Virus record (IMG/VR): IMGVR_UViG_3300042463_000545
Coordinates: 1-64,000 of that record
Direction: 5' to 3' (one strand)
From: a virus
DNA: 64,000 nt
The translations under genes were made by a program, and so were the position numbers. Positions 1 through 64,000 of this stretch are shown here, one piece after another. Numbering within the stretch: the first letter of the stretch is position 1; the number at the start of each line of letters is the position of its first letter. The notes under the pieces were generated by a model, which was not told the origin of the DNA, searched no databases, and worked only from the letters and a program-made list of their open reading frames with translations.

Positions 1-126
1 TGCTTGATGAATGCTCTCCAGGGTGAGGTCAATTAGTTGACCATGTGAAACAGGCTTATATGTTCTTGTTTCTTTAGGAAGTTCCGTACCTGTGAGAAAA
101 TATTTAGTTGTTGAATAAGTTGACAT
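1..126 (-). CDS. Partial hypothetical protein (N-terminus only)
   Basis: An open frame begins at an ATG at 124-126 and runs off the left edge after 42 codons. It starts 2 bases after the stop of the preceding minus-strand gene, so it is the next gene of the replication operon. The visible residues (MSTYSTTKYF, then SHGQLIDLTLE) show no domain I can name with confidence. The style recalls the N-terminus of DUF932-type phage proteins, but that is a guess. The upstream leader (CTGTAATTAATT before the ATG) is A/T-rich, like others here. Confidence 0.7.
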   Translation of the reverse strand, partial: MSTYSTTKYFLTGTELPKETRTYKPVSHGQLIDLTLESIHQA

Positions 127-128
127 AA

Positions 129-320
129 TTAATTACAGTTTTCTTTGATTAGTTCTTCTACATCTGCCATGCATAGGCTTATTTCATGATACATTGATCC
201 TCCTTCTTCAATCTCATTGATTGCTAGGTCTAGCAGATCTTGTATCTCTTCTTTTAATGATGGGCAATTTTTGGCACGCTCTGCGCACCATGCCACTAAC
301 TCTTTTACTTCTCCGCTCAT
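129..320 (-). CDS. Small acidic hypothetical protein (63 aa)
   Basis: Short, probably all-helical protein rich in Glu, with four cysteines (C12, C18, C50, C62). No family is recognised. Its ATG overlaps the stop of the primase gene in an ATGA arrangement and its stop lies 2 bases before the next gene. This tight packing supports it being a real operon member coupled in translation to the primase gene. Function unknown; an accessory replication role is only suggested by position. Confidence 0.65.
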   Translation of the reverse strand: MSGEVKELVAWCAERAKNCPSLKEEIQDLLDLAINEIEEGGSMYHEISLCMADVEELIKENCN

Positions 321-1330
321 GGTATTATAAATTTTTGTTTTAAATAATGTTCAATAATTTGCATTCCATACTTCTTTGCCAGATCTGCCCAATCTTTGAT
401 TCCTTCTTGTAGATAGTACCTTGGTACATTACAATAGTCAAAGTTGAACATCTCTGTTACCATTTTAGAATTCTTTACACCAGGAACATCACTGTCAAAA
501 GAAAGGATTTGGCTGCTTGAGTTGTGTTTCAAGAAGTCAATATTTTCTTCAGAGAAGCAAGCCACTCCTTCGTTTTGAACAGCGCATGAATGAGGATAGA
601 TCTTCTTCATCACCATATAGTCTTTCTTACTTTTGTTTATGAAAGCCATCTTGGTTTTGTCAAGATTATCCTTACCATCCATAGCAGTGATTGGTGTATT
701 GTTGGGAAACCATTTAGAATCTTTGCTGAAAGGTCTATAAATCTTCCAATGACCATCATAGAAGTAACCAAACCTAAGTTCAGTTTCTTTAAGATGGATG
801 ATGCTTCTATTCAAATAAAGTTTCTTGATAGAATAGATGTTATTATCCTTTAGATCTTGTATGTCTTGATGATATTGATTCCAGTATTCTAGCTCTTCGT
901 TAGTGAATTTTCTAGTGATCACTTGAATGTGTGAATACTTCTTTTCTAACTTCTCAGGCTGTTTATACTTAGAAACAATCTCTGTATGACTAGGTAGATC
1001 ATCTCTTTTCTTTATTCTGATTCCTAGATTAAAATCTTTATCTATCATTTCTAAACATTCAATATGACTAACATTAAACAACTGCATTATGAAATTAAAG
1101 CAATTGCCTCTGTAGTGTGGATCTGAAAAGTCAAGATAGAATAATCTACCATCTTTAGAATAGATTGTGAAAGAGGGCCTAGATTCATTTCTGAATGGAG
1201 AATAAGTTGTTCTATTAACTTCCCACTTCTTATTAGGCATGTACCATCTGAATATATCATACTCAGATATTTTAGAAAGTACAGTTTCAAAATTTAGTTG
1301 TTCGAATACTTTTTTCTCCCCAGTAATCAT
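317..1330 (-). CDS. DnaG-type DNA primase
   Basis: The product would synthesise RNA primers at the phage replication fork. Residues 43-54 (YSPFRNESRPSF) and the following FYLDFSDP...GNCFNFIM stretch match the shape of the bacterial primase N-terminal zinc-binding (CHC2) domain, but most of the zinc ligands are missing, as in many phage primases. A Toprim-like catalytic region lies at about residues 235-320: E254 (NEG) and the acidic pair D279/D281 (FDSD) are the expected metal-binding residues. There is no helicase domain; a separate DnaB-type helicase is encoded at 5086-6168. The gene overlaps both neighbours by 4 bases. The family is clear by motif order, though the sequence is divergent. 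Confidence 0.85.
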   Translation of the reverse strand: MITGEKKVFEQLNFETVLSKISEYDIFRWYMPNKKWEVNRTTYSPFRNESRPSFTIYSKDGRLFYLDFSDPHYRGNCFNFIMQLFNVSHIECLEMIDKDFNLGIRIKKRDDLPSHTEIVSKYKQPEKLEKKYSHIQVITRKFTNEELEYWNQYHQDIQDLKDNNIYSIKKLYLNRSIIHLKETELRFGYFYDGHWKIYRPFSKDSKWFPNNTPITAMDGKDNLDKTKMAFINKSKKDYMVMKKIYPHSCAVQNEGVACFSEENIDFLKHNSSSQILSFDSDVPGVKNSKMVTEMFNFDYCNVPRYYLQEGIKDWADLAKKYGMQIIEHYLKQKFIIP

Positions 1331-1719
1331 TGATAATTCACATATTGTTTCACCTCGTTTATTCTAGATCCCATAGCACCATTGATCTTACTCTTCAGTT
1401 CAAATCGTCTGTCATTAAGGAAATAGACACTTCTGGCTTTTGCAATAAATTCTTCATCAAATTGTTTGTTAGCTTCCATTTTTCTCAGGACATCTTCTAC
1501 ATCCCATAGATTTTTGTTCACCATTAGGAGAAGATCGTACAGCTCTTCTACTTCTTTGTTTTCTAAAAAAGGTGTGGCTACATCCATTAACTCTTGTAGC
1601 TCATCCTTTACCATTGCTAGCTTCTCTGTGTCACTAATCATGACACGTTTAATATTGAGGATGCTCACTTTATCAAGTAGTTCCCCAATGCTTCCAGGTA
1701 TCCAAATTACTTTTGCCAT
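1327..1719 (-). CDS. DUF6165-like protein
   Basis: 130-residue mainly helical protein. The pattern SIGELLDKVSILNIK near the start, an LWDVED motif mid-way, and ...NDRRFELKSKIN...GSRINEVK at the end match what I recall of the uncharacterised family DUF6165 (proteins of about 130 residues in bacteria and phages, several near sugar or LPS genes). I do not know its biochemical role. It is the first gene after an intrinsic terminator and its stop overlaps the primase start, so it opens the primase sub-operon. The start at 1719 follows an A-rich leader that overlaps the terminator T-run. Confidence 0.7.
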   Translation of the reverse strand: MAKVIWIPGSIGELLDKVSILNIKRVMISDTEKLAMVKDELQELMDVATPFLENKEVEELYDLLLMVNKNLWDVEDVLRKMEANKQFDEEFIAKARSVYFLNDRRFELKSKINGAMGSRINEVKQYVNYQ

Positions 1720-1730
1720 AGTGTGTAAAT

Positions 1731-1758
1731 AAAAAAGGCTCCCATTGCTGAGAGCCTT
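1731..1758 (-). terminator. Intrinsic terminator after the SSB-like gene
   Basis: On the minus strand AAGGCTC (1752-1758) pairs with GAGCCTT (1735-1741) around a loop of about 10 bases, and the 3' arm is followed by an uninterrupted T-run (1731-1736, A on the plus strand). It lies 20 bases past the stop of the SSB-like gene and just before the next gene start. It probably separates two transcription units or attenuates read-through into the primase genes. Confidence 0.85.
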
Positions 1759-1777
1759 GAATTTAAAAGATTATTTA

Positions 1778-2671
1778 TCAATAATCAGCATCATCGTCAG
1801 CAATTACTTTATCTGATGCTGCAATGTTCATTTCTGGATCATAATCGTGCAAGTCTTTAAATGTATAGTAGTCTTTACATCCATACTCACCAGCAATCTT
1901 AACAACAAATCTTTCGTGTGGACGAAGATCTTTTGACTTCTTAGTAAGTAGTGCACTGACACGAGATGAATCATTATAATCATTCTCTTTTAGTCTGAAC
2001 TGCTTCAAAGAATATGCTGGAAGAAATGCTTTGTTGTACACGCTTTGATACTCTTTCAACTCACCATCTTTCTCTCTGGTAGTGATTGTAGCCATTGCTA
2101 CAAAGTTTCCACAATACTCACCATTGATCTGAGAAGTAATCTCTCTTACATTTCCCCTAATTAGTTTCTTCCAATCTAAAGAAAGCGTAGTATCATTTCT
2201 GCTATAGTCTAGTTCACACAACCAGTTGCGTAGAAACTCATAGAATTCCTCTTCACCAACATAAGCCACTCTGAAATCTTTTGGATTATCAGGAGTTCCT
2301 TTGAACCACTGAGCTAGACCATCTTCATCAGCTGCCCAAGCACAAAGTCCTAGTTGATTAATATATTGCTTTTTGGTCCCATCTTTGTTCTCACGCTCTT
2401 TATCTTCTAGAAAGTAGTTGATGTTGAAATTTTGACCAGACTTAACGTCTTTCAACCAGACGCTAATTCTAATGGTAGTGTTACCATCTCTACTCTCACC
2501 AAGATATTCAGTTGCTTTGCTATCTTCTTTCAATTCGATTCCAAGAATGTCTTTGTACTGCTCAATCGTTGGATTGATTGCGATGACACTAGCTTCGAAT
2601 AAGCCAACTTTCTTTGGAAACTCGCTTCCACCTTCTTTTCTTTCTCTTTTTGATCCGCCAATTCCTGACAT
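1778..2671 (-). CDS. Putative single-stranded DNA-binding protein
   Basis: 297-residue protein. The N-terminus is Gly/Lys-rich and flexible (residues 1-18) and the last residues are an acidic tail (IADDDADY). That acidic tail is the usual partner-docking tail of phage and bacterial SSB proteins. The middle is a beta-rich region with many aromatic and charged residues (for example TTIRISVWLKD, GQNFNINYFLED, NFVAMATITTREK) compatible with an OB fold. It sits between the Sak4-like ATPase and the primase, where an SSB would be expected. No invariant motif proves the assignment; a general replication or recombination cofactor is the alternative. Confidence 0.5.
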   Translation of the reverse strand: MSGIGGSKRERKEGGSEFPKKVGLFEASVIAINPTIEQYKDILGIELKEDSKATEYLGESRDGNTTIRISVWLKDVKSGQNFNINYFLEDKERENKDGTKKQYINQLGLCAWAADEDGLAQWFKGTPDNPKDFRVAYVGEEEFYEFLRNWLCELDYSRNDTTLSLDWKKLIRGNVREITSQINGEYCGNFVAMATITTREKDGELKEYQSVYNKAFLPAYSLKQFRLKENDYNDSSRVSALLTKKSKDLRPHERFVVKIAGEYGCKDYYTFKDLHDYDPEMNIAASDKVIADDDADY

Positions 2672-2692
2672 AGCTTTAATTGTTTAATTGTT

Positions 2693-3364
2693 TTATTTAT
2701 AATACTCATTTACACTATCCACAACAACTTGAAGGTTGTTTGGAATTTTCAATTCAGAAAACATACCATCTGGTGATTTAGCTGGCATCTTTCTAAACCT
2801 GTTAGTTATAAAGTTGTACGTAGCTGTACCATCCTTCTGCTCTTCTACAAGAGTGTAAAGACACACAGTCATCAAACCTTCTAACAACACTTGGTTGTCA
2901 ATCAACTTACCTGCTGTTTTAATCTTGTAACCAATGATTTCACCAGAATCCTCAATCACTTCTGGGTGAGTGAAATAGAACACAACAATGTCATCTCTGA
3001 GCATTCTTGCTGTTCTAAACAAATCCACCATGTCCTTAGCCATAATAGAGAACTTTTGATAGCCTGTTTCTGTAGCTTTAGAAACCATAGTGAAACCCAT
3101 GATGTAGTTTGAATCTTCAATCACGATGTTCTTGATGTGTGGTGCTTTTTCAGAAATGGTTTTTAGAAGCCTAGAAATTTCGTTGGCATCATCCACTTCT
3201 TTGTAATTCTTTTTTTCTGCGCTGTACATCTTCTCAGAACCTTTGAAGGGAAGTTCCTTCTTGGCTACGTTGATGATGTAAGTCTCATCTGGATTTAGGT
3301 GTTTGATTGATGTTGATTTTCCTGTGGATGTTTCTCCAACAATCCCAATCAGTTTACTTGCCAT
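2693..3364 (-). CDS. Sak4-like P-loop ATPase (AAA_24 type)
   Basis: 223 residues. Walker A is GETSTGKST at 10-18 and the Walker B-like acidic pair is at residues 83-84 (VIED). The short RecA-core layout, with no obvious C-terminal domain, resembles phage Sak4 single-strand-annealing ATPases and the AAA_24 family. These work with an SSB to promote recombination of replicating phage DNA, and the next gene downstream encodes the SSB candidate. The A-rich leader (AAAACTAAAAGCAA before the ATG) fits the start chosen. The alternative is a general AAA ATPase linked to replication. Confidence 0.75.
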   Translation of the reverse strand: MASKLIGIVGETSTGKSTSIKHLNPDETYIINVAKKELPFKGSEKMYSAEKKNYKEVDDANEISRLLKTISEKAPHIKNIVIEDSNYIMGFTMVSKATETGYQKFSIMAKDMVDLFRTARMLRDDIVVFYFTHPEVIEDSGEIIGYKIKTAGKLIDNQVLLEGLMTVCLYTLVEEQKDGTATYNFITNRFRKMPAKSPDGMFSELKIPNNLQVVVDSVNEYYK

Positions 3365-3418
3365 TTGCTTTTAGTTTTAGTTTTTAATTTTCTTGATTAG
3401 TAAATTTAACTTTTTTAG

Positions 3419-4513
3419 TTATAAATTCCTAGAGTCAATGAACTTAATTTTACTTCTGTCAAAGAATTCCAAAGACTTCTGCAACCACTTCAACTCCACC
3501 TGTTCATTGCTTGATATGATGTATATCTGAGCTTTTTTATCAGGGTTGTTATATTCCATAGCTGTACATCTCTGTATCTTCTGAGCAAGGTTTTCACTGT
3601 TGCTATCAAAGTAATTAATCACTACACGATTCAAGGGTTTATATGTCACACCTGTGTTACCAATCTTTACAACAGCCATGTGATTACCTTTTCCCTCAGC
3701 GAAATCGTTGAACATTTTCTTTTCGCTGGACTTGCTATGATAGGAAGGAATTCCTAAATCATCAGCCACCTTTGTTACACCACAGAATATGAGCATTCTC
3801 TCATCCTGGTGCTTGCTAATTAACTTCTTGGTAAGATTTTTCTTTGCTAAAGAAGATTGTATGAGTCTCATCCTTGCTAGTCTAAGAAACATAGTATCTC
3901 TGTATTCTGACTGCATCTTGTTAATCACCCATCCATAACTATCGTACTGCTGCTTCTCTGTTTTGGATTTGGTTCCAAACATTTGCTTAGTGATGTTATC
4001 TAATGGTGTAGTAACAACAGTGATTTGATAGTCTACAATAATACCCTCTTCTATTGCTCTTTCAAGAGGATATTCAGCAACAATGTTCAGTGCTAAATAG
4101 TCTGACAATGCATTCTTTGTATCTCTAGAAAGAGTTCCTGTTAACCCTAATACTTTCTTATTGTCTGTAAGAAGTTCTTGGCACACATCAATCTGAGCCT
4201 CGCTCAGTAGATGTATCTCATCAATGATTATTAGATCAAACAATTTGTTCGCATACTTCTTCAATGAAAGATGTGTAGTGAACGTGATGTTTGGATTTTC
4301 ATAATTCAACACTTCAAAGTCATCCAACCAAGATTGTTTAATCTTGTTGTCTGGATAAGCAATAAGCACAGTGGCATTATCAGGAAACTCTTTCAAGATA
4401 TTGATACTGGTTCTAATCTTACCAAATCGTGGACACAAATAAAGAATACCATATTCTCCTTTGTCCTTCCAAGCTTTTGCAAATTCAGCTTGTCTTTGGT
4501 CTCTTAGAGTCAT
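3419..4513 (-). CDS. SF2 DNA helicase (DEIH-box)
   Basis: 364 residues with the two RecA-like domains of superfamily 2. Motif I is degenerate (PRFGKIRTS, 28-36: the usual Thr/Ser after Gly-Lys is Ile). Motif II is DEIH (98-101), motif III GLTGT (123-127), and motif VI appears as QKIQR (311-315). It would unwind or remodel DNA or branched intermediates during replication and recombination. Its start overlaps the stop of the gene before it (TAATG), so translation is probably coupled. The unusual motif I is worth noting because it contacts the ATP phosphates. Confidence 0.85.
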   Translation of the reverse strand: MTLRDQRQAEFAKAWKDKGEYGILYLCPRFGKIRTSINILKEFPDNATVLIAYPDNKIKQSWLDDFEVLNYENPNITFTTHLSLKKYANKLFDLIIIDEIHLLSEAQIDVCQELLTDNKKVLGLTGTLSRDTKNALSDYLALNIVAEYPLERAIEEGIIVDYQITVVTTPLDNITKQMFGTKSKTEKQQYDSYGWVINKMQSEYRDTMFLRLARMRLIQSSLAKKNLTKKLISKHQDERMLIFCGVTKVADDLGIPSYHSKSSEKKMFNDFAEGKGNHMAVVKIGNTGVTYKPLNRVVINYFDSNSENLAQKIQRCTAMEYNNPDKKAQIYIISSNEQVELKWLQKSLEFFDRSKIKFIDSRNL

Positions 4514-4842
4514 TAAACTTCAACAAGTTCTGTTCTGTAAATCTTGTATCCGTTTGACTTTAGAAGAGAGATGGCTTCTTCAATTCGTGAAGGTTGTGGA
4601 GTTGTTTTATTTTCCACTTGATTCACAGTAATTGAAACTTCAGCAGGCTTTACAGTTTCTTCTGTAAATCTTTTTCTCCATGTCTTTGGAGTGATTCTTT
4701 TACATCTTTCTGCAAGAAAATCAATGTGATGTCCTTGCTCAATCACATTCTTTGGTAAGCTTGACTTTCTTAATACATTTAAGTAAGTGTGAGATGTAAA
4801 TACCTCTGGTAATTTTTCTAGTGTACTCTCGTAAACATTCAT
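4513..4842 (-). CDS. Hypothetical protein, possible HTH
   Basis: 109 residues from the internal ATG at 4842 (MNVYESTLEK). An upstream in-frame ATG at 4896 exists but would overlap the 47-codon gene at 4859-5002, and the A-rich leader (ACAAACCAAAAAATT) lies directly before 4842, so I chose the shorter form. The basic, helical part with AERCKRITPKTWRKRF looks like a small DNA-binding helix-turn-helix. The C-terminal IEEAISLLKSNGYKIYR is a pattern I have seen at the ends of small Bacteroidota proteins. Function unknown; it is coupled to the SF2 helicase gene by a TAATG overlap. Confidence 0.6.
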   Translation of the reverse strand: MNVYESTLEKLPEVFTSHTYLNVLRKSSLPKNVIEQGHHIDFLAERCKRITPKTWRKRFTEETVKPAEVSITVNQVENKTTPQPSRIEEAISLLKSNGYKIYRTELVEV

Positions 4843-4858
4843 AATTTTTTGGTTTGTT

Positions 4859-5002
4859 TTAATTGTTATTGTATTTGTAATATAATGCACATTCAATAAT
4901 AGCTTCCACTATCTGTTCTTTATTCATTTTTGCAACTTCTTCAGGGTCATATTCATCACTCTGTAGTTCTTTCAGAATTTTTACTAACTGTTCTCTTTTC
5001 AT
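4859..5002 (-). CDS. Small hypothetical protein (47 aa)
   Basis: Reads MKREQLVKIL...EEVAKMNKEQIVE and ends YYKYNNN. Two short amphipathic helices are likely, with no recognised family. The start is supported by the run AATAATAATG, and the stop lies 16 bases before the start chosen for the next gene, which fits the tight operon. It overlaps the small zinc-ribbon frame at 4956-5114 by 47 bases, so one of the two may be spurious; this one has the more natural composition. Confidence 0.55.
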   Translation of the reverse strand: MKREQLVKILKELQSDEYDPEEVAKMNKEQIVEAIIECALYYKYNNN

Positions 5003-5114
5003 TATTATTCAGTTTTGTTTGCTTTTTACATTTCAAACACAAAATCACACCATTATTCAGAGTGTGACTCGTGATGTTTTTACATTTATCGCAATGTTGA
5101 GCTATGCTGATCAT
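4956..5114 (-). CDS. Small zinc-ribbon-like protein (52 aa)
   Basis: Two CxxC pairs (C8-DK-C11 and C26-LK-C29) separated by 14 residues give a minimal zinc ribbon. The tail is basic and Asn/Lys-rich. The start lies within the last 30 bases of the DnaB-type helicase gene in another frame, a layout seen for other tiny genes here. The C-terminal third overlaps the 47-codon gene at 4859-5002. Possibly a small nucleic-acid-binding accessory; real status uncertain. Confidence 0.42.
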   Translation of the reverse strand: MISIAQHCDKCKNITSHTLNNGVILCLKCKKQTKLNNNEKRTVSKNSERTTE

Positions 5115-6168
5115 TTAAGAAGAAGCTTTTGTTTACAACATTTTCATAATCTACATCTGTCATATCCTTCCTCTTGGGAAGTTCCTTGAACATACCTATC
5201 TGGCCCAAGAAGCCAAGACCAATTCTCACATCATCTTCACCATAGCTGTTCTTGATGAGTCTTAGTGATCTAAAATACTTACCACCATATTCATCAATCA
5301 GCTTGTCAAGATTGTAACCACTAGGATCAGACACTTTATATCTCATAGGATCAAATAGTGCTAGCACAACGTCAGCATCTTCTTGAGGAACTGATGACTC
5401 TTTGAAGTCTTCTAGCTGCGGTTCTACATCACCATTCTTGATTCTAATAGGATTAGATATGTCACGATTGAACTGCTGCACAGCCACAATGGTATAACCA
5501 TAGAAGTCTCTTGCATATCTGAGTTCATCACTCATCTTGTCAATAGTTTGTTTCTTTGTGGTGAGCTCTTTAGTAGTCTTGAGCAATCCTAAATGATCTA
5601 CAACAACAATAGTCACTTCGTTCTCATCATTAGGAATGTAAATCTTGTTGTATTCATCAAGCTGTTCAATAGTCCCATGTTTCAATGCATGACTTCTCAA
5701 GTCTTTAGCAATACCAACAGGATTCTCTGGACCATCAATGATTGTGATGACATCATCCATCTGTTCCATGTAGTCTTTATACAATAGAAATATGTCATGT
5801 TCATCTTTTGTCATCTTTTCAGTCCAGCCCAACAACTTACTCACAGGAATGATATAGCCATGATCTAAGAAGATCTTTCTACACACCCACTTGGCAAGTT
5901 TGTATGTTCTACTACGCTCCATTGAACGATATATGATACGAAGTTTGAATTTTGGGTCTTTCTGACTGATATACCAGTCATAAGGATTCAAAACAAACGC
6001 ATCATCAACAAAGCTAGTCTTACCTGAGCCTGTCAAACCACCTGTTACAAAGTACATTCTCTTACGAATGCCTATGTATCTATTAAGACGATGAAATCCC
6101 ATAGGAATACCATTGTTCCTACCATTTAGACCATTGTCTACTTCTTTCTTAAGTGCGTCAAAACTCAT
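5086..6168 (-). CDS. DnaB-type replicative helicase (SF4)
   Basis: 360 residues forming the RecA-like motor of DnaB-family helicases. Walker A is GLTGSGKTS (44-52), motif H1a is RSMER (81-85), Walker B ends in D191 (VVVDH), and the H3 sensor is VAVQQFNR (228-235). The DnaB N-terminal domain is absent, so this is a helicase-core-only phage form. It would form a ring on the lagging strand at the fork and work with the separate primase. Its start overlaps the stop of the putative loader gene by 4 bases, a frequent loader-helicase arrangement. Confidence 0.88.
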   Translation of the reverse strand: MSFDALKKEVDNGLNGRNNGIPMGFHRLNRYIGIRKRMYFVTGGLTGSGKTSFVDDAFVLNPYDWYISQKDPKFKLRIIYRSMERSRTYKLAKWVCRKIFLDHGYIIPVSKLLGWTEKMTKDEHDIFLLYKDYMEQMDDVITIIDGPENPVGIAKDLRSHALKHGTIEQLDEYNKIYIPNDENEVTIVVVDHLGLLKTTKELTTKKQTIDKMSDELRYARDFYGYTIVAVQQFNRDISNPIRIKNGDVEPQLEDFKESSVPQEDADVVLALFDPMRYKVSDPSGYNLDKLIDEYGGKYFRSLRLIKNSYGEDDVRIGLGFLGQIGMFKELPKRKDMTDVDYENVVNKSFFLNDQHSSTLR

Positions 6169-6788
6169 ATATCCACTGATCTTTTTGTTTGTGCGTTAGG
6201 TATTTCCACTCCTGTTTTAATCATCTCTATAAACGGCTCAAAACTTCTCTGTACAAGATAGGTGAGACTATTCTGTAAGAAGCTAAGCTTATTATCACCA
6301 CTTCGTAAAGAAGCTTCCTTCTTTAGATATACATCTAGATTAGTAGCATCAACGATGTCTTGTGCAACATACTCCCCTTCAGCAAGAATCTTATTGAATT
6401 TGATTCTACAATCTTCTCTAGCTCTCTTCAACGCTCTTGATCCAGGAAACTTCTTTCCTTTGTGCTCAAAGTTATCTGTAGATGGAAATGCATTCCACCA
6501 GCTTTCAAAGTCTGATGATTTTTGCTTCAGTTTTTTCATAGGCTGTTTAACTTCTGAATCAGCAAATGTTAACAACTCTCTTCCTAGCTGAGTAACTTCT
6601 TGTGTTACATCAGAGACAAGACCTTTCCTGATCAAAGACTGATAGAGGCCAGCTATTTTCATACTTCCATCTGTTAATGGTTGCATGTCAACATTGGCCT
6701 CTACAAGCTTCAATAAGAAAATGTGATCTAGACTATAGGATTGTTTGAGAAGTTGTTCAAAATGGGAGGGTGTCACATTGAACTTCAT
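6165..6788 (-). CDS. Putative helicase loader / replication wHTH protein
   Basis: 207 residues. Residues 19-75 look like a winged helix (SLDHIFLLKLVEA...LYQSLIRKGLV...TQLGRELL). Residues 91-190 begin FESWWNAFPS and continue with charged helices, a layout shared with phage replication initiators and helicase-loading proteins, where an FxxFWxxYP-type start is common. It directly precedes the DnaB-type helicase with an ATGA overlap. I infer a role in delivering the helicase to single-stranded DNA; the sequence alone does not prove it. Confidence 0.5.
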   Translation of the reverse strand: MKFNVTPSHFEQLLKQSYSLDHIFLLKLVEANVDMQPLTDGSMKIAGLYQSLIRKGLVSDVTQEVTQLGRELLTFADSEVKQPMKKLKQKSSDFESWWNAFPSTDNFEHKGKKFPGSRALKRAREDCRIKFNKILAEGEYVAQDIVDATNLDVYLKKEASLRSGDNKLSFLQNSLTYLVQRSFEPFIEMIKTGVEIPNAQTKRSVDI

Positions 6789-6933
6789 TGTTCTTCTCTG
6801 TGGTTACGATGATTTTTGCAGGTTTTATTTTCTCATACTCGTGGTTTGCTTGTTCCACTTCTTCTCTCAGCTGCAATCGTATGATAGCAGCTTCTCTAAC
6901 GTGTTCGTGTTCGTAATCTTCGTTCGTGTTCAT
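6757..6933 (-). CDS. Small hypothetical protein (58 aa)
   Basis: Highly charged (MNTNEDYEHEHVREAA...QLREEVEQANHEYEKI), probably a helix or coiled coil followed by a short beta-like tail. Its ATG overlaps the stop of the 30-residue membrane protein upstream (ATGA), and its end overlaps the next gene by 32 bases. Function unknown. Confidence 0.55.
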   Translation of the reverse strand: MNTNEDYEHEHVREAAIIRLQLREEVEQANHEYEKIKPAKIIVTTEKNNEVQCDTLPF

Positions 6934-7022
6934 CGTTTTCTATCATGTTTAATTATAAATTCTACTAATGCAATTAATGATGCAGTGCTAAACAAAAAAT
7001 AGATCAGAAGAAAACTGGCCAT
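6930..7022 (-). CDS. Tiny membrane protein (30 aa)
   Basis: One hydrophobic segment of about 22 residues (from FLLIYFLFS to VEFII) followed by a basic end (KHDRKR), so probably a single-pass protein with its C-terminus inside. It begins 4 bases after the stop of the gene before it and its stop overlaps the next ATG as ATGA, which supports translation despite the size. No function can be assigned. Confidence 0.55.
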   Translation of the reverse strand: MASFLLIYFLFSTASLIALVEFIIKHDRKR

Positions 7023-7025
7023 GAC

Positions 7026-7535
7026 TCAAAGTGTTAGAAGTCCAAAGTTTTTATCAAAAAACTCGTATGTTTCGCGAGCCTTTGCACCGTTGAATCTAAA
7101 AACTTTTTTTAATATTCCAAGGGCATAACTTTTGAATATTTCCTTTTGCTTCTTAGTCAGTTTCCATTCTTTCTTCCATTCTGTTTCTGTAACAGTGTTA
7201 GCCATCGTCTTACCAATAATATTGAATTGATATTCCAGAAGATGTTCTGAAACATTTGCTCTACTTATTGGAGGATGTGGGACATGTGTGAACTTTAGAA
7301 GCCTCACTTGGTTCTTAAACTCATCAACATCCCAAACGTCAATCATTGCATTGTCCTTGAGCGGCATCAACTTAATCACATCTGGCTTAGAGTATATCAC
7401 TACATGCACTACACCATACAGATCGAAGTATCTGCTTCCTCTTGTTATTGGAATTTTCATTGATCTTAAATGTACAGGAATAAAGTTAACAGGAGGTAGT
7501 GTTTCTATTTGTGTGTAAGATTTTTCTTCTTCCAT
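7026..7535 (-). CDS. Hypothetical protein in replication operon (169 aa)
   Basis: No recognised motif. The N-terminal half is beta-rich (YFDLYGVVHVVIYSKPDVIKL), the C-terminal half basic and helical (EWKKEWKLTKKQKEIFKSYALGILKKVF). It lies between the DNA polymerase gene, whose stop is 3 bases upstream of the ATG, and a 30-residue membrane protein. The basic C-terminal half could bind nucleic acid or the polymerase, which is inference only. Confidence 0.7.
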   Translation of the reverse strand: MEEEKSYTQIETLPPVNFIPVHLRSMKIPITRGSRYFDLYGVVHVVIYSKPDVIKLMPLKDNAMIDVWDVDEFKNQVRLLKFTHVPHPPISRANVSEHLLEYQFNIIGKTMANTVTETEWKKEWKLTKKQKEIFKSYALGILKKVFRFNGAKARETYEFFDKNFGLLTL

Positions 7536-7537
7536 AA

Positions 7538-9505
7538 TTAAAATAAAGAAATTTGATTAGCTATTCTTTCTACTTTCCGCTTTTTACCTTTTGTAACAAT
7601 CTTCAACACAAGACTTTCAGCCTTATCAATGTAATACTGATAATTGATATTCATTGATTTGACATCTGTGTTTGCAGGAAGATTATTCACCACCTTGCAT
7701 AACCAATCACCAGCCTCTACTTGTGAACTGTTTGGTGCAGTTGACTGTGAATCTTGGTTCTTGATTTTCAATAGTTTCTCACCATCGCTACCACTTGTTA
7801 CATAGTAACGAATGAGCTTATTGTAAATGGATGGCTCCATTCCTTTTCTATATCCCTCATAATGAAAATCACTGGTTGATTTCTGTCTTATACAAAAATC
7901 AAAAGGATTTCTATGAAGAATAATACTTTCAGAAATAGGAACACCACTAACAAAGTAAGACTCAAGAGCAAGAGGGACAATTCTGGCGGATTTGTTTTTA
8001 TGAAGTTCAAAATCCGTGAGAAAATCCCCTTTCTTTTTAATTTCTCCATCTGTTTTGATTGCTATGTAGTCATTAACTGTTGAGAATATAATCTTTTTGT
8101 AATCAGCTCTCTCAAGCTCATATCCTGTAATCTTACACCACCAGTCATTAATCTTATTCATCTCAGCGAGTTTGCTTTTATGAATATGGATTGTAACACC
8201 GTCAGTATTTGCTGATATCACACGTATGTCTTTAGTTTCATACGCTTCAATAAGCATCATCAAGGACAATTCTCCTGTGATGGTTGTAAACATAGTTAGT
8301 TGTCTATCATATATCCAACTATTCATGTCACTAGATTTACCATACACAGAGTTTACAGCAAGCTTCAACGCACCAACAATACCTTTAATCTTCTTATCAT
8401 TCTTTGCAAAGGGCTTTAGTTCAAGACGTTTCTCATACATCTTTTTATAGCCTGTAAGGAACTCTTTACCTAAATGATATGGATACTGCTTATTGTTGAT
8501 GATAATGGCAGGATAGTAGCTAGAAACGTCCCAGTCAATGATTAGATGATCTTCATCCTCCTCAAAAACTTCTGGTTTGTTTTCTGTGTGCAATCCACCT
8601 TTCATGAACGAATACACGTTGTCATAGAAGTGTATATGTTCCTTGAAATCATCTGTGAGCTCCAGACGCATCTTCTTAATCTTCTTAAGAAACTCTGTGA
8701 GTTGGACAGTCTTGAACTGTACATACGGAGCTATGCACTGGCTAATGAAGATATATTTTCTAAAGTGACCTTTTCTAGGAAGTGTTTTGATATCAATCTT
8801 CTTCTCTTCAGAATAGTATTTCTTGATGATCTCATCACCAATTTTACTATCTGAATAGTTTATACATGGAATATCAAACTCTTTTTCTATATCAAGTCTT
8901 AGCTGTATCTGATCATTACCCTTGTACAACGGATGATCTGTTTCACCTATGGTCACCTTGTAAAACTCATAAGTGGCCATAACATCATTCTTACAATACT
9001 GACGTGTGAGCTTTCTATCTTCTAGAGTCATTCCCACTTTTGTGTGGTGAATTGGCATCTCTTCAATGTTCTCAAGATCCATTTCAAACTCTAGTCTCTT
9101 CAAACTAACACGCCTGTTCTTATTGTCAAAGTGATGTATCTTGAACAAATCAATCTGCTTGAGTGTAAGATCTTCTTCACGATATTCAGCAAACACATCA
9201 TAATTAGCATCATGAATAACATCCTGCGCTTTCTGAGCAATCATACCTGCTACTTCTAGATTAGATTTTTCTCCCCAGTCATGACACTTTCTCAAGATCC
9301 ATTCAACTACCTGGCTATCAAATCTTAGATTGTTGTAACCCACCCAATAGAAGTCTTTATACCTCTCTGAGAACTCCACAAACCTATCTAGATCGTATTT
9401 GCTTTTGCTCACCTCAAACTCATGATATGTGTTCTCGTGAGGAATATAAATCCCCACGAGAAACATTTCTTTTAGAGTTTCTATGTCATAGATTAAGACA
9501 TTCAT
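7538..9505 (-). CDS. Family B DNA polymerase with 3'-5' exonuclease
   Basis: 655 residues, the replicative polymerase. Exonuclease domain: ExoI DIE (D7, E9), ExoII NNLRFD (58-63), ExoIII Y170/D174 (YCKND). Polymerase domain: motif A DVSSYYP (326-332), motif B KLAVNSVYG (381-389), motif C SANTDGV (431-437). In motif C the first Asp of the usual D-T-D is Asn (N433) while D435 is kept. crAss-like phages carry either PolA or PolB; this lineage has PolB. TAATG overlap with the upstream gene; the next gene starts 3 bases after the stop. No terminal-protein region insertions are obvious. Confidence 0.92.
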   Translation of the reverse strand: MNVLIYDIETLKEMFLVGIYIPHENTYHEFEVSKSKYDLDRFVEFSERYKDFYWVGYNNLRFDSQVVEWILRKCHDWGEKSNLEVAGMIAQKAQDVIHDANYDVFAEYREEDLTLKQIDLFKIHHFDNKNRRVSLKRLEFEMDLENIEEMPIHHTKVGMTLEDRKLTRQYCKNDVMATYEFYKVTIGETDHPLYKGNDQIQLRLDIEKEFDIPCINYSDSKIGDEIIKKYYSEEKKIDIKTLPRKGHFRKYIFISQCIAPYVQFKTVQLTEFLKKIKKMRLELTDDFKEHIHFYDNVYSFMKGGLHTENKPEVFEEDEDHLIIDWDVSSYYPAIIINNKQYPYHLGKEFLTGYKKMYEKRLELKPFAKNDKKIKGIVGALKLAVNSVYGKSSDMNSWIYDRQLTMFTTITGELSLMMLIEAYETKDIRVISANTDGVTIHIHKSKLAEMNKINDWWCKITGYELERADYKKIIFSTVNDYIAIKTDGEIKKKGDFLTDFELHKNKSARIVPLALESYFVSGVPISESIILHRNPFDFCIRQKSTSDFHYEGYRKGMEPSIYNKLIRYYVTSGSDGEKLLKIKNQDSQSTAPNSSQVEAGDWLCKVVNNLPANTDVKSMNINYQYYIDKAESLVLKIVTKGKKRKVERIANQISLF

Positions 9506-10113
9506 TAACTACCACATCTATGGTTGTATGTAACACCTGTAAACTCAATTCTCAAAACTTCTGAATTATATCTAGTAGGATTGAAGAATTCATCCACTGT
9601 AGAATCAATTGCAGACAGGCTAGATTTCAGCTTATCTGTCATTCTCTTCTTGAGTCTATTGATGGACTTACGTTCTAATTCTTCAAATGGAAGAAGCTCA
9701 TCACCAAATCTAGCAATCATGTGTTTTACATACTCATAGGTTCCTACCTTGATGTAACCAACTACAAGAGGATCTGGAGAAGCGTCATCATACCAAATAC
9801 AAATCTTATCAAAGAATTTCAGTCTTTCAGCCATAGCAATTTCTCTCAATACATCTCTTGGGATGGTAGACTTGTCATATTTCTTGTAATCAACCACTTC
9901 TGGACAAAGGATTGCAAATACACGCTCTGCTTTAGCGTTCATGTGGATGTATGGAGAAGGATTCTTATCACTCTCTTCTCCTGACTTTGGTGTAATCAGT
10001 TTCAACTGACCTTCCATACCAAGTTCTTCAGCAAGCTGTTTCCACTCTTCTGTTACTTCTACAGAACCAACCATCTCTTCTAGTTCAGGTTCTAAATAAA
10101 TTTCTACTGCCAT
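9505..10113 (-). CDS. Hypothetical protein upstream of DNA polymerase (202 aa)
   Basis: Begins with an acidic stretch (MAVEIYLEPELEEMVG), continues with a mixed alpha/beta region (FFDKICIWYDDASPDPLVVGYIKVG) and a long helical C-terminal part (ELERKSINRLKKRMTDKLKSSL). No family is recognised. It is translationally coupled to the polymerase (TAATG), so a polymerase accessory role is possible. Start chosen at 10113 after the leader AAAAACTAAAATT. Confidence 0.7.
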   Translation of the reverse strand: MAVEIYLEPELEEMVGSVEVTEEWKQLAEELGMEGQLKLITPKSGEESDKNPSPYIHMNAKAERVFAILCPEVVDYKKYDKSTIPRDVLREIAMAERLKFFDKICIWYDDASPDPLVVGYIKVGTYEYVKHMIARFGDELLPFEELERKSINRLKKRMTDKLKSSLSAIDSTVDEFFNPTRYNSEVLRIEFTGVTYNHRCGS

Positions 10114-10117
10114 AATT

Positions 10118-10657
10118 TTAGTTTTTTGTGAAATACAATTTTAATTCTTCGATTCTTCTTTTTTTTAATCCTTTTAACACTCTTCCTCTTGATGTCGTAA
10201 AATGCATAAATTCTTTTTGAATTCTAGGATCATTAGGATTTGTGTTTATCATTCTTAAAAGTTTTGACTTTTTAAAATTTCCATATCCAACATTGTACAA
10301 AAGACTAATTAATGCAGATTTTTGATTCTGATTAAGTTTAGTTTCTACTAAGTTTTCTAACTGTCTTCTTGTTTGATTTACATGAAAATTATAAAGCTCA
10401 TTCATTCTATTCCTACTGATTTCATCTCCCATTCTCACTCTTGTCCCATCCTCATAGCGAGTAGAACCCATTCCAATTGTTGGAATTCCTGATGGACATT
10501 TATAAGCAGTTAACTTTATTCCCTCAAACTTCTCAATTAATGACCTTGTTGTTTGATCACTTTCATAGATGTATTGAAAGGACATTGTCTCACTGTTAAT
10601 ATTCAATTGTACAGTGGGAATCAGAAATATTAGAAATGTTGACAAGTATAAATTCAT
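10118..10657 (-). CDS. Endolysin, GH24 lysozyme with N-terminal export signal
   Basis: Muramidase cutting host peptidoglycan at lysis. Residues 38-66 carry the GH24 catalytic pattern Glu-8aa-(Asp/Cys)-5aa-Thr: E45 (KFEG), C54 and T60 (TIGMG), using the Cys variant of the middle position. The C-terminal half has the typical QKSALISLLYNVG segment. Residues 1-20 (MNLYLSTFLIFLIPTVQLNI) form a hydrophobic stretch that looks like a signal sequence or signal-anchor, suggesting Sec export like SAR endolysins rather than strict need for a holin. It lies at the junction of the replication and accessory genes, not in the late operon. The A-rich leader supports the long start. Confidence 0.9.
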   Translation of the reverse strand: MNLYLSTFLIFLIPTVQLNINSETMSFQYIYESDQTTRSLIEKFEGIKLTAYKCPSGIPTIGMGSTRYEDGTRVRMGDEISRNRMNELYNFHVNQTRRQLENLVETKLNQNQKSALISLLYNVGYGNFKKSKLLRMINTNPNDPRIQKEFMHFTTSRGRVLKGLKKRRIEELKLYFTKN

Positions 10658-10690
10658 AACTTTTTCCGTTAGTAAAATACATAATTTTAA

Positions 10691-11209
10691 TTAGTCTTCC
10701 AAGTATTCATCCCAATCATGATCATCTTCATATATATCATCGTCAAATTGATACTTCATGATAACTTCTTGGTCTTCTGTGATGGTGTAGATTGTACCAT
10801 CTTGATCATAAGCTTGTTCATCAATTAGTACATGCACCACACCATTATTATTCTGAATAATCCAGTTAGCATCATCAATATCAAACTCTCTGATTGAGTC
10901 ATCATCCTGATGAATCCATCCTATTTCTGGAAAATATGCAACGATGTAATCAGGCTCATCAGGATTGTTCATCTCTAATGTAACCATTATCTCAACAGGA
11001 AAACCATTCTTGTTGACAAAGTTGTCATACTCTTCTTCAACTATGTCTTCTTCAAGCAACCATAGCTCAACAAACTCTTTGTCTGTTCCTGGATATAAAC
11101 TATTCATAAAGATCATACCCTGCTCAAGTTTCTCAGGTTGGTAGAAGCTAACCTTTAAGTTAGCCTCTAACCACATGAGATGTCTCATATCAAATAATGA
11201 CCCAGCCAT
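10691..11209 (-). CDS. Acidic hypothetical protein (172 aa)
   Basis: Strongly acidic, ending in an Asp/Glu-rich tail (DDDIYEDDHDWDEYLED). Short beta-strand-like segments (VEIMVTLEMN, YIVAYFPEIGWI, GVVHVLIDE). No family recognised. Acidic small phage proteins are sometimes DNA mimics that block host nucleases, but nothing here shows that. The gene overlaps the preceding one by 20 bases and is the last before the lysozyme gene. Confidence 0.65.
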   Translation of the reverse strand: MAGSLFDMRHLMWLEANLKVSFYQPEKLEQGMIFMNSLYPGTDKEFVELWLLEEDIVEEEYDNFVNKNGFPVEIMVTLEMNNPDEPDYIVAYFPEIGWIHQDDDSIREFDIDDANWIIQNNNGVVHVLIDEQAYDQDGTIYTITEDQEVIMKYQFDDDIYEDDHDWDEYLED

Positions 11210-11432
11210 TGTCTTTGTCTAGTTTATCTTGAATATCCATCCAATAATTATGACCTTCGTTTGATTTCTCCCAAACGAATGCAGAATAAAGAAATTCATT
11301 CTCGAATACATTCACAGTTGAAGGATCTATTGATACTTCTTGATTTGCCATATTAGCAAAGAATTTGTCTGCATTGTCCTTGTCCAGATATGAATTTGCC
11401 CAATGCTTGTAAGTGTTTAGTTGTTTTTCCAT
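11190..11432 (-). CDS. Small hypothetical protein (80 aa)
   Basis: No recognised domain. Aromatic-rich middle (FFANMANQEV, FLYSAFVWEKS, HNYWMDIQ). The start overlaps the end of the previous gene by 16 bases and the end overlaps the next gene by 20, consistent with a coupled operon. Confidence 0.6.
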   Translation of the reverse strand: MEKQLNTYKHWANSYLDKDNADKFFANMANQEVSIDPSTVNVFENEFLYSAFVWEKSNEGHNYWMDIQDKLDKDNGWVII

Positions 11433-11575
11433 GATGGATCTGGTTTTCTTGCTTCAGTGAATATATGTTCAAATACTTCATTGAACCCGTAGGTTCCTCT
11501 AATTGTGCTTTTTACGCCTCTTGGTGCTAAGTCTCCTGTTCTTTGAATTTCTCGTGCTTTAAATAGTTTCTTCAT
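11417..11575 (-). CDS. Small basic hypothetical protein (52 aa)
   Basis: From the ATG at 11575 (MKKLFKAREIQRTG, ending DPSWKNN). A longer frame reaches back to 11668 but would overlap the upstream gene by more than 100 bases, so the shorter start, overlapping it by 17 bases, is preferred. Function unknown. Confidence 0.55.
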   Translation of the reverse strand: MKKLFKAREIQRTGDLAPRGVKSTIRGTYGFNEVFEHIFTEARKPDPSWKNN

Positions 11576-11783
11576 CGTTTTCTTTTTTACGTGCTTTAAA
11601 ATTTCTTTTTGCTGTTTCCATTGCCTCCACTTCTGTGTCAGCAAACCCTGTATCATACGTCCAACCATCGTTGAACCAATACAACCATTCTCCTACATGT
11701 GACTGAAACACTCCTATTGAATCAATGGGAATATCTCTGCCATAGAATAGGCTCTTCGCTTGTTTTCCTAAATAGACTTCCAT
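11559..11783 (-). CDS. Small hypothetical protein (74 aa)
   Basis: Begins MEVYLGKQAKSLFYG and continues with a Trp/Tyr-rich strand region (GEWLYWFNDGWTYDTG) and a charged helix (VEAMETAKRNFKARKKEND). The longer frame starting at 11906 overlaps the cysteine-rich gene upstream and crosses its terminator; the ATG at 11783, just past the terminator T-run, is the better start. No family assigned. Confidence 0.6.
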   Translation of the reverse strand: MEVYLGKQAKSLFYGRDIPIDSIGVFQSHVGEWLYWFNDGWTYDTGFADTEVEAMETAKRNFKARKKENDEETI

Positions 11784-11789
11784 AATGCT

Positions 11790-11825
11790 AAAATAAAAAT
11801 GTCCAGCGATTAAAACTGGACATTT
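11790..11825 (-). terminator. Intrinsic terminator after the cysteine-rich small gene
   Basis: On the minus strand ATGTCCAG (11816-11823) pairs with CTGGACAT (11799-11806) across a 9-base loop, and the hairpin is followed by TTTTTATTTT. The 5' arm begins at the TAA of the gene at 11824-12024. A strong rho-independent terminator inside the accessory gene cluster. Confidence 0.9.
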
Positions 11826-12024
11826 ATTCTTTTCCTTCAACAATATCTTTGAGTTGATTCCAGATTCTCTCTGCGTTCTCTCCCCAATACATATCACACT
11901 TACCATCCTTAATTGGAGCTTCCATAAAGTATGATTGCATATATTCGCTAGGTTTTGCTGTAAATCTATAGCATTTTTCTTTCTGGGGACAATTTGTCCC
12001 TGGGCACATTGTTATGTCAGGCAT
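11824..12024 (-). CDS. Cysteine-rich small protein (66 aa)
   Basis: Four cysteines in CPGTNCPQKEKC and GKCDMYWG (C7, C12, C18, C43) suggest binding of one metal ion or a small Fe-S centre. Proteins of this size with an N-terminal CPGxxCPxxxxC pattern occur in Bacteroidota phages and mobile elements, with no known function. The gene overlaps the preceding one by 8 bases and is followed by a strong terminator. Confidence 0.7.
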   Translation of the reverse strand: MPDITMCPGTNCPQKEKCYRFTAKPSEYMQSYFMEAPIKDGKCDMYWGENAERIWNQLKDIVEGKE

Positions 12025-12223
12025 TTTCTCCGTATGTTTCGTTATAATACTTTCCTAATTCAAATTTGTGCAAAAGAGTAGCAGATGCACCGTTTAAATT
12101 TGCCCTCTCAATTTGCATCTTCTCTCTTTCCTTGGCTTCTTTCAAAATGCTTTGCCATGCAAACTTATCTTTTGGTGTTTCCCATAATCTGTTGAACAAC
12201 CAATCTACTGCTGTCTGTTTCAT
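12017..12223 (-). CDS. Small helical phage protein (68 aa)
   Basis: Pattern TAVDWLFNRLWETPKDKFAW followed by an ILKEAKEREKMQIE helix and GKYYNETYGENA. Similar short proteins with a TAVEWL start and a KxxE/KMQI helix are widespread in Bacteroidota phages and remain uncharacterised. Its ATG overlaps the stop of the membrane protein upstream (ATGA). The leader AAACAAACGCACAC before the ATG is one of a recurring set in this region. Confidence 0.7.
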   Translation of the reverse strand: MKQTAVDWLFNRLWETPKDKFAWQSILKEAKEREKMQIERANLNGASATLLHKFELGKYYNETYGENA

Positions 12224-12381
12224 GTGTGCGTTTGTTTATTTTTATTCAAATCTTCATCAAACAAATCTTCTCCTTTGTAATCAGGATGATTCTCATGCAT
12301 GTAATTTATGCCTCTCACCCAAAATACAGCAATGAATGTAGAAATGCTGGTGACAATTAATATGCTAATTAGTAGTTCCAT
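12220..12381 (-). CDS. Small single-pass membrane protein (53 aa)
   Basis: Hydrophobic residues 2-21 (ELLISILIVTSISTFIAVFW) followed by a charged tail (HENHPDYKGEDLFDEDLNKNK). The start follows an A-rich leader (AAAAACAAAACAC) and the stop overlaps the next ATG as ATGA. One of several tiny membrane proteins in this accessory region; role unknown. Confidence 0.65.
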   Translation of the reverse strand: MELLISILIVTSISTFIAVFWVRGINYMHENHPDYKGEDLFDEDLNKNKQTHT

Positions 12382-12400
12382 GTGTTTTGTTTTTAGTGTG

Positions 12401-12504
12401 TAGTCAGGGTAGGATTTGAACCTACACGCACATCTAAGGTTATCTCAATGTGCCATTACTTTTACAAGCAGTTCCAATGTGTGTCTCCATTCCACCACCT
12501 GACT
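12401..12504 (-). tRNA. tRNA-like element, class II (Leu/Ser type), isotype unclear
   Basis: On the minus strand the 5' arm AGTCAGG (12498-12504) pairs over 7 bp with CCTGACT, followed by discriminator A (12401). A D-arm of Leu type (GTG...CAC, 3 bp) and a perfect T-arm (GTAGG-TTCAAAT-CCTAC) are present. A 6-bp hairpin GCACAT/ATGTGC looks like a long variable arm. At 104 nt it is about 15-20 nt too long: the anticodon arm (CATT...AATG) has a bulge and a 9-base or larger loop, so the anticodon cannot be assigned. No CCA is encoded. It may be a real phage tRNA with an enlarged arm, a decaying copy, or a tRNA mimic. Confidence 0.5.
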
Positions 12505-12554
12505 AGTTTGCCACTGGAAAGCACTGGCGACTTAATTAACATCAAACCCAATAT

Positions 12555-12698
12555 TTACCCTACTAATGAACGCTTCTTAAGCTGATAATACACTTGTGTA
12601 GGCTTTTTCTTCATTGTCCATGCCATCTCTTTTATTGTAAGCTTATCACGCCACAATTCTATGAGAGTGTCTATTTCTTCTTCTGTGAATGCGCTCAT
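12555..12698 (-). CDS. Small GcrA/Myb-like HTH protein (47 aa)
   Basis: The whole protein is one DNA-binding-like unit: FTEEEIDTLIELWRDKLTIKEMA, then KPTQVYYQLKKRSLVG. The pattern (T)EEE...L..LW..gls..eIA......V...l..lgl is that of the GcrA N-terminal domain and related Myb/SANT-like helix-turn-helices. Likely a small phage transcription regulator. It sits between the tRNA-like element and another tiny gene, with an ATG start in good context. Confidence 0.6.
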   Translation of the reverse strand: MSAFTEEEIDTLIELWRDKLTIKEMAWTMKKKPTQVYYQLKKRSLVG

Positions 12699-12702
12699 AA
12701 CT

Positions 12703-12870
12703 CTATTCGTAATAGCCCCATTGGATTAGTTTATCCTCAGGGGCTGTAACATGATAATTGTTTTTTACTTGTTTAACATGAAATTTGACATTGAACTTGT
12801 CAGCAATTGCTCTAAAGTTCTCTATCTCCTCTTCTGTGAGTTTTATTGTTTTGGTCTTTACGTGGCTCAT
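12703..12870 (-). CDS. Small hypothetical protein (55 aa)
   Basis: Reads MSHVKTKTIKLTEEEIENFR, then AIADKFNVKFHVKQV and a Tyr-rich end. The N-terminal IKLTEEEIENFRAIADK segment looks like a short helix. Its first 59 bases overlap the end of the membrane-protein gene at 12812-13066 in another frame. The C-terminal coding DNA can fold as a hairpin (AGCCCC...GGGGCT) but has no T-run, so I do not call a terminator. Confidence 0.5.
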   Translation of the reverse strand: MSHVKTKTIKLTEEEIENFRAIADKFNVKFHVKQVKNNYHVTAPEDKLIQWGYYE

Positions 12871-13066
12871 ACATGTATATTGTTAATAGAATCGTCAACG
12901 AAGCTATTACATGAGCTAGAAATCCCAAAGATGGGTGTAATTCCAATGTTCTACACGTTATTATCAACACTAGCGTAATCATGTAATACACAAATATGTA
13001 AAACGCTAAGATCATTGCAATAAAACTTGTCATATTTTTCATATGTTCTTTCAGTTGTGGTTTCAT
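12812..13066 (-). CDS. Small membrane protein with two TM segments (84 aa)
   Basis: Hydrophobic stretches at about residues 14-36 (FIAMILAFYIFVYYMITLVLIIT) and 46-64 (LGFLAHVIASLTILLTIYM), then a basic tail (EPRKDQNNKTHRRGDREL). It is coupled by an ATGA overlap to the gene before it. It could act in the inner membrane in lysis timing or superinfection exclusion, but no motif supports a specific role. Confidence 0.6.
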   Translation of the reverse strand: MKPQLKEHMKNMTSFIAMILAFYIFVYYMITLVLIITCRTLELHPSLGFLAHVIASLTILLTIYMYEPRKDQNNKTHRRGDREL

Positions 13067-13326
13067 ATCCTAAAGATTTTCATAAGTTTCTCAATCATAT
13101 CTGACCTCATCACTCTAGTGTTCTTAATTTCCACCTCATCTGTAACTATTCTATAAACCACCTCAGAACGATGTCTAATATTGGTGTACCATCTGTTTGA
13201 TATAACCAAAGGTTTAACCCCAGTGACATCACTAACACGTTTAAAAGCGTAAGTGAGGTTTGTGGGATAAAGCTTAACCATTGTAATGATTAAGTTGTCG
13301 AGTTGTTCTTTATTCTTCACTTTCAT
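13063..13326 (-). CDS. Hypothetical protein, probable HTH (87 aa)
   Basis: Basic protein with a likely helix-turn-helix: LTYAFKRVSDVTGVKPLVISNRWYTNIRHRS resembles the pattern of small phage DNA-binding proteins in which a two-helix motif is followed by WY and a basic loop. Possibly a regulator of the neighbouring accessory genes. Start at 13326 directly after the previous gene's stop. Confidence 0.55.
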   Translation of the reverse strand: MKVKNKEQLDNLIITMVKLYPTNLTYAFKRVSDVTGVKPLVISNRWYTNIRHRSEVVYRIVTDEVEIKNTRVMRSDMIEKLMKIFRI

Positions 13327-13331
13327 GGCTA

Positions 13332-13607
13332 TTAAGAGTTGAATAGTAAGTCAAAATGATCAACCACTTCATTCATTGTATCCCATTTGTAAACAAAATG
13401 AGATCCCACTTCTTGATGTACACTTATTGCAAAAGGAATAAATGTACGTGTAAGAAAAGCCTGTCCTTTTAGAGAAGTGAATTCATCTTCTCCTGGATAG
13501 GAATAATAAAAACTGTTCTCGTGATCTGTAATCACAACGAACCTCTTTGTTGCTTCAGGTGTATTGATGTCCATCAACACGTCTGCAATTGTTTGGTGTG
13601 CTTTCAT
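13332..13607 (-). CDS. Hypothetical protein (91 aa)
   Basis: I start at the ATG at 13607 (MKAHQTIADV), which has the recurring leader AAAAACGCAC; the longer frame to 13709 has an unnatural N-terminus. Aromatic beta-like core (RFVVITDHENSFYYSYPG). The order of features (E/N-x-F-Y/H-Y, P, D-F, G-x-A, R, P) is loosely shared with the next gene, so the two could be diverged paralogs. Function unknown. Confidence 0.6.
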   Translation of the reverse strand: MKAHQTIADVLMDINTPEATKRFVVITDHENSFYYSYPGEDEFTSLKGQAFLTRTFIPFAISVHQEVGSHFVYKWDTMNEVVDHFDLLFNS

Positions 13608-13711
13608 GTGCGTTTTTGCTTTAATTGTGTGTTTATTTGCTTTAATTTTACTTAATGCTATAATAATTGAGCAGTTTATTCTGATGCTCAGCAGGCGCAC
13701 AATAATCAATG

Positions 13712-13990
13712 TTATTGTTCCCTGTTACTCATGAATTCATCATAAGCACTCAACATTTCTTCTTCATTGTTTACAGAAGTAACCTTCCACTTTGCTAGTG
13801 TAAATCCTTCAGGTAAAGCATCTCTTTTGATAACTGCTTCACCAAACTTACACTTGAAGTCATTGGTTTGTGGTTCACAATAGTGAAACTCGTTTGGTCC
13901 TAATAAAAGAAAGAAGGTGTCCTTTTCAGACACCATTCTATCCTTGATTATTTCATTAAAATGATGATCAATACTTTCTACTAAACTCAT
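13712..13990 (-). CDS. Hypothetical protein (92 aa)
   Basis: Starts at 13990 (MSLVESIDHHFNEI), whose ATG overlaps the stop of the upstream gene as ATGA; the longer frame to 14062 is ignored for that reason. Core FFLLLGPNEFHYCEPQTNDF and GEAVIKRDALPEGF. Weak similarity in layout to the 91-residue neighbour. No function can be assigned. Confidence 0.6.
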   Translation of the reverse strand: MSLVESIDHHFNEIIKDRMVSEKDTFFLLLGPNEFHYCEPQTNDFKCKFGEAVIKRDALPEGFTLAKWKVTSVNNEEEMLSAYDEFMSNREQ

Positions 13991-14367
13991 TTCTCTTTCT
14001 TTATGTAGATACGTTGAGGATAATCTGCTTGAAATACATACTTTGTAACAGGACAAAGCCATAACTCATGACCATCAATGATTGATTTGTAGTATGCACC
14101 ACCATCAACTCTTGCGTGACCCACTGAGTCTAAGTACATATCATCATGACCTAGTTTTGTTCTATCCAACGTGTCTGTAGAACCTTCAAAGTTTACATCT
14201 GAGAATGACACAGTCACCTCACCAGTATTGTTTGATAGTCTATCTAAATATGTATCAGATCCTCCAACCATCATCAAGTTAGCCTTTGTTCCAAGTCCTA
14301 ACATGAGAAACTCTGGAAGATCTATATACCATATACCTTCTTCTTTATAAAATCTATGCGTTTTCAT
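13987..14367 (-). CDS. DUF6717-like protein (126 aa)
   Basis: Opens RFYKEEGIWYIDLPEFL, with GTKANLMMVGGSDTYLD and, near the end, ELWLCPVTKYVFQADYPQRIY. This matches my memory of an uncharacterised Bacteroidota family (I believe DUF6717) found in gut genomes and mobile elements. Role unknown. Coupled to the next gene by ATGA. The presence of such a cargo-like family fits the accessory nature of this region. Confidence 0.65.
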   Translation of the reverse strand: MKTHRFYKEEGIWYIDLPEFLMLGLGTKANLMMVGGSDTYLDRLSNNTGEVTVSFSDVNFEGSTDTLDRTKLGHDDMYLDSVGHARVDGGAYYKSIIDGHELWLCPVTKYVFQADYPQRIYIKKEK

Positions 14368-14369
14368 TC

Positions 14370-14501
14370 TTAAAATATAATTTCTGGAAAATACTTAATG
14401 AACTCAATCCACCACACAGTGAGTGTGATGGCTAGAGCTGCTAACAAACTGTAGAACACAATGGCTCTACTGAGTGCTTTTTTGTCAATTTGTTTTTTCA
14501 T
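14370..14501 (-). CDS. Tiny membrane protein (43 aa)
   Basis: Basic N-terminus (MKKQIDKKALSR) followed by one hydrophobic span (AIVFYSLLAALAITLTVWWIEFI). Its ATG overlaps the stop of the lipoprotein gene (ATGA), so the two are produced together. Possibly a partner of the lipoprotein in modifying the host envelope; this is inference from neighbourhood only. Confidence 0.65.
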   Translation of the reverse strand: MKKQIDKKALSRAIVFYSLLAALAITLTVWWIEFIKYFPEIIF

Positions 14502-14809
14502 TTCTCAATGAGGTTTTTTGTATAAACTACACGATATGTAATACTTCCAGCTTTCACACTTCCATCCTTCAATGTGTCTTGCCAGTAGGTTGTAGTATTC
14601 TCATTCATCCACCTTATTGGATAATACTCGCTTCTTCCATTTGTGACAATACATATACTGTCTGTACCAATTCTTAAAGCATCTTCAATGATACCTTGCC
14701 TATCTCTAATCTCTATTGGTGTTCCATCAATAGGATCTTTTGTGATGTACTCTGGAGTACATGCACTAATTAGTCCTAAGAATAGGACTGCAATAAATGA
14801 TTTTTTCAT
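14498..14809 (-). CDS. Phage-encoded lipoprotein (103 aa)
   Basis: Classic type II signal peptide: MKK, hydrophobic SFIAVLFLGL, lipobox ISAC with the acylated Cys at residue 17. The mature part (TPEYITKDPIDG, then SICIVTNGRSEYYPIRWM) is small and soluble. Phage lipoproteins of this size often block superinfection by binding outer-membrane receptors (as T5 Llp does) or alter the envelope; either role is plausible. The leader AAAAATAAAAACGCAC before the ATG belongs to the recurring set. Coupled to a 43-residue membrane protein. Confidence 0.75.
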   Translation of the reverse strand: MKKSFIAVLFLGLISACTPEYITKDPIDGTPIEIRDRQGIIEDALRIGTDSICIVTNGRSEYYPIRWMNENTTTYWQDTLKDGSVKAGSITYRVVYTKNLIEK

Positions 14810-14823
14810 GTGCGTTTTTATTT

Positions 14824-15054
14824 TTAATCTTCTAATTCACCAAATAACTCTCTCCATTCTGTTGGATGGATACCAGATATGATAAACTCACGTTCATCAA
14901 TAGACAAATGAGGAAATGCTTCTTGAATCAATCCAAGTCTTCCATTAAAGAAATCATTCAACTGCTGTTGAGTGACATCTAATTCCATCTGATAAGTCTT
15001 ACCAGATACAATACTCTGTCTTTCAATTATCATAATCTTCAGCGTCTTGTTCAA
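14824..15054 (-). CDS. Conserved mobile-element small protein (76 aa)
   Basis: Pattern IMIIERQSIVSGKTYQMELDVT, then QEAFPHLSIDEREFIISGI and PTEWRELFGE. I recognise the ...VFPHLxxDEREFIxTGIxPEEW... pattern from many plasmid and phage proteins of unknown function. Two starts are possible (15054 or 15033); the longer is kept because homologous proteins as I recall them have residues before the IERQ motif. Confidence 0.7.
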   Translation of the reverse strand: MNKTLKIMIIERQSIVSGKTYQMELDVTQQQLNDFFNGRLGLIQEAFPHLSIDEREFIISGIHPTEWRELFGELED

Positions 15055-15238
15055 AATCTTCCCATTCTGTGTAGTAGATTACATCATCAGCGTAAGCATC
15101 GTCTATATCTCTATATCCTCTGCTTACACACCATTTGCGTGCATCTTTTTCATATTTGAAATACACACATCCATCATCTCCAACCCATCCTTGATTCATC
15201 CCTTCACCTGTAATAGAACAACTCCTTGCCCATTTCAT
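15023..15238 (-). CDS. Conserved mobile-element small protein (71 aa)
   Basis: Starts at 15238 (MKWARSCSITGEGMNQG), whose ATG overlaps the stop of the upstream gene as ATGA; a longer frame to 15292 runs back inside that gene. The pattern CSITGEGMNQGWVGDDGCVYFKYE followed by an acidic YYTEWEDF end is shared by small proteins in Bacteroidota mobile elements, as I recall. The two cysteines (C7 and C24) and CxxTGxGM could bind metal. Function unknown. Confidence 0.65.
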   Translation of the reverse strand: MKWARSCSITGEGMNQGWVGDDGCVYFKYEKDARKWCVSRGYRDIDDAYADDVIYYTEWEDFEQDAEDYDN

Positions 15239-15837
15239 AGAAACAGACAAAGAGTTGACATACCTAACAGAAATACCATCATCCAGATACACTGTTTGAT
15301 AGTTGTTTGATGAACTTTCTTCATCGCTTCTGATTCAGTGCTTCTTTTACTAATCTCTGCATCAACTGCAATAGCATACAATGATGATAAACAGAAGATT
15401 GCAAGAGAACCAAGAAGATTATAATCATTAAGACCCACCTGGAGCCCATAAATCATTATAAAAATCATTCCTACTGCTGCGAGGATAGCAGTGCTGAACG
15501 CTATTCCTCTAACTAATTTTAGTGTGCTCATTTTGTTTGTACTTTGGTTTGTTTGTTTTTCTATTTTTTCAATTGGTAATTCTTGAATTTCAATCATGTG
15601 ACGTGTTACATCCTCAGGTGTGAGAAAACCTAACACATCATCTGTTATATGTGTACCATAAGTGATTTCACCATCACTATCTAAGACAGCAAGTTCATAT
15701 AAACCTGTTTTCCCACCATAACTGTAAGGACCCTTGACAACAGATACACCATATCCATTGTCAAACTTCATAAATGCACGAATCCAATTACTATCATCGT
15801 CCACTATATTAAATGATAAATCTTTAAATGTTTTCAT
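15235..15837 (-). CDS. Two-part protein: conserved soluble domain joined to a 3-TM domain
   Basis: 200 residues from the ATG at 15837 (MKTFKDLSFN). Residues 1-90 (SFNIVDDD, NGYGVSVVKGPYSYGG, YELAVLDSDG, TPEDVTRHMIEIQ) form a small domain common in Bacteroidota phages and mobile elements. Residues about 103-200 contain three hydrophobic segments (VRGIAFSTAILAAVGMIFIM, LGSLAIFCLSSLYAI, CIWMMVFLLGMSTLCLFL). Between them the DNA (ATG at 15531) has a leader, AACCAAAGTACAAACAAA, exactly like a gene start, yet no stop separates the parts. It may be a fusion or may make a second 98-residue membrane protein from 15531. Confidence 0.65.
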   Translation of the reverse strand: MKTFKDLSFNIVDDDSNWIRAFMKFDNGYGVSVVKGPYSYGGKTGLYELAVLDSDGEITYGTHITDDVLGFLTPEDVTRHMIEIQELPIEKIEKQTNQSTNKMSTLKLVRGIAFSTAILAAVGMIFIMIYGLQVGLNDYNLLGSLAIFCLSSLYAIAVDAEISKRSTESEAMKKVHQTTIKQCIWMMVFLLGMSTLCLFL

Positions 15838-15952
15838 AAATAATGATATAAGATTGGTAAACAATAAATACTATCTAATATGAGACATGTAACAAATGCT
15901 TTCAATGTCTCTTTTCCTGTGCCCTTGAAATTGGGCATTACACATACTGTAA

Positions 15953-16144
15953 TCATAACTCTGATTGATTTAATTGTTCGTATTCAAGACGCATGCTCTC
16001 TTCATACTCATGGATTTCTTTCCATAGTTCTTCATCTGATTCGAAGTAACGTCTGTCCTCATTAGCAAAATACTCATTGATGGTGTCTTGTTTAATAGAA
16101 GAAATAGTCTTAGGAAACAAGAAAATTAAAATTGATTTTAACAT
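15953..16144 (-). CDS. Small hypothetical protein (63 aa)
   Basis: Short hydrophobic N-terminus (MLKSILIFLF) followed by a highly charged helical part (NEYFANEDRRYFESDEELWKEIHEYEESMRLEYEQL). Could be membrane-associated. The leader AAACGCACAACAAC belongs to the recurring set seen at several genes here. It is the first gene after the large structured RNA region on the minus strand. The 115 bases between it and the next gene contain only a GCCC/GGGC hairpin without a T-run. Confidence 0.6.
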   Translation of the reverse strand: MLKSILIFLFPKTISSIKQDTINEYFANEDRRYFESDEELWKEIHEYEESMRLEYEQLNQSEL

Positions 16145-16162
16145 GTTGTTGTGCGTTTAAAT

Positions 16163-16191
16163 GAATAAATAAATGCAGGCTTTGCACCTGC
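16163..16191 (-). terminator. Intrinsic terminator at the 3' end of the structured RNA
   Basis: On the minus strand GCAGG-TGCAAAG-CCTGC (16175-16191) forms a 5-bp stem with a 7-base loop, followed by ATTTATTTATT. The T-rich tract is interrupted by A, so strength is moderate. No T-run exists in the opposite orientation. It marks the likely 3' end of the RNA. Confidence 0.6.
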
Positions 16192-16220
16192 TTGGGAGCA
16201 TCTGACCCTCCAAATCCCTC

Positions 16221-16463
16221 TGCACTCAGTTGTAATTACTCATGGTTGGGTTCTATTTACCAGAGCCAAGGAACATAGTTCTCCTATAGATATTAGTCTG
16301 TAGTTAGTTTATTACAACTGCTCACCCTTGGGAAGTGAGTTATGGTGCATTAAATAGTAGAGTTTCACTTCGCATTATATCTCTACTAAACCCCGCTTCT
16401 AGGGTTAATACTTTTAGTATCATCAGAAGGTTCTAGTTTTCTTACACTCATAAACCTACAATT
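16221..16463 (-). repeat. Structured RNA module, copy 1
   Basis: 243-base module. Plus-strand coordinates of stems: TGCAC 16221-16225 with GTGCA 16345-16349; CAGTTGTAAT 16227-16236 with ATTACAACTG 16311-16320 (10 bp, perfect); CTCAC 16321-16325 with GTGAG 16335-16339, closing the loop CCTTGGGAA. It then has hairpins AGTAGAG/CTCTACT and ACCC/GGGT and ends with the conserved ACCTACAATT (16454-16463). The CCTTGG loop is complementary to CCAAGG at 16266-16271, a possible pseudoknot. Confidence 0.75.
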
Positions 16464-16621
16464 TGAGAAGCCATTTACAGGAATTCTTTAGTTGTTCATG
16501 TAACCTTTTTATTTTACACGGTGGTCAACCCGTGGATTCAAGAACCTATCTAGTATAGGATTACCTGCATATCAGTGCAAGTTTTACCAGTTAGATTATA
16601 ACTAGAATATCATTATCCCTC

Positions 16622-16863
16622 TGCGTTCAGTTGTAGCCCCACATCTTTGGCGATGTTATACATGCTGTCATCTATGTGACAGTAGGTCTACAGATTATAT
16701 CCTAACTAGTAAGGACATAACCAACTACAACTGCCTGTCCTTGGGAAACAGGTTTGACGCATTATTACTCTCACAAGGCTGTAATCCTTGAATGTTGGTT
16801 ATCCTTAGCCTGATGTCCATTGAATACTAGAATATTTAGATCTAGAGGCAAACACCTACAATT
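16622..16863 (-). repeat. Structured RNA module, copy 2
   Basis: 242-base module with the same architecture as copy 1: TGCGT 16622-16626 with ACGCA 16757-16761; CAGTTGTAG 16628-16636 with CTACAACTG 16725-16733; CCTGT 16734-16738 with ACAGG 16748-16752 around the identical loop CCTTGGGAA; ends ACCTACAATT (16854-16863). Most stem differences from copy 1 are compensatory, so the fold is conserved rather than the sequence. Extra hairpin CTGTCA/TGACAG inside the first domain. ATAACCAAC (16717-16725) can also pair with GTTGGTTAT (16794-16802). Confidence 0.75.
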
Positions 16864-16954
16864 GGATGAGAGTGTGTATAAATTGTATGTCCATCCTACA
16901 TGCTTTCACATGCATCACGGATGGATTAAGGCACTACGTGGCCACATACAATTA

Positions 16955-17179
16955 TTAAAATGAACAAAGATCATCTAGACTATATCCATCTAATAATGAA
17001 TCATCATCAGCAGATAAATCTAATTCAATAGATCTAACACCCATATTTTCCATAATGCTAATACAATCTTTCATCTTTTGCGATCTTTCATCAACAAAAG
17101 AATAGTCTTTAGTATTAGCATTATCAATACTACTATCAATCAATGCATTCATTAATGATGGAGAGATTATCAGTTCCAT
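16955..17179 (-). CDS. Small hypothetical protein (74 aa)
   Basis: Starts at the ATG at 17179 (MELIISPSLMNALIDSS) after the leader ACTAACAAACTAGTTGTT. A longer frame with a GTG start at 17287 has an improbable basic-aromatic N-terminus and is not preferred. Acidic C-terminus (LDLSADDDSLLDGYSLDDLCSF). The stop lies 2 bases before the first stem of the large structured RNA, so gene and RNA may share a transcript. Function unknown. Confidence 0.5.
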   Translation of the reverse strand: MELIISPSLMNALIDSSIDNANTKDYSFVDERSQKMKDCISIMENMGVRSIELDLSADDDSLLDGYSLDDLCSF

Positions 17180-17531
17180 AACAACTAGTTTGTTAGTTAA
17201 TGCTATATAAAATAGTGAATAGTAAAAACGACACTTACGAAAACACCTCATTATAATGTGTGTGGTGTCACTCCTACTCTTATTCACTCAACAAATTCTT
17301 TGTAAAGTACAACATGAAGTTTTAGTTTTCCCGTGTAAAACTTTATTAAATTGTACATTACCATAAAACCATTGTACTTTAGTAAGGATGGACTAATTAC
17401 ACAGTCTCACACCATATACATACGCAACTGTATTTATGTATATGTCTGATTTGCACAGATGCATTGACTGCGTAACAAGCCCACCCAAACGTTAGTACTC
17501 CCACCCTGTATATAAAAGAAGAAATAGTGGC
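17180..17531. other. Gene-poor interval
   Basis: No convincing gene. A 24-codon minus-strand frame at 17284-17358 (MYNLIKFYTG...) exists but has no support. A/T-rich with short inverted repeats such as ATACAT...ATGTAT near 17424-17445. It probably holds the promoter of the minus-strand RNA and small-gene unit, but I could not place a convincing TTTG/TAnnTTTG pair on that strand. Confidence 0.4.
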
Positions 17532-17942
17532 TTAAAAAGCCACTAGATCTTCGTAGGTAGTCTTAACCTTATCCTTCTTTAGTTGAGTGAAGGAGAATTC
17601 TTCCTCCTCACCAGAAGAACCACGAGGTGCCATGATGAACATTCTGCCATCTTCATCTTCACCAATTTCTAGGTTGAAGATAACAGAGGCAACTTCCTCT
17701 TTAGTGGAACCAGTGTCAAGAGCCTTCTTGATGGTTGCACTAACTCTCTTTGACAAAGGACAGGTTGCGCTAGCACCTGTCTTGTCAATGAGGATCATGT
17801 TCATTGACTTGATGACACCGTTGTTATAACGGTCAATAGTTCCAGGAACAAATTTCAATTTCCCGTTAGGGATAATGTCATTAACTGTTCCAAGAGATTC
17901 CAACGTGTTGGATGGTTCATAAACTTTAAATTGTAGTGCCAT
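17532..17942 (-). CDS. Hypothetical protein beside the divergent promoter region (136 aa)
   Basis: First minus-strand gene next to the strand switch. Composition is well balanced and looks highly expressed. Mixed beta/alpha: FKVYEPSNTLESLG, GKLKFVPGTID, KSMNMILIDKTGASATCPLSKRV, then an acidic loop with GSSGEEEEFSF and a Lys-rich end. No family recognised; the beta-rich core plus acidic loop could suit a small nucleic-acid-binding or anti-host protein. Preceded by a stable hairpin leader and an A-rich start context, so it may be an early gene with leader control. Confidence 0.7.
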   Translation of the reverse strand: MALQFKVYEPSNTLESLGTVNDIIPNGKLKFVPGTIDRYNNGVIKSMNMILIDKTGASATCPLSKRVSATIKKALDTGSTKEEVASVIFNLEIGEDEDGRMFIMAPRGSSGEEEEFSFTQLKKDKVKTTYEDLVAF

Positions 17943-17973
17943 TTTCGTTTTTAGTTTGTGTGTTTTGGCAAAC

Positions 17974-18036
17974 GGGGGAGTCCCTCGACTTCCCCAATTC
18001 TACGTGGGGTTTCTGTTGGAAGTAACCTACTCCCCC
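17974..18036 (-). promoter_or_regulatory. Hairpin leader upstream of the 136-residue gene
   Basis: Perfect 8-bp inverted repeat GGGGGAGT (17974-17981) / ACTCCCCC (18029-18036), enclosing a second pairing CCCC (17992-17995) / GGGG (18006-18009). The GC-rich stems stand out in AT-rich DNA. On the minus strand the structure ends about 30 bases before the start codon, so it would lie in the 5' leader of the mRNA. It could control translation or stability, bind a protein, or be part of a replication origin. Confidence 0.5.
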
Positions 18037-18134
18037 ATGCACAAAAAACTTTTCCAAATTCTCATGGAACAGGGGGGCTTGATTATTACAATCAATAAGG
18101 GAGGGGTGCTCAAATAAAAACAGAAATAATAAAA

Positions 18135-18167
18135 TTTGTTATTTTCAAGGAGGATGTTTTATATTTG
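18135..18167 (+). promoter_or_regulatory. Bacteroidota-type promoter of the late/packaging operon
   Basis: -33 box TTTG (18135-18138), 21-base spacer, -7 box TATATTTG (18160-18167), matching the TAnnTTTG consensus of the Bacteroides primary sigma factor. Transcription would start near 18174, 12 bases before the ATG at 18186. The placement also rules out the TTG at 18165 as a start codon, since it lies inside the -7 box. Confidence 0.65.
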
Positions 18168-18185
18168 TTAGAAACCAATAGGAAA

Positions 18186-18533
18186 ATGATTGTACAACGA
18201 TTAAAGAAGGGATTACAGAATGACACGGATGTGTCGTACAGATATTATTCTGTTCTTTCTGCATTGAACGATTTGGAGCTTACGACAAGAGAAGTTCAGT
18301 TGATGTCTTTCATTGCTGTTTCTGGAAGTATTTCTATTCCTAGTAATAGAGAAAAGTTTTGTTCTACGTATGAAACCACAGGAGCGACAGTGAACAATAT
18401 GGTGAGCAAGCTCAAGAAGCGTAACCTCTTGCTTAAGAAGGATGGAAAGATTGTTGTCAATCCTTTAATTTCCCTAGATTTCTCCAGTGACATTACATTA
18501 GAGATAAAGATTTTGCATGAAGGAAAAGCCTAA
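18186..18533 (+). CDS. Winged-helix regulator-like protein (115 aa)
   Basis: First gene of the plus-strand block. Residues about 31-95 form a probable winged helix: LTTREVQLMSFIAVSGS (helix 1), FCSTYETTGATVNNMVSKLKKRNLL (recognition helix region) and KDGKIVVNPL (wing). This resembles MarR- or RepL-like wHTH proteins that act on DNA. ATG at 18186 chosen because the alternative TTG at 18165 lies in the promoter. Overlaps the HU/IHF-like gene by 17 bases. Could regulate the late operon or bind the packaging site. Confidence 0.65.
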   Translation: MIVQRLKKGLQNDTDVSYRYYSVLSALNDLELTTREVQLMSFIAVSGSISIPSNREKFCSTYETTGATVNNMVSKLKKRNLLLKKDGKIVVNPLISLDFSSDITLEIKILHEGKA

Positions 18534-18930
18534 TTCAATGTCCCATAGGGATTGGTTTGTTAAACAGCTTGCCCATTCCTTGAACATGGATGTGAAGATT
18601 GTTGATCAAGTGATAAGGCATCAGTTTGATAGTGTGCTGGCAGCCCTACAGAAAAATAAGACAGTGGAGATTTCTGGGTTTGGTACGCTAAAGTGGAATG
18701 ATAGAGCTGCTCAGAAAAAGCTTGATGCTATGGATGGTAAAATCATGAGTTTGAGAGATATGATTTCTAACTCTGACAGTGATGTTAGAACAGAGAAGTG
18801 GGATGAGGATATTGATCAGATGTTGTTGAAGCGTAAAATATTAATGAATAAGATAAATGAGCTTAACACAGATTTACGAAGGTTGGAAAAACAATCTGCT
18901 TCCAGAAGAAAAACTAAAGGAACAGATTGA
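18517..18930 (+). CDS. HU/IHF-like DNA-binding protein
   Basis: 137 residues. Residues 12-68 match the HU/IHF fold: helical NMDVKIVDQVIRHQFDSVLAALQ followed by the family signature KTVEISGFGTLKW. The long DNA-wrapping arm normally after the signature is replaced by a charged helical, probably coiled-coil C-terminal half (KWDEDIDQMLLKRKILMNKINELNTDLRRLEKQ). IHF-like genes near packaging genes are usual in crAss-like phages. It may bend DNA at the packaging site or regulate transcription. Overlaps both neighbours. Confidence 0.75.
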   Translation: MKEKPNSMSHRDWFVKQLAHSLNMDVKIVDQVIRHQFDSVLAALQKNKTVEISGFGTLKWNDRAAQKKLDAMDGKIMSLRDMISNSDSDVRTEKWDEDIDQMLLKRKILMNKINELNTDLRRLEKQSASRRKTKGTD

Positions 18931-19135
18931 TCAAGTGTCAGCGGAGAGAATGAGCATTTGTAATGAATGCAAGTTTCATTCTAAAAACCATAAGACAATA
19001 CGTTTTGACGAACATTGTACACATTGTGGATGTACGCTGTCAGCTAAAACAAAATGCTTGTCTTGTGCGTGTCCTACAGAGAAATGGAAATCAGTGATGA
19101 CAAGAGAACAAGAGGAGGAAATTGATGGAGAATAA
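18857..19135 (+). CDS. Zinc-binding protein (92 aa)
   Basis: Eight cysteines in pairs: CNEC (35, 38), CTHCGC (54, 57, 59), CLSCAC (67, 70, 72), plus several His, enough for two zinc sites; KW follows the last Cys. The pattern CxxC...CxxCGCxLxxKxxxxxxxCPxxKW is one I associate with conserved small zinc proteins of crAss-like and other Bacteroidota phages. The N-terminus (IYEGWKNNLLPEEKLKEQI) is helical. The start overlaps the previous gene by 74 bases in another frame, long but in line with the helical N-terminus being real. Confidence 0.7.
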   Translation: MSLTQIYEGWKNNLLPEEKLKEQIDQVSAERMSICNECKFHSKNHKTIRFDEHCTHCGCTLSAKTKCLSCACPTEKWKSVMTREQEEEIDGE

Positions 19136-19373
19136 AGAGGTGAGGTTTAGAAAAATCAGCTTGCAGCTGCTCCTAGATACGTTGACACATATATGGGACT
19201 CTGGAGCTGATTATGTTGACATCATTGGTATTCAGGGAGAAGATCAAGATGTCATTAATATTGTCGTGAAAGAAGAATACATGTCAGAAGAAGACAATGA
19301 TGTGTACGATGAAGAAGAGGAAGACAATGACAATGACACACTTTCTGATGAGGATATAAACAATTTAATATGA
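19125..19373 (+). CDS. Acidic hypothetical protein (82 aa)
   Basis: ATG at 19125, preceded by AGGAGG 6 bases upstream, one of the few real Shine-Dalgarno sequences in the window. N-terminal half alpha/beta (FRKISLQLLLDTLTHIW, DIIGIQGEDQDVINIVVK); C-terminal half almost all Asp/Glu/Asn (EEDNDVYDEEEEDNDND). Unknown; acidic proteins here may act as packaging or assembly chaperones. Confidence 0.6.
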   Translation: MENKEVRFRKISLQLLLDTLTHIWDSGADYVDIIGIQGEDQDVINIVVKEEYMSEEDNDVYDEEEEDNDNDTLSDEDINNLI

Positions 19374-19564
19374 ATAGAGCTATGGTTGGACAAGAATCAA
19401 TGTCCGTAATTGAAAGATTGGCAGCGTTGTGTGCCACACCTGGGATTGATGACAAAACCAAGGAGATTGCTAACAAGCAAATTCAGGAGCTGCTCAGTGG
19501 TCCAATACAAACCTCTGTCACAGAGCTGAAGACAGCTGCTGCTGGTATTGTAACCCTATCGTAA
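19370..19564 (+). CDS. Small hypothetical protein (64 aa)
   Basis: Short helical protein (SVIERLAALCATPGIDDKTKEIANKQIQELL) with an Ala/Thr-rich end. Overlaps the previous gene by 4 bases and the next by 1 (TAATG), showing coupled translation in the packaging operon. Function unknown. Confidence 0.6.
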   Translation: MNRAMVGQESMSVIERLAALCATPGIDDKTKEIANKQIQELLSGPIQTSVTELKTAAAGIVTLS

Positions 19565-19896
19565 TGGCTGCTCCAAAGAAAACTACATACATAAACACTG
19601 AGCTCGATTGGGCAGAGCAGCAACTTTCTAGCTGGAAGCAATATGTTGATGCCAATCCCATGCATGAGCTTAAAGATAGGATTGAGTGGAAACCTACAGC
19701 TAAGGGTGGAATGCTGCCTATGGTGATTGCTAGTATTGAATCTCAAGGAAAGTTTATTCAGGAAACCATGAAGAACTATCTAGCTCTTCTTGAGGTGGTG
19801 GATAAGCTGAGAGAGAAAGAAGAATCTAAGGTGGAAATACGTGGTAATGGTGAGCTTGGCTCAATGGCTGAAGATTTTCTTAAAGGTAGACGATGA
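19564..19896 (+). CDS. Candidate small terminase subunit (110 aa)
   Basis: Lies directly upstream of the large terminase gene with a 4-base overlap, the usual place for the small subunit. Almost entirely helical: WAEQQLSSWKQYVDAN, then SQGKFIQETMKNYLALLEVVDKLREKEE, a likely oligomerising coiled coil, and a basic tail (DFLKGRR). Small terminases are poorly conserved, so position and helical character are the only evidence. No clear helix-turn-helix is visible. Confidence 0.45.
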   Translation: MAAPKKTTYINTELDWAEQQLSSWKQYVDANPMHELKDRIEWKPTAKGGMLPMVIASIESQGKFIQETMKNYLALLEVVDKLREKEESKVEIRGNGELGSMAEDFLKGRR

Positions 19897-21917
19897 ATCT
19901 AGAAAATGTTAAATACAGTGAGTGGTTGATTAACCAAACACGTCTTCCTGATAAGACATCAGAGGAATACAAGCCCTTCTTTGACTTTCATAAGAAGCTG
20001 TGTCTTGATGGATTTATGATGGATGGTGTGTTCATCAATCCTTTTCTGTATTGGCATTTGAATCTTTGGCATACAGAAGTGGATGTTATAGATGACAGAG
20101 GACGCATCTATCAGAAATATGCCAATCCCTCACTCAGAGACAATGAATGGTTAGTTACGAATGAAATAGACAGAGCCCATGCTGAGAAGCGTGGGTTGGT
20201 TATTTTGGGTATTAGACGTTTTGCTAAGTCTGTGCTTGAGGCTAGTTACATTGCTTGGGGAGCTACATTCGATGAGAACTCACAGAACGTTATTGCTGGC
20301 TTGAATGCTCCAGATATTAAACTAATTACAGACAAGCTTGACAAGGGCCTCAACTTCCTTCCTGAATACTTTAGATGGCAGCGTGTAGAGGATAATTGGA
20401 AGAATCAGGTGACGTTAGGAATAAAGACAAAGGGAGGAGAGAGAATACCATTCTCTCAAATTCTTATTCGTAACTTAGATGAGGGTAATAACGAAGAAGC
20501 TATTGCTGGTACAAAGCCACGTAAGCTCATTATTGATGAGATTGGTAAAGGATCTTTCTTGAGAGGCTTACAGGCTGCTGTTCCTGGTTTTACAACGCCA
20601 TTTGGATGGGGCTGTTCCCCTATTCTTACAGGTACAGGTGGTGATATGAAGCGGTTTATGGATGCTAAGTCATTGATGTTTGATGTTGACAATTACAACT
20701 TCCTAACATACAATAACGAAGAGGATACAAAACGTGTACATGGGCTATTCATTTCTAACAAATATAGAATGGAAGCCAAAGAAGATTCTACATTAGGAGA
20801 ATATGTAAAAGCTTCTAAGAATAGCGATCTTCATAATGTGAAGATGTTGGTTTCTAATGAAGAGAAAGCTGACAAAATCACCACTGATAACTTAGAAAGA
20901 TTAAAGAAAGCTGGCGATAGAGTGGCGTTTCTAAAAGAGAAGATGTACTATCCACAGAAGGTGGATGACATATTCCTAAACGAAGACACTAACATCTTTG
21001 ATATAGAAGCTGCTAAGAGACAGAAAATCAGACTATTGCAGAACGAAAGAACAGGAACACCTGTTATATTATTTAGTGACGAAGGAAAGATAGGACATGA
21101 GTTCACAGACAACCTACCTATTACAAACTTTCCTCTCAAGAGTACAGATAGAAAAGATGCTCCTGTAGTGATATATGAGTTTCCTATAGAGAATCCTCCT
21201 TATGGATTATACGTTGCAGGAGTTGACCCCTATAGACAAGGACAGGCAAAGTATTCAACTTCACTAGGTTCTGTGTATATTTACAAGAGAATGCACGATC
21301 TCACTGGTGAAAAATATCAGGATATGTTCGTAGCTTCGTATTGTGCAAGACCTGATAAGAAGGAAACGTGGGAAGAACAGGCTAGATTACTGATTAAATA
21401 TTACAACGCTAGAGCTCTTTGTGAAAATGACGATATTTCGTTCATTGAATACATGAAAAGCAAAGGTGACGCACACTATCTAGAGAAGCAACCACAATGG
21501 TTGTTAGAAGTGATTCCTAATACTACTGTGAAACGAGAGTATGGAATTCACAGATCAGCTCAGAAAATAATTGACTATCTACATACATCGTTGAAAAGAT
21601 ATATGGAAGATGTTATTTATTCTGAGAAAGATGATAATGGCATTGTAACTAGAGAAGTTACAGGGGTGAGTAAGATATTTGACCCAATGCTTCTTGAAGA
21701 AATCATCCAATACAACGATGAGGGAAACTTCGATAGGATTGTAGCAGCAGAACTTGCTATAGCTCAGGCACTTAAGATGGACCCCATATTAGGAAAGATT
21801 GGAGGAACTAGTGATGAACGAGTTAAATCGTTATATTCAAAAAAGTTAAAGAGTGGGAAGCTGTTTAGCAGCTCTAAAAATATGTTCAATACGAGGAAAA
21901 ATAAATTATTTTCATAA
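19893..21917 (+). CDS. terL: Terminase large subunit
   Basis: Packaging motor: ATPase plus nuclease, 674 residues. Walker A is a deviant GIRRFAKS (106-113), Walker B LIIDE (212-216), coupling motif SPILTGTGG (242-250). The RNase H-like nuclease domain starts near 435 with D445 (VAGVDPYRQG) and E511 (ALCENDD); the third acidic residue is likely in NFDRIVAAE near 625. The GxxRxxKS Walker A form is typical of many large terminases. Overlaps the candidate small terminase (4 bases) and the portal gene (1 base). Confidence 0.93.
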   Translation: MNLENVKYSEWLINQTRLPDKTSEEYKPFFDFHKKLCLDGFMMDGVFINPFLYWHLNLWHTEVDVIDDRGRIYQKYANPSLRDNEWLVTNEIDRAHAEKRGLVILGIRRFAKSVLEASYIAWGATFDENSQNVIAGLNAPDIKLITDKLDKGLNFLPEYFRWQRVEDNWKNQVTLGIKTKGGERIPFSQILIRNLDEGNNEEAIAGTKPRKLIIDEIGKGSFLRGLQAAVPGFTTPFGWGCSPILTGTGGDMKRFMDAKSLMFDVDNYNFLTYNNEEDTKRVHGLFISNKYRMEAKEDSTLGEYVKASKNSDLHNVKMLVSNEEKADKITTDNLERLKKAGDRVAFLKEKMYYPQKVDDIFLNEDTNIFDIEAAKRQKIRLLQNERTGTPVILFSDEGKIGHEFTDNLPITNFPLKSTDRKDAPVVIYEFPIENPPYGLYVAGVDPYRQGQAKYSTSLGSVYIYKRMHDLTGEKYQDMFVASYCARPDKKETWEEQARLLIKYYNARALCENDDISFIEYMKSKGDAHYLEKQPQWLLEVIPNTTVKREYGIHRSAQKIIDYLHTSLKRYMEDVIYSEKDDNGIVTREVTGVSKIFDPMLLEEIIQYNDEGNFDRIVAAELAIAQALKMDPILGKIGGTSDERVKSLYSKKLKSGKLFSSSKNMFNTRKNKLFS

Positions 21918-24511
21918 TGGCAATCATTAGATATACAAAGGACGCAACCATACGATATGCCTACCTTAACATTTTCCCTGATCAATTTAAGACAGAGAAA
22001 GAAAAGCAGGATGAGAGCTGGGTAAAAAACACGATGGATTATTTTGCAAACAAGTCGTATGCAGAATACATGAAGAGTCGTGACACGTTTGTTAAAAACT
22101 ATGACCTTGTAAAAGGCATTCTGAGAATGGAAGACTTTTACCAGGAGCCAGATGTAAAATCTTTTACAGAGATGCTTCAAGCAGATTTAGGTTTGCCAGC
22201 ATATGTTAAGCATTATTCTATTGTAACTACTCCCATCAATAACCTTGTAGGTGAAATATCTAAGCGTCCAGATACATTTCGTGTAAAGGCATTTGATGAT
22301 GATAGTCAAGCTGAAGAACTGCAATTCAAAACAGATGTTCTTCAGGAATTTATTCTTTCTCAGGCAAGACAGAAGATAATGCAGAAGGTAGCTATGCAGG
22401 GTGAGGAGATTGACGAAGAGCAGCTTAACCAAATGACAATGGAGCAAGTGAAGGATCAGCTAGATTCTTACACTTCTGTAGCAGAAAAGTGGGCTAACCA
22501 CATTCTAACATGCCAGAAAGCTGAATTCAACCTCAAAGAAAAGAGTGAAGATGCATTCAGAGATCTTCTTATCTCTGCTAGAGAGTTCTATCACATTTAT
22601 GAAGACAACTCTAAGCTTGGATTTAACATAGAAGTGGCCAACCCAAAGAATACATGGTTCCTCACTACACCAGATAGAAAGTGGATTTCTGATCCAACAG
22701 GAAGAAACCAAGGAGCGTATGCTGCTGGTACTGTGCAAGTTATGGAACTTTCTGAAATCATTGAATCTATCCCTGATCTCACTAAAGAAGAGATTGATCA
22801 CCTAAGAAGCTCATTACAAGACTATGGACTCATCAATGTTCGTGAATCCAACCTTGGTAATCCTAATGCTGCTGATGGCATTGACTCTATTCAATATGAC
22901 ACATTTGATCCTCTTGTTCTTCAGACAAGAATGATGATTGAAAGTGAGATGAAAGAGAATAATGATGGGCTAAAAGACTTTTTAGGACTAACAACAAACG
23001 TGTCTACATTTGGATACAAGTATGTTGTTGTTAGATCATATTGGATTAGTAAAAGAAAGATTGGTAAGCTCACCTATACAGATGAAATGGGCAATGATCA
23101 AACTGTTCTTGTAGATGAAAACTACAAATCAGGAACCATTCCTACACAAATCTCTCTTGAATGGGGTTGGATTAACCAATGGTATCAAGGAACAAAGATT
23201 GGCCCAGACATCTACCACATCAAACCTCTTAAAATCCTTAACTATTGTCCTATTATAGGCACTACGTACGAGGTGAAGAACACAGAAGCCAAATCACTAG
23301 TGGATTTAATGAAGCCATTCCAGGTGTTATACAACATTTGCATGAATCAGCTCTACAAACTACTAGAAAAAGAAATTGGTAACGTAGCTTCTGTAAACAT
23401 TAGACGTGTTCCTAGATTGAAAGATGGAGATGATCAAGATGCTCTAGATGTATGGGAAATGGAAGCAAGAGAGCGTGGTATTATATTTGATGATGATAGC
23501 CCAGAGAACACAAAGGCTGCTGTCTCGAACACTACCATTGCAAGAAACATAGATTTGACTAGAACTAGTGAAATCCAGTCTAGATATAATCTTGCTCTAC
23601 AACTGAAGAATGAATGTTGGGAACTTATAGGCATCTCTAGACAGCGTTTAGGGACTGTACAAGCGAGCGAATCTGCCACAGGTGTCAACACAGCTGTCAG
23701 TCAGTCATACGCCCAGACAGAGCCTCTATTTATTGCACACGAGTATGTATTAGGTCAATTATATCAAGCTATTGTAGATGCTGCACAGTATGTAGAAAGT
23801 GCTAAACCCATGTCTACACTATCATACATTACATCTGAGGGAGAATCCGCATTTATACAAGTTAATGGTAATGATTTGAAGCTTCGTGATCTTAAAGTGT
23901 TTGTAACTAACAGACCAGAAGATACACAAATGTTTAATGAACTTCGTCAGCTATCTCAAGCTGTCATTCAGAATGGTGGCACACTATATGATGTAATAGA
24001 ATTGTATTCTACTAAGTCTATGAGAGAGATGAAGAAGACATTCAAAAATCTCAAAGATCGTCAGCAACAATTGCAAGACCAGCAGATGCAAATGCAGCAG
24101 CAGCAGCTTGAGCAACAACAACAAATTGCAAGTGCTCAGCTACAAGCTCAACAACAGCAAGCTCAAGAAGCAGTGGCTAATGAAAACTATCAGAAAGAAC
24201 TTGATAGAATTAATAAGAAAGAAATAGCTCTCATTAATGCTGCTGCAAAAGGTGAAGCTGCAACACAAGATGTTGATCAATCAGGAACTGCTGATATATT
24301 AGAGATTTCTAATCTATCTATGCAACAAACCAAAGCAGCTCAAGATTATCAATTTAAGATGCAAGATATTCAATCTAAAAACTTACAATCTATGCAGAAG
24401 CTACAGGTTGAAAAAGAAAAAATAAATGTTGCTAGAGAGAATATGAAAAATGATGTTGAAGTGGCTAAGATAAATGCTTCAAACAGAGCGTCTAAAAACA
24501 ATAATAAATAA
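21917..24511 (+). CDS. Portal protein
   Basis: 864 residues directly after terL, the position and size of the crAss-like portal, which forms the dodecameric DNA channel of the capsid. Contains expected portal features: a long helical central region with the stretch SLVDLMKPFQVLYNICMNQLYKLLEKEIG (stem and clip regions), and a Gln-rich C-terminal coiled coil (about residues 710-760, runs of QQQQ and QLQAQ). The C-terminal 100 residues are helical, probably forming the barrel. TAATG overlap with terL. No motif is diagnostic alone, but order, length and composition agree. Confidence 0.88.
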   Translation: MAIIRYTKDATIRYAYLNIFPDQFKTEKEKQDESWVKNTMDYFANKSYAEYMKSRDTFVKNYDLVKGILRMEDFYQEPDVKSFTEMLQADLGLPAYVKHYSIVTTPINNLVGEISKRPDTFRVKAFDDDSQAEELQFKTDVLQEFILSQARQKIMQKVAMQGEEIDEEQLNQMTMEQVKDQLDSYTSVAEKWANHILTCQKAEFNLKEKSEDAFRDLLISAREFYHIYEDNSKLGFNIEVANPKNTWFLTTPDRKWISDPTGRNQGAYAAGTVQVMELSEIIESIPDLTKEEIDHLRSSLQDYGLINVRESNLGNPNAADGIDSIQYDTFDPLVLQTRMMIESEMKENNDGLKDFLGLTTNVSTFGYKYVVVRSYWISKRKIGKLTYTDEMGNDQTVLVDENYKSGTIPTQISLEWGWINQWYQGTKIGPDIYHIKPLKILNYCPIIGTTYEVKNTEAKSLVDLMKPFQVLYNICMNQLYKLLEKEIGNVASVNIRRVPRLKDGDDQDALDVWEMEARERGIIFDDDSPENTKAAVSNTTIARNIDLTRTSEIQSRYNLALQLKNECWELIGISRQRLGTVQASESATGVNTAVSQSYAQTEPLFIAHEYVLGQLYQAIVDAAQYVESAKPMSTLSYITSEGESAFIQVNGNDLKLRDLKVFVTNRPEDTQMFNELRQLSQAVIQNGGTLYDVIELYSTKSMREMKKTFKNLKDRQQQLQDQQMQMQQQQLEQQQQIASAQLQAQQQQAQEAVANENYQKELDRINKKEIALINAAAKGEAATQDVDQSGTADILEISNLSMQQTKAAQDYQFKMQDIQSKNLQSMQKLQVEKEKINVARENMKNDVEVAKINASNRASKNNNK

Positions 24512-24574
24512 TAAAATATGGAAAAATTGATGTTAATGCTATACGTGTCAAAAAAACAACAATTTTGATTATTC

Positions 24575-24582
24575 TATATTTG
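24575..24582 (+). promoter_or_regulatory. -7 promoter box TATATTTG before the scaffold-capsid genes
   Basis: The same octamer TATATTTG as in the 18160 promoter lies 63 bases before the scaffold-like gene. No good TTTG at the expected -33 distance is seen, so this is a weaker candidate. The leader after it (ACAAACCAATCAAATAATTAAC) resembles the leader after the capsid terminator, at 27553-27578. Confidence 0.4.
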
Positions 24583-24644
24583 ATTATTTTACAAACGAAA
24601 GTACATTTATATCATACAAACCAATCAAATAATTAACTACATAT

Positions 24645-25880
24645 ATGGCAGACAACCTAGACACTCCGTCATTTGGTAACTTTGGTATTGAAGATACTAT
24701 GGAGATGGGAGTAGGTAACACGCAGCTGTTGGACGATTTATTCTCTCCAGAAACTTCTACAGAAGATCCTGACAAACTAGAGACAATCGTAAAGACAGCA
24801 GAAGAACCAAAAGCTCCTAAGAAACCAGAAGTATCAAAAGGTAAAGAAGTTGTCCAGAAGCTAGATGGTGAGGAACCCACTCAACAAGATGTTTTGAAAA
24901 ACTTTCTTGGAGATGACGATGATGAAGAAGAAGCAGAAGACGATGTTGTAACACCACCAGCCAAAGCAGCAGCTGAGGAAGAAGAGGATGATGTTGCAGA
25001 ATCACCATTTGTTTCTTTATCAAAGGACCTTTTCAAACTTGGTGTTTTTACACAAGATGATGATGAAGAGGATGCTGTAATTGAAACTCCTGAACAATTT
25101 TTGGAGAAGTTCAATTCAGAAAAGAAAAAAGGTGCAATTGAAATTGTTGACAACTTCATAGGTCAATTTGGAGAAGATTACCAGAAAGCGTTTGATGCCA
25201 TATTTGTAAAGGGTGTAAGCCCTAGAGATTATTTTGGTGTATATAACAGTGTGGTAAACTTTGCTGAGTTAGATCTTTCTAGCGAAGACAATCAAGTGAG
25301 AGTAATCAAACAAGCTCTAGCAGACCAGGGATTCGATGATGAAGATATCACTACAGAAGTTGAAAGGCTTAGAAACTACGGTGATTTAGAAACAGTTGCT
25401 AGCAAGCATCACAAAGTGCTTGTCAAGAAGGAAGCAGTGAAGTTGCAACAGATGGAGCAACAAGCTGAACAACATCTTCAGCAGAAAGCAATGATTCGAA
25501 ATCAGTATATACAAAACGTTCAGTCTGTCCTACAAGACAAATTGAAAACAAAGGAGTTTGATGGAATTCCATTAAACCCCAAATTGGCATCAGAACTACA
25601 AGACTTCCTTTTGGTAGACAAGTACAAAACTCCTTCAGGCGAAACCCTGACAGATTTTGACAAGACTATCCTGGAACTTAAGAGACCTGAGAACCACGCT
25701 ATGAAAGTTAAGCTGGGACTTCTCCTTAAGATTTTGGAAAAAGATCCTACGCTATCTACCATACAAAGAACAGGAGTGACTAAGAAGTCAACCCAGTTGT
25801 TTGAGGAAGTTGCAAGGCAGACCAGTAAAAAACCTGGTTCTGGTGGCAATCCTGGAAAAGCGAACTCATGGTTCTTATAA
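24645..25880 (+). CDS. Scaffold-like acidic protein upstream of capsid
   Basis: 411 residues, highly acidic in the first 150 (GDDDDEEEAEDD, AEEEEDDVAE, TQDDDEEDAV) and then largely helical (VERLRNYGDLETVASKHHKVLVKKEAVKLQQMEQQAEQHLQQK). Acidic, low-complexity and coiled-coil, directly before the major capsid gene: the classical position and nature of a procapsid scaffolding protein or capsid chaperone. No protease motif is visible. Ends with a Gly/Asn-rich segment (KKPGSGGNPGKANSWFL), as often seen in scaffold C-termini that contact the shell. Confidence 0.65.
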   Translation: MADNLDTPSFGNFGIEDTMEMGVGNTQLLDDLFSPETSTEDPDKLETIVKTAEEPKAPKKPEVSKGKEVVQKLDGEEPTQQDVLKNFLGDDDDEEEAEDDVVTPPAKAAAEEEEDDVAESPFVSLSKDLFKLGVFTQDDDEEDAVIETPEQFLEKFNSEKKKGAIEIVDNFIGQFGEDYQKAFDAIFVKGVSPRDYFGVYNSVVNFAELDLSSEDNQVRVIKQALADQGFDDEDITTEVERLRNYGDLETVASKHHKVLVKKEAVKLQQMEQQAEQHLQQKAMIRNQYIQNVQSVLQDKLKTKEFDGIPLNPKLASELQDFLLVDKYKTPSGETLTDFDKTILELKRPENHAMKVKLGLLLKILEKDPTLSTIQRTGVTKKSTQLFEEVARQTSKKPGSGGNPGKANSWFL

Positions 25881-25905
25881 ATTAAATAAAACAAAGTAAA
25901 AAACA

Positions 25906-27459
25906 ATGGCAATTCAAACAATCCCAGGTTTAACTGGCTTTACCTATGCCCGTGTTGCGTCAATGGACAAGCGTGCAGTAGGAAAGCTAACTGATTCAAA
26001 TCACTTGGAGTCATTCCACTCTACTGAGCCAGCTGACTATGACAAGAAGATCATCTCCTTGTACACTCAGAGCTCATTATACAGCAATGACTTCCTTGAT
26101 ATGATCAACAAGTCCACTCCTTATTACATCGACAACAACAGCGATTCTTGGAAGTGGGACGTTCAAGTTCCTTACAAATTCCCTAAAATCATCGACATCC
26201 CTAGCTCTACTGCTGAGTTGAGCAAGCCAGGTATTGATGGCCAGGAGTTTCAGGTGGTATTGGACACTAACGAATTCTCTAAGAACGCTATCGTTTCTGT
26301 AGGTTCTCGTCAGTATGGTCCAAGATGGTATGCTGTAAAAGATCCAGTTCCATGGAATGCAGGTTTTCTTTACACTTTCACATTGGTGTCTGATAACCCA
26401 ATCTTGGATTTCGTAAGCTCTACCTTCTTGCAAATTGGTATCGAACTAGAATTGGTTGATGCTGCAATTGGTGAATTTGATCAGGACCTTCTTGGTTTAC
26501 CAAGACTTGGTGAGAAAATCACTATGTTCGAATCTCTTGGTTCTGGATATGGTTTCGAGCACCAAGTTACTGCATGGGCTGATGATAAGACTATGCGTGA
26601 TGCTTCTGGCAAACCTCTTGATATCTTGGTATACGCTCCTCAGCGTAGAAACCAACTTCCTCTAACTCGTAATGATGTTAAGTGGGAGCCATTCGTAGAA
26701 TTCATGTTGAGAAAAGCAATGCTTGAACTTAAGGTGAAGCGAATGATCTGGTCTAAGCCAGGCACTGTAAAAACTAATGGATCTAAGCAAGAATTGAAGC
26801 GTGTATCTGCTGGTGTTTACCACAGAATGCGTAACAATGGTAACTTGGTACAATACAATCGTGGAGAATTCTCCGCAAACCTTATCCGTTCCGTATTTGG
26901 AGACTTGTTCTACAGACGTGTGGATGTTAAGGATAGAAGAGTTAAAATGTACACTAACGAAGCTGGCTTCGATGTGTTCCAGCAGGCTCTTAAAGCAGAT
27001 GCTTTGAACTCTGGTCTTACTTTCATGGCAGATTCTGGAAACAGATATATGCAAGGAGAAGGACAGCACATCACTTACAACTTTGCATTCGATGCAATGG
27101 TAACTCGTGAGACTGGTCGTGTTGAACTTATCCACTTGAAAGAACTTGATCTTCCTCAATCCAACTTGGAATTTGGACAGAACAAGAAATCAACTCCTGT
27201 GTTCATGGTATTTGACGTATCTCCAATGTCTGATGGCTCTATGGTTAACAACATTCGTGAAGTACGTATGAAGGGTGCTCCTTCTATGACTTGGGGTTAC
27301 ATTGATGGACGTAGACACCACTTAGGCTTTGCTAAGTCTCAGGGTATGTCTTCTGCCAACAAATTCCCAGGCTACGAAATCTGGATGCAAGATCGTTGCG
27401 ATGTATTCATCGAAGACTTGTCACGAACTGTTCTCATCGAAGAAATTCCACAGTTCTAA
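25906..27459 (+). CDS. Major capsid protein (HK97 fold, crAss-like)
   Basis: 517 residues, the size and position of the crAss-like major capsid protein. Codon use is strikingly even and GC-balanced compared with neighbours (many AAC, GTT, TCT), as expected for the most expressed gene. A strong terminator follows its stop. Segments such as WKWDVQVPYKFPKIID, VSVGSRQYGPRWYAVKDPVPWNAGFLYTFTL and MTWGYIDGRRHHLGFAKSQ read as a beta-rich HK97 core. The leader AAAACAAAGTAAAAAACA supports the start. No N-terminal pro-domain cleavage site is evident. Confidence 0.9.
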   Translation: MAIQTIPGLTGFTYARVASMDKRAVGKLTDSNHLESFHSTEPADYDKKIISLYTQSSLYSNDFLDMINKSTPYYIDNNSDSWKWDVQVPYKFPKIIDIPSSTAELSKPGIDGQEFQVVLDTNEFSKNAIVSVGSRQYGPRWYAVKDPVPWNAGFLYTFTLVSDNPILDFVSSTFLQIGIELELVDAAIGEFDQDLLGLPRLGEKITMFESLGSGYGFEHQVTAWADDKTMRDASGKPLDILVYAPQRRNQLPLTRNDVKWEPFVEFMLRKAMLELKVKRMIWSKPGTVKTNGSKQELKRVSAGVYHRMRNNGNLVQYNRGEFSANLIRSVFGDLFYRRVDVKDRRVKMYTNEAGFDVFQQALKADALNSGLTFMADSGNRYMQGEGQHITYNFAFDAMVTRETGRVELIHLKELDLPQSNLEFGQNKKSTPVFMVFDVSPMSDGSMVNNIREVRMKGAPSMTWGYIDGRRHHLGFAKSQGMSSANKFPGYEIWMQDRCDVFIEDLSRTVLIEEIPQF

Positions 27460-27468
27460 TAGGAAAGA

Positions 27469-27494
27469 GCCCCTCAAAACGAGGGGCACTTTTT
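27469..27494 (+). terminator. Intrinsic terminator after the capsid gene
   Basis: GCCCCTC (27469-27475) pairs with GAGGGGC (27481-27487) over a 5-base loop, then ACTTTTT. Placed 10 bases after the capsid stop, so it limits read-through from the highly expressed capsid gene. Confidence 0.95.
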
Positions 27495-27505
27495 CCCCTT
27501 TAAAA

Positions 27506-27550
27506 CAGAGTGTAGGTCAGTGAGCCTAGCCATTTGATTGGCACACTCTG
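27506..27550 (+). promoter_or_regulatory. Structured leader between capsid terminator and next gene
   Basis: CAGAGTGT (27506-27513) is the perfect complement of ACACTCTG (27543-27550); inside, GCC...GGC (27524-27542) makes a second short stem. No T-run follows, so it is not a terminator. It ends 34 bases before the next ATG and may be a processing site or leader structure. Confidence 0.45.
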
Positions 27551-27583
27551 CAAACAAACCAATAATAATCAAATAACTACGTA

Positions 27584-28552
27584 ATGGGTAAATTAGGGAA
27601 AATCTCCACGATTAAGAAGGAGTACAACAGTTCTGGCATGCAAACCATGCAAGGAGGATTATCACAAAGAGGGCTATCTAGAATTCCAGGAACTGGAGTT
27701 TTTAAATATCCTTACAAGGAACTTGATGGAAGATACAGAACAGGCTTAGATGCTGATGCTGCTTACATCAAAAGAATTGCTGATCCTACAGAGCGTGAGC
27801 TAGAAGTTGAACGTGTAACAGAGCTAAGAAAGAAGCTTGAAGATGCTCTAGGAGGAATAGATCTTGGACCAAGAGCTATTTTCTGGAACTACGGCTTATC
27901 AAAGTCTACAGATGACACTACTCATGTGCAAACTGTAAAACTTCTTGATGGTGATAACTACTTCGATTTAACAGTACCTTTTCAAGAACTTGCGTTCTCT
28001 TGGTTGAGAGTTCATCCAACAGTTGCTAGTTCTTACCAAGCATGGGAAAGAGGTGACTATCCAGCAGATACACAATTCTACGTTGTAGATGATGATATCG
28101 AAAATGCTGTAATCTTCAAGAAGAAACAATTGATCAACAAGGCAATCTCCAAGTTTGATACAATGTCTCCTGAGAAGAAAAGAAAAGTTGCAAGACTTCT
28201 AGGACTTCCAGTTACAGAAGATTCCAAAGAAGATTTTGTATATAATCAAGTGGATAATATTCTCAAGCAGACTGAATTCAAGTCTGGTAAATACCAAGGA
28301 TTGTCAACAATCGAAGTGTTTAACAGATTTGCAGACATGAAGGAAAATTTACTCCATATCAAAGATTTGGTTAAGCAAGCTATTGCACATTCAGTTTACA
28401 GAGTTAAGTCCAGTGGACGTGTCTTTGAAGGCGAATTTGAACTAGCAAAAGACGAAGAGGAATTGGTGAAGTTCTTGGCTAACGATGATAATCAGGACGA
28501 ACTAATCACTCTAGAACAAAAGTTGAAATCTAAGAAACTCGCTTCTGTATGA
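27584..28552 (+). CDS. Conserved crAss-like structural protein next to capsid (322 aa)
   Basis: Alpha-helical, with many Lys/Glu pairs. The N-terminal part (SGMQTMQGGLSQRGLSRIPGTGVFKYPYKE) is Gly/Arg-rich and probably extended. The middle contains GPRAIFWNYGLSKST and YFDLTVPFQELAFSWLRVHPTVA. The last 120 residues are helical (MSPEKKRKVARLLGLP, ...FADMKENLLHIKDLVKQAI). The same position in related phages holds a conserved virion protein whose role I cannot name with confidence. Overlaps the next gene by 4 bases. Confidence 0.6.
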   Translation: MGKLGKISTIKKEYNSSGMQTMQGGLSQRGLSRIPGTGVFKYPYKELDGRYRTGLDADAAYIKRIADPTERELEVERVTELRKKLEDALGGIDLGPRAIFWNYGLSKSTDDTTHVQTVKLLDGDNYFDLTVPFQELAFSWLRVHPTVASSYQAWERGDYPADTQFYVVDDDIENAVIFKKKQLINKAISKFDTMSPEKKRKVARLLGLPVTEDSKEDFVYNQVDNILKQTEFKSGKYQGLSTIEVFNRFADMKENLLHIKDLVKQAIAHSVYRVKSSGRVFEGEFELAKDEEELVKFLANDDNQDELITLEQKLKSKKLASV

Positions 28553-29280
28553 TACCTGTAGATAGTTTATTATATAAGATTGATCAAAAACTAAATAAAC
28601 TATCAACTAATGAGCATCAGCAGATTCAACTAGAAGATAAAATACTTGCGCTTAACGAAGCGCAAATAAAGTTAATCAAACAGAAGGTTGATGGATTTAG
28701 TGTTGTTAGTGGTATGGGGTTGGACTCTTTTAAAAAGCGTTACGAAGACCTACAAAGACTTGTAATTAATTACAATGCTGGTAAGTTAAACCTCCACCTC
28801 AAGAACGAAACATTAAATCAGTGGGCAGCTGATATTGATTTACTTGATCCAAAATACATGTTTTACATTGACAGCTATGTTTTAGCTGACAAGGGAGTGT
28901 GCAAGGATCGACAAATTTGGATAAACAAAGATTTGGCAAAACATGGTGATTTGCAGTTCTTATTGAACAACGTTCACTATAGACCATCTTTCGAATATCA
29001 AGAGACATTTAATTTTATCTCTTCAGATGAAATTAGTATATTCACTGACGGAACGTTCACTCCAACTGCGATATACATCTCTTATATGAGATATCCAATC
29101 TACATTGATAAGACAGGCTACATCAGGTTTGATGGTCAACCCTCAACAGACGTTGATTGCGAACTTGAAGCTTATCTGGAAGACGAGTTAGTTGATTTAA
29201 CTGTCCAGAACTTAGCAATGTATACAGAGAATGCAGCTGCGGTACAAAGTGCCCAGTTCAGAATACAAACAAATGAATAA
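28549..29280 (+). CDS. Neck/ring protein candidate (243 aa)
   Basis: N-terminal coiled coil (IDQKLNKLSTNEHQQIQLEDKILALNEAQIKLIKQKV), then a beta-rich part with GVCKDRQIWINKDLAKHGDLQFLL, YRPSFEYQETF and FTPTAIYISYMRYPIYIDKTGYI. I associate this pattern with a conserved crAss-like head-to-tail protein; by place (after the capsid cluster) a ring or adaptor protein of the neck is likely. Its start overlaps the preceding stop (ATGA). Confidence 0.5.
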   Translation: MIPVDSLLYKIDQKLNKLSTNEHQQIQLEDKILALNEAQIKLIKQKVDGFSVVSGMGLDSFKKRYEDLQRLVINYNAGKLNLHLKNETLNQWAADIDLLDPKYMFYIDSYVLADKGVCKDRQIWINKDLAKHGDLQFLLNNVHYRPSFEYQETFNFISSDEISIFTDGTFTPTAIYISYMRYPIYIDKTGYIRFDGQPSTDVDCELEAYLEDELVDLTVQNLAMYTENAAAVQSAQFRIQTNE

Positions 29281-29305
29281 ATAAACTTAACAAACAAACA
29301 AAAAA

Positions 29306-30484
29306 ATGGCTGATTTCTCGTTAACCACCCTTTTTGTAGTTCCAGTAGGGCAAACTTCGCTCCCTAGCACTGGTTCTACTCAGGATCTAACTGCTGGTCA
29401 AGTTGGTTTTTTCAGAAACGATTACAGTGTGGCTACAGCTGGCAATATTGCTGCTGCTCCATACTTCTATGTAGCTCAAGGTAGACAAAACACCTACCTA
29501 CAAGGCTCTAAGCGTTCTGATAAAATCAAGGGTTGCCCTTCTGGTTCAGGTTGCTCATCTAACGTAACTGAATGGTACAAAGTATCAGGTTGCGGTACTC
29601 CTGCTGTCCAAATCACTGATGTGACTAATTGGAATGTACAGTGTGGAGAAGTTGTGACTCTTACTCTAAGAGGACACTCTAGTTATCTTGACACCTTGTA
29701 CTTCAACGGTTTCACCCGTTCAGTAACTGTACAAGCTCCTTGCTGTGATTGTGGTGCTGATCCTTGTGCTGATGTTAACACTAACGCATTGATCAACCAG
29801 TTCATCTATCAGTTGAACCTTGCTGCTCCTGGTAACAACCCTGACAATATCACATTGTCTGATTTCTATACTTTCGAAAACGTAGGTGGAACTATCCTTC
29901 GTATTTCTGGTAAGCCTCTTACCAAGTATGGCCAGCCTTGCGATATTGCTGCATTCCCTTGGGAATATGACAGAATGTACTTCCGTACTTTCGTTTACCA
30001 AGGTCCTGCTACCACTGCTGACTTCATCGTTGCTGACAATTGTGATATTGTAGCTGACCCTGTTGTTGTTCAGAGATCTTCTTACCCAACTGGTACTGCT
30101 GAAGAAATTGCTCAACTTGAGAAGAACTTCTACAGCTATCAGGCAGGTTACTTGAAGCACTTGTACAGAATGAATGGCTACAACGAGAACTTTGAGACTT
30201 ATGTAACTACTGGTACTATTTATGATACCTACTACATCAAGTTCAATCAGTATGATCGTTCTGCTTATCAGTGGGGTGACTATATTTATGAGGATAGCAT
30301 GGTTATTCTTGCTGCCCCTAATGCTGCTACTGCTGGTAACGCTGGTATTGCTGCTGCGGTTGAAGCTGTTCTTGAAGCTGCTCTTGGTACTGTAGTTGAC
30401 AACAATGTTTGTATCACTACTACTACCACTACAACTTCTACACCTCCAACAACTACTACCACTACTAGCACTTTGATTCCTTAA
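29306..30484 (+). CDS. Abundant structural protein with Thr-rich tail (392 aa)
   Basis: Even, GC-balanced codon use like the capsid gene and a terminator directly after it suggest high expression. Cysteine-rich first half (GCPSGSGC, CCDCGADPC). The body is beta-rich (LTLRGHSSYLDTLYFNGFTRSVTV, YFRTFVYQG, TYYIKFNQYD). The end is a Thr/Pro tail (ITTTTTTTSTPPTTTTTTSTLIP). Candidates are an auxiliary capsid, decoration or tail-tube-like protein; I cannot separate these. The Thr-rich tail is shared in style with several fibre and tail genes downstream. Confidence 0.6.
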   Translation: MADFSLTTLFVVPVGQTSLPSTGSTQDLTAGQVGFFRNDYSVATAGNIAAAPYFYVAQGRQNTYLQGSKRSDKIKGCPSGSGCSSNVTEWYKVSGCGTPAVQITDVTNWNVQCGEVVTLTLRGHSSYLDTLYFNGFTRSVTVQAPCCDCGADPCADVNTNALINQFIYQLNLAAPGNNPDNITLSDFYTFENVGGTILRISGKPLTKYGQPCDIAAFPWEYDRMYFRTFVYQGPATTADFIVADNCDIVADPVVVQRSSYPTGTAEEIAQLEKNFYSYQAGYLKHLYRMNGYNENFETYVTTGTIYDTYYIKFNQYDRSAYQWGDYIYEDSMVILAAPNAATAGNAGIAAAVEAVLEAALGTVVDNNVCITTTTTTTSTPPTTTTTTSTLIP

Positions 30485-30514
30485 TAGTAGGTAAGTTAAA
30501 ATTTCTACAACCTA

Positions 30515-30563
30515 TGCCAGAGGGTGAGAGGATTAGTTCTCAAAATCCTCTGGCATTTTCTTT
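30515..30563 (+). terminator. Intrinsic terminator
   Basis: TGCCAGAGG (30515-30523) pairs perfectly with CCTCTGGCA (30547-30555); the hairpin is followed by TTTTCTTT. Located 31 bases after the stop of the 392-residue structural gene. The loop can extend with AGGATT/AATCCT pairing. Confidence 0.9.
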
Positions 30564-30572
30564 ATAACTCCC

Positions 30573-31139
30573 ATGCCAACTCTGCAACTAGACATTCTCG
30601 TAGTTCCAACATACAACACGCTAACGCTTGCTGTTGCTGATGCTTCTACATATCCAACTACACCACCAAATGTTACATCTCCATCTATTGAGATAAATGT
30701 TCCTAACTTTGGCATAGTTAATATTCCATTTGTTGTTAATTCGTTGAATGTATTCACAAGTGTTAACTTAGGAATTTCAACAGTTACTAACGACCCACTT
30801 CCTGATGGCATCTACTATCTAAAGTATTCAGTGGCTCCAGCAAACGTAAACTTTGTTGAAAGGACCATCATGCGTGTAGAGAGACTTCAAGAGAAGTTTG
30901 ATGGAGCATTCATGAGACTTGACATGATGGAGTGTGATAGAGCAATTAAAACACAATCTAAGGTGGAGCTTACAACTATATCATTCTTTATTAACGGGGC
31001 TATAGCAGCTGCAAATAATTGTGCTACAGTTGAAGCAAATAGATTGTATCTTCAAGCTGACAAAATGCTGAACAATTTCTTAAGAAACAACTGTGGATGT
31101 TCAGGAAATAATTACGCAACAGTAACAACCTATTATTAA
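30573..31139 (+). CDS. Conserved crAss-like structural protein (188 aa)
   Basis: Two parts: residues 1-95 beta-rich (LQLDILVVPTYNTLTLAVADAST, LPDGIYYLKYSVAP) and residues 95-175 helical (RIMRVERLQEKFDGAFMRLDMMECDRAIKTQS, NRLYLQADKMLNNFL), ending in a small NCGCSGNN patch. The LPDGIYxLKYSVAP then VER...LQxKxxxAxxxLDxxxCD layout is familiar from crAss-like phages, in which it is conserved near the head-tail genes. Exact role not known to me. Confidence 0.6.
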   Translation: MPTLQLDILVVPTYNTLTLAVADASTYPTTPPNVTSPSIEINVPNFGIVNIPFVVNSLNVFTSVNLGISTVTNDPLPDGIYYLKYSVAPANVNFVERTIMRVERLQEKFDGAFMRLDMMECDRAIKTQSKVELTTISFFINGAIAAANNCATVEANRLYLQADKMLNNFLRNNCGCSGNNYATVTTYY

Positions 31140-31140
31140 T

Positions 31141-31269
31141 ATGGCAAAGTGTTCAAGATGTGGAGCAAGTGTTGGGTGTGGATGCAATCTGAAAAATGGA
31201 TTGTGTGCATTTTGTGCACAGAAGAAAAAAGATGAAATCACAGTTGTTCCACCATCAGATAAAAACTAA
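31141..31269 (+). CDS. Small zinc-ribbon protein (42 aa)
   Basis: MAKCSRCGASVGCGCNLKNG then LCAFCAQKKK: CxxC (C4, C7), CGC (13, 15) and CxxC (22, 25) give a compact cysteine-rich zinc site. Tiny proteins with CSRCG...CxCxLKNGLCxxC recur in Bacteroidota phages among structural genes, as I recall. The ATG follows the previous stop by 1 base. Confidence 0.75.
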   Translation: MAKCSRCGASVGCGCNLKNGLCAFCAQKKKDEITVVPPSDKN

Positions 31270-31274
31270 AAGAT

Positions 31275-31541
31275 ATGTTACAACCTAGATTAACATCTTG
31301 TCCTGAATGTGTTGATATTCCAACATTGTTAGGTGATATTGAATGCAAGATTACAGAAGTTGCAAAGAATCTTTACAACAACACTGTGTTTGCATTGAAT
31401 ATGCCTGTTCCATTTACAACATTGATAGATCTTCTAAACTATAGAAGGATCTTGACATATAAGTATTGTAACCCAGATTACGCTAGTCAATTTAGCGTAT
31501 GTCAAATAGCTAGTAAAGTAAAACTTCTAAAATATAAATAA
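31275..31541 (+). CDS. Conserved small crAss-like protein (88 aa)
   Basis: Pattern RLTSCPECVDIPTLLGDIECKITEVAKNLYNN, then LIDLLNYRRILTYKYCNPDYASQFSVCQIASKVKLL. Four or five cysteines are likely structural. Widespread in crAss-like phages in this position, role unknown; probably a small neck or fibre-assembly factor. Ends one base before the fibre gene start. Confidence 0.65.
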   Translation: MLQPRLTSCPECVDIPTLLGDIECKITEVAKNLYNNTVFALNMPVPFTTLIDLLNYRRILTYKYCNPDYASQFSVCQIASKVKLLKYK

Positions 31542-32669
31542 ATGAGCTGCTCTAATTGCTTTAACGGATGCACAGAAATCATATCTGATCAGTGCGTAAG
31601 ATATACAGGATTTAATATTCCTGCTCTTGGTATTTCAAATGGTGATACTCTTGCCCATGTTGAATTACAAATTTCAACATTCATAATAGATTTGTCTACA
31701 GGTAATGGGATTATTCCTGTTATCAATCCAGCTGATCTCTGCTCATTGGTGAGTGGGTTTCTTCCAGTGTCTGGTGACATTACACTTAATGATGTTATAT
31801 CAGCATTGATTCGATCAATTTGCGCTTTAAAAACCAGTGTTACAGCAATTGAATCAACACTCACCACCCTTAATGCCAATTACACAATTGGATGTCTTAC
31901 AGGTGTAACATCATCGTCTGATACACATGACATTCTTCAAGCAGCTATTAACAAGCTTTGTTCAACAGCTACTGATCTAACAGCACTAACACTTAATGTT
32001 ACAACCAATTATGTTGAGCTGGCTGATTTGAATACGCTTATTCAAGCCTATTTGAATAGCATTGCTCCATCCAATTTGTACAAGAACAACATGGTACCAT
32101 ATATTGCTTATGAATACTATGGTCCTATTACAGGTTTTGATATTACAGGAGCAGGTTCTGGACAATTTATAGATGTGTTCTTGTGTAATGGTAGCAATGG
32201 TACACCAGATAAGAGAGGACGTGTTGCTGTAGGAACTACAGATGGTAGTATGGCTGGCTCAATTCCAATGAGTTCAATAGTTAATCCATCCACAGCAGGT
32301 AATCCAAGCTATTCACTATTTGGTGTAGCAGGTTTGAACAATGTAACCTTATCAGCTACTCAAATCCCTTCTCACACGCACACAGCTACAGCTACATCAA
32401 CAGCTACTCCTCACAGTCACTTCATTGCTAAGAGTGGTGCTAACATTGGTGATTTGACAAGTACAAGTCCTCTTGACACTTTATTTGATGCAGGTAGTAA
32501 TTATTCTTATAATCTTAAAAGTACGGCAGGAACTGCTGATCTAGGGCCAACTAACAATGCAACAGTAAATGTTACAACTAGTGTAGTTGTTGATGTAACA
32601 GGTGGTGGACTATCTCATAATAACATCCAACCTACAATTGGTGCGTATTACATCATGTATATCCCATAA
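31542..32669 (+). CDS. Fibre protein with tail-collar (MDP-like) C-terminus
   Basis: 375 residues. N-terminal module is Cys-rich (MSCSNCFNGC) followed by RYTGFNIPALGISNGDTLAHVE. The middle has two related helical segments (LNDVISALIRSICALKTSV and THDILQAAINKLCSTATDL). The C-terminal 170 residues are a phage tail-collar domain: FLCNGSNGTPDKRGRVAVGTTDG, LSATQIPSHTHT, and the final NNIQPTIGAYYIMYIP, the hallmark of collar/microcystin-dependent-protein folds used as trimeric receptor-binding tips. Likely a head or tail fibre. Confidence 0.8.
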   Translation: MSCSNCFNGCTEIISDQCVRYTGFNIPALGISNGDTLAHVELQISTFIIDLSTGNGIIPVINPADLCSLVSGFLPVSGDITLNDVISALIRSICALKTSVTAIESTLTTLNANYTIGCLTGVTSSSDTHDILQAAINKLCSTATDLTALTLNVTTNYVELADLNTLIQAYLNSIAPSNLYKNNMVPYIAYEYYGPITGFDITGAGSGQFIDVFLCNGSNGTPDKRGRVAVGTTDGSMAGSIPMSSIVNPSTAGNPSYSLFGVAGLNNVTLSATQIPSHTHTATATSTATPHSHFIAKSGANIGDLTSTSPLDTLFDAGSNYSYNLKSTAGTADLGPTNNATVNVTTSVVVDVTGGGLSHNNIQPTIGAYYIMYIP

Positions 32670-32673
32670 AACT

Positions 32674-33189
32674 ATGCCATTCAATACTAATTGCCCAGGA
32701 TGCGGATCTTTAGGTCCATGTGGTTGCAGCGGTGATCATTGTAATTTTGTATCTTCTGAAAATGTTAAATATGTAGGTCCAAACCTGGCAGGAACAGGAA
32801 TACAAAGCTGTGATGATCTCACAGTTGCATTACAGAAGATTGACAATGCAATTGCTCTTATAGAAGCACAGATTTCTCCAACACCACCTACAACTACCAC
32901 AACTAGTACATCAGGTGCTCCAACTACTAGTACAACTAGTACAACAACTACAGGACCTGGATATTATGCTTGGTATTTAGGAGGACTGGCAAATATTGCA
33001 AATCCATGCACAGCAGCCATACTTCTACCTATATTGTATACATCTGTTCCTGTACTAGCAAATGGTGTAGTTTTATATACTAACACTGGTTTAACAACTA
33101 CTTATAGTGGGTATATTTACATAACCAACTTGAGTACTAAGTGGACAGTATCAAGTGGAGGTGTGCTGAGTGCAGCAACTTCTTGCTAA
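32674..33189 (+). CDS. Fibre-like protein with shared N-terminal module and Thr linker
   Basis: 171 residues from the ATG at 32674; a longer frame to 32602 overlaps the fibre gene and is not chosen. N-terminal NCPGCGSLGPCGCSG is followed by VKYVGPNLAGTGIQSCDDLTVAL, matching the N-terminal module of the preceding fibre, so both probably plug into the same site on the particle. Then a Thr/Pro linker (PTPPTTTTTSTSGAPTTSTTSTTTT) and a C-terminal beta domain (YAWYLGGLANIANPCTA...TYSGYIYITNLSTKWTVSSGGV). Likely a small accessory fibre. Confidence 0.65.
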   Translation: MPFNTNCPGCGSLGPCGCSGDHCNFVSSENVKYVGPNLAGTGIQSCDDLTVALQKIDNAIALIEAQISPTPPTTTTTSTSGAPTTSTTSTTTTGPGYYAWYLGGLANIANPCTAAILLPILYTSVPVLANGVVLYTNTGLTTTYSGYIYITNLSTKWTVSSGGVLSAATSC

Positions 33190-33208
33190 CTATTAAATCA
33201 AAAAGTGC

Positions 33209-33460
33209 ATGTTCATATACATAACTCTTACATCAGCTGGAGCAGATTCAGGACCGTTCAACCTTTATTCAAATGTTGATGGGTATGTATCAGCATTTGC
33301 TACAAATGTTCCTAAAGCAACTTTATTAGCAGGATATGCTGTAACTGCTCCAGCTGGTACAACCACTGTAAGAATATTGAGTGATGGAGTGTGCACAAAC
33401 TTTATTGACGTAATTGTAAGCACTACAACCACAACTACCACTACGAGTGAACCATTATAA
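33209..33460 (+). CDS. GPF-module protein with Thr-rich tail (83 aa)
   Basis: Begins ITLTSAGADSGPFNLYSNVDGYVSAF, with LLAGYAV and GTTTVRILSDGVCTN, then a C-terminal STTTTTTTTSEPL. The core is very similar to the N-termini of the genes at 41445 and 41902. A small beta-sandwich-like decoration or adhesion domain is likely. Followed by a strong terminator. Confidence 0.65.
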   Translation: MFIYITLTSAGADSGPFNLYSNVDGYVSAFATNVPKATLLAGYAVTAPAGTTTVRILSDGVCTNFIDVIVSTTTTTTTTSEPL

Positions 33461-33503
33461 ACTAAATTCAAATAAACTCTACTTTATTGGTTTTGTAGGT
33501 TTT

Positions 33504-33537
33504 CTCCCAGACATTAAATGTCTGGGAGTTTTTATTT
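33504..33537 (+). terminator. Intrinsic terminator before the ring-protein operon
   Basis: Near-perfect hairpin of CTCCCAGACATT and AATGTCTGGGAG (33504-33528) with a minimal loop, followed by TTTTTATTT. Ends the structural block that carries the fibre genes. Confidence 0.95.
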
Positions 33538-33589
33538 GGAAAAATGATTAAATTTGAGTAGATATAACTCTGAAAATCAGCAACACAAG

Positions 33590-34318
33590 ATGTCAACATT
33601 AAGAAAGCTAGTCTCTGACGTTAGGAGCACGCACAAAATCATATCAACAGATAGTCTCATCACAGACAGAGCAATTGCGTCTGAGGTGCGAAATAATGCA
33701 CTATTGTTGATAAAAAGAGAAACCAATCTTAGAAAACTCTGGGCAACAGATACACTTTTTACAACAATTCCATGTTTGGAAATGTGTGAGGTTCCCATCT
33801 CAGAATGCTGTGATTATGCAGATCCTTGTTCTGTTGCAAGGTCAACATATCAACTTCCTAGAATATCTGAAGGAAATTATCAATACGTTATTCAAGGTGT
33901 TTATTCAATAAACGCAATGTCTGGACAAGGCACTAAGATAAAAGAGATAACTGTCAATCGTTATCTCAACCTATTAAAACTTCCTGTTATTAAAAAAGAA
34001 CAGTATTTCTGGATTTCAAATGGTTATCTTTATGTCAGCAATCCAGCATTACAGGCAGTTAGGTTTGTAGCTCTTTTTGAAGAAGATATACCTAACGACA
34101 TCATGTATCCTGAATGCGGATGCGGAACTCCAAGTTATACAACTGACCAGCTTTGTCAGAACCCTCTAGATAAAGAGTTTGCTCTTCCAGGATACTTGGA
34201 AAAGCAAGTGCTAGACTTAACTTCACAGAAGCTTCTACAGAGCTATTTCAATCTGAAGACTGACATGACTGATGATGGAATAGATGGTCAATCACCAAAC
34301 TCACCACAATTTAGATGA
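33590..34318 (+). CDS. Tail/neck ring protein candidate (242 aa)
   Basis: ATG at 33590 (MSTLRKLVSDVR); a TTG start at 33554 is rejected. Mixed fold: an N-terminal helical part (LVSDVRSTHKIISTDSLITDRAIASEVRNNALLLIKRE), a cysteine-bearing loop (PCLEMCEVPISECCDYADPC), and an ending with YLEKQVLDLTSQKLLQSYFN. This protein and the following two form a conserved trio in crAss-like phages between fibre and tail-tube genes. I associate it with the ring proteins of the collar, without being able to say which ring. Confidence 0.55.
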   Translation: MSTLRKLVSDVRSTHKIISTDSLITDRAIASEVRNNALLLIKRETNLRKLWATDTLFTTIPCLEMCEVPISECCDYADPCSVARSTYQLPRISEGNYQYVIQGVYSINAMSGQGTKIKEITVNRYLNLLKLPVIKKEQYFWISNGYLYVSNPALQAVRFVALFEEDIPNDIMYPECGCGTPSYTTDQLCQNPLDKEFALPGYLEKQVLDLTSQKLLQSYFNLKTDMTDDGIDGQSPNSPQFR

Positions 34319-34794
34319 GAGTACCAATAGATTGGCGAAGTGCCTCAAAAGAAAACTACAATAATTTCAAGAGTGAGAAACCTGAAATAAACCTCTCTTT
34401 CGATGACTGGAAGAGAGTTGTTTATGGTTTTAATGAGATGTTTGTTGAACACATGCTTGAAACAGGGGAGAAGGTAAAACTTCCATGTGGAATAGGAGAC
34501 TTTGCAATCAACAAAAAGAAAAGAGTGAAGACCACAGTGGTCAACGGTAAAGAGTATATAAATCTTCCAATCGACTGGAAAAAAACTAGAGAGAAGGGAA
34601 AATACATTTACAACTTCAACTACCATACAGAAGGTTATTATTTTGGATGGAAGTGGTTTAAAAGATCTTGTAGATTTAAGTTTTCTGATTTGTGGTTATT
34701 CAAACCAACGAGACAAAACTCTAGATTGATTAACCACTATCTGAAAGTTGACGAGAAGTATCAACATATTTATGCAACATGGAATCGTAATTAA
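34315..34794 (+). CDS. HU/IHF-related structural-region protein (159 aa)
   Basis: Residues 28-65 (FDDWKRVVYGFNEMFVEHMLETGEKVKLPCGIGDFAINKKKRV) resemble the helix-plus-beta-arm part of HU/IHF proteins (G...VKLP.GIG...I.KKK). The rest is basic and aromatic (FGWKWFKRSCRFKFSDLWLFKPTR). crAss-like phages carry such IHF-like genes near the tail block, and a second one is present at 18517. It may bind the end of packaged DNA in the neck. ATGA overlap with the gene before. Confidence 0.5.
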   Translation: MRVPIDWRSASKENYNNFKSEKPEINLSFDDWKRVVYGFNEMFVEHMLETGEKVKLPCGIGDFAINKKKRVKTTVVNGKEYINLPIDWKKTREKGKYIYNFNYHTEGYYFGWKWFKRSCRFKFSDLWLFKPTRQNSRLINHYLKVDEKYQHIYATWNRN

Positions 34795-34796
34795 AG

Positions 34797-35771
34797 ATGA
34801 GCTATTACTATAAATTTAACTTCGTAAGCCCAGATCCAATCTACTCCACTGTCAAAGAAGAATTGAAAAGCTACTTTGACACAGGTGCTGTGGATGATTT
34901 GTTATTCCCCACCTATCTAGATAAATGTCTTAGAAAGCTGGGAAGAGCTACATACGTGATAGCTGAGACAGCTCTTGTTGTTGATAACTTTGAAGCAAGA
35001 CTTCCAGACAACTTTTATGCTGTTCGTGAAGCATGGATGTGTACAGTGATTAATGGCTTCCCATATCAAACAGCCAATTCATTCTATTCTCAAGCATCTA
35101 CACAAACCACTATACAAGTAAGTCCAATCACTACAGCTTGTTCTACTGAAAGCCCTTGCTGTGGAAATGTAGGATGTGATGGCTCTTGCATGCCTGAGTT
35201 CATGCAAACTGTCTACAAGACAAACAATGAGACAGCAATGACCTACCAAAGACAATATCTTCTAAAGCCAGGAAACATTTCTGCAAGAGGACATTGTGAT
35301 GTTAACTATACAGAAAACTGGGAAATGTATGGTCAAGGAGCTGTTCCAATTCATAACTTTACACCAGGTTCATCAGTATATGATTCATTCGATATTAGAG
35401 ACAACAAATTCGTTACGAATTTCAGAAATGGTGTTGTCCATCTTGTTTTCTATGCTCAAGATTACGACAGTCTTGGAAACCAGCTTATTCCTGATAATTA
35501 TCGTATTAGAGAATATCTAGAACACTTTATTAAATACAAAGTGTTTGAGATGTTGGTTAATCAAACCAATGATGAAACCTTTAATCAGCTTCAGCAAAAA
35601 CTTGTATACTATAAAGGACTTTCTGACGAAGCATTCATCATGGCGGACATCGAAATCAAGAAGCAAGATGTTTGGACTAAGCAGCGTAGAATAAGACAAC
35701 AATTGAATAAATTTGCTATGTACGAGCTTCCTAACAGAACAAATCGTTGGGGATACAGAAGAAATAATTAA
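34797..35771 (+). CDS. Adaptor / tail tubular protein A-like (324 aa)
   Basis: Opens with helices (PIYSTVKEELKSYFDTGAVDDLLFPTYLDKCLRKLGRATY) and the loop VDNFEARLPDNFYAVREAWMC, a layout shared with adaptor proteins such as T7 gp11 and P22 gp4. A Cys-rich loop (CSTESPCCGNVGCDGSC) probably sits in an insertion. The C-terminus is helical and basic (DVWTKQRRIRQQLNKFAMYELPNRTNRWGYRRNN), suiting contact with DNA. It would connect portal or rings with the large tail protein encoded next. Confidence 0.6.
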   Translation: MSYYYKFNFVSPDPIYSTVKEELKSYFDTGAVDDLLFPTYLDKCLRKLGRATYVIAETALVVDNFEARLPDNFYAVREAWMCTVINGFPYQTANSFYSQASTQTTIQVSPITTACSTESPCCGNVGCDGSCMPEFMQTVYKTNNETAMTYQRQYLLKPGNISARGHCDVNYTENWEMYGQGAVPIHNFTPGSSVYDSFDIRDNKFVTNFRNGVVHLVFYAQDYDSLGNQLIPDNYRIREYLEHFIKYKVFEMLVNQTNDETFNQLQQKLVYYKGLSDEAFIMADIEIKKQDVWTKQRRIRQQLNKFAMYELPNRTNRWGYRRNN

Positions 35772-35776
35772 TACTT

Positions 35777-38700
35777 ATGGCAGACGAATTAGACAAAATA
35801 AAACAGATCATCAATGGTGATCAAGGTAACGTCAGACAAGAGTATAATAATGCTACCACAGGATTGAATCTTGATCAGTCACTGAATCAAATTCAAAAGG
35901 GGAGGCTAACGTATGCTCTTAACGCTGCTGTTGAAAACTTTGATTCTAATTCTGTAAACTATCAGAATGAATCTGGTAACGAATTCTGCCTTCGTGTACC
36001 TGAAGGATTTGTTGTTATAGGTGAACACTTAATCGTAGAAAAAAACAAACACATATTCTTCATTACAAATCCCTCCACAGGAGATAGTCAAATTGGCTAC
36101 ATGGATAATAATGATTGTGTTTACAGAGTGTTAGTAAATGCTCCTTGCTTAAACTTCAACATCAATTATCCTATACATAAAGTTGTCCACAGAATCACAA
36201 ACTGCAATACAGAGATTTATTGGACAGATGGTTATAATCCTAGAAGATACTTAGACATTGATGACATTCCTAAGATATTAAGATCAGGAAGTCCTCTTTG
36301 CAGCCCAATCTATACGGATGATCTTGATTGTAATCAACTCAAGCTTCAGCCTAATTTTAATATTCCTGAGATAGTAATCACTGACGTTGTTAGTGGAGGA
36401 AACCTTATTTCTGGTACATACCAGTTTGCTATTCAGTATTCTGATCCAGCTGGTAATCCATTCACATCCTACTATTCAGTTACTAATCCTACACCTATTG
36501 CTGATGAGTTCATTACATCAGTTAATTTCAACTATCCTGTAGGAAAGTCTATTGTTGTTACTATTGACAACCTTGATACAACTGGGCAGTTTGAATATTT
36601 CAATCTTGCTGTAATCAAAACAATCAATGGTGTATCATCTGTTGATCTTGTTGGTACATACTTTATTGACAACAGTATTAGACAGATCACATATACAGGG
36701 CAATCAACAATTATCCTAGACATTGCTGACATCTTTGAGAAGTTTCCATTCTATGAGATTGCTCAAGACTTAACAGCTGTACAAGATGTTCTTGTATGGG
36801 ATCAGCTAACATCTATTGATAGAATCAACTATCAACAAATTGCTAGCCAGATTACATTTCAATGGGAATCTTGGAGAATTCCTCCAACAGAAAACTATGC
36901 AAACGAAATAAACGCAACGAATCTGAGAGGATATCTTCGTGACGAAGTGTATGCTTTTGAGATAGTGTTCCTTCTAAAAAATGGAAAACAGACAGATGGT
37001 TTCCATATTCCAGGAAGAGCTATTACATCATACGAACAATTATTACCAAGAATTCCTGATACAGATCCAGACTTTATAGGCAACCCTGACCCAGTTACAC
37101 ATGATTCACCGTATTGGAAGATTTATAACACAGCTTCTGTCACAGGGTTCTCTCCAGAATATTCAACAAATGATGCTTACAAAGGACCATATCAATTTGG
37201 CGAATTTGCCTATTGGGAATCTGCTGAAGAATATCCATGCAACACAGACGTGTGGGGGAACCTTGCAGGACAAAAAATCAGACATCACAAGTTCCCAGAT
37301 GTAAACATCTCACCTATTTACGAAAGTAAAGTTTTCTCTACGCCACAAACAATGGTGATGGGAAATGATGCTGTCTTTCCTATTGGTGTAAAACTTGATC
37401 CTTCTCAAATACTAAATCTTATTCAAGTATCAAATCTTACAGATGATCAGAAAGCTGACATTGTAGGATTTAAGATTGTTCGTGGTGATAGAAGTGTTAA
37501 CAAGTCTATTGTTGCTAAGGGTATTCTAAGAAACGTTGGTGAGTATCAAAGAGAAGAACAATCGTTCTACTTTCCTAACTATCCTTACAACGATCTTAAC
37601 GAAGATCCATTCCTTACAACAACAAACAATGCTTACCAGAGTGAGTGTAAACCATTTGATATAATCATCACTAGCCTAGGAACTGATCCAATTACTGGCG
37701 TTCCATTGGCTAGAATCCAATACTACGCTTGCGAGAACAACAGACTTGTTTATAAAGACTACACTTCTATACAGGATGATCAAATATGTTCTGTTGGAAA
37801 ACCAACAATTATCATTGGTCAAGGTGAAGTGGGATATGCTGATTATGATGTTTATGAATTAGATGCTCCATTTGGAGCTACATTCACAGCTTCTTATGAT
37901 GATAGATTCTTAGGACCAACAACTCTAAGCGTTGGTGACACAGCTGATATTGTTGAAGTTGTTGCTGATACAGCAGTTATATGTATAGCAAGTTGCGCAG
38001 ATGCTCAAATCAGAAGAATACGACAAGTGAGATCTGGAGCAGATTGTGGTGGCACAACACTACTTGATGGCTTTAAAGATGAGAATAGATATAGACAAAT
38101 CTTCAACTCTCCAGAGACATCGTTTGGTCAACCATTCCTAGCAGACATTCTCAAGCTTGAGAGTGTAATGTTTGGTACTGGTAAAGCTCACTTTGTTGAG
38201 GTGAGAGACAATGCTAAATATAAATTGCTCTCTGAGGCTGCTCAGAAGGCTGCTCTTGATAGTTCTGCAAGACTTGGTGGTATCACTACACCATTTAGTG
38301 CAACAGCTATGTTCACTGCGTATCAGTCTTATTTGACCATTTACATTAATGGCATCACTAGAAGAAACTACGCCTACTCATTCAACTCTATTGGTGATTA
38401 CAACTATGGTGTAGGAGTTCCTGATAATCAACGAATCAAGCAAAGAGAACTTGATATATCTAGATATCTAATTCCAGGTGTACAAGCTGTTGGCGATGAT
38501 CTACCAATCAATAACTGGAATAGAGAAAGCTCTGTCTTTGTAAAAACAAACATAGACACAACAGCTCTACCTTATCCTAGCCAGAGTCCAAACATGCTTT
38601 CTGGAACAACAAGTATTGTTTCAGATAGATCAAGATTCACTATTTCAGAAATAGGAAACTGTGGAACACCAGCTAAAGAGGAGCCTATACAGGTTGTTTC

Positions 38701-41407
38701 ATATTATGCATCATTGAAAGATATAATTATCAATCAGTGGGGACAAATCTATTCATACGAAACAATTGATACAGGGTATCAATACATAATTAACTCACCT
38801 AATCCAACCACTACAGTGTTTGGTGGTGATACATTTATTAGCAGATTCGCATTCAAAACAAAGCTTCCATTCTTTATTGATAATAGAGTGAATGCTCCTG
38901 ATGATAGCGACATCTTCTATGATGAGATAGGTAATGTTGCATATCCTAGATACTGGCATTCTGCAAGATCAATTCTCGAGAACTACAGCATTCCTGGACA
39001 AGGAGTGATGGCAAACATCATTTCTTACAAAGCACATAACTTTGATTGTCCTAATGAAGTGGGAACAGATGTGATTGTATCTACATCTACCACCACTACT
39101 AGTAGTACAACTTTCCCTCCAGGTGGATCTGGGGGAGTGACACCAAGTTCAACCGTTACATATTATGACGGTTACTTCTATCTGTTTGCTTATGGTATTC
39201 CAAACTTCTATTGTGAGAGCTCTTACAATCTTGATTTAAGACAAGCATTCAACAATAGAGAAGGAGACTTCTGGCCACATGTTAGTACAGACATTCCAGA
39301 TGACTGGTTGCAGCAGAGCTTTGTTCCTATTGCACAAGACAATACCTACTACTATAATACAACATTCTCAAAGCAAAATAGAGAGAACACATTCACACAC
39401 TTACCTCCTGATTGGGAAGCAAGACTGTGCTTCACAAACTATCCATTCAGAACAATCTATTCTGATGCTCAGAATATCGATGCTGATAACAGAGTGAATA
39501 ACTGGCTTATCTATAGAGCTATTTCTTATTTTGATTTCCCACAAAACTATGGAAATCTTGTAAGCTTAGATGGTATACAGAACAAAGCTATTCTAGCCAG
39601 ATTTGAGAACAAGACATTGATGTACAATAATCTATTGACTATTGATACAAGCAACCCTCAAGCTGCTTATGTAGGTAATCCATTATTGTTCAGAGGTGCT
39701 CCTCCAATTGACTTTGCTGAAACTGATCTTGGATATGTAGGAAGCCAACATAGAATGCTTTTGAAGATTCCTCAAGGTCAAATTATAGTTGATGCAAAAA
39801 GAGGACAAGTGTTCTTGATATCAGGAACAGAGGCAATTGACCTATCTGCATTTGGATCAGGAATGAATAGATTCTTTGTTGAGCATCTACCATTCATGAT
39901 TGACAATAACTTCCCAGATGTAAAGATTGATAATCATTTCAAAGGATTAGGATTACATGGTGTATATGATGCTGTATATGATAGAGTGATTATTACAAAA
40001 CTTGATTATGCACCAAAGTCAAATAACATTCTGTATGATCCAGTTGAACAAAGTTTCTACATCAACAATGTTGTTAATGGTCTAACCATTAGACAAGACA
40101 TTAGTCTTAGTGATGAAGAATACTTCTGTAATGTATCATGGACATTGTCTTTCAACATGAATACAAAGAGTTGGGTAAGCTTTCACAGTTATATTCCAAA
40201 CTTCTATGTTGCTGAAAACAATTTCTTCTATTCTGGACAAAACAACTGCTGTGAAGACTTTGATTTCTTAGTGGGAACGTTGGTTCCAAATCCATCTACC
40301 ACCACTACGACATCAACAAGTACATCTTCTACAACTACAACAACAACTACTGTTGCTCCTTTGCAATGTGACATAACAGCTACAGTTCAGGAGATAAACT
40401 GTTCTCTTGCAGGTGTTGGAGTAATTGTATCTTTAGATTGTATCTTGGTTGGACCAACAACCACTACTACTTCTACATCTACAACCTCCACATCTACAAC
40501 AAGTACAACGTCAACTAGTACTACTAGTACAACCACTAGTACAACAAGTTCTACAACAACTACAACCACTACAGCCGAACCAACAACAACTACAACAACT
40601 ACAACAGGAGAGCCAACAACAACTACTACTACCAGTACAAGTTCTACAACTACCACAACTACCACTCCATCTCCAACAACAACTACTACCACTACACCTG
40701 CACCTCTTACTGCTGAATGTTATATATTAACATCAGCTCCATTTGGTGGATGTACATTTGTATACAAGGATGAAAATGGTGTAACTATAACTTACAACAT
40801 ACCTTCTCAAGACGAGGGCTTATGTTTCACTGCATGTGTTACAGAAGTTATAAGTGATGATTGTGGGTTCTTTGCTCAAGGTGTTGGTTGTCTTGATCCG
40901 CAGTGTGATTGCAGTCCTCCTCCACCTACTACAACAACTACAACAACTACTATTGAACCAACTACAACCACTACTACAACTACAACTTCTGAACCAACTA
41001 CTACAACCACTACAACAGCACCACCGTCTACTACCACTACAAGCACTACAACAAGTGCTCCATATTGTTATGAAATAACAAGTGTTCAAAGTGCTCCTGG
41101 TGAATGTTTTGATTGCCCTGGTTATTTTGCAAGTACAACTGATACGTTTATCACTTTCTACGATGGTTGTGGTGGAACTCAAATAGCAGCCCCATTTGAT
41201 ATAAATGTGACCGCAAATTATAGCGATGCTTCAACACAAAGTACATTTATATCTTCAGGAACTAGTGGTAGTGTATTGATTGCTACAAGTGATATTCAGT
41301 GTGTGTCAGCTCCTACATGTGGTGAAACTGCAAGTCCAACATTTGTAAGTGCAAGTGTAATACCTGTAACAGGAAGTATTAGTGAATGTTGTGGGGGGCC
41401 ATCTTAA
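35777..41407 (+). CDS. Giant tail tube/muzzle (stabilisation) protein with modular C-terminus
   Basis: 1876 residues. The first 1,500 are a beta-rich body with propeller-like strands (LRVPEGFVVIGEHLIVEKNKHIFFITN, EIYWTDGYNPRRYLDIDD), as in tail-tubular-protein-B / P22 gp10-type hubs and the crAss-like muzzle. Residues about 1,500-1,876 are small Cys-containing domains separated by Thr-rich linkers (for example CYILTSAPFGGCTFVYKD, CYEITSVQSAPGECFDCP). A small Thr linker with PPGGSGG also interrupts the body near residue 1,110. The C-terminal modules are probably exposed adhesins. TTPB function is inferred from gene order and body architecture. Confidence 0.75.
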   Translation: MADELDKIKQIINGDQGNVRQEYNNATTGLNLDQSLNQIQKGRLTYALNAAVENFDSNSVNYQNESGNEFCLRVPEGFVVIGEHLIVEKNKHIFFITNPSTGDSQIGYMDNNDCVYRVLVNAPCLNFNINYPIHKVVHRITNCNTEIYWTDGYNPRRYLDIDDIPKILRSGSPLCSPIYTDDLDCNQLKLQPNFNIPEIVITDVVSGGNLISGTYQFAIQYSDPAGNPFTSYYSVTNPTPIADEFITSVNFNYPVGKSIVVTIDNLDTTGQFEYFNLAVIKTINGVSSVDLVGTYFIDNSIRQITYTGQSTIILDIADIFEKFPFYEIAQDLTAVQDVLVWDQLTSIDRINYQQIASQITFQWESWRIPPTENYANEINATNLRGYLRDEVYAFEIVFLLKNGKQTDGFHIPGRAITSYEQLLPRIPDTDPDFIGNPDPVTHDSPYWKIYNTASVTGFSPEYSTNDAYKGPYQFGEFAYWESAEEYPCNTDVWGNLAGQKIRHHKFPDVNISPIYESKVFSTPQTMVMGNDAVFPIGVKLDPSQILNLIQVSNLTDDQKADIVGFKIVRGDRSVNKSIVAKGILRNVGEYQREEQSFYFPNYPYNDLNEDPFLTTTNNAYQSECKPFDIIITSLGTDPITGVPLARIQYYACENNRLVYKDYTSIQDDQICSVGKPTIIIGQGEVGYADYDVYELDAPFGATFTASYDDRFLGPTTLSVGDTADIVEVVADTAVICIASCADAQIRRIRQVRSGADCGGTTLLDGFKDENRYRQIFNSPETSFGQPFLADILKLESVMFGTGKAHFVEVRDNAKYKLLSEAAQKAALDSSARLGGITTPFSATAMFTAYQSYLTIYINGITRRNYAYSFNSIGDYNYGVGVPDNQRIKQRELDISRYLIPGVQAVGDDLPINNWNRESSVFVKTNIDTTALPYPSQSPNMLSGTTSIVSDRSRFTISEIGNCGTPAKEEPIQVVSYYASLKDIIINQWGQIYSYETIDTGYQYIINSPNPTTTVFGGDTFISRFAFKTKLPFFIDNRVNAPDDSDIFYDEIGNVAYPRYWHSARSILENYSIPGQGVMANIISYKAHNFDCPNEVGTDVIVSTSTTTTSSTTFPPGGSGGVTPSSTVTYYDGYFYLFAYGIPNFYCESSYNLDLRQAFNNREGDFWPHVSTDIPDDWLQQSFVPIAQDNTYYYNTTFSKQNRENTFTHLPPDWEARLCFTNYPFRTIYSDAQNIDADNRVNNWLIYRAISYFDFPQNYGNLVSLDGIQNKAILARFENKTLMYNNLLTIDTSNPQAAYVGNPLLFRGAPPIDFAETDLGYVGSQHRMLLKIPQGQIIVDAKRGQVFLISGTEAIDLSAFGSGMNRFFVEHLPFMIDNNFPDVKIDNHFKGLGLHGVYDAVYDRVIITKLDYAPKSNNILYDPVEQSFYINNVVNGLTIRQDISLSDEEYFCNVSWTLSFNMNTKSWVSFHSYIPNFYVAENNFFYSGQNNCCEDFDFLVGTLVPNPSTTTTTSTSTSSTTTTTTTVAPLQCDITATVQEINCSLAGVGVIVSLDCILVGPTTTTTSTSTTSTSTTSTTSTSTTSTTTSTTSSTTTTTTTAEPTTTTTTTTGEPTTTTTTSTSSTTTTTTTPSPTTTTTTTPAPLTAECYILTSAPFGGCTFVYKDENGVTITYNIPSQDEGLCFTACVTEVISDDCGFFAQGVGCLDPQCDCSPPPPTTTTTTTTIEPTTTTTTTTTSEPTTTTTTTAPPSTTTTSTTTSAPYCYEITSVQSAPGECFDCPGYFASTTDTFITFYDGCGGTQIAAPFDINVTANYSDASTQSTFISSGTSGSVLIATSDIQCVSAPTCGETASPTFVSASVIPVTGSISECCGGPS
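40294..41057 (+). repeat. Low-complexity ACA/ACT repeat tracts coding for poly-Thr linkers
   Basis: Three tracts within the giant tail gene (about 40294-40353, 40454-40698 and 40926-41055) consist of short A/C-rich codons for Thr, with some Ser and Pro, in near-periodic ACAACT/ACTACA order. They flank two Cys-containing domains. The synonymous mix (ACA/ACT/ACC) means it is not a pure microsatellite, but it offers long homology with similar tracts at 30415-30470, 32886-32955, 33419-33450 and 41667-41690, and so a route for recombination. Confidence 0.8.
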
Positions 41408-41444
41408 AATAAAATAAATAAGCAATAGCGTTAAAATTTGAAAC

Positions 41445-41900
41445 ATGACTATAACAATAACATTGAGCGCAGCTGGGGTAGATACAGGCCCATTTAGCCT
41501 CTTCTCTGATATAGATGGATACACTACAGCGTTTGTAACAGGTGTGTCTAGAACAGCTCTTTTAGCTGGATATACAACAACTTTAGCTCCTGTAGGAACT
41601 ACAATTGTTCGTGTGAAGTCCACTGGCTTATGTAGTAATTATATAGACATAACTCTTACATTTCCTACAACTACTACAACAACAAGTACATGTCCTACAT
41701 ATTATCAACTTGCAGGATGTGATCCAGCGGATAATGCATTTACATTGATTCAGCCAACTCTTGGTGCAGGTCAACAGTATGTTCTTCCTGGTTCACCAGT
41801 TAAGTATTATACATACACAGGAGCTAGTATAACAAGTTGTATTGCTCCAGGTACATATGACGCTTCGATTCAACAAACATTAAATATTGGATGCCCATAA
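41445..41900 (+). CDS. GPF-module protein with second domain (151 aa)
   Basis: Residues 1-75 (TITLSAAGVDTGPFSLFSDIDGYTTAF...LLAGYTTT...GTTIVRVKSTGLCSNYIDITL) are close to the gene at 33209. Then a short Thr linker and a second domain with C-x-Y-Y motifs (CPTYYQLAGCDPAD, VKYYTYTGASITSCIAPGTY). Likely a small exposed virion protein next to the giant tail protein, whose C-terminal domains it resembles in style. Confidence 0.6.
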   Translation: MTITITLSAAGVDTGPFSLFSDIDGYTTAFVTGVSRTALLAGYTTTLAPVGTTIVRVKSTGLCSNYIDITLTFPTTTTTTSTCPTYYQLAGCDPADNAFTLIQPTLGAGQQYVLPGSPVKYYTYTGASITSCIAPGTYDASIQQTLNIGCP

Positions 41901-41901
41901 C

Positions 41902-42768
41902 ATGTCAAAGACTATCACTATAAAGCTAACAAAGACAGGCCCTAACTCAGGGCCTTTCACCATTACAGATGCGTATGGGAATATTATTGCCTCAGGTATA
42001 ACACTTTCTGAAGTGACTACAGGTATTAGTTTCATTGTAGATGATAGTGTTGACTTGATTACAATTACATCTGAAGGAAAGTGTGCATATCAAAAATCAT
42101 TTGCTGTTACAACCATTACACAGGATCAATATCAAAACACTCCTTTAGAAACTATTCAAACAGCCTGTTTATGGAGACATCTTAATAATCATGCTATTTA
42201 TAATATATTCTATGGAAACATAGAACCATATATTATTGAATATCCTTTTGCATATCAATACCAAGATGAAATCTTACAGAATGTAAAGGATTACACCAAG
42301 GTGTATAAATACTTTAATGATCCTTATGGTATATCAAATGATGTGTCAAGAATAGAACTTGACAATGTTTGGTTTAATAAAGCTGTTCTTTACAATGGGC
42401 AACAGTCTACAGGTGTGCTTGAACTTGTGCCAAAACCAATCAATAATTTGAAATCCTACTTACAATATCCTATATTAAATGCTGAAAGCAAGACTATTAC
42501 ATTTACTAAGAGTGATAACTTCTATCAGTATAATACATTCTGGTCTGTAGTGAAAGACAAGAGCATACCACTATTTGTAAGAACATGTCAATCACTTTCT
42601 CTTGATAAAGAAGTGAATCAAATCAACATGGACTATGGATCAAGATCATTTAAGAAAGAACCTCTCAGAGCTAAAGAATTGAAAATCAGACACATTCTTG
42701 ATAATAAATCAGACGCTCATTTAGTTTCACAATTCATTATAGCTCCAGCACAAATCTCGTACAAGTAA
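41902..42768 (+). CDS. Virion protein with N-terminal GPF module (288 aa)
   Basis: Start at 41902 (MSKTITIKLTKTGPNSGPFTI), just after the previous stop at 41898-41900. Residues 1-70 are a third GPF-type module (VDLITITSEGKCAYQKSF). The rest is a beta-rich body (YPFAYQYQDEILQNVKDYTKVYKYFNDPYG, FWSVVKDKSIPLFVRTCQSL), ending ELKIRHILDNKSDAHLVSQFIIAPAQISYK. Probably a tail or fibre-attachment component associated with the hub; family not identified. Confidence 0.55.
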   Translation: MSKTITIKLTKTGPNSGPFTITDAYGNIIASGITLSEVTTGISFIVDDSVDLITITSEGKCAYQKSFAVTTITQDQYQNTPLETIQTACLWRHLNNHAIYNIFYGNIEPYIIEYPFAYQYQDEILQNVKDYTKVYKYFNDPYGISNDVSRIELDNVWFNKAVLYNGQQSTGVLELVPKPINNLKSYLQYPILNAESKTITFTKSDNFYQYNTFWSVVKDKSIPLFVRTCQSLSLDKEVNQINMDYGSRSFKKEPLRAKELKIRHILDNKSDAHLVSQFIIAPAQISYK

Positions 42769-42769
42769 T

Positions 42770-45700
42770 ATGAAAGGATGGTTAGATAACTTTGGCAAAG
42801 CAGACAACGCTAATGACTCAAACGTTAGCCTTCCTGAAGGCTTTGTTGGACTAGGATATAACACAAAAGGAAGAAACTATTCTCCCGCATGGGGAGGACA
42901 GTTTGCTATGGGAGGTTCTATTCCTGGTTCTGTAGGATTCACATACGCACGTACAGGAAGCACACCATCAAATGGTAAGTATGCAAAGAAGACAATGGCT
43001 TCTGCACAGAATGGTCAAGAAATGAAATTCTATCAGAATGGGTTGGATTGGAAACCAAAGAGTATGCAGAATGGTGGAGAAGAGATATATGAAGGTCGAG
43101 AACTTCCTGAGTTTGTTGTAGAGGGTAAGGATGAGCGTATGAGAGAAGCCATGTCTCAGGGAATGGCAAAATTCTATGGACATGTTGGTGAGTTGATGGG
43201 TGCTCCACAAAAGGAGGCAATGCAATTGATTACAGGAAAAGAACAAACACCTTCTGAGGCGTGGGGATTCCAAAAACCTGGTGGTTGGTTAGATAGCTAT
43301 TCATCATTTGGAAAGAACCTTTCTAATTTTGGAATGGATGCTCTTGGAGATCCATTGAATGCTGTACCTGGTGTAGGATTAGCTGATGACGTTTTTAAAC
43401 TAAGTGTAAAAAACGTTGGTAAAAACCTCACTGAAAATCTTGGAAAGGGAATTGGTAAAAGAGCTATCTTACAAGCACCATCTCCTCAAATGATGGCAGA
43501 TAATGTATTAGCCTCAGCCACTCCTAACGCATCAGATGTAACTAATAAAAAACTTCGATTTGCAGAATTAAATCATCCTCAAATGGATTTGCTTCAAGAA
43601 TTAAAGCAAAAAACCATTGATAGACTTGATACTCCAGAGGGCAGAAGAAGACTTCAGTACATGATAAATAAAAACTTTGGAAGAAGTCATAAAGCTTGGG
43701 GAAAACCAGTAGAAAGTTGGGGAGAATTCTTCTCAGAGGGTTTGAAAAATTTTGAACTTAGTGGTTACAAAAAGCTAACACCTGAAGATATTATTGAGGA
43801 ATTTAGAAACTTAAAGTTTGTTGAAAGTGATGATCTTTTGAGATTTGATAAAGAAAATGCATTTGCAGCTCGTGAAGGAGGATATGATCCTGGTTCATTT
43901 CCTGTAATGTACGTGGGTCAAAATCTTACTCCCAAAGATATAATGCATATATTTCCACATGAGATTAGTCACCACCTTCAAAGAAACAGTCGCAGAGTAA
44001 CAAATCTTGATGATCAACTTTCTAAGCTAAAATTAAAAAAACAACAAAGCTCACTTGATTTAGATCCTTCAGAAGAAATATTGGAAGATGCTGATTTTTC
44101 AAAAATAAGCCAAGGTTGGGGATATGGTTTTGATCCATCTCTTGATTACTTTCTTACAGGTAGTGGAGGAATGGAGAAACTACCTTATGCTGCTGAGATT
44201 AGAGAAAGTTTATTGCGTAGAGGAAAAATAAAAGATTACTATGATGAGATAACCCCTCAAATGATAGAGGACCATTATGATCTTTACAATAAAACAGGAG
44301 GTAGTAAATACAAACTAAGATTGTATGAGATTATGGAAAAAAATCCTAAGAATTTCAAAATCTTGAGTGAAACTTTAAATAAACTTCCTGCTGTAACTTT
44401 ACCAGTTGCTGGAGGTGCAGCTGCTGTAACATCTACATTAAATCAAAATCAACCAGTACAGAAGCAAAAGAATGGTGGTATAACTAAAGACAATAGAGGA
44501 TATTGGAATCCAGACAACTGGGGACAGCCTGTTGAAATAGATTCTAACATGATTACAATGCAAGGTGTTTACGAACCTCTTCTTGGAATCTCTGACACTG
44601 GTGATACAAAGCTTATGCAACCAGGAAAGAATTACAAGTTCAATGGTAAAAAGGTTACAGAGTTTCCTGTTGCACAAACAGGGAAAGATACTCCTGCTCA
44701 ACAAGAAGTTTCAAGACAAGATTACTTGTCCAAATTCAATATGTATGATGATGTTTTGAAATCAAAAAACTACACCACTCCATATTACAAAGACAATAAT
44801 ATCGACACCTCTGAGGGAGATATGAATTGTATAAATGGAGTTTGTTATATGGTTTCAAATATTGCAGGTGTGAAGTTTGACAAAGGTCAGACTAAAGATA
44901 CATACACTGGAAATGCAACATTTGCAGACAATGCAATGGACGAAGGATATTACAGATCTAATCCTGAGAAGGAAGGATTTGGTGTAGGTGATATATTTCA
45001 ATATGCTAGAAAAAAGGGTAGCATGGGTTCACGTTTTCCTGGGGAAGTTGATTTTAGAAATGAAAATGATCTTTATCCAAATCATGCAGTGTTGATTGTT
45101 AATGAATTTGTAAAGGATGGAAAAAAGTATTTTAAGGTTGCGAACAACTCAGGTGGAGACAAAGTCGAAATTGAAGATTTATCTGAATCTGAATTGATGA
45201 ACAGATATAAGAAGGGGTATAAAACTTTTGATGGAGGAATCACATATCGATATGATCCAGATAAAGTAACATCTATAAAAAAGGAGAACCAAGACAAGAT
45301 CAATGTATTAAAAGGTAAAAATCCTTATTCTGGTCAATATTCAAAATTTGATACTTCAAACTTAACTTTCTTTAATAATAAAGTAGATGGATTGAATGTT
45401 AAAAATGAATTGGCTCCAGACAAAAATTTACAAAGATATGCAGATGTATATAAGACTGTCTACAATGATCTTGGTAAAGGTTCTAACATGCCAATTGATT
45501 CGTTCAATAAATTAATAATGAATCAGATAGGTATTGCTGGGCAAGAAACTAAATTTGGTAAACTTGCATCTAATCCAAAAGATATTGTTCCAGACAGTCT
45601 TTTACCCTATGCGAGAAGAGTTAGAGAAATCTATGATTACAATTTTGGTGAAGAAGATAATTGGAAAAAGGACTATTGGGATAAGAACGCTGATAATGTT

Positions 45701-46303
45701 CAAAAAGAATTTAGCTCATATCAAGACTTTGTAAAAAGCCTTGACTCTGAAGGTTCTGATTATAATCCGTACAGAACACCTAGAAGTATTGGTGAATTCC
45801 AACAAAAAGACTTATCTCAAAGAGGTAACTTCTATAAATACGATTTAGATTCTTTCGAAGGCCAGGTTAAATCTTCATTGGCATTAGCTGTCGACAACTA
45901 CCATAAATTGAAGGCTAAGTATCCAGATCTTTCTGAAGACCAGATTATTGATTTGACAACCTTGATGCATAATGCCCCAGGAAAAGCACTTGAGCCAAGA
46001 TTTGTAAATTACTACTTGAAAAGAAATGATGTTGATTATATTGACAAAGTGAAAGGTTTTGCACCAAAATCATTTGGAAAAGATCAATCTAAAAATGAAA
46101 AGATTGAATGGAAAACAGAGAAGATATCTCCAGAAGAGGCTAAGTCAATAGCTGACTATGTTAAATCTTTACCTAAGACCAAACGAAATGGTGGTGACGT
46201 GGGAATCAATCAATTAGATGCCCAACCAATGAAAAAATTAAATCAATTACTTAACTTTACAAATAACCCAGACAAAGATAACTGGCTGGATAAATACAAC
46301 TGA
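42770..46303 (+). CDS. Multidomain virion protein: HEISH metallopeptidase, cysteine-amidase-like and lytic-transglycosylase-like domains
   Basis: 1177 residues. N-terminal Gly-rich stretch with IYEGRELPEF (about 106-115). A zincin-like motif HEISH at 397-401 sits in a helical context (DIMHIFPHEISHHLQRN). An NlpC/CHAP-like domain about 680-800 has C687 or C692 (NCINGVCYMV), H772 (NHAVLIV) and NNSGG near 795. A lysozyme/SLT-like domain begins near 915 with the likely catalytic E926 (GIAGQETKFG) and IGEFQQKD as the usual GxxQ element. The order fits a protein ejected early that opens the peptidoglycan. Domain calls are by motif only. Confidence 0.7.
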   Translation: MKGWLDNFGKADNANDSNVSLPEGFVGLGYNTKGRNYSPAWGGQFAMGGSIPGSVGFTYARTGSTPSNGKYAKKTMASAQNGQEMKFYQNGLDWKPKSMQNGGEEIYEGRELPEFVVEGKDERMREAMSQGMAKFYGHVGELMGAPQKEAMQLITGKEQTPSEAWGFQKPGGWLDSYSSFGKNLSNFGMDALGDPLNAVPGVGLADDVFKLSVKNVGKNLTENLGKGIGKRAILQAPSPQMMADNVLASATPNASDVTNKKLRFAELNHPQMDLLQELKQKTIDRLDTPEGRRRLQYMINKNFGRSHKAWGKPVESWGEFFSEGLKNFELSGYKKLTPEDIIEEFRNLKFVESDDLLRFDKENAFAAREGGYDPGSFPVMYVGQNLTPKDIMHIFPHEISHHLQRNSRRVTNLDDQLSKLKLKKQQSSLDLDPSEEILEDADFSKISQGWGYGFDPSLDYFLTGSGGMEKLPYAAEIRESLLRRGKIKDYYDEITPQMIEDHYDLYNKTGGSKYKLRLYEIMEKNPKNFKILSETLNKLPAVTLPVAGGAAAVTSTLNQNQPVQKQKNGGITKDNRGYWNPDNWGQPVEIDSNMITMQGVYEPLLGISDTGDTKLMQPGKNYKFNGKKVTEFPVAQTGKDTPAQQEVSRQDYLSKFNMYDDVLKSKNYTTPYYKDNNIDTSEGDMNCINGVCYMVSNIAGVKFDKGQTKDTYTGNATFADNAMDEGYYRSNPEKEGFGVGDIFQYARKKGSMGSRFPGEVDFRNENDLYPNHAVLIVNEFVKDGKKYFKVANNSGGDKVEIEDLSESELMNRYKKGYKTFDGGITYRYDPDKVTSIKKENQDKINVLKGKNPYSGQYSKFDTSNLTFFNNKVDGLNVKNELAPDKNLQRYADVYKTVYNDLGKGSNMPIDSFNKLIMNQIGIAGQETKFGKLASNPKDIVPDSLLPYARRVREIYDYNFGEEDNWKKDYWDKNADNVQKEFSSYQDFVKSLDSEGSDYNPYRTPRSIGEFQQKDLSQRGNFYKYDLDSFEGQVKSSLALAVDNYHKLKAKYPDLSEDQIIDLTTLMHNAPGKALEPRFVNYYLKRNDVDYIDKVKGFAPKSFGKDQSKNEKIEWKTEKISPEEAKSIADYVKSLPKTKRNGGDVGINQLDAQPMKKLNQLLNFTNNPDKDNWLDKYN

Positions 46304-46304
46304 T

Positions 46305-49300
46305 ATGAAGGCTGAAATTTTAAAGATAGCAGGTGTTAAGTCTGAGAAGGAGTTCTACAAAAAATTCCCTACGGAAGAATCTTTTATGAAGGTTCATGGG
46401 AAAGCTTTGAAGAAAGCTCAAGTTGGAGCTATGATTCAAGGAAGCTCATCTTCTCAGTTTAATCCTCAACCAATTAACTTTCAACAGTTGTATGACCAGA
46501 ATGATATGTTCATAACTGGATCAACGCAAAATATGCGTAATGCACAAGCACAACAATCAATGCTTGCTGGACAACAAAACATGCCTAATAAAAAATCAGG
46601 AGTTGTTGATGCAATTAACCAAATAGGAAAAATTGCAGATGATGCCTCTAATGGTGCTAAGAATGGTAAGAAGTTAAAAAAAGCTCAGGGTGGTATAGCG
46701 GGTGTTGTTGGAAAAGTTGGTAAAGGACTTGGTAAAGGTGTAGATAAACTTGGTGGCCCAATGGCTGCTGCTCAAGCAGTTGGTGATGTAGTTGGTGGTA
46801 TTCAGCAAATGCGTGATGAGAAACAACTTATGAAACAAGCCCAGCAAATGGCTGGTGTAAGTGATGTTGCTTTTCAAGCTTCTATGACACGTCCTGAACA
46901 AGTTCAGAAAAAATATGTACGTCCAGAAGACAATATAAATACAGGGCAAGAGTTCTTCCCTATCTATGGTGTAGGAACCACCCTTGCAAAGAATGGTACA
47001 GAGATAGCAAATACATTTGCTCCTAATACTATCTACACAGATTTAGAAGAAGCTCAGAATGGTATAACCAAGTTTGCACAACAAGGTGGTGGAGATGCTC
47101 TTTCTCAACTCACTGCTGGACTAGGAAATCCAAAAGGATATGGTGTTAGTGGTGGTGGAAAACTAGGTGCTGGTGTTGGAAGTGCACTTGGTAATATAGT
47201 TGGTGGTCCAGTTGGAGGTATGGTTGGAAAGGTTGCTGGTCAAACTCTTGGTAATGTATTAGATAGAAAAGCTGAAAAGACAGAACAAGCTAGAGGTGTT
47301 GTTGATAGAAATATTACATCAATGGCCTTTAACCAAGGCACCCAGGGATTGCAACAACAAAACTACTCTCATATGAGAGATGGTGGTATGGCAAATCCAC
47401 AAGTAGCGACAGAGCTAGAGGGTATACCATTAACTAGATTGTTTGCTCCAGATCCAACAATGGATACACTACGTGCAGGTGGACATTTGAAAAGCTATAC
47501 AGCTCCTAGCGAACGTGCAATGTATACAGGAAGAGATCAGTTTGCTATGGGTGGCAATCTTGAAACTCATTGGGGTGGGCACGCAGAACCTATGTCTTAC
47601 AATCCTTATCTTCCTGAAGGAGGAGAAACTGTAATGTTTAGAGGTAGGTCTCATGATGAGTCTGATGGAAAAGGTAATACAGGTATTGGAATCACCTATG
47701 GTGAAAGTCCTGTAGAAGTGGAAAGAGGAGAACCAGCTGTACAACTTCGTAATGGCTCAGATGGAGATAATAGTCTTACAGTTTATGGTAACTTGAAAAT
47801 TCCAAAAATGGGAGCTGAGATGATTGGTTCGCCTAAAGCAACAGGTAAGAAGTTTAAAAACTATGTTGCTGACCTATCTAAAACTGAGCAGAAACAAAAT
47901 AAACTTATTGACAAGTCTGTTACAGAACTTAATAACCTAGATGTAAATAACCCATACGACCTACTTAAGTTTCAATCATATAAAGCAAACATTCTTGGGG
48001 CAAATCAAAAACTCAAGAATATTGCTGATGAGAAAATAAAATTAGCTAATCTACAATCTGCTATTAATGACACTGCTGAAGAATACAATCTTGTAGCTGA
48101 TGATTTAGCACAGGGTAAAGTGAAGCAGGCTAAGAAAGGAGCTTCTATCAAGAAGGCTCAAACTGGAGTTACACAAGACGCTAGTGGTAAGATATACGAA
48201 GGTCAGGAACTTCCTGAGTTCACCGTAACTCCTTTTGATGAGCAATATCCATTTTATCAATCTCTTTCTAATGAACAGAAAAGATACATCAATGAGGATA
48301 GTCCAATAGGAAGAGCAACTAGAGCACTAGCAGCCACTGGTAAGAGAGGTCAAACTGCTAGCGACATATCTAATGTTGTTAGAGACGTTGAGAAGTTTGG
48401 ATATGAAGCAAGTGGAGTTCCAGGTACTATAAGATTTGCAGGCGATCCTGTTACAAATTTAACAGGTACAGGTAAAACTTTATTGGATCTTGGTGTTACT
48501 GGAGCTTCTGCATTTTCGCCAGCTGGGTATGGATCACTTGGTGGGTATAATCCAATAACAGGAGAGGAAATGTTCAATCAGCAAAATCTAGAAGGAACAT
48601 TCAATACATTAGATGCGTTGGGTATGGGCTCCATGATGGCTGCGCCACTCATTAAACCAGCTAGTGCAGCTGCGAGAACAGTTGGAAAAGCAGCTGGAAA
48701 AGCAGTTGCTCCACACATGATAAGTATAGAAAATGTTAAAGGTCAAGTTAAGGGTGTTGCAGATAAAATCAAAACGCTTAAGGAACTTGAAAAGGTTGGA
48801 ATGGAAGGTGTTCCTATGATGGAAGGAGTTGATCAAGTTAAAGAAGTTAGAAATTTTGGTAAACGACTTAACGAATTCCAATCAAAAATTAAAGGTGCTA
48901 AAAGTAGTGAGCTTTCTAAATATTATGATGAGTATAATGAACTAACTGAAAAAGCTGATAAACTTCAATCATTAGGCGAAGGAACAGACTACAGTAACGT
49001 ATTATCTTCTTTAAATAGAAAACTAAATGATTTAGCAGGCTACAAACATGATGATTTCATAGAAAAGCTTAAAAACTTAGGAGGAGACCCATCAACTGTA
49101 GCATATTTACAGAGTAACCCAGATGTAGCAGCACAATATGCTAATAGAACATCTAGATTCAGTGATGAACAGATATTTGACGACCTTGATCATGGATACT
49201 TTGTTCGAGAAGTTACAGATGCTATCAATCGTCCTTCACGTAAAATGGATAATTTCTCACCTTACACAAATTCCATAGATCCTATAGTTGGAATAGACCC

Positions 49301-51074
49301 TGTAGAAGGTACCTTCATAATGAATGATAATTCTCGTTCGTGGGGGTCTGATGCATTGATTCAAAAAGATGGGAAGATATATACAAAAGGTACTTATGGA
49401 GATCCTGATAAATTTTATTCATATCCATTTTATAAAAATGTTGGCGATAAGCTAATAGATTTATATACTAGTGCAAAACTTTCAGGATCTAAAATTCTTC
49501 CGCAAGTAGAAAGTGGTCAAGATGCTACAGAGTTACTACATACTTTATTTGCAAGAGATAATGATGTTGTAAGTATGCTCCGTCAAGCTGATCGATATGT
49601 AAGCGAAGCAGATAAAGGATTGTTTTATCCAGCAGGTAGTTTGTCTGGTGATAGTTATCCGTTATCAGTTAGTATGATAAATAGAATGTTGAAAAAGGAT
49701 CCTGAATCAAAATTAAGATTCCTTGGTTATAAACAATCTAATAATCTTGGGTTTGCTGATAAAATGCAAAACCCTCAGTTACTAGCATCTGAGCTTACTC
49801 AATTAGTAAATGATCTTGAGAAAACTACTGGTAGCGCTCTACCTAAACCGTTCCGTCATGCAAAAGCCACAGAAGATTCAAACGTCTTCTTTCCAACGTT
49901 TGGTGTTTCAAAAGGTGAGACAAATAAAATAATTGATGAATATTTGAAAAATGCCCCAATCTCAGATAGACTTGGTCTAAAAAGATCTGTTATTAAAGTT
50001 GCAGATCAACCTTCTATTAACATGACTCCAGGTAGTAATATATTAAAAGATGGAGGATTTGTAAATATTAAGAAAGCTCAGCTAGGTGTTACACAACCAC
50101 CTACAGTAAATCTTCAACCAGTAAATGTTACTGCTTCAAGCTTGATGGCTAATAGAAATCCATTTGGTCCAATTCAGGTTCCTCAAAGTGTTATAAACGC
50201 TGGTATTAAAAAGCCTCGTCAAACATTGGCACAAATGAATAGTTGGAAACCAACGTTAGGTAATCTTCCACAGATCAGACCTTTCTATAGTCCTTTCTAT
50301 ACGCCTCCTGCTGGTCAACAAGCAGCGCAAAATGAAGAAGGTAAAATTAACTGGATGGATGTAGTTAATCAGATTCTTCCTTACGTTAGACCAACTGATG
50401 CAGAAGCTCTTGACCCACGTCAACTATCTGGAGAAATGCTTGCCCTTGCTACAAACCAAGTGGACCCTGTACAAATGCAAAGCATTCAACCACAACTAAC
50501 TGCTCCATTTGATATATCTCTTCAGGACATCATTAATCAAAATCAAGCTGACTACAGATCTGCTCAAAGAATGATGGGATACAATCCAGCTGCTCAAGGT
50601 GCATTGAATGCACAGAAGTATGCAGCTAATCAAAAAGTACTTGGTGAACAGTTTAGAATGAACCAGGCTATGAAAAACCAAGTGTACGCTGATAACAGAA
50701 ATATTCTAGATCAAGCTAACTTGCAAAATATGCAAGGTATGGATCAACAATATGTAAGACAGCAAGAGGCTCTTTCTAATACCAAGCTTACAGCTCAAGC
50801 TGCTCTTAGTTCTATTGCTTCTAAATATCTACAGAACCAATCTGAGAATAGAACTCTTCAGACATATGAAAATATGTATAACTACAGATTCGATCCACGT
50901 TTCAGAGCAGGAAACATGAATCCTCTTGCACAGTTCAACACTGATATATCAGGACTTTCTTATGAACAACTCCAAGCATTAGCTGATCTTAAGAAAAGCC
51001 AAACTCCTGTCACTACAACTAACACTACAACTATCAGAAATGGTGGTATAGTGAGAGCAATTAAGTCCATGTAA
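46305..51074 (+). CDS. Large virion (ejection) protein with repeated KKAQ motif (1589 aa)
   Basis: Starts MKAEILKIAGVKSEKEFYKKFPTEESFMKVHG, a beginning I associate with large crAss-like virion proteins. Gly-rich hydrophobic segments (AGVVGKVGKGLGKG, LGNIVGGPVGGMVGKVAG) could insert in or cross a membrane. The motif KKAQxG occurs four times (residues 36, 125, 616, 1256), and IYEGQELPEFTV repeats a motif of the previous gene. Long coiled regions and a Gln/Asn-rich C-terminus (QAALSSIASKYLQNQ). Probably a cargo protein packed in the capsid or tail and ejected. No enzyme domain seen. Confidence 0.6.
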   Translation: MKAEILKIAGVKSEKEFYKKFPTEESFMKVHGKALKKAQVGAMIQGSSSSQFNPQPINFQQLYDQNDMFITGSTQNMRNAQAQQSMLAGQQNMPNKKSGVVDAINQIGKIADDASNGAKNGKKLKKAQGGIAGVVGKVGKGLGKGVDKLGGPMAAAQAVGDVVGGIQQMRDEKQLMKQAQQMAGVSDVAFQASMTRPEQVQKKYVRPEDNINTGQEFFPIYGVGTTLAKNGTEIANTFAPNTIYTDLEEAQNGITKFAQQGGGDALSQLTAGLGNPKGYGVSGGGKLGAGVGSALGNIVGGPVGGMVGKVAGQTLGNVLDRKAEKTEQARGVVDRNITSMAFNQGTQGLQQQNYSHMRDGGMANPQVATELEGIPLTRLFAPDPTMDTLRAGGHLKSYTAPSERAMYTGRDQFAMGGNLETHWGGHAEPMSYNPYLPEGGETVMFRGRSHDESDGKGNTGIGITYGESPVEVERGEPAVQLRNGSDGDNSLTVYGNLKIPKMGAEMIGSPKATGKKFKNYVADLSKTEQKQNKLIDKSVTELNNLDVNNPYDLLKFQSYKANILGANQKLKNIADEKIKLANLQSAINDTAEEYNLVADDLAQGKVKQAKKGASIKKAQTGVTQDASGKIYEGQELPEFTVTPFDEQYPFYQSLSNEQKRYINEDSPIGRATRALAATGKRGQTASDISNVVRDVEKFGYEASGVPGTIRFAGDPVTNLTGTGKTLLDLGVTGASAFSPAGYGSLGGYNPITGEEMFNQQNLEGTFNTLDALGMGSMMAAPLIKPASAAARTVGKAAGKAVAPHMISIENVKGQVKGVADKIKTLKELEKVGMEGVPMMEGVDQVKEVRNFGKRLNEFQSKIKGAKSSELSKYYDEYNELTEKADKLQSLGEGTDYSNVLSSLNRKLNDLAGYKHDDFIEKLKNLGGDPSTVAYLQSNPDVAAQYANRTSRFSDEQIFDDLDHGYFVREVTDAINRPSRKMDNFSPYTNSIDPIVGIDPVEGTFIMNDNSRSWGSDALIQKDGKIYTKGTYGDPDKFYSYPFYKNVGDKLIDLYTSAKLSGSKILPQVESGQDATELLHTLFARDNDVVSMLRQADRYVSEADKGLFYPAGSLSGDSYPLSVSMINRMLKKDPESKLRFLGYKQSNNLGFADKMQNPQLLASELTQLVNDLEKTTGSALPKPFRHAKATEDSNVFFPTFGVSKGETNKIIDEYLKNAPISDRLGLKRSVIKVADQPSINMTPGSNILKDGGFVNIKKAQLGVTQPPTVNLQPVNVTASSLMANRNPFGPIQVPQSVINAGIKKPRQTLAQMNSWKPTLGNLPQIRPFYSPFYTPPAGQQAAQNEEGKINWMDVVNQILPYVRPTDAEALDPRQLSGEMLALATNQVDPVQMQSIQPQLTAPFDISLQDIINQNQADYRSAQRMMGYNPAAQGALNAQKYAANQKVLGEQFRMNQAMKNQVYADNRNILDQANLQNMQGMDQQYVRQQEALSNTKLTAQAALSSIASKYLQNQSENRTLQTYENMYNYRFDPRFRAGNMNPLAQFNTDISGLSYEQLQALADLKKSQTPVTTTNTTTIRNGGIVRAIKSM

Positions 51075-51114
51075 TCTGGACTATTACTACTAAATTTGAT
51101 AAAACAATAATAAT

Positions 51115-53847
51115 ATGGCTTCATTCACAGATGCGATACCTCAGTTTAACCCATACATTCAACAGCTTCCTGTTGAGGCTATGGTTAATGTTGGTATGGA
51201 GAAGCAACAGCGTTACGACCAAGGGATACAAAGAATCCAGTCTCAGATAGATCAAGTTGCAGGGCTTAGTATTTCTAGACCTCAGGATAGAGAATACCTA
51301 CAATCTAAACTTAACGAACTTGGCTCTAAGCTAAAGACTGTTGCAGCTGCTGACTTTTCAAATTATCAGCTAGTTAATTCTGTAGCAGGCATGGCTGGTA
51401 GCATTGCGAAAGACCCAACTATTATTGCATCTATGCAATCAACAGCTCAAAGAGCAGCTCTACAAGAAAGAATTAAAAAAGATACTGAAGCTGGAAAATA
51501 TAATCCTGCAAACACCACGTTATATAATATATCAGATCAAGAATGGTTTAACGATCCTAATGTTGGGGCTAAGTATACTGGCTATTATAAAACTCCCCAT
51601 GACGTATGGGGAAAGATTAAAGACATAGCAGAAGAGGTAGGTATTGATTCAAAAGAAGTAGATAATCTTTTTGAAAGAGATTCTATTACAGGAGAAGTAA
51701 AGCGTGACAAAGATGGCAATCCAATCTTTGATGAGATGCTAGTTCAGAAAACTTTAAAAGGTAAAGATCCAGCAAAGCTGCTCTCTGCTTTTCAAGGTGC
51801 TCTCACTCCAGAAGATTACGAACAGCTTTCTATTGAAGGCAGATATAAGTATTTGAATTCTACACCTGAAGAGCTTAGAGAAAAGATTGTAACTCCTTTG
51901 AATGAAAAGATTGAATTTAATAATGGTAAAGTTGAGTTGTTAAAAATTGCGTTGGTTGATGAGAACAATAAAGCCAAAAAAAATCCACAGCTCATTGAAT
52001 CATTGGGTAAACAAATTGAATATTTTGAAACGGAGAATACCAATTTAAAAAAATCTCAAGAAAATGGACTGAAGTCACTTGCAAGTAATCCAGAAGGTGT
52101 TAAAGCAATGCTTTTTACAAATGATTACTTATCAATAATGTCTAGAGTCTTGTCAAGTGAAGAGGTCTCTACAAAGTATTCTGTTCACCCATTGTTTGAA
52201 ATTGCAATGGATAAGAAGAACTTTTTGTTAAGTGAAAGAGTGGCTCAAGAAAATGCTTATTATAAAGCACAAGAAAATAAAAGAGCTCAAGAAACATTTG
52301 AGCTCACCAAAGAAGAAAAACTACTTGATATAGAAAAAAAGAGAAGGGGACTATTTGGTGGTTCTGGACCTGGAACATCTGGATTACCACAAGGTATTAC
52401 AGAGTTAGGAACTCCTGCTGAAATACTTGCAGGTAAAAACACAGAATTTTCAAACACTCTATCTACCTATAACGAACTAAATAAAAATATTGCTATTCAA
52501 TCATTGAAAGCTGCAAACCCTAAACGTGCTGGAGAAACTGACGCAGCTTATGAAACACGACTAGCAGTTAAACTTAAAGAAATTGCTAAAGTTGTAGATC
52601 CAGATTCTGGAAGTATCAATGTAGCAGTTGAGAAACTTGCAATCTCTCAGCTTGAAAAATGGAGAACAGATCCAGATAACATGCCACCAACTGCAAAAAA
52701 TTTAATTGGAAAACAAAATGATGCACTTAAAACATTGAGCGTTCTTGAGACAGAAATGAAATCAGCAAGAGAGGAAGCTGATCAGATTGCTATTTCAAGA
52801 GGCATTGATATCGATGCTTATAACAAAGTTATGAAGTCTGTTAAACCAACTTCTATAAAGATACAAACAGGAGAATCAATCACTCTATCGCCAGAAGATC
52901 AACTTGATCTTGTTAATCTTCGTCCAGAAAGATTTAATACATTTGGAAGCTTGTTCCAAACTGATCAACAATCAAAGCTTAGTAGTCAAGCAAGAATGAA
53001 ACTTAATGCTAAGTATGGTGCTGAGAAAGTAAATAATATAGAAAAATTACTTTTCCCTTCCGCAGATTTTAATTCTGTATTTGGTGGTACTTTGAATTCT
53101 CCAATATTAGAAAATATATCAGATGGTATAAGAGATTCGCAAGTTGCAGACTATAGCGAAATATTAGCTGGTGTAATGCAAAAGAGTGGAATGGTTGCAC
53201 AACCATCTGTGTTTGACATACCTCAAGGAGATTTGAAAGAGGGTGAATATAATGCTAAGTATTCTAAAGTTTTAGAAAACTATAGAGCTATCGCTCCAGA
53301 CGAAGTTTCAGAAATTTCTAGCATTGTGTTATCTGGAAAATTTGCAGGAAATGCAATCGCTATTCCAGGAAATGCGGGTGTGCCAGATAGATATTATCTT
53401 AATGTCACTCCTTCGTCTGGAGAAGCACCCACTCCTATTCAAATAAATAGACAAGAGTTTGAAGAGTTAACCTTGACTCAAGCTCCACAATCTTCTTCAT
53501 TTACAGGTCCTTCATCATTACTGCTGAGAAAAGGAACAACCAATATGAATTCTTCTGGAGACTACATGAGTACATATTTTTCACCAAGTGATTTCTTAAA
53601 CTTCCAAAGTTCTAATTATTCACTTCGTGGGGATTTAGAAAAAGATTTAAATGATCCAAACTTATCTTTCATGAAACTTTATCTTATTGATAAAAATAGT
53701 GGTAATTTAGTGGATGATGCTTGGGTCAGAGATATCCCATTCGATATTACTTTGAGCAATGGTTCACCAAACTCAAATCTTAATCGAGCCTCTCAAGGGT
53801 TTAATAGCCAAAATGTTCAATTGATTTTCAATAGACCAGTAAATTAA
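51115..53847 (+). CDS. Virion protein preceding the RNA polymerase (910 aa)
   Basis: Mainly helical. N-terminus MASFTDAIPQFNPYIQQLPVEAMVNVGMEKQQRYDQGIQRIQSQIDQVAGL is a pattern familiar from crAss-like cargo proteins. Central region with long charged helices (TFELTKEEKLLDIEKKRRG), later beta-rich stretches. Lies between two giant virion proteins and overlaps the RNA polymerase gene by one base (TAATG), which suggests equal production. Probably co-ejected. A hairpin of AGTCCA/TGGACT without a good T-run sits just before it, at 51065-51083. Confidence 0.6.
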   Translation: MASFTDAIPQFNPYIQQLPVEAMVNVGMEKQQRYDQGIQRIQSQIDQVAGLSISRPQDREYLQSKLNELGSKLKTVAAADFSNYQLVNSVAGMAGSIAKDPTIIASMQSTAQRAALQERIKKDTEAGKYNPANTTLYNISDQEWFNDPNVGAKYTGYYKTPHDVWGKIKDIAEEVGIDSKEVDNLFERDSITGEVKRDKDGNPIFDEMLVQKTLKGKDPAKLLSAFQGALTPEDYEQLSIEGRYKYLNSTPEELREKIVTPLNEKIEFNNGKVELLKIALVDENNKAKKNPQLIESLGKQIEYFETENTNLKKSQENGLKSLASNPEGVKAMLFTNDYLSIMSRVLSSEEVSTKYSVHPLFEIAMDKKNFLLSERVAQENAYYKAQENKRAQETFELTKEEKLLDIEKKRRGLFGGSGPGTSGLPQGITELGTPAEILAGKNTEFSNTLSTYNELNKNIAIQSLKAANPKRAGETDAAYETRLAVKLKEIAKVVDPDSGSINVAVEKLAISQLEKWRTDPDNMPPTAKNLIGKQNDALKTLSVLETEMKSAREEADQIAISRGIDIDAYNKVMKSVKPTSIKIQTGESITLSPEDQLDLVNLRPERFNTFGSLFQTDQQSKLSSQARMKLNAKYGAEKVNNIEKLLFPSADFNSVFGGTLNSPILENISDGIRDSQVADYSEILAGVMQKSGMVAQPSVFDIPQGDLKEGEYNAKYSKVLENYRAIAPDEVSEISSIVLSGKFAGNAIAIPGNAGVPDRYYLNVTPSSGEAPTPIQINRQEFEELTLTQAPQSSSFTGPSSLLLRKGTTNMNSSGDYMSTYFSPSDFLNFQSSNYSLRGDLEKDLNDPNLSFMKLYLIDKNSGNLVDDAWVRDIPFDITLSNGSPNSNLNRASQGFNSQNVQLIFNRPVN

Positions 53848-56800
53848 TGGAAGAAGAATTAGGAGTATTTGGACAAAATAGTTCGTCAAATCAAAACCCT
53901 TCAACACAATTACCTTCTCAGAATCAAAGATCAATTATTGATACTTTCAATACATTGATGAATCAAGGTGCCCCAAAGTTAGGGCAAGGTAATAATACAT
54001 TTACATACACTCCAGCTGCTGGACTTGATTCTTCAGGTAGATATGATAAAGTTTATCCAGGAATGGATAACGAAGATCTTTATGCCACATACCAAGGAAC
54101 CGCTGAAAAACTTGGCAATGGTGTTGCTAAGTTTGTTGGTATTGCTGGTTCGACATTTATAAATGGTACAGCTGGTTTAGTTTATGGTGCTTTTGATTGG
54201 GCAAGAACTGGCAAGTTCTCCTCTATGTTTGATAATGATCTTACTAAACAACTGAATGATTTCAATAATGAATATCTAGAAACAACATTTGCTAACTATA
54301 AAACACAGAGAGAAACAAATGGTGACTGGTGGGAACCAGAAAATCTTCTTACAGCTAACTTCTTAGCTGATAATATTATTAAAAATCTTGGATTTGCAGT
54401 AGGTGCTTATGCCAGTGGTTTCGCATGGTCTGGTGCCTTCAAAGCAATTGGTTTGACATCTAGACTTGTTGGACAAGGAAGAAATATGGCAGCGTCTGCT
54501 GATGCTGCTGTAGGTTCAGCTAATGCTCTTCCACAGGCACAAAGACTATCAACTATAACCAATGCACTAAATAAATTAGGAGCATCTTCTAAAGTTGCTA
54601 CTGGTAGAGCATTGATGGGAGCTGAAAGAGGTATTGTAGCAACCTTTGGTGCTGCTGGCGAAGCTGGTATAGAAGCTCTTAATGCTTCCCAAGAATTCAG
54701 ACAATCATTGATTGATAAATACACTGCTGAGAATGGATATTTACCACAAGGAGATGATCTAGCTAATATTAATGATCTTGCAGAAAGAGCTGGTAAAACA
54801 GTGTATGGATTGAACATTGGATTACTATCAGCTTCTAACTTTATACAACTTCCTAAAATATTCTCTTCTACATTTAGAGGGGAAAAGAATATTGTTAACA
54901 ATGTAATGTTTAAAGATGGGAAGTATCTTTCAGCACTTCCTGAAAAAGGATTAGCCAAAACTTTTTATAAAGCTAGAAGCATTGCTGGATTAGCATTCAA
55001 TACAACTGAAGCACTCGAAGAGGCTTCACAATATGCTGCACAAGTTGGTACACAGAACTATTTCTCAAAGCTTGATGAGACAGGAAGTGCTTCTATTCTA
55101 AATGATCTATTCTTTGATGGTGCTAAAGAGGCATTGACTAGTGACGAAGGTTTACTTAACCTATTCATTGGTGGTGTATCTGGAGCTATCATGACATCTG
55201 GAATACCAACACTTGGTATGACTGGTGATATTAGAGAGAGAGGATTTACTGGATATGGTGGTCAGCAAGCAAAGCTTAGAGATGAAGCTATCACTATATT
55301 CAATAGCTCCCTGATTAAAGATAAACTTAAGGATTCTTCAAAAGTTATAAATGCTGCTGAAGCAATTCAACAAGAGAGAGCACAGAAGATTATACAAGGA
55401 GATGTATCAGGATCAAAAGATCTTGAGTTTGATTTTCTTTTTGGCACAATATTAAATCGTGCCAAGTACACATCTACAGAATTTGTAAATCTTGAGCTTG
55501 AAGAACTTAGATCTGTTGCTAATACAGAAGAAGGATTTTTGCAATTACAGCAAGAGGGATATGCGTATCAAACTGATACTAGACAATCATTCTTGAATAG
55601 ACTTCAAACTATTGAAAACCAAGCTAATTATATTGATAAAGCCTATCAAGATATTAGCCTAAAGTACAAAGGTGTTGTTGATAACAAGGGTGATCGTGTT
55701 TATAGCGATGTTGTAATTGACAAACTCACTTATGCTGCTTCTAAAGTATTTGATTATGATAGTAGAATACCTAGCCTAAATAACAAGTTAATATCTGCTG
55801 GTGTAAATACTGCTGAGCTATTCAATGATGTATTGTTGAATGGAACTCCTAAAGAGGAGGCTGTTGAAAAAGCTCTATCAGAAATCAAATCAAAAGGTTC
55901 AATCAATGAGGATGAGTTAACTCAAGATCTGTTTGAGCTTGTTGAAATGGGTATGAAGAGAAAGAAGTTTCTTGATGAATATTCTGAGATGAAATCTACT
56001 CCTGAGAAATTCACTCCAAAAGAAAAGGAACCTGAAACAGTTATTCCTCAAGAAGAAGTTGGTAAGACAGTTAAAATCAAAACCAAGGATGGTGAGAAAA
56101 ATTTTAAAATAGGTGAGGAGTACTTTCTAGGTAAAGTTGTAAAGTATGATCCAAAAGGAAATGAAATTTATCGTTTTCCAAAACTTACTATTCTTGGACA
56201 AAATCCAGATGGTACCATTAAAATAAGAGATAACAAAGGAGAAAGAGATATTGATGCTGAAGAATTACAGGATTACAAATTAGGAAGAGTTTCAGCAGTT
56301 GCCAATAATCCCATAGCTGCATTCTTCATGAAGAATGCTAATACCGTTGTAGAATGGAACATGGGTAAAGATAAGGGTGGTGTTAAGAAAGGAAGACTTG
56401 AGTTTGATAGTGATAAAAATCAACTCATGTTTACTTATGTCACCAAGGGTAAGAAAGGTAAATCAGTTGTAAAATCAATACCAGTTGATTTAAAATCATT
56501 CGAACCAAAACCTGGATTTAAAACAGCAATGTTCTCTCTTGGTAGACAATTAACCACTGAAGAGAAAGAGCAAATTAAGCAATCTAAAGATGCAAAGAAA
56601 GATGCAGCTCCTTCACAATTCTATGCACAAGTTATAAATGATTACCACAATGAGGTTATTGAGAAACAAGCTGAGTTAGAAAAAACAATTAAGCAGAAGA
56701 GAGCTGATGTTATAACTATTGAAGAAGAGCTTGAAAAAATCAATAAGATTATTCAACAAGGTGGAGATGATGCTAGAGCTAAGAAGGGTACAAGACTAAA

Positions 56801-59800
56801 GTCTTCTGTAAGAAAAGCTCTTGATGCAGCAATGCGTTTGTCAAGAGCTAAGGAAGATCTATTGCAAGAAATTGCTGAACTAGAATCTCAGAAAGAAGAT
56901 GGTGAGTTACTTCTTGCATACTTGCAGGATGCAGTTCAAAACATTTCAGAATTTACTGAAGGCCAACAATCTACTATTGATCAATTAGAGTTTGAGACAG
57001 AACTTCTAAAAGAATCAATAGAGGAGAATGGTAAACAAATTAATGCAATCACAAGACTTGCAGATGAGATTGATAATACAATTGATTCTGCTATAAAATT
57101 CTTGAGAAGTGTAATTGATGAGTTTGAAAAAAACTATCCAAAGGCTCCTACAATCATGGGAGTGGAGTTCAATGAATTCCTGAAAGCTAATCCAAACTTC
57201 TTAAAACTAAAACCAAATTTCATTTCAGACTTGCGTGAGTTAGAAAGACTCATTGCTGAAGTGGAGGATATGGAAATTGCTGTAAATGAAGAGAAGTTAA
57301 ATAAGGTTCTAGATGATATAAAATCATTAAAAGAATCTCTTCAGACAGAAGTGAATGAGCTAAGATTCAAGGAAGAACTTCTTTCAAAAATGAAGAAGGC
57401 TTACCAAGATTATCAATCTAACATTCTTGAAGAAGAAAAACTTGCTAAGGGTGATGCTCTAAGAAAACAAATCTTAGGCACTGCTGATAATGATAATCCA
57501 GTTCCTGTTGTGTTTGATAGGGAGTTTGAGGTTGATGCTAAGAAGCCTGTATCTATTATCCCTAGAGCTACAATACCAGTTGATAGAGGGAAGGATCATC
57601 AAAAGAGAGCTCAAAGATTTGGAATGAACTTCCAATCGTTTGGTGAAAATCAAAAGAAAAACATCAAAGGTGTCTACATCACTTCAAAGAACCAGGATCA
57701 ATTGATTCCTGGATTGATGGACTTCTTGAGAACTGATGAGAATGGTATTAATGAAACAGTTGATGCAAACAAGATCATTGCTATGGTCATGGTTGATATG
57801 TCAACTGGCGAACCTGTATTGGTTAATGAGAGTGGATTACCTCTTACAGAAGAACAACTACAAGATCCTCTTAACAACTCCATCTACCAAGTATTTCCTT
57901 TAGAAGATCTTAAGTGGTCTGGAGACTACGGTGATAAGTCAATGTTTGCTGAGAGTGTTTCAGAGAATGTAAGAAGTGAAGTTAGAAAGCAATATGCTCA
58001 ATGGAGAAGTGAAGTTCTCAAGATAGAAGATCTTTCTGAAATCCATTCTATTGATGTATCATTTGGTTTTCCAAAAGTTAACCAAGATGCAGAAGGAAAG
58101 AAACTTTACGACACTAGAACAAGTGTTCAAGATGCTGGTCTAGTTACAGACTACGATATTGACAACTCTCCAATAATCACTGTTGCGACAAGTGATGAAT
58201 CTATCATTAGAGGCATAAGTGTAACTAAGTCTGCTCCAGGTAGAGTGTTTCTTGATATGGGCAATGGACTTGTTCCATTGAACAATAGACAACATACTAG
58301 AAAAGAAGCTGAGACAATATTTAACGCTATTCTACAGTTTTCAAAGAACGCTCTTGATAAGTCTAAGGGTGTTAATGATGATCAAAGTAAGACACTTTTA
58401 TCATTCTTGAAATCTGTTGTGTATTGGGGAATACCAGTTAAAGAAGCTGGATTTAGTAGCGTCTTCTTCAGAGATGGGAAGTTGTACATGTCTGGAAAAG
58501 GGGCAGCCTTCCCATTCACACCATCAGGTCTTTTACAAAACAAGGAGGACATCATTGCTACATTACAAGGAATGTATCACAATGTAAATGGTAAATATGC
58601 TAGAGAAGTTGGAATAGAATATGAGCAGATTACAAACATCTCTGAAGATGGTACAATTGAATCTGTTACCTGGCCAAACTATCAATCCTATTTACTTTCT
58701 ACAACCACTCCTGATGGTAAGCAAAGATCTGGAGAACAACTTCCTCTTTCTACCTACATGCGTCCTCTAGAAGGACCAAGTGATGTAAACAGATCTGGAA
58801 TCTACTTCTACACTACAGACACTGAGGATGCTTACATTATTCCAGAAGCAAAGAAAGAAACTAAGCTTGCACCAGTAGCAACTGAAAGTGCTGAGCCTAC
58901 ATTAATTCTTGATGGTGAAACACCAAATCAATTAAGATCATCTAAGACAAATAGAATTATTGTTTTCGCAGCACCTTCTGTAAATCCAACATTAGAAAAT
59001 ATAAAAATATATAAGTCTGATGACTTAGCTGCTGTCATGGTAGATTTTGAAAAAGAAGGTAAAGATCCAAAAGTTGCTATTAAGGAAATGGTTCTTAAGG
59101 TTGTTCAAAGACAAATTCAATCACAAACACCAAGTCCTAAAACTGAGAAAACCAGAGAAAGATTATTTGGAAAACAAGCAGCTAGCACTCCTGCTACTAA
59201 AGAGGCTGAACAACCTAAAGAATCTAAGACTGAAGGAACTAGAGCTCGTTTATTTGGCAACCAACCACCTATTATTGAAGAAGAAGAAAGTGACGAATCT
59301 GCTGATGATATTTTAAATAAATTTAACCCTAATCCAAAGAACGATAAGGCTGACTACAGAGAAGTAGTTGAGAAGCAGGCCAAGTCTATGAAGATTGAGG
59401 ACTGGAATGAAATAGAAGCTTTCTGGAAAAAAGCTATTCCTGGTGTTCCATTATATAGACTTAAGAATTTAATTCAAGCTACTAATGGTGCTCAAGCTTG
59501 GGGCATGTTGAAGAATGGTGCAATCTATGTATATGAAAATGCAGAGGTGGGTACATTCTACCACGAAGTTTTTGAAGCTGTATGGAAGATGTTCACTGAC
59601 CCAGCTGAGCAACAATCTATTATTAAGGAGTTCAAATCTAGAACAGGAACATTTGTTGATAGACCTACTGGTGAGACAGTTAAATATTCAGAAGCCACAC
59701 CTCAGCAAATCAAAGAACAACTTGCTGAAGAGTTTAGAGACTATGTACTATTCAATAAGGTGCCTACGAAACCAAAGGATGGAAGACCTTTTATAGTTAG

Positions 59801-62800
59801 ACTATTCTCTGATATTGTTAATGTCATCAAGAAATTCTTTACAGGTAAAGATGCAACTATCAACACTGAAGAACTATTCAAAAGAATAGGCACTGGCTAC
59901 TATGCTAAGTCTATTCCTTCAACAGGAGTACTTGAGAACGTGCCTACTCAGATAGTAGACATTGAAGATGCATTTGCTACAGAAGAAGATGAGTTGAGAA
60001 TTACAATTCCTTATAAGCAACAGAATGAGTTAATTCAACACATGGCTTATAAAACCTTGTCTCTTCTTGGAAACACTGATCAGAGCTTGTTTAATGTTAA
60101 CAAACTTTCTAAAAATTATTTGTACAATGAATTGCGTAACACAATTCTAGGACAACTTGATGAAGATGGAAATCATCTTAGAGATGAGCAAGGTGTGGTA
60201 ATTCAGAATGGACTTATAAATGATTTACGAGTAGCAAATGCTAATAATGAAAAAGCAGGTAAGATATCAAACCTTGAATATAAAACACTTAATAAGTTTT
60301 TAAAACAAACTAATATAAAAGTAGCTGAGGAATGGGATGAGCTCTTCAAAAAGTATGAAGAGTACATGGCACAGTATCAAATTGAATTTGATGAGAATGA
60401 GGAGTTTGAAATCCGTGATGAAGAAAAGACCAGAGAAATCAGTCCAGATGCAACAAAGATTGATGCATTTAGAAAAGCAAACTCAGCAATAAAACTATTG
60501 CTTGCAACACTTCCTAGAACAACAGGGAAGAAGAATGTTGATGGTACTGATGAAGCAATGGTTACATCTGTTGGTGGAAATGAATTGCTACCTCTTAGTC
60601 AGACATTCATTACTGTAATGAATAAACTTCATGCATCTAGAGATGTGAATGAGATGATGGAAAATCTCAAACAACTTGCTATAGAGGATGGAAACTATTC
60701 TAGATTATATGAAAGACTTGCTAAGAAGAAAGCAAGCGATGGTAATTTTGAATTTAAAAAATTAACCAATCCTCATAGCATTCAATTGCTATCCTCTTTC
60801 TTCAGTACATTTAAAAAACAAAATCCAGGAGTTAAGAACGTATTCATTCTTGAGAATGGAGACGTAGTTGTTGGTGATGCAAACTTGTCACAAGCTTCTG
60901 CACAGATTGCAAATGATTATGAGAATGGAATCATAATGTCTGCAAGAGATGGTAAAGGATATCTTGAATATAGTGTTGCAGAAAAAGCTTATGTTGCAAA
61001 AGATTCTATTAACAAACTAAAATTCGATTCTTCAAACATTGCAGATAATGACAATGCAATGTTAAGATTCCTGAATGACATTGGTGTTGAGTTTGATAAG
61101 AACAATTTCAAAAAACTTAACAATAATGACAAGACTAAATTTAGAGAAATTGTAAAAGGTATTAGAGACAGTCTTGTTAAGAACAAAGTTTTAATGACCC
61201 TTTCTAAGAAGACACTTAGTATTCAAGGAAGACTTACAGAACTTGCTATTTTAAAAATAAAATCTTCCAACCCAGAGATTGAAAGCACATACTTTAACAT
61301 TTCAAATGAGCGTACACAGTCTTACATTGGCGTAAATCCACTAAGCGACTTACGAGATTTTATATCTTCTGTGGAAAATCTCAGTGATAATAGCGTTAAA
61401 GAAAGTCATTACAAATACCTTGTAATGGATCCTTTTGTAAAAGGTTCTTCTGTAATATTAAATAAGCTATTTCCAAAGGGAGGACAGAAGACTTCTCCAT
61501 CAAATCCTAATTATGATTTATTGACAGTCGAATATGTTGGAGGTACTAAGAATGATATCAACGGTAAGCAAAAACCTTCTGCTAGACTAAACTATCCAGA
61601 ACGTCTGACACAAGAAATTAATCTTAACCTAGATGGATATTATTTAAACCTTGTTCCTGGAGATGCTTCTATTGAATGGATGATTAAGATGGGTAACCAT
61701 GTATCATCTAAAAACATGAGCATGGGTTATGGGAAGGTGATGGAAATATTCAAAGAGTATTTCAAAGCTGAATACGAACTTGCTAAGTCTCCAGATAGAG
61801 TTGTTGATGGATCTAGAGAGTCTGAGAGAAACAATCTTAGATTCTTCTATGATATCTTAGGTAAGGACCTACACAATGAAATTATGGCCTTTAAAGAGGT
61901 TGATGCAGATGCTGTATATAACAAGTTTGAAAAGAAAATTGAAACTGCTGTAAAGAAGTATATTGAATCTAGAACAGAAGCATTTAGAAATACATTAAGT
62001 AAGTATGGTATTCTTCAATACGATGGTGCATCGTTCACTCTAAAGAATATCAAAACTAGTGAAGATGGAATGTATTCATTGAGCAAATCAATGAATGAGC
62101 AGACATTGAACAACAACTTGTCAGCACTCACTGTCAACTACATGATTGCTAACATTGAGTTGCACAAGCTTATATATTCTGATCCATATCAATACAAGGA
62201 TGAACTTAAGCGTATTAAAAGCTTTAGCTCTCCAAGACAAGCTATTATGTCTGATCCAGATAACTTAACTGTTGGATTTAATATAAATGCAGCAATGCAA
62301 AATGTATTGAATGCAGGATTTAAAAAAGGAGATGTTGGATATACAGACTTTAATAGAAACTATTTCAGAACAGTTACACATTCTGATGTAATTGGTATTG
62401 TGGATGTTCCTGGACAAGATTACGAATCATACAAAGAGACGGATGGTTCAGGCATAATTTCTATGAAGGCCCATAGAAACCTAAAGTTTAGAGCGGGTCA
62501 GTGGACAGAGACTAATGAACTTCAATATAGACACGATGTTGCCTATGAGGAGCTTGTTAAATCTGGAGCAGATCTAGATACAATTAATAAGTTTGAAGAA
62601 AACAATCCTGGTGATCAGAGCACTTACACTCCTGTAAAACCAATTGTTGCTGGAACTACTGACAATAAGCAAGGATATAATGAAGTTGTTCTTGACAAGT
62701 TTGCCCTTTATCCTCTATCATTTAGAATTATGCATAAGGTGAATTCAACATCTAATGCAATGAAGCTTTATGATAAAATGCAGAGAGAGGATATTGATTA

Positions 62801-64000
62801 CATTGTATTTAATAGTGGTAGAAAGGTTGGAGCAAGAAATCCACATTCTACATACAACGCTGATGGGTCATTCAACAACACTCCTTACATAGATGATGAA
62901 AAGGGTCAGAATGTTATCAATGTCCCTTTCAAGATTATGGCCATACAGGCAGAAGTTCCTTCTAAGGAAAAAGCTCTTGTTACTAGAGGTTCTCAAATGA
63001 CAAAGCTTTTGACAATGGACTTCATGGCTGCTGGTGTTCCTGTTGACTTCATGCCTAATGAAACAAACTTCAATAAGAGATACCAAGCATGGAATGCTCT
63101 TGACGAAGCTGGTAAAGAAAAGTCTAAGCTTTACAAAGAAATAAAGAACAACAGAGAATTGCTACAAGCAATGACTGAGTTTGGTTACCAATCTCTATTG
63201 AAAAAGCTTGGTATTGTAGAGACAGAAGGAAAATATGAAATAACTGACTTCTCTGTTGCAGCTGATACATTAAGAAAAGAGATGCTAAAGAGAGAAGTGA
63301 ATGACAACGTGATTAAATCACTTGACTCATTCCTTGAAGGTAAAACTATTCTTGAAGCAACACCTGCATATCAGCAAGTGAGAAACATTCTATATTCTAT
63401 TGTTGATAGTAATGTGGTTTCTCCAAAAATATCTGGAGGAATGAAGGTACAGATTCCTTCCACACTACTAGAATCAAATAAGATAGGAGTGCAGGAAATC
63501 AATGGTAAGAAAGGATTTGTTTCTGACACACTGAAGTTCTATGAGAAGGATGGAGAACGTGTAGCTGAAGTGATGATTGGTAGATGGTTTGATAGCCCTC
63601 TCTCTGATGAAGAGCTCATGAACTATTTTAACAATACAAAAGAGGGTCAGAAACAACTATCTGCTCTATTTGGTGTTGCATTCCGTATCCCTACACAAAA
63701 CCAAAACTCAATTGATGCAGTCAAGATTGCTAAGTTCTTACCAAAAGAATTTCGTGATTCTGTAGTTATCCCTTCTGCACTTGTAGCTAAGGTTGGATCT
63801 GACTTTGACATTGATAAACTTTCAATGTATTTGAAAAATGTTTATCTAGACATAGATGGTAACATTAAACTTGTTCCATTTGAAGGTTATGGTCAACAGG
63901 CTATTGATAAGTTTAAAGACCTATCAAGAAGAATTACTGAAGCGGAGATTACAATCAAAGAAGAAAAGATTGCTAAACAATCTAACCTCCAAAGAATATT
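53847..64000 (+). CDS. Virion RNA polymerase giant protein, partial
   Basis: Open frame from 53847 to the right edge, at least 3,384 codons, no stop. Residues 3319-3323 are DFDID (63801-63815), the metal-binding motif of the crAss-like virion RNA polymerase (phi14:2 gp66 type, related to two-barrel eukaryotic RdRPs). It is preceded by FRIPTQNQNSIDA, as RNAP beta-prime subunits have an R-P-T before the DFDGD motif. N-terminal 500 residues are hydrophobic/Ala-rich, then coiled coils (about 900-1,180), then a zincin-like HEVFEAV at H1906, whose third ligand is Glu, and two RLFG repeats. Probably ejected to transcribe early genes. Confidence 0.88.
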   Translation, partial: MEEELGVFGQNSSSNQNPSTQLPSQNQRSIIDTFNTLMNQGAPKLGQGNNTFTYTPAAGLDSSGRYDKVYPGMDNEDLYATYQGTAEKLGNGVAKFVGIAGSTFINGTAGLVYGAFDWARTGKFSSMFDNDLTKQLNDFNNEYLETTFANYKTQRETNGDWWEPENLLTANFLADNIIKNLGFAVGAYASGFAWSGAFKAIGLTSRLVGQGRNMAASADAAVGSANALPQAQRLSTITNALNKLGASSKVATGRALMGAERGIVATFGAAGEAGIEALNASQEFRQSLIDKYTAENGYLPQGDDLANINDLAERAGKTVYGLNIGLLSASNFIQLPKIFSSTFRGEKNIVNNVMFKDGKYLSALPEKGLAKTFYKARSIAGLAFNTTEALEEASQYAAQVGTQNYFSKLDETGSASILNDLFFDGAKEALTSDEGLLNLFIGGVSGAIMTSGIPTLGMTGDIRERGFTGYGGQQAKLRDEAITIFNSSLIKDKLKDSSKVINAAEAIQQERAQKIIQGDVSGSKDLEFDFLFGTILNRAKYTSTEFVNLELEELRSVANTEEGFLQLQQEGYAYQTDTRQSFLNRLQTIENQANYIDKAYQDISLKYKGVVDNKGDRVYSDVVIDKLTYAASKVFDYDSRIPSLNNKLISAGVNTAELFNDVLLNGTPKEEAVEKALSEIKSKGSINEDELTQDLFELVEMGMKRKKFLDEYSEMKSTPEKFTPKEKEPETVIPQEEVGKTVKIKTKDGEKNFKIGEEYFLGKVVKYDPKGNEIYRFPKLTILGQNPDGTIKIRDNKGERDIDAEELQDYKLGRVSAVANNPIAAFFMKNANTVVEWNMGKDKGGVKKGRLEFDSDKNQLMFTYVTKGKKGKSVVKSIPVDLKSFEPKPGFKTAMFSLGRQLTTEEKEQIKQSKDAKKDAAPSQFYAQVINDYHNEVIEKQAELEKTIKQKRADVITIEEELEKINKIIQQGGDDARAKKGTRLKSSVRKALDAAMRLSRAKEDLLQEIAELESQKEDGELLLAYLQDAVQNISEFTEGQQSTIDQLEFETELLKESIEENGKQINAITRLADEIDNTIDSAIKFLRSVIDEFEKNYPKAPTIMGVEFNEFLKANPNFLKLKPNFISDLRELERLIAEVEDMEIAVNEEKLNKVLDDIKSLKESLQTEVNELRFKEELLSKMKKAYQDYQSNILEEEKLAKGDALRKQILGTADNDNPVPVVFDREFEVDAKKPVSIIPRATIPVDRGKDHQKRAQRFGMNFQSFGENQKKNIKGVYITSKNQDQLIPGLMDFLRTDENGINETVDANKIIAMVMVDMSTGEPVLVNESGLPLTEEQLQDPLNNSIYQVFPLEDLKWSGDYGDKSMFAESVSENVRSEVRKQYAQWRSEVLKIEDLSEIHSIDVSFGFPKVNQDAEGKKLYDTRTSVQDAGLVTDYDIDNSPIITVATSDESIIRGISVTKSAPGRVFLDMGNGLVPLNNRQHTRKEAETIFNAILQFSKNALDKSKGVNDDQSKTLLSFLKSVVYWGIPVKEAGFSSVFFRDGKLYMSGKGAAFPFTPSGLLQNKEDIIATLQGMYHNVNGKYAREVGIEYEQITNISEDGTIESVTWPNYQSYLLSTTTPDGKQRSGEQLPLSTYMRPLEGPSDVNRSGIYFYTTDTEDAYIIPEAKKETKLAPVATESAEPTLILDGETPNQLRSSKTNRIIVFAAPSVNPTLENIKIYKSDDLAAVMVDFEKEGKDPKVAIKEMVLKVVQRQIQSQTPSPKTEKTRERLFGKQAASTPATKEAEQPKESKTEGTRARLFGNQPPIIEEEESDESADDILNKFNPNPKNDKADYREVVEKQAKSMKIEDWNEIEAFWKKAIPGVPLYRLKNLIQATNGAQAWGMLKNGAIYVYENAEVGTFYHEVFEAVWKMFTDPAEQQSIIKEFKSRTGTFVDRPTGETVKYSEATPQQIKEQLAEEFRDYVLFNKVPTKPKDGRPFIVRLFSDIVNVIKKFFTGKDATINTEELFKRIGTGYYAKSIPSTGVLENVPTQIVDIEDAFATEEDELRITIPYKQQNELIQHMAYKTLSLLGNTDQSLFNVNKLSKNYLYNELRNTILGQLDEDGNHLRDEQGVVIQNGLINDLRVANANNEKAGKISNLEYKTLNKFLKQTNIKVAEEWDELFKKYEEYMAQYQIEFDENEEFEIRDEEKTREISPDATKIDAFRKANSAIKLLLATLPRTTGKKNVDGTDEAMVTSVGGNELLPLSQTFITVMNKLHASRDVNEMMENLKQLAIEDGNYSRLYERLAKKKASDGNFEFKKLTNPHSIQLLSSFFSTFKKQNPGVKNVFILENGDVVVGDANLSQASAQIANDYENGIIMSARDGKGYLEYSVAEKAYVAKDSINKLKFDSSNIADNDNAMLRFLNDIGVEFDKNNFKKLNNNDKTKFREIVKGIRDSLVKNKVLMTLSKKTLSIQGRLTELAILKIKSSNPEIESTYFNISNERTQSYIGVNPLSDLRDFISSVENLSDNSVKESHYKYLVMDPFVKGSSVILNKLFPKGGQKTSPSNPNYDLLTVEYVGGTKNDINGKQKPSARLNYPERLTQEINLNLDGYYLNLVPGDASIEWMIKMGNHVSSKNMSMGYGKVMEIFKEYFKAEYELAKSPDRVVDGSRESERNNLRFFYDILGKDLHNEIMAFKEVDADAVYNKFEKKIETAVKKYIESRTEAFRNTLSKYGILQYDGASFTLKNIKTSEDGMYSLSKSMNEQTLNNNLSALTVNYMIANIELHKLIYSDPYQYKDELKRIKSFSSPRQAIMSDPDNLTVGFNINAAMQNVLNAGFKKGDVGYTDFNRNYFRTVTHSDVIGIVDVPGQDYESYKETDGSGIISMKAHRNLKFRAGQWTETNELQYRHDVAYEELVKSGADLDTINKFEENNPGDQSTYTPVKPIVAGTTDNKQGYNEVVLDKFALYPLSFRIMHKVNSTSNAMKLYDKMQREDIDYIVFNSGRKVGARNPHSTYNADGSFNNTPYIDDEKGQNVINVPFKIMAIQAEVPSKEKALVTRGSQMTKLLTMDFMAAGVPVDFMPNETNFNKRYQAWNALDEAGKEKSKLYKEIKNNRELLQAMTEFGYQSLLKKLGIVETEGKYEITDFSVAADTLRKEMLKREVNDNVIKSLDSFLEGKTILEATPAYQQVRNILYSIVDSNVVSPKISGGMKVQIPSTLLESNKIGVQEINGKKGFVSDTLKFYEKDGERVAEVMIGRWFDSPLSDEELMNYFNNTKEGQKQLSALFGVAFRIPTQNQNSIDAVKIAKFLPKEFRDSVVIPSALVAKVGSDFDIDKLSMYLKNVYLDIDGNIKLVPFEGYGQQAIDKFKDLSRRITEAEITIKEEKIAKQSNLQRI

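Follow-up and report, generated by a model that had tools for sequence, protein, structure and literature searches.

The analysed stretch of DNA, referred to here as the window, covers bases 1–64000 of a 71,767-nt virus record. Its 3′ end is occupied by a giant open reading frame (ORF) that starts at 53847, stays open to the end of the window and ends at 66506 in the full record, giving a protein of 4,219 aa (Table 1); reading beyond position 64000, as the first-pass annotation had proposed, thus completes the frame. The next gene, at 66506–71416 in record coordinates, encodes a protein of 1,636 aa. Further upstream, a large virion protein encoded at 35777–41407 carries long tracts of only Ser and Thr (TTTTTSTSTT...) towards its C-terminus, at window positions 40400–41200.

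Table 1. Features of the giant gene in the window. Residues are those of the encoded protein; positions are those of the window.
Feature	Residues	Position	Strand	Basis or remark
5′ part of the fused cargo-protein/vRNAP gene, 3,384 codons of 4,219		53847..63998	+	ORF reading, full record
Homologue of phi14:2 gp67 / crAss001-type gp47 N-terminus	19–747	53901..56087	+	hhalign, HMM, tblastn
Probable coiled coil, charged, heptad pattern	~925–1200	56619..57446	+	Crude heptad test with shuffles
Low-complexity linker, most variable junction	1690–1845	58914..59381	+	97–605 aa in relatives
Zincin-like domain; HEVFE (1906–1910) at 59562–59576	~1845–2010	59379..59876	+	HMM homology
N-terminal part of vRNAP (gp66 ~99–746)	~2053–2677	60003..61877	+	L009 model 263–862 vs 6vr4_A, Z 9.1, 393 residues
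vRNAP catalytic core	2677–3769	61875..64000, continuing to 65153	+	hhalign to gp66; L009 model vs 6vr4_A
RIPTQ, 39 residues upstream of DFDID	3280–3284	63684..63698	+	Conserved in crassvirus vRNAPs
DFDID, presumed catalytic Mg-binding aspartates (3319, 3321, 3323)	3319–3323	63801..63815	+	Conservation; gp66 D1361 alignment

TerL, portal and transcription block are all related to those of crassviruses, which places the virus in the order Crassvirales. PHROG matches were obtained for TerL, portal and the major head protein, and TerL matches crAss-like phages with E values of 1e-76 to 2e-21. By BLAST rank, TerL is nearest to Leptolyngbya phage Lbo-JY46 (40%), followed by phi17:2 (31%), and the MCP matches only Lbo-JY46 (26% identity). 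Both genes lie at 19893–27459 of the window, and the record of this cyanophage of Leptolyngbya boryana is not classed as Crassvirales. Lbo-JY46 itself possesses an unfused gp67-like ORF of 1,552 aa, and no match to the RNA polymerase (RNAP) core was found in its large ORFs. An integrase of the PF00589 family was found neither in the record of the window nor in 20 large related records.

The giant ORF had been read as a crAss-like virion RNA polymerase (vRNAP) from a DFDID motif with R-I-P-T upstream. The motif lies exactly where it had been placed, and the upstream element reads RIPTQ. Conservation was counted over 72 non-identical sequences, comprising the window protein and its IMG/VR relatives. 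D-F-D-[IV]-D is present in every one of them, with I in 71 and V in one, and the RNAP core is among the best-conserved parts of the whole protein. Similarly, R[IV]P[TN][QE] precedes D[FL]D[IV]D by about 39 residues in all ten reference crassvirus vRNAPs with an uninterrupted motif, one of which carries the variant RVPTE. A chance occurrence of DFDID was ruled out by this conservation, by the recurring context and by the homology to gp66 of Cellulophaga phage phi14:2. It could still be supposed that the motif is real while the protein has become a structural pseudo-enzyme and no longer acts as a polymerase. We regard this as very improbable, since the three aspartates and RIPTQ are invariant or nearly so in one of the best-preserved parts of the chain.

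When searched alone, the window protein hit none of the Pfam families, had no phmmer match in the PDB and reached only E 0.96 for its best PHROG. Therefore, the RNAP assignment rests on the profiles of relatives and on tblastn. The latter matched the C-terminal third of the giant protein to phi14:2 gp66 (E 1e-12), which is annotated in its record as ‘Catalytic RNA polymerase subunit’. In the profile–profile comparison (hhalign, local), residues 2677–3769 align with gp66 778–1765 at E 8e-30, whereby residue 3319 pairs with D1361 of gp66. The domain boundaries given here were taken from a local hhalign run.

To describe the fold, models were made on a relative (L009) that is about 80% identical, and not on the window protein itself. 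The AlphaFold2 model of its core, calculated with 56 aligned relatives, has a pLDDT of 82 and a pTM of 0.82. The sole significant Foldseek match of this model is the phi14:2 vRNAP (6vr4_A, E 1.5e-25), and VIA-align superposes it on residues 705–1784 of the same chain with a Z of 23.8 over 863 residues at 3.4 Å. The next-best VIA-align matches are the two-barrel RNAi polymerases QDE-1 and RDR2 (Z 8.5–9.5; about 8.9 for QDE-1). The β′/Rpb1 barrel blocks align at model residues 554–849, which enclose DFDID (681–685). The predicted structure thus matches a single-chain two-barrel RNAP fold around the motif. The double-psi β-barrel expected around residue 3319 is supported by the relative's model, which fits both 6VR4 and the barrel block of cellular RNAPs. 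The region 1790–2660 was also modelled on L009, and its last 600 residues match 6vr4_A 99–746 (Table 1), which puts the start of the gp66-equivalent polymerase at about residue 2000–2050 of the window protein. The identification as a crAss-like vRNAP is thus borne out by the homology to gp66, by DFD[IV]D in the whole set of 72 and by the superposition of the relative's model on 6VR4.

The same annotation had assigned more than 2,000 extra residues to the region in front of the polymerase. A long upstream region indeed exists and amounts to about 1,958 residues in comparison with gp66 (3319 minus 1361), but it is not an addition of unknown origin. Its N-terminus is homologous to gp67, the neighbour of gp66, and the extra length is thus explained by a fused neighbour. 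Residues 19–747 align with gp67 12–700 at E 8.9e-38 (hhalign), and an HMM of the same residues detects phi14:2 gp67 at 1.8e-12. This HMM matched crAss001-type gp47 homologues and phi17:2 gp39 at E values of 1e-65 to 1e-61, among the hits being PhiCrAssBcn25_59 (1e-65) and cr128_1 (2.5e-63). As judged from these profile matches, the N-terminal part is the known RNAP-associated virion cargo protein of the gp67/gp47 type. The idea of an unknown extra N-terminal region was rejected, given that homology to gp67/gp47 and to a zincin explains this part. The middle segment, residues 760–1800, gave no detectable gp67 match by HMM. The segment 747–1220, which contains the probable coiled coil, spans 166–688 aa across the relatives. 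None of the crAss-like literature found on giant RNAP ORFs states explicitly what the N-terminal part is; this puzzling half of the giant ORFs is now settled as the gp67/gp47 protein.

Coiled coils and a zincin-like motif had also been noted, and both are located upstream of the polymerase, although the motif is HEVFE and not the full HExxH. An HMM of residues 1800–2010 detects the zincin at the C-terminus of crAss001-type gp47 (PhiCrAssBcn25_59 2058–2196, E 9e-16), as well as cr128_1 gp051 (6.5e-17), cr108_1 (5.5e-17) and cr118_1 (1e-13). The internal zincin of the giant ORFs of Suoliviridae is likewise homologous to the window domain by HMM. The zinc-binding HExxH is absent from the window domain, and column 1910 is occupied by Glu, as in the window, in 59 of the 72 sequences and by His in the remaining 13. 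The domain model of the relative L009 matched a zincin protease only weakly (Z 3.6 over 77 residues). In contrast to the variable linker in front of it, the zincin is 164 ± 2 aa long across the family and is followed by a join to the RNAP of 51 ± 2 aa (sd 2.1–2.2). Since the stretch from zincin to RNAP varies by only a few residues, the zincin looks built into the polymerase.

These features bear on the earlier proposal that the giant chain is a processed polyprotein. Once translated, or while the virion is being assembled, it would be split into the RNAP and a gp67-like cargo protein, probably within the linker 1690–1845, with either its own zincin or a different protease making the cut. The two halves exist as separate proteins in several Steigviridae, the zincin is preceded by a long low-complexity linker, and the 13 relatives with His at column 1910 retain the full HExxH, all of which would suit such a cut. 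However, the lineage of the window carries the degenerate HEVFE, as does most of the family at the decisive position, and the join between zincin and RNAP is nearly constant in length. Furthermore, the unfused crAss001-type gp47 has a zincin too, without any junction to cut, and in the crAss001 structure paper no statement was found that these proteins are cleaved. No specific cleavage site was identified in the chain, where only the variable linker came into consideration; a pair of RxRLFG within it resembled a repeated motif, yet just one of the 72 sequences has it. Processing is therefore unsupported, and we consider it unlikely. If a cut occurs at all, the linker is its likeliest site, and the product would then keep the zincin on the polymerase. 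A tentative alternative, to which we give a rather low probability, is that the degenerate zincin, rigidly joined to the RNAP, now serves as a module without catalytic activity or with an altered metal, anchoring the RNAP to the ejection apparatus; the fused chain would then transcribe the incoming DNA. The fixed geometry of degenerate zincin and polymerase provides a concrete hypothesis for polymerase docking in the ejection machinery.

The gene downstream of the fused ORF encodes a gp65-like protein (hhalign E 4.9e-11). While gp67, gp66 and gp65 are three genes in phi14:2 and cr111_1, the window has the same order with gp67 and gp66 in one. Hence, by homology, the gp67-type and gp66-type genes, which some crassviruses keep apart, are fused here. 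Around residues 346–575, the gp65-like protein weakly resembles NotI and an exonuclease PHROG, in keeping with the PDDEXK domain that has been described for some proteins of the crAss transcription block.

A comparison with other genomes showed that the layout is not restricted to the window. Five annotated genomes of the Suoliviridae, a family of gut crAss-like phages (cr125_1, cr118_1, cr60_1, cr4_1 and cr56_1), possess a single ORF of 4,461–4,946 aa with the zincin motif at 1734–2047 and DFD[IV]D at 3209–3568, cr108_1 is fused like the window according to the profile alignment, and among about 80 IMG/VR loci nearly all intact members carry the fused ORF. Two Intestiviridae have another layout, in which the DFDID of the RNAP is situated at 1462–1503 of a 4,098–4,245-aa ORF and the zincin protein is separate. 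Both fused and unfused arrangements thus occur among crAss-like phages, which could raise the suspicion that assembly has artificially joined two genes. Nevertheless, the fusion was found independently in dozens of contigs, with best-segment identities of 34–83% to the window protein, as well as in the five Suoliviridae genomes. These independent assemblies refute an artefact, to which we attach practically no probability.

The first-pass annotation had also described the catalytic motif as unusually far from the N-terminus. As a claim of novelty this is wrong, because five Suoliviridae share the same fusion and because vRNAP fusions to large proteins are reported to occur in crAss-like phages (PMC10770324). 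RNAP genes of crAss-like phages reach up to about 6,000 aa (review, PMC10136315), and giant ORFs that contain a crAss-like vRNAP were known before. What the present analysis adds is a large, mostly unclassified crAss-like clade with vRNAP and cargo partner as one chain. In the tree of the RNAP core, the window family forms one clade (100/100) with cr108_1 next to it (96/99), on long branches flagged by the program, while the Suoliviridae are placed elsewhere. This would be compatible both with one early fusion followed by later splitting and with several separate fusions.

Combined, homology and fold prediction make it highly probable that the giant protein of 4,219 aa represents a crassvirus vRNAP of the gp66 type fused N-terminally to its RNAP-associated cargo protein of the gp67/gp47 type, for which packaging, injection and catalysis would follow by analogy. 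In crAss001, gp47, gp49 and gp50 are virion cargo according to mass spectrometry (PMC10172136), and vRNAP activity is reported for phi14:2 in PMC10136315. By analogy with these two phages, the fused protein would be packed in the capsid alongside the gp65-type product of the next gene, leave through the tail partly unfolded and refold in the cell, where it would transcribe early phage genes. Its single chain is predicted to contain two double-psi β-barrels, and DFDID, which lies in one of them, would bind the catalytic metal. As for the fused head, it would most likely lead to 1:1 packaging and ejection of the polymerase and the cargo partner. It may also link transcription to the entry of the DNA, a coupling that has already been raised by others (PMC10770324).

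Relatives were also encountered in cellular genomes. In Chitinophaga sp. YR573, the 4.83-Mb contig NZ_FOJF01000001.1 contains a relative at approximately 3,641,213–3,768,405, whose 5,485-aa ORF is a triple fusion of cargo protein, RNAP and gp65, with relatives of TerL (42% identity) and portal (54%) nearby. A 637-aa tyrosine recombinase adjoins a tRNA-Gln gene, and the 42 bp at the 3′ end of this tRNA gene recur as an exact direct repeat about 127 kb away, the two copies probably representing attL and attR. From its sequence, the element looks like an integrated provirus. A review describes crAss-like phages as apparently strictly lytic and lists YR573 among the crAss-related sequences. In the 1.05-Mb record CP070801.1, labelled archaeal (Candidatus Aenigmatarchaeota bin1364), a 1,424-aa ORF with DFDID (L110:9185-13456) gave an HMM match to the crassvirus RNAP core at E 4e-24, for which integration, a chimera and misbinning are the candidate explanations.

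In comparison with known systems, gp66 (PDB 6VR4), gp67 and gp65 of Cellulophaga phage phi14:2 resemble the window in the core, DFDID, RIPxQ, the predicted fold and the gene order, but gp67 and gp66 are separate genes there and identity to the window is about 25%; HExxH was not found in either of these two phi14:2 proteins. The Suoliviridae (delta crAss-like), such as cr118_1 gp14, cr4_1 gp26 and cr60_1 gp27, share the single-ORF layout, yet they keep the full HExxH, belong to a separate clade of the RNAP tree and, in four of the five genomes, have many in-frame TAG codons in the giant gene that are read as sense (decoded as Gln here). Gp054 and gp053 of the pipoluvirus cr108_1 (Steigviridae) represent the nearest classified RNAP in the tree, with zincin and RNAP likewise fused, but a group I intron interrupts the gene at the DFDID codons. 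This intron (NC_055878.1, L012:16139-16457) matches RF00028 at E 1.9e-20, and the two halves of the gene are annotated as two hypothetical proteins. PhiCrAss001-type gp47 is homologous to the window protein in its N-terminal region (window residues 19–747) and in its C-terminal zincin (window residues ~1845–2010), whereas gp47, gp49 and gp50 are three genes in that type, with the RNAP and the gp49 type on the opposite strand. The Chitinophaga sp. YR573 element is homologous along the whole fused protein and differs in that the gp65-type protein is fused as well, giving 5,485 aa in one chain. Finally, gp96 of Thermus phage P23-45 likewise unites a vRNAP and a giant virion protein in one chain (PMC10770324), but the partner is a different one, a tail tape measure protein, with the RNAP at its N-terminus.
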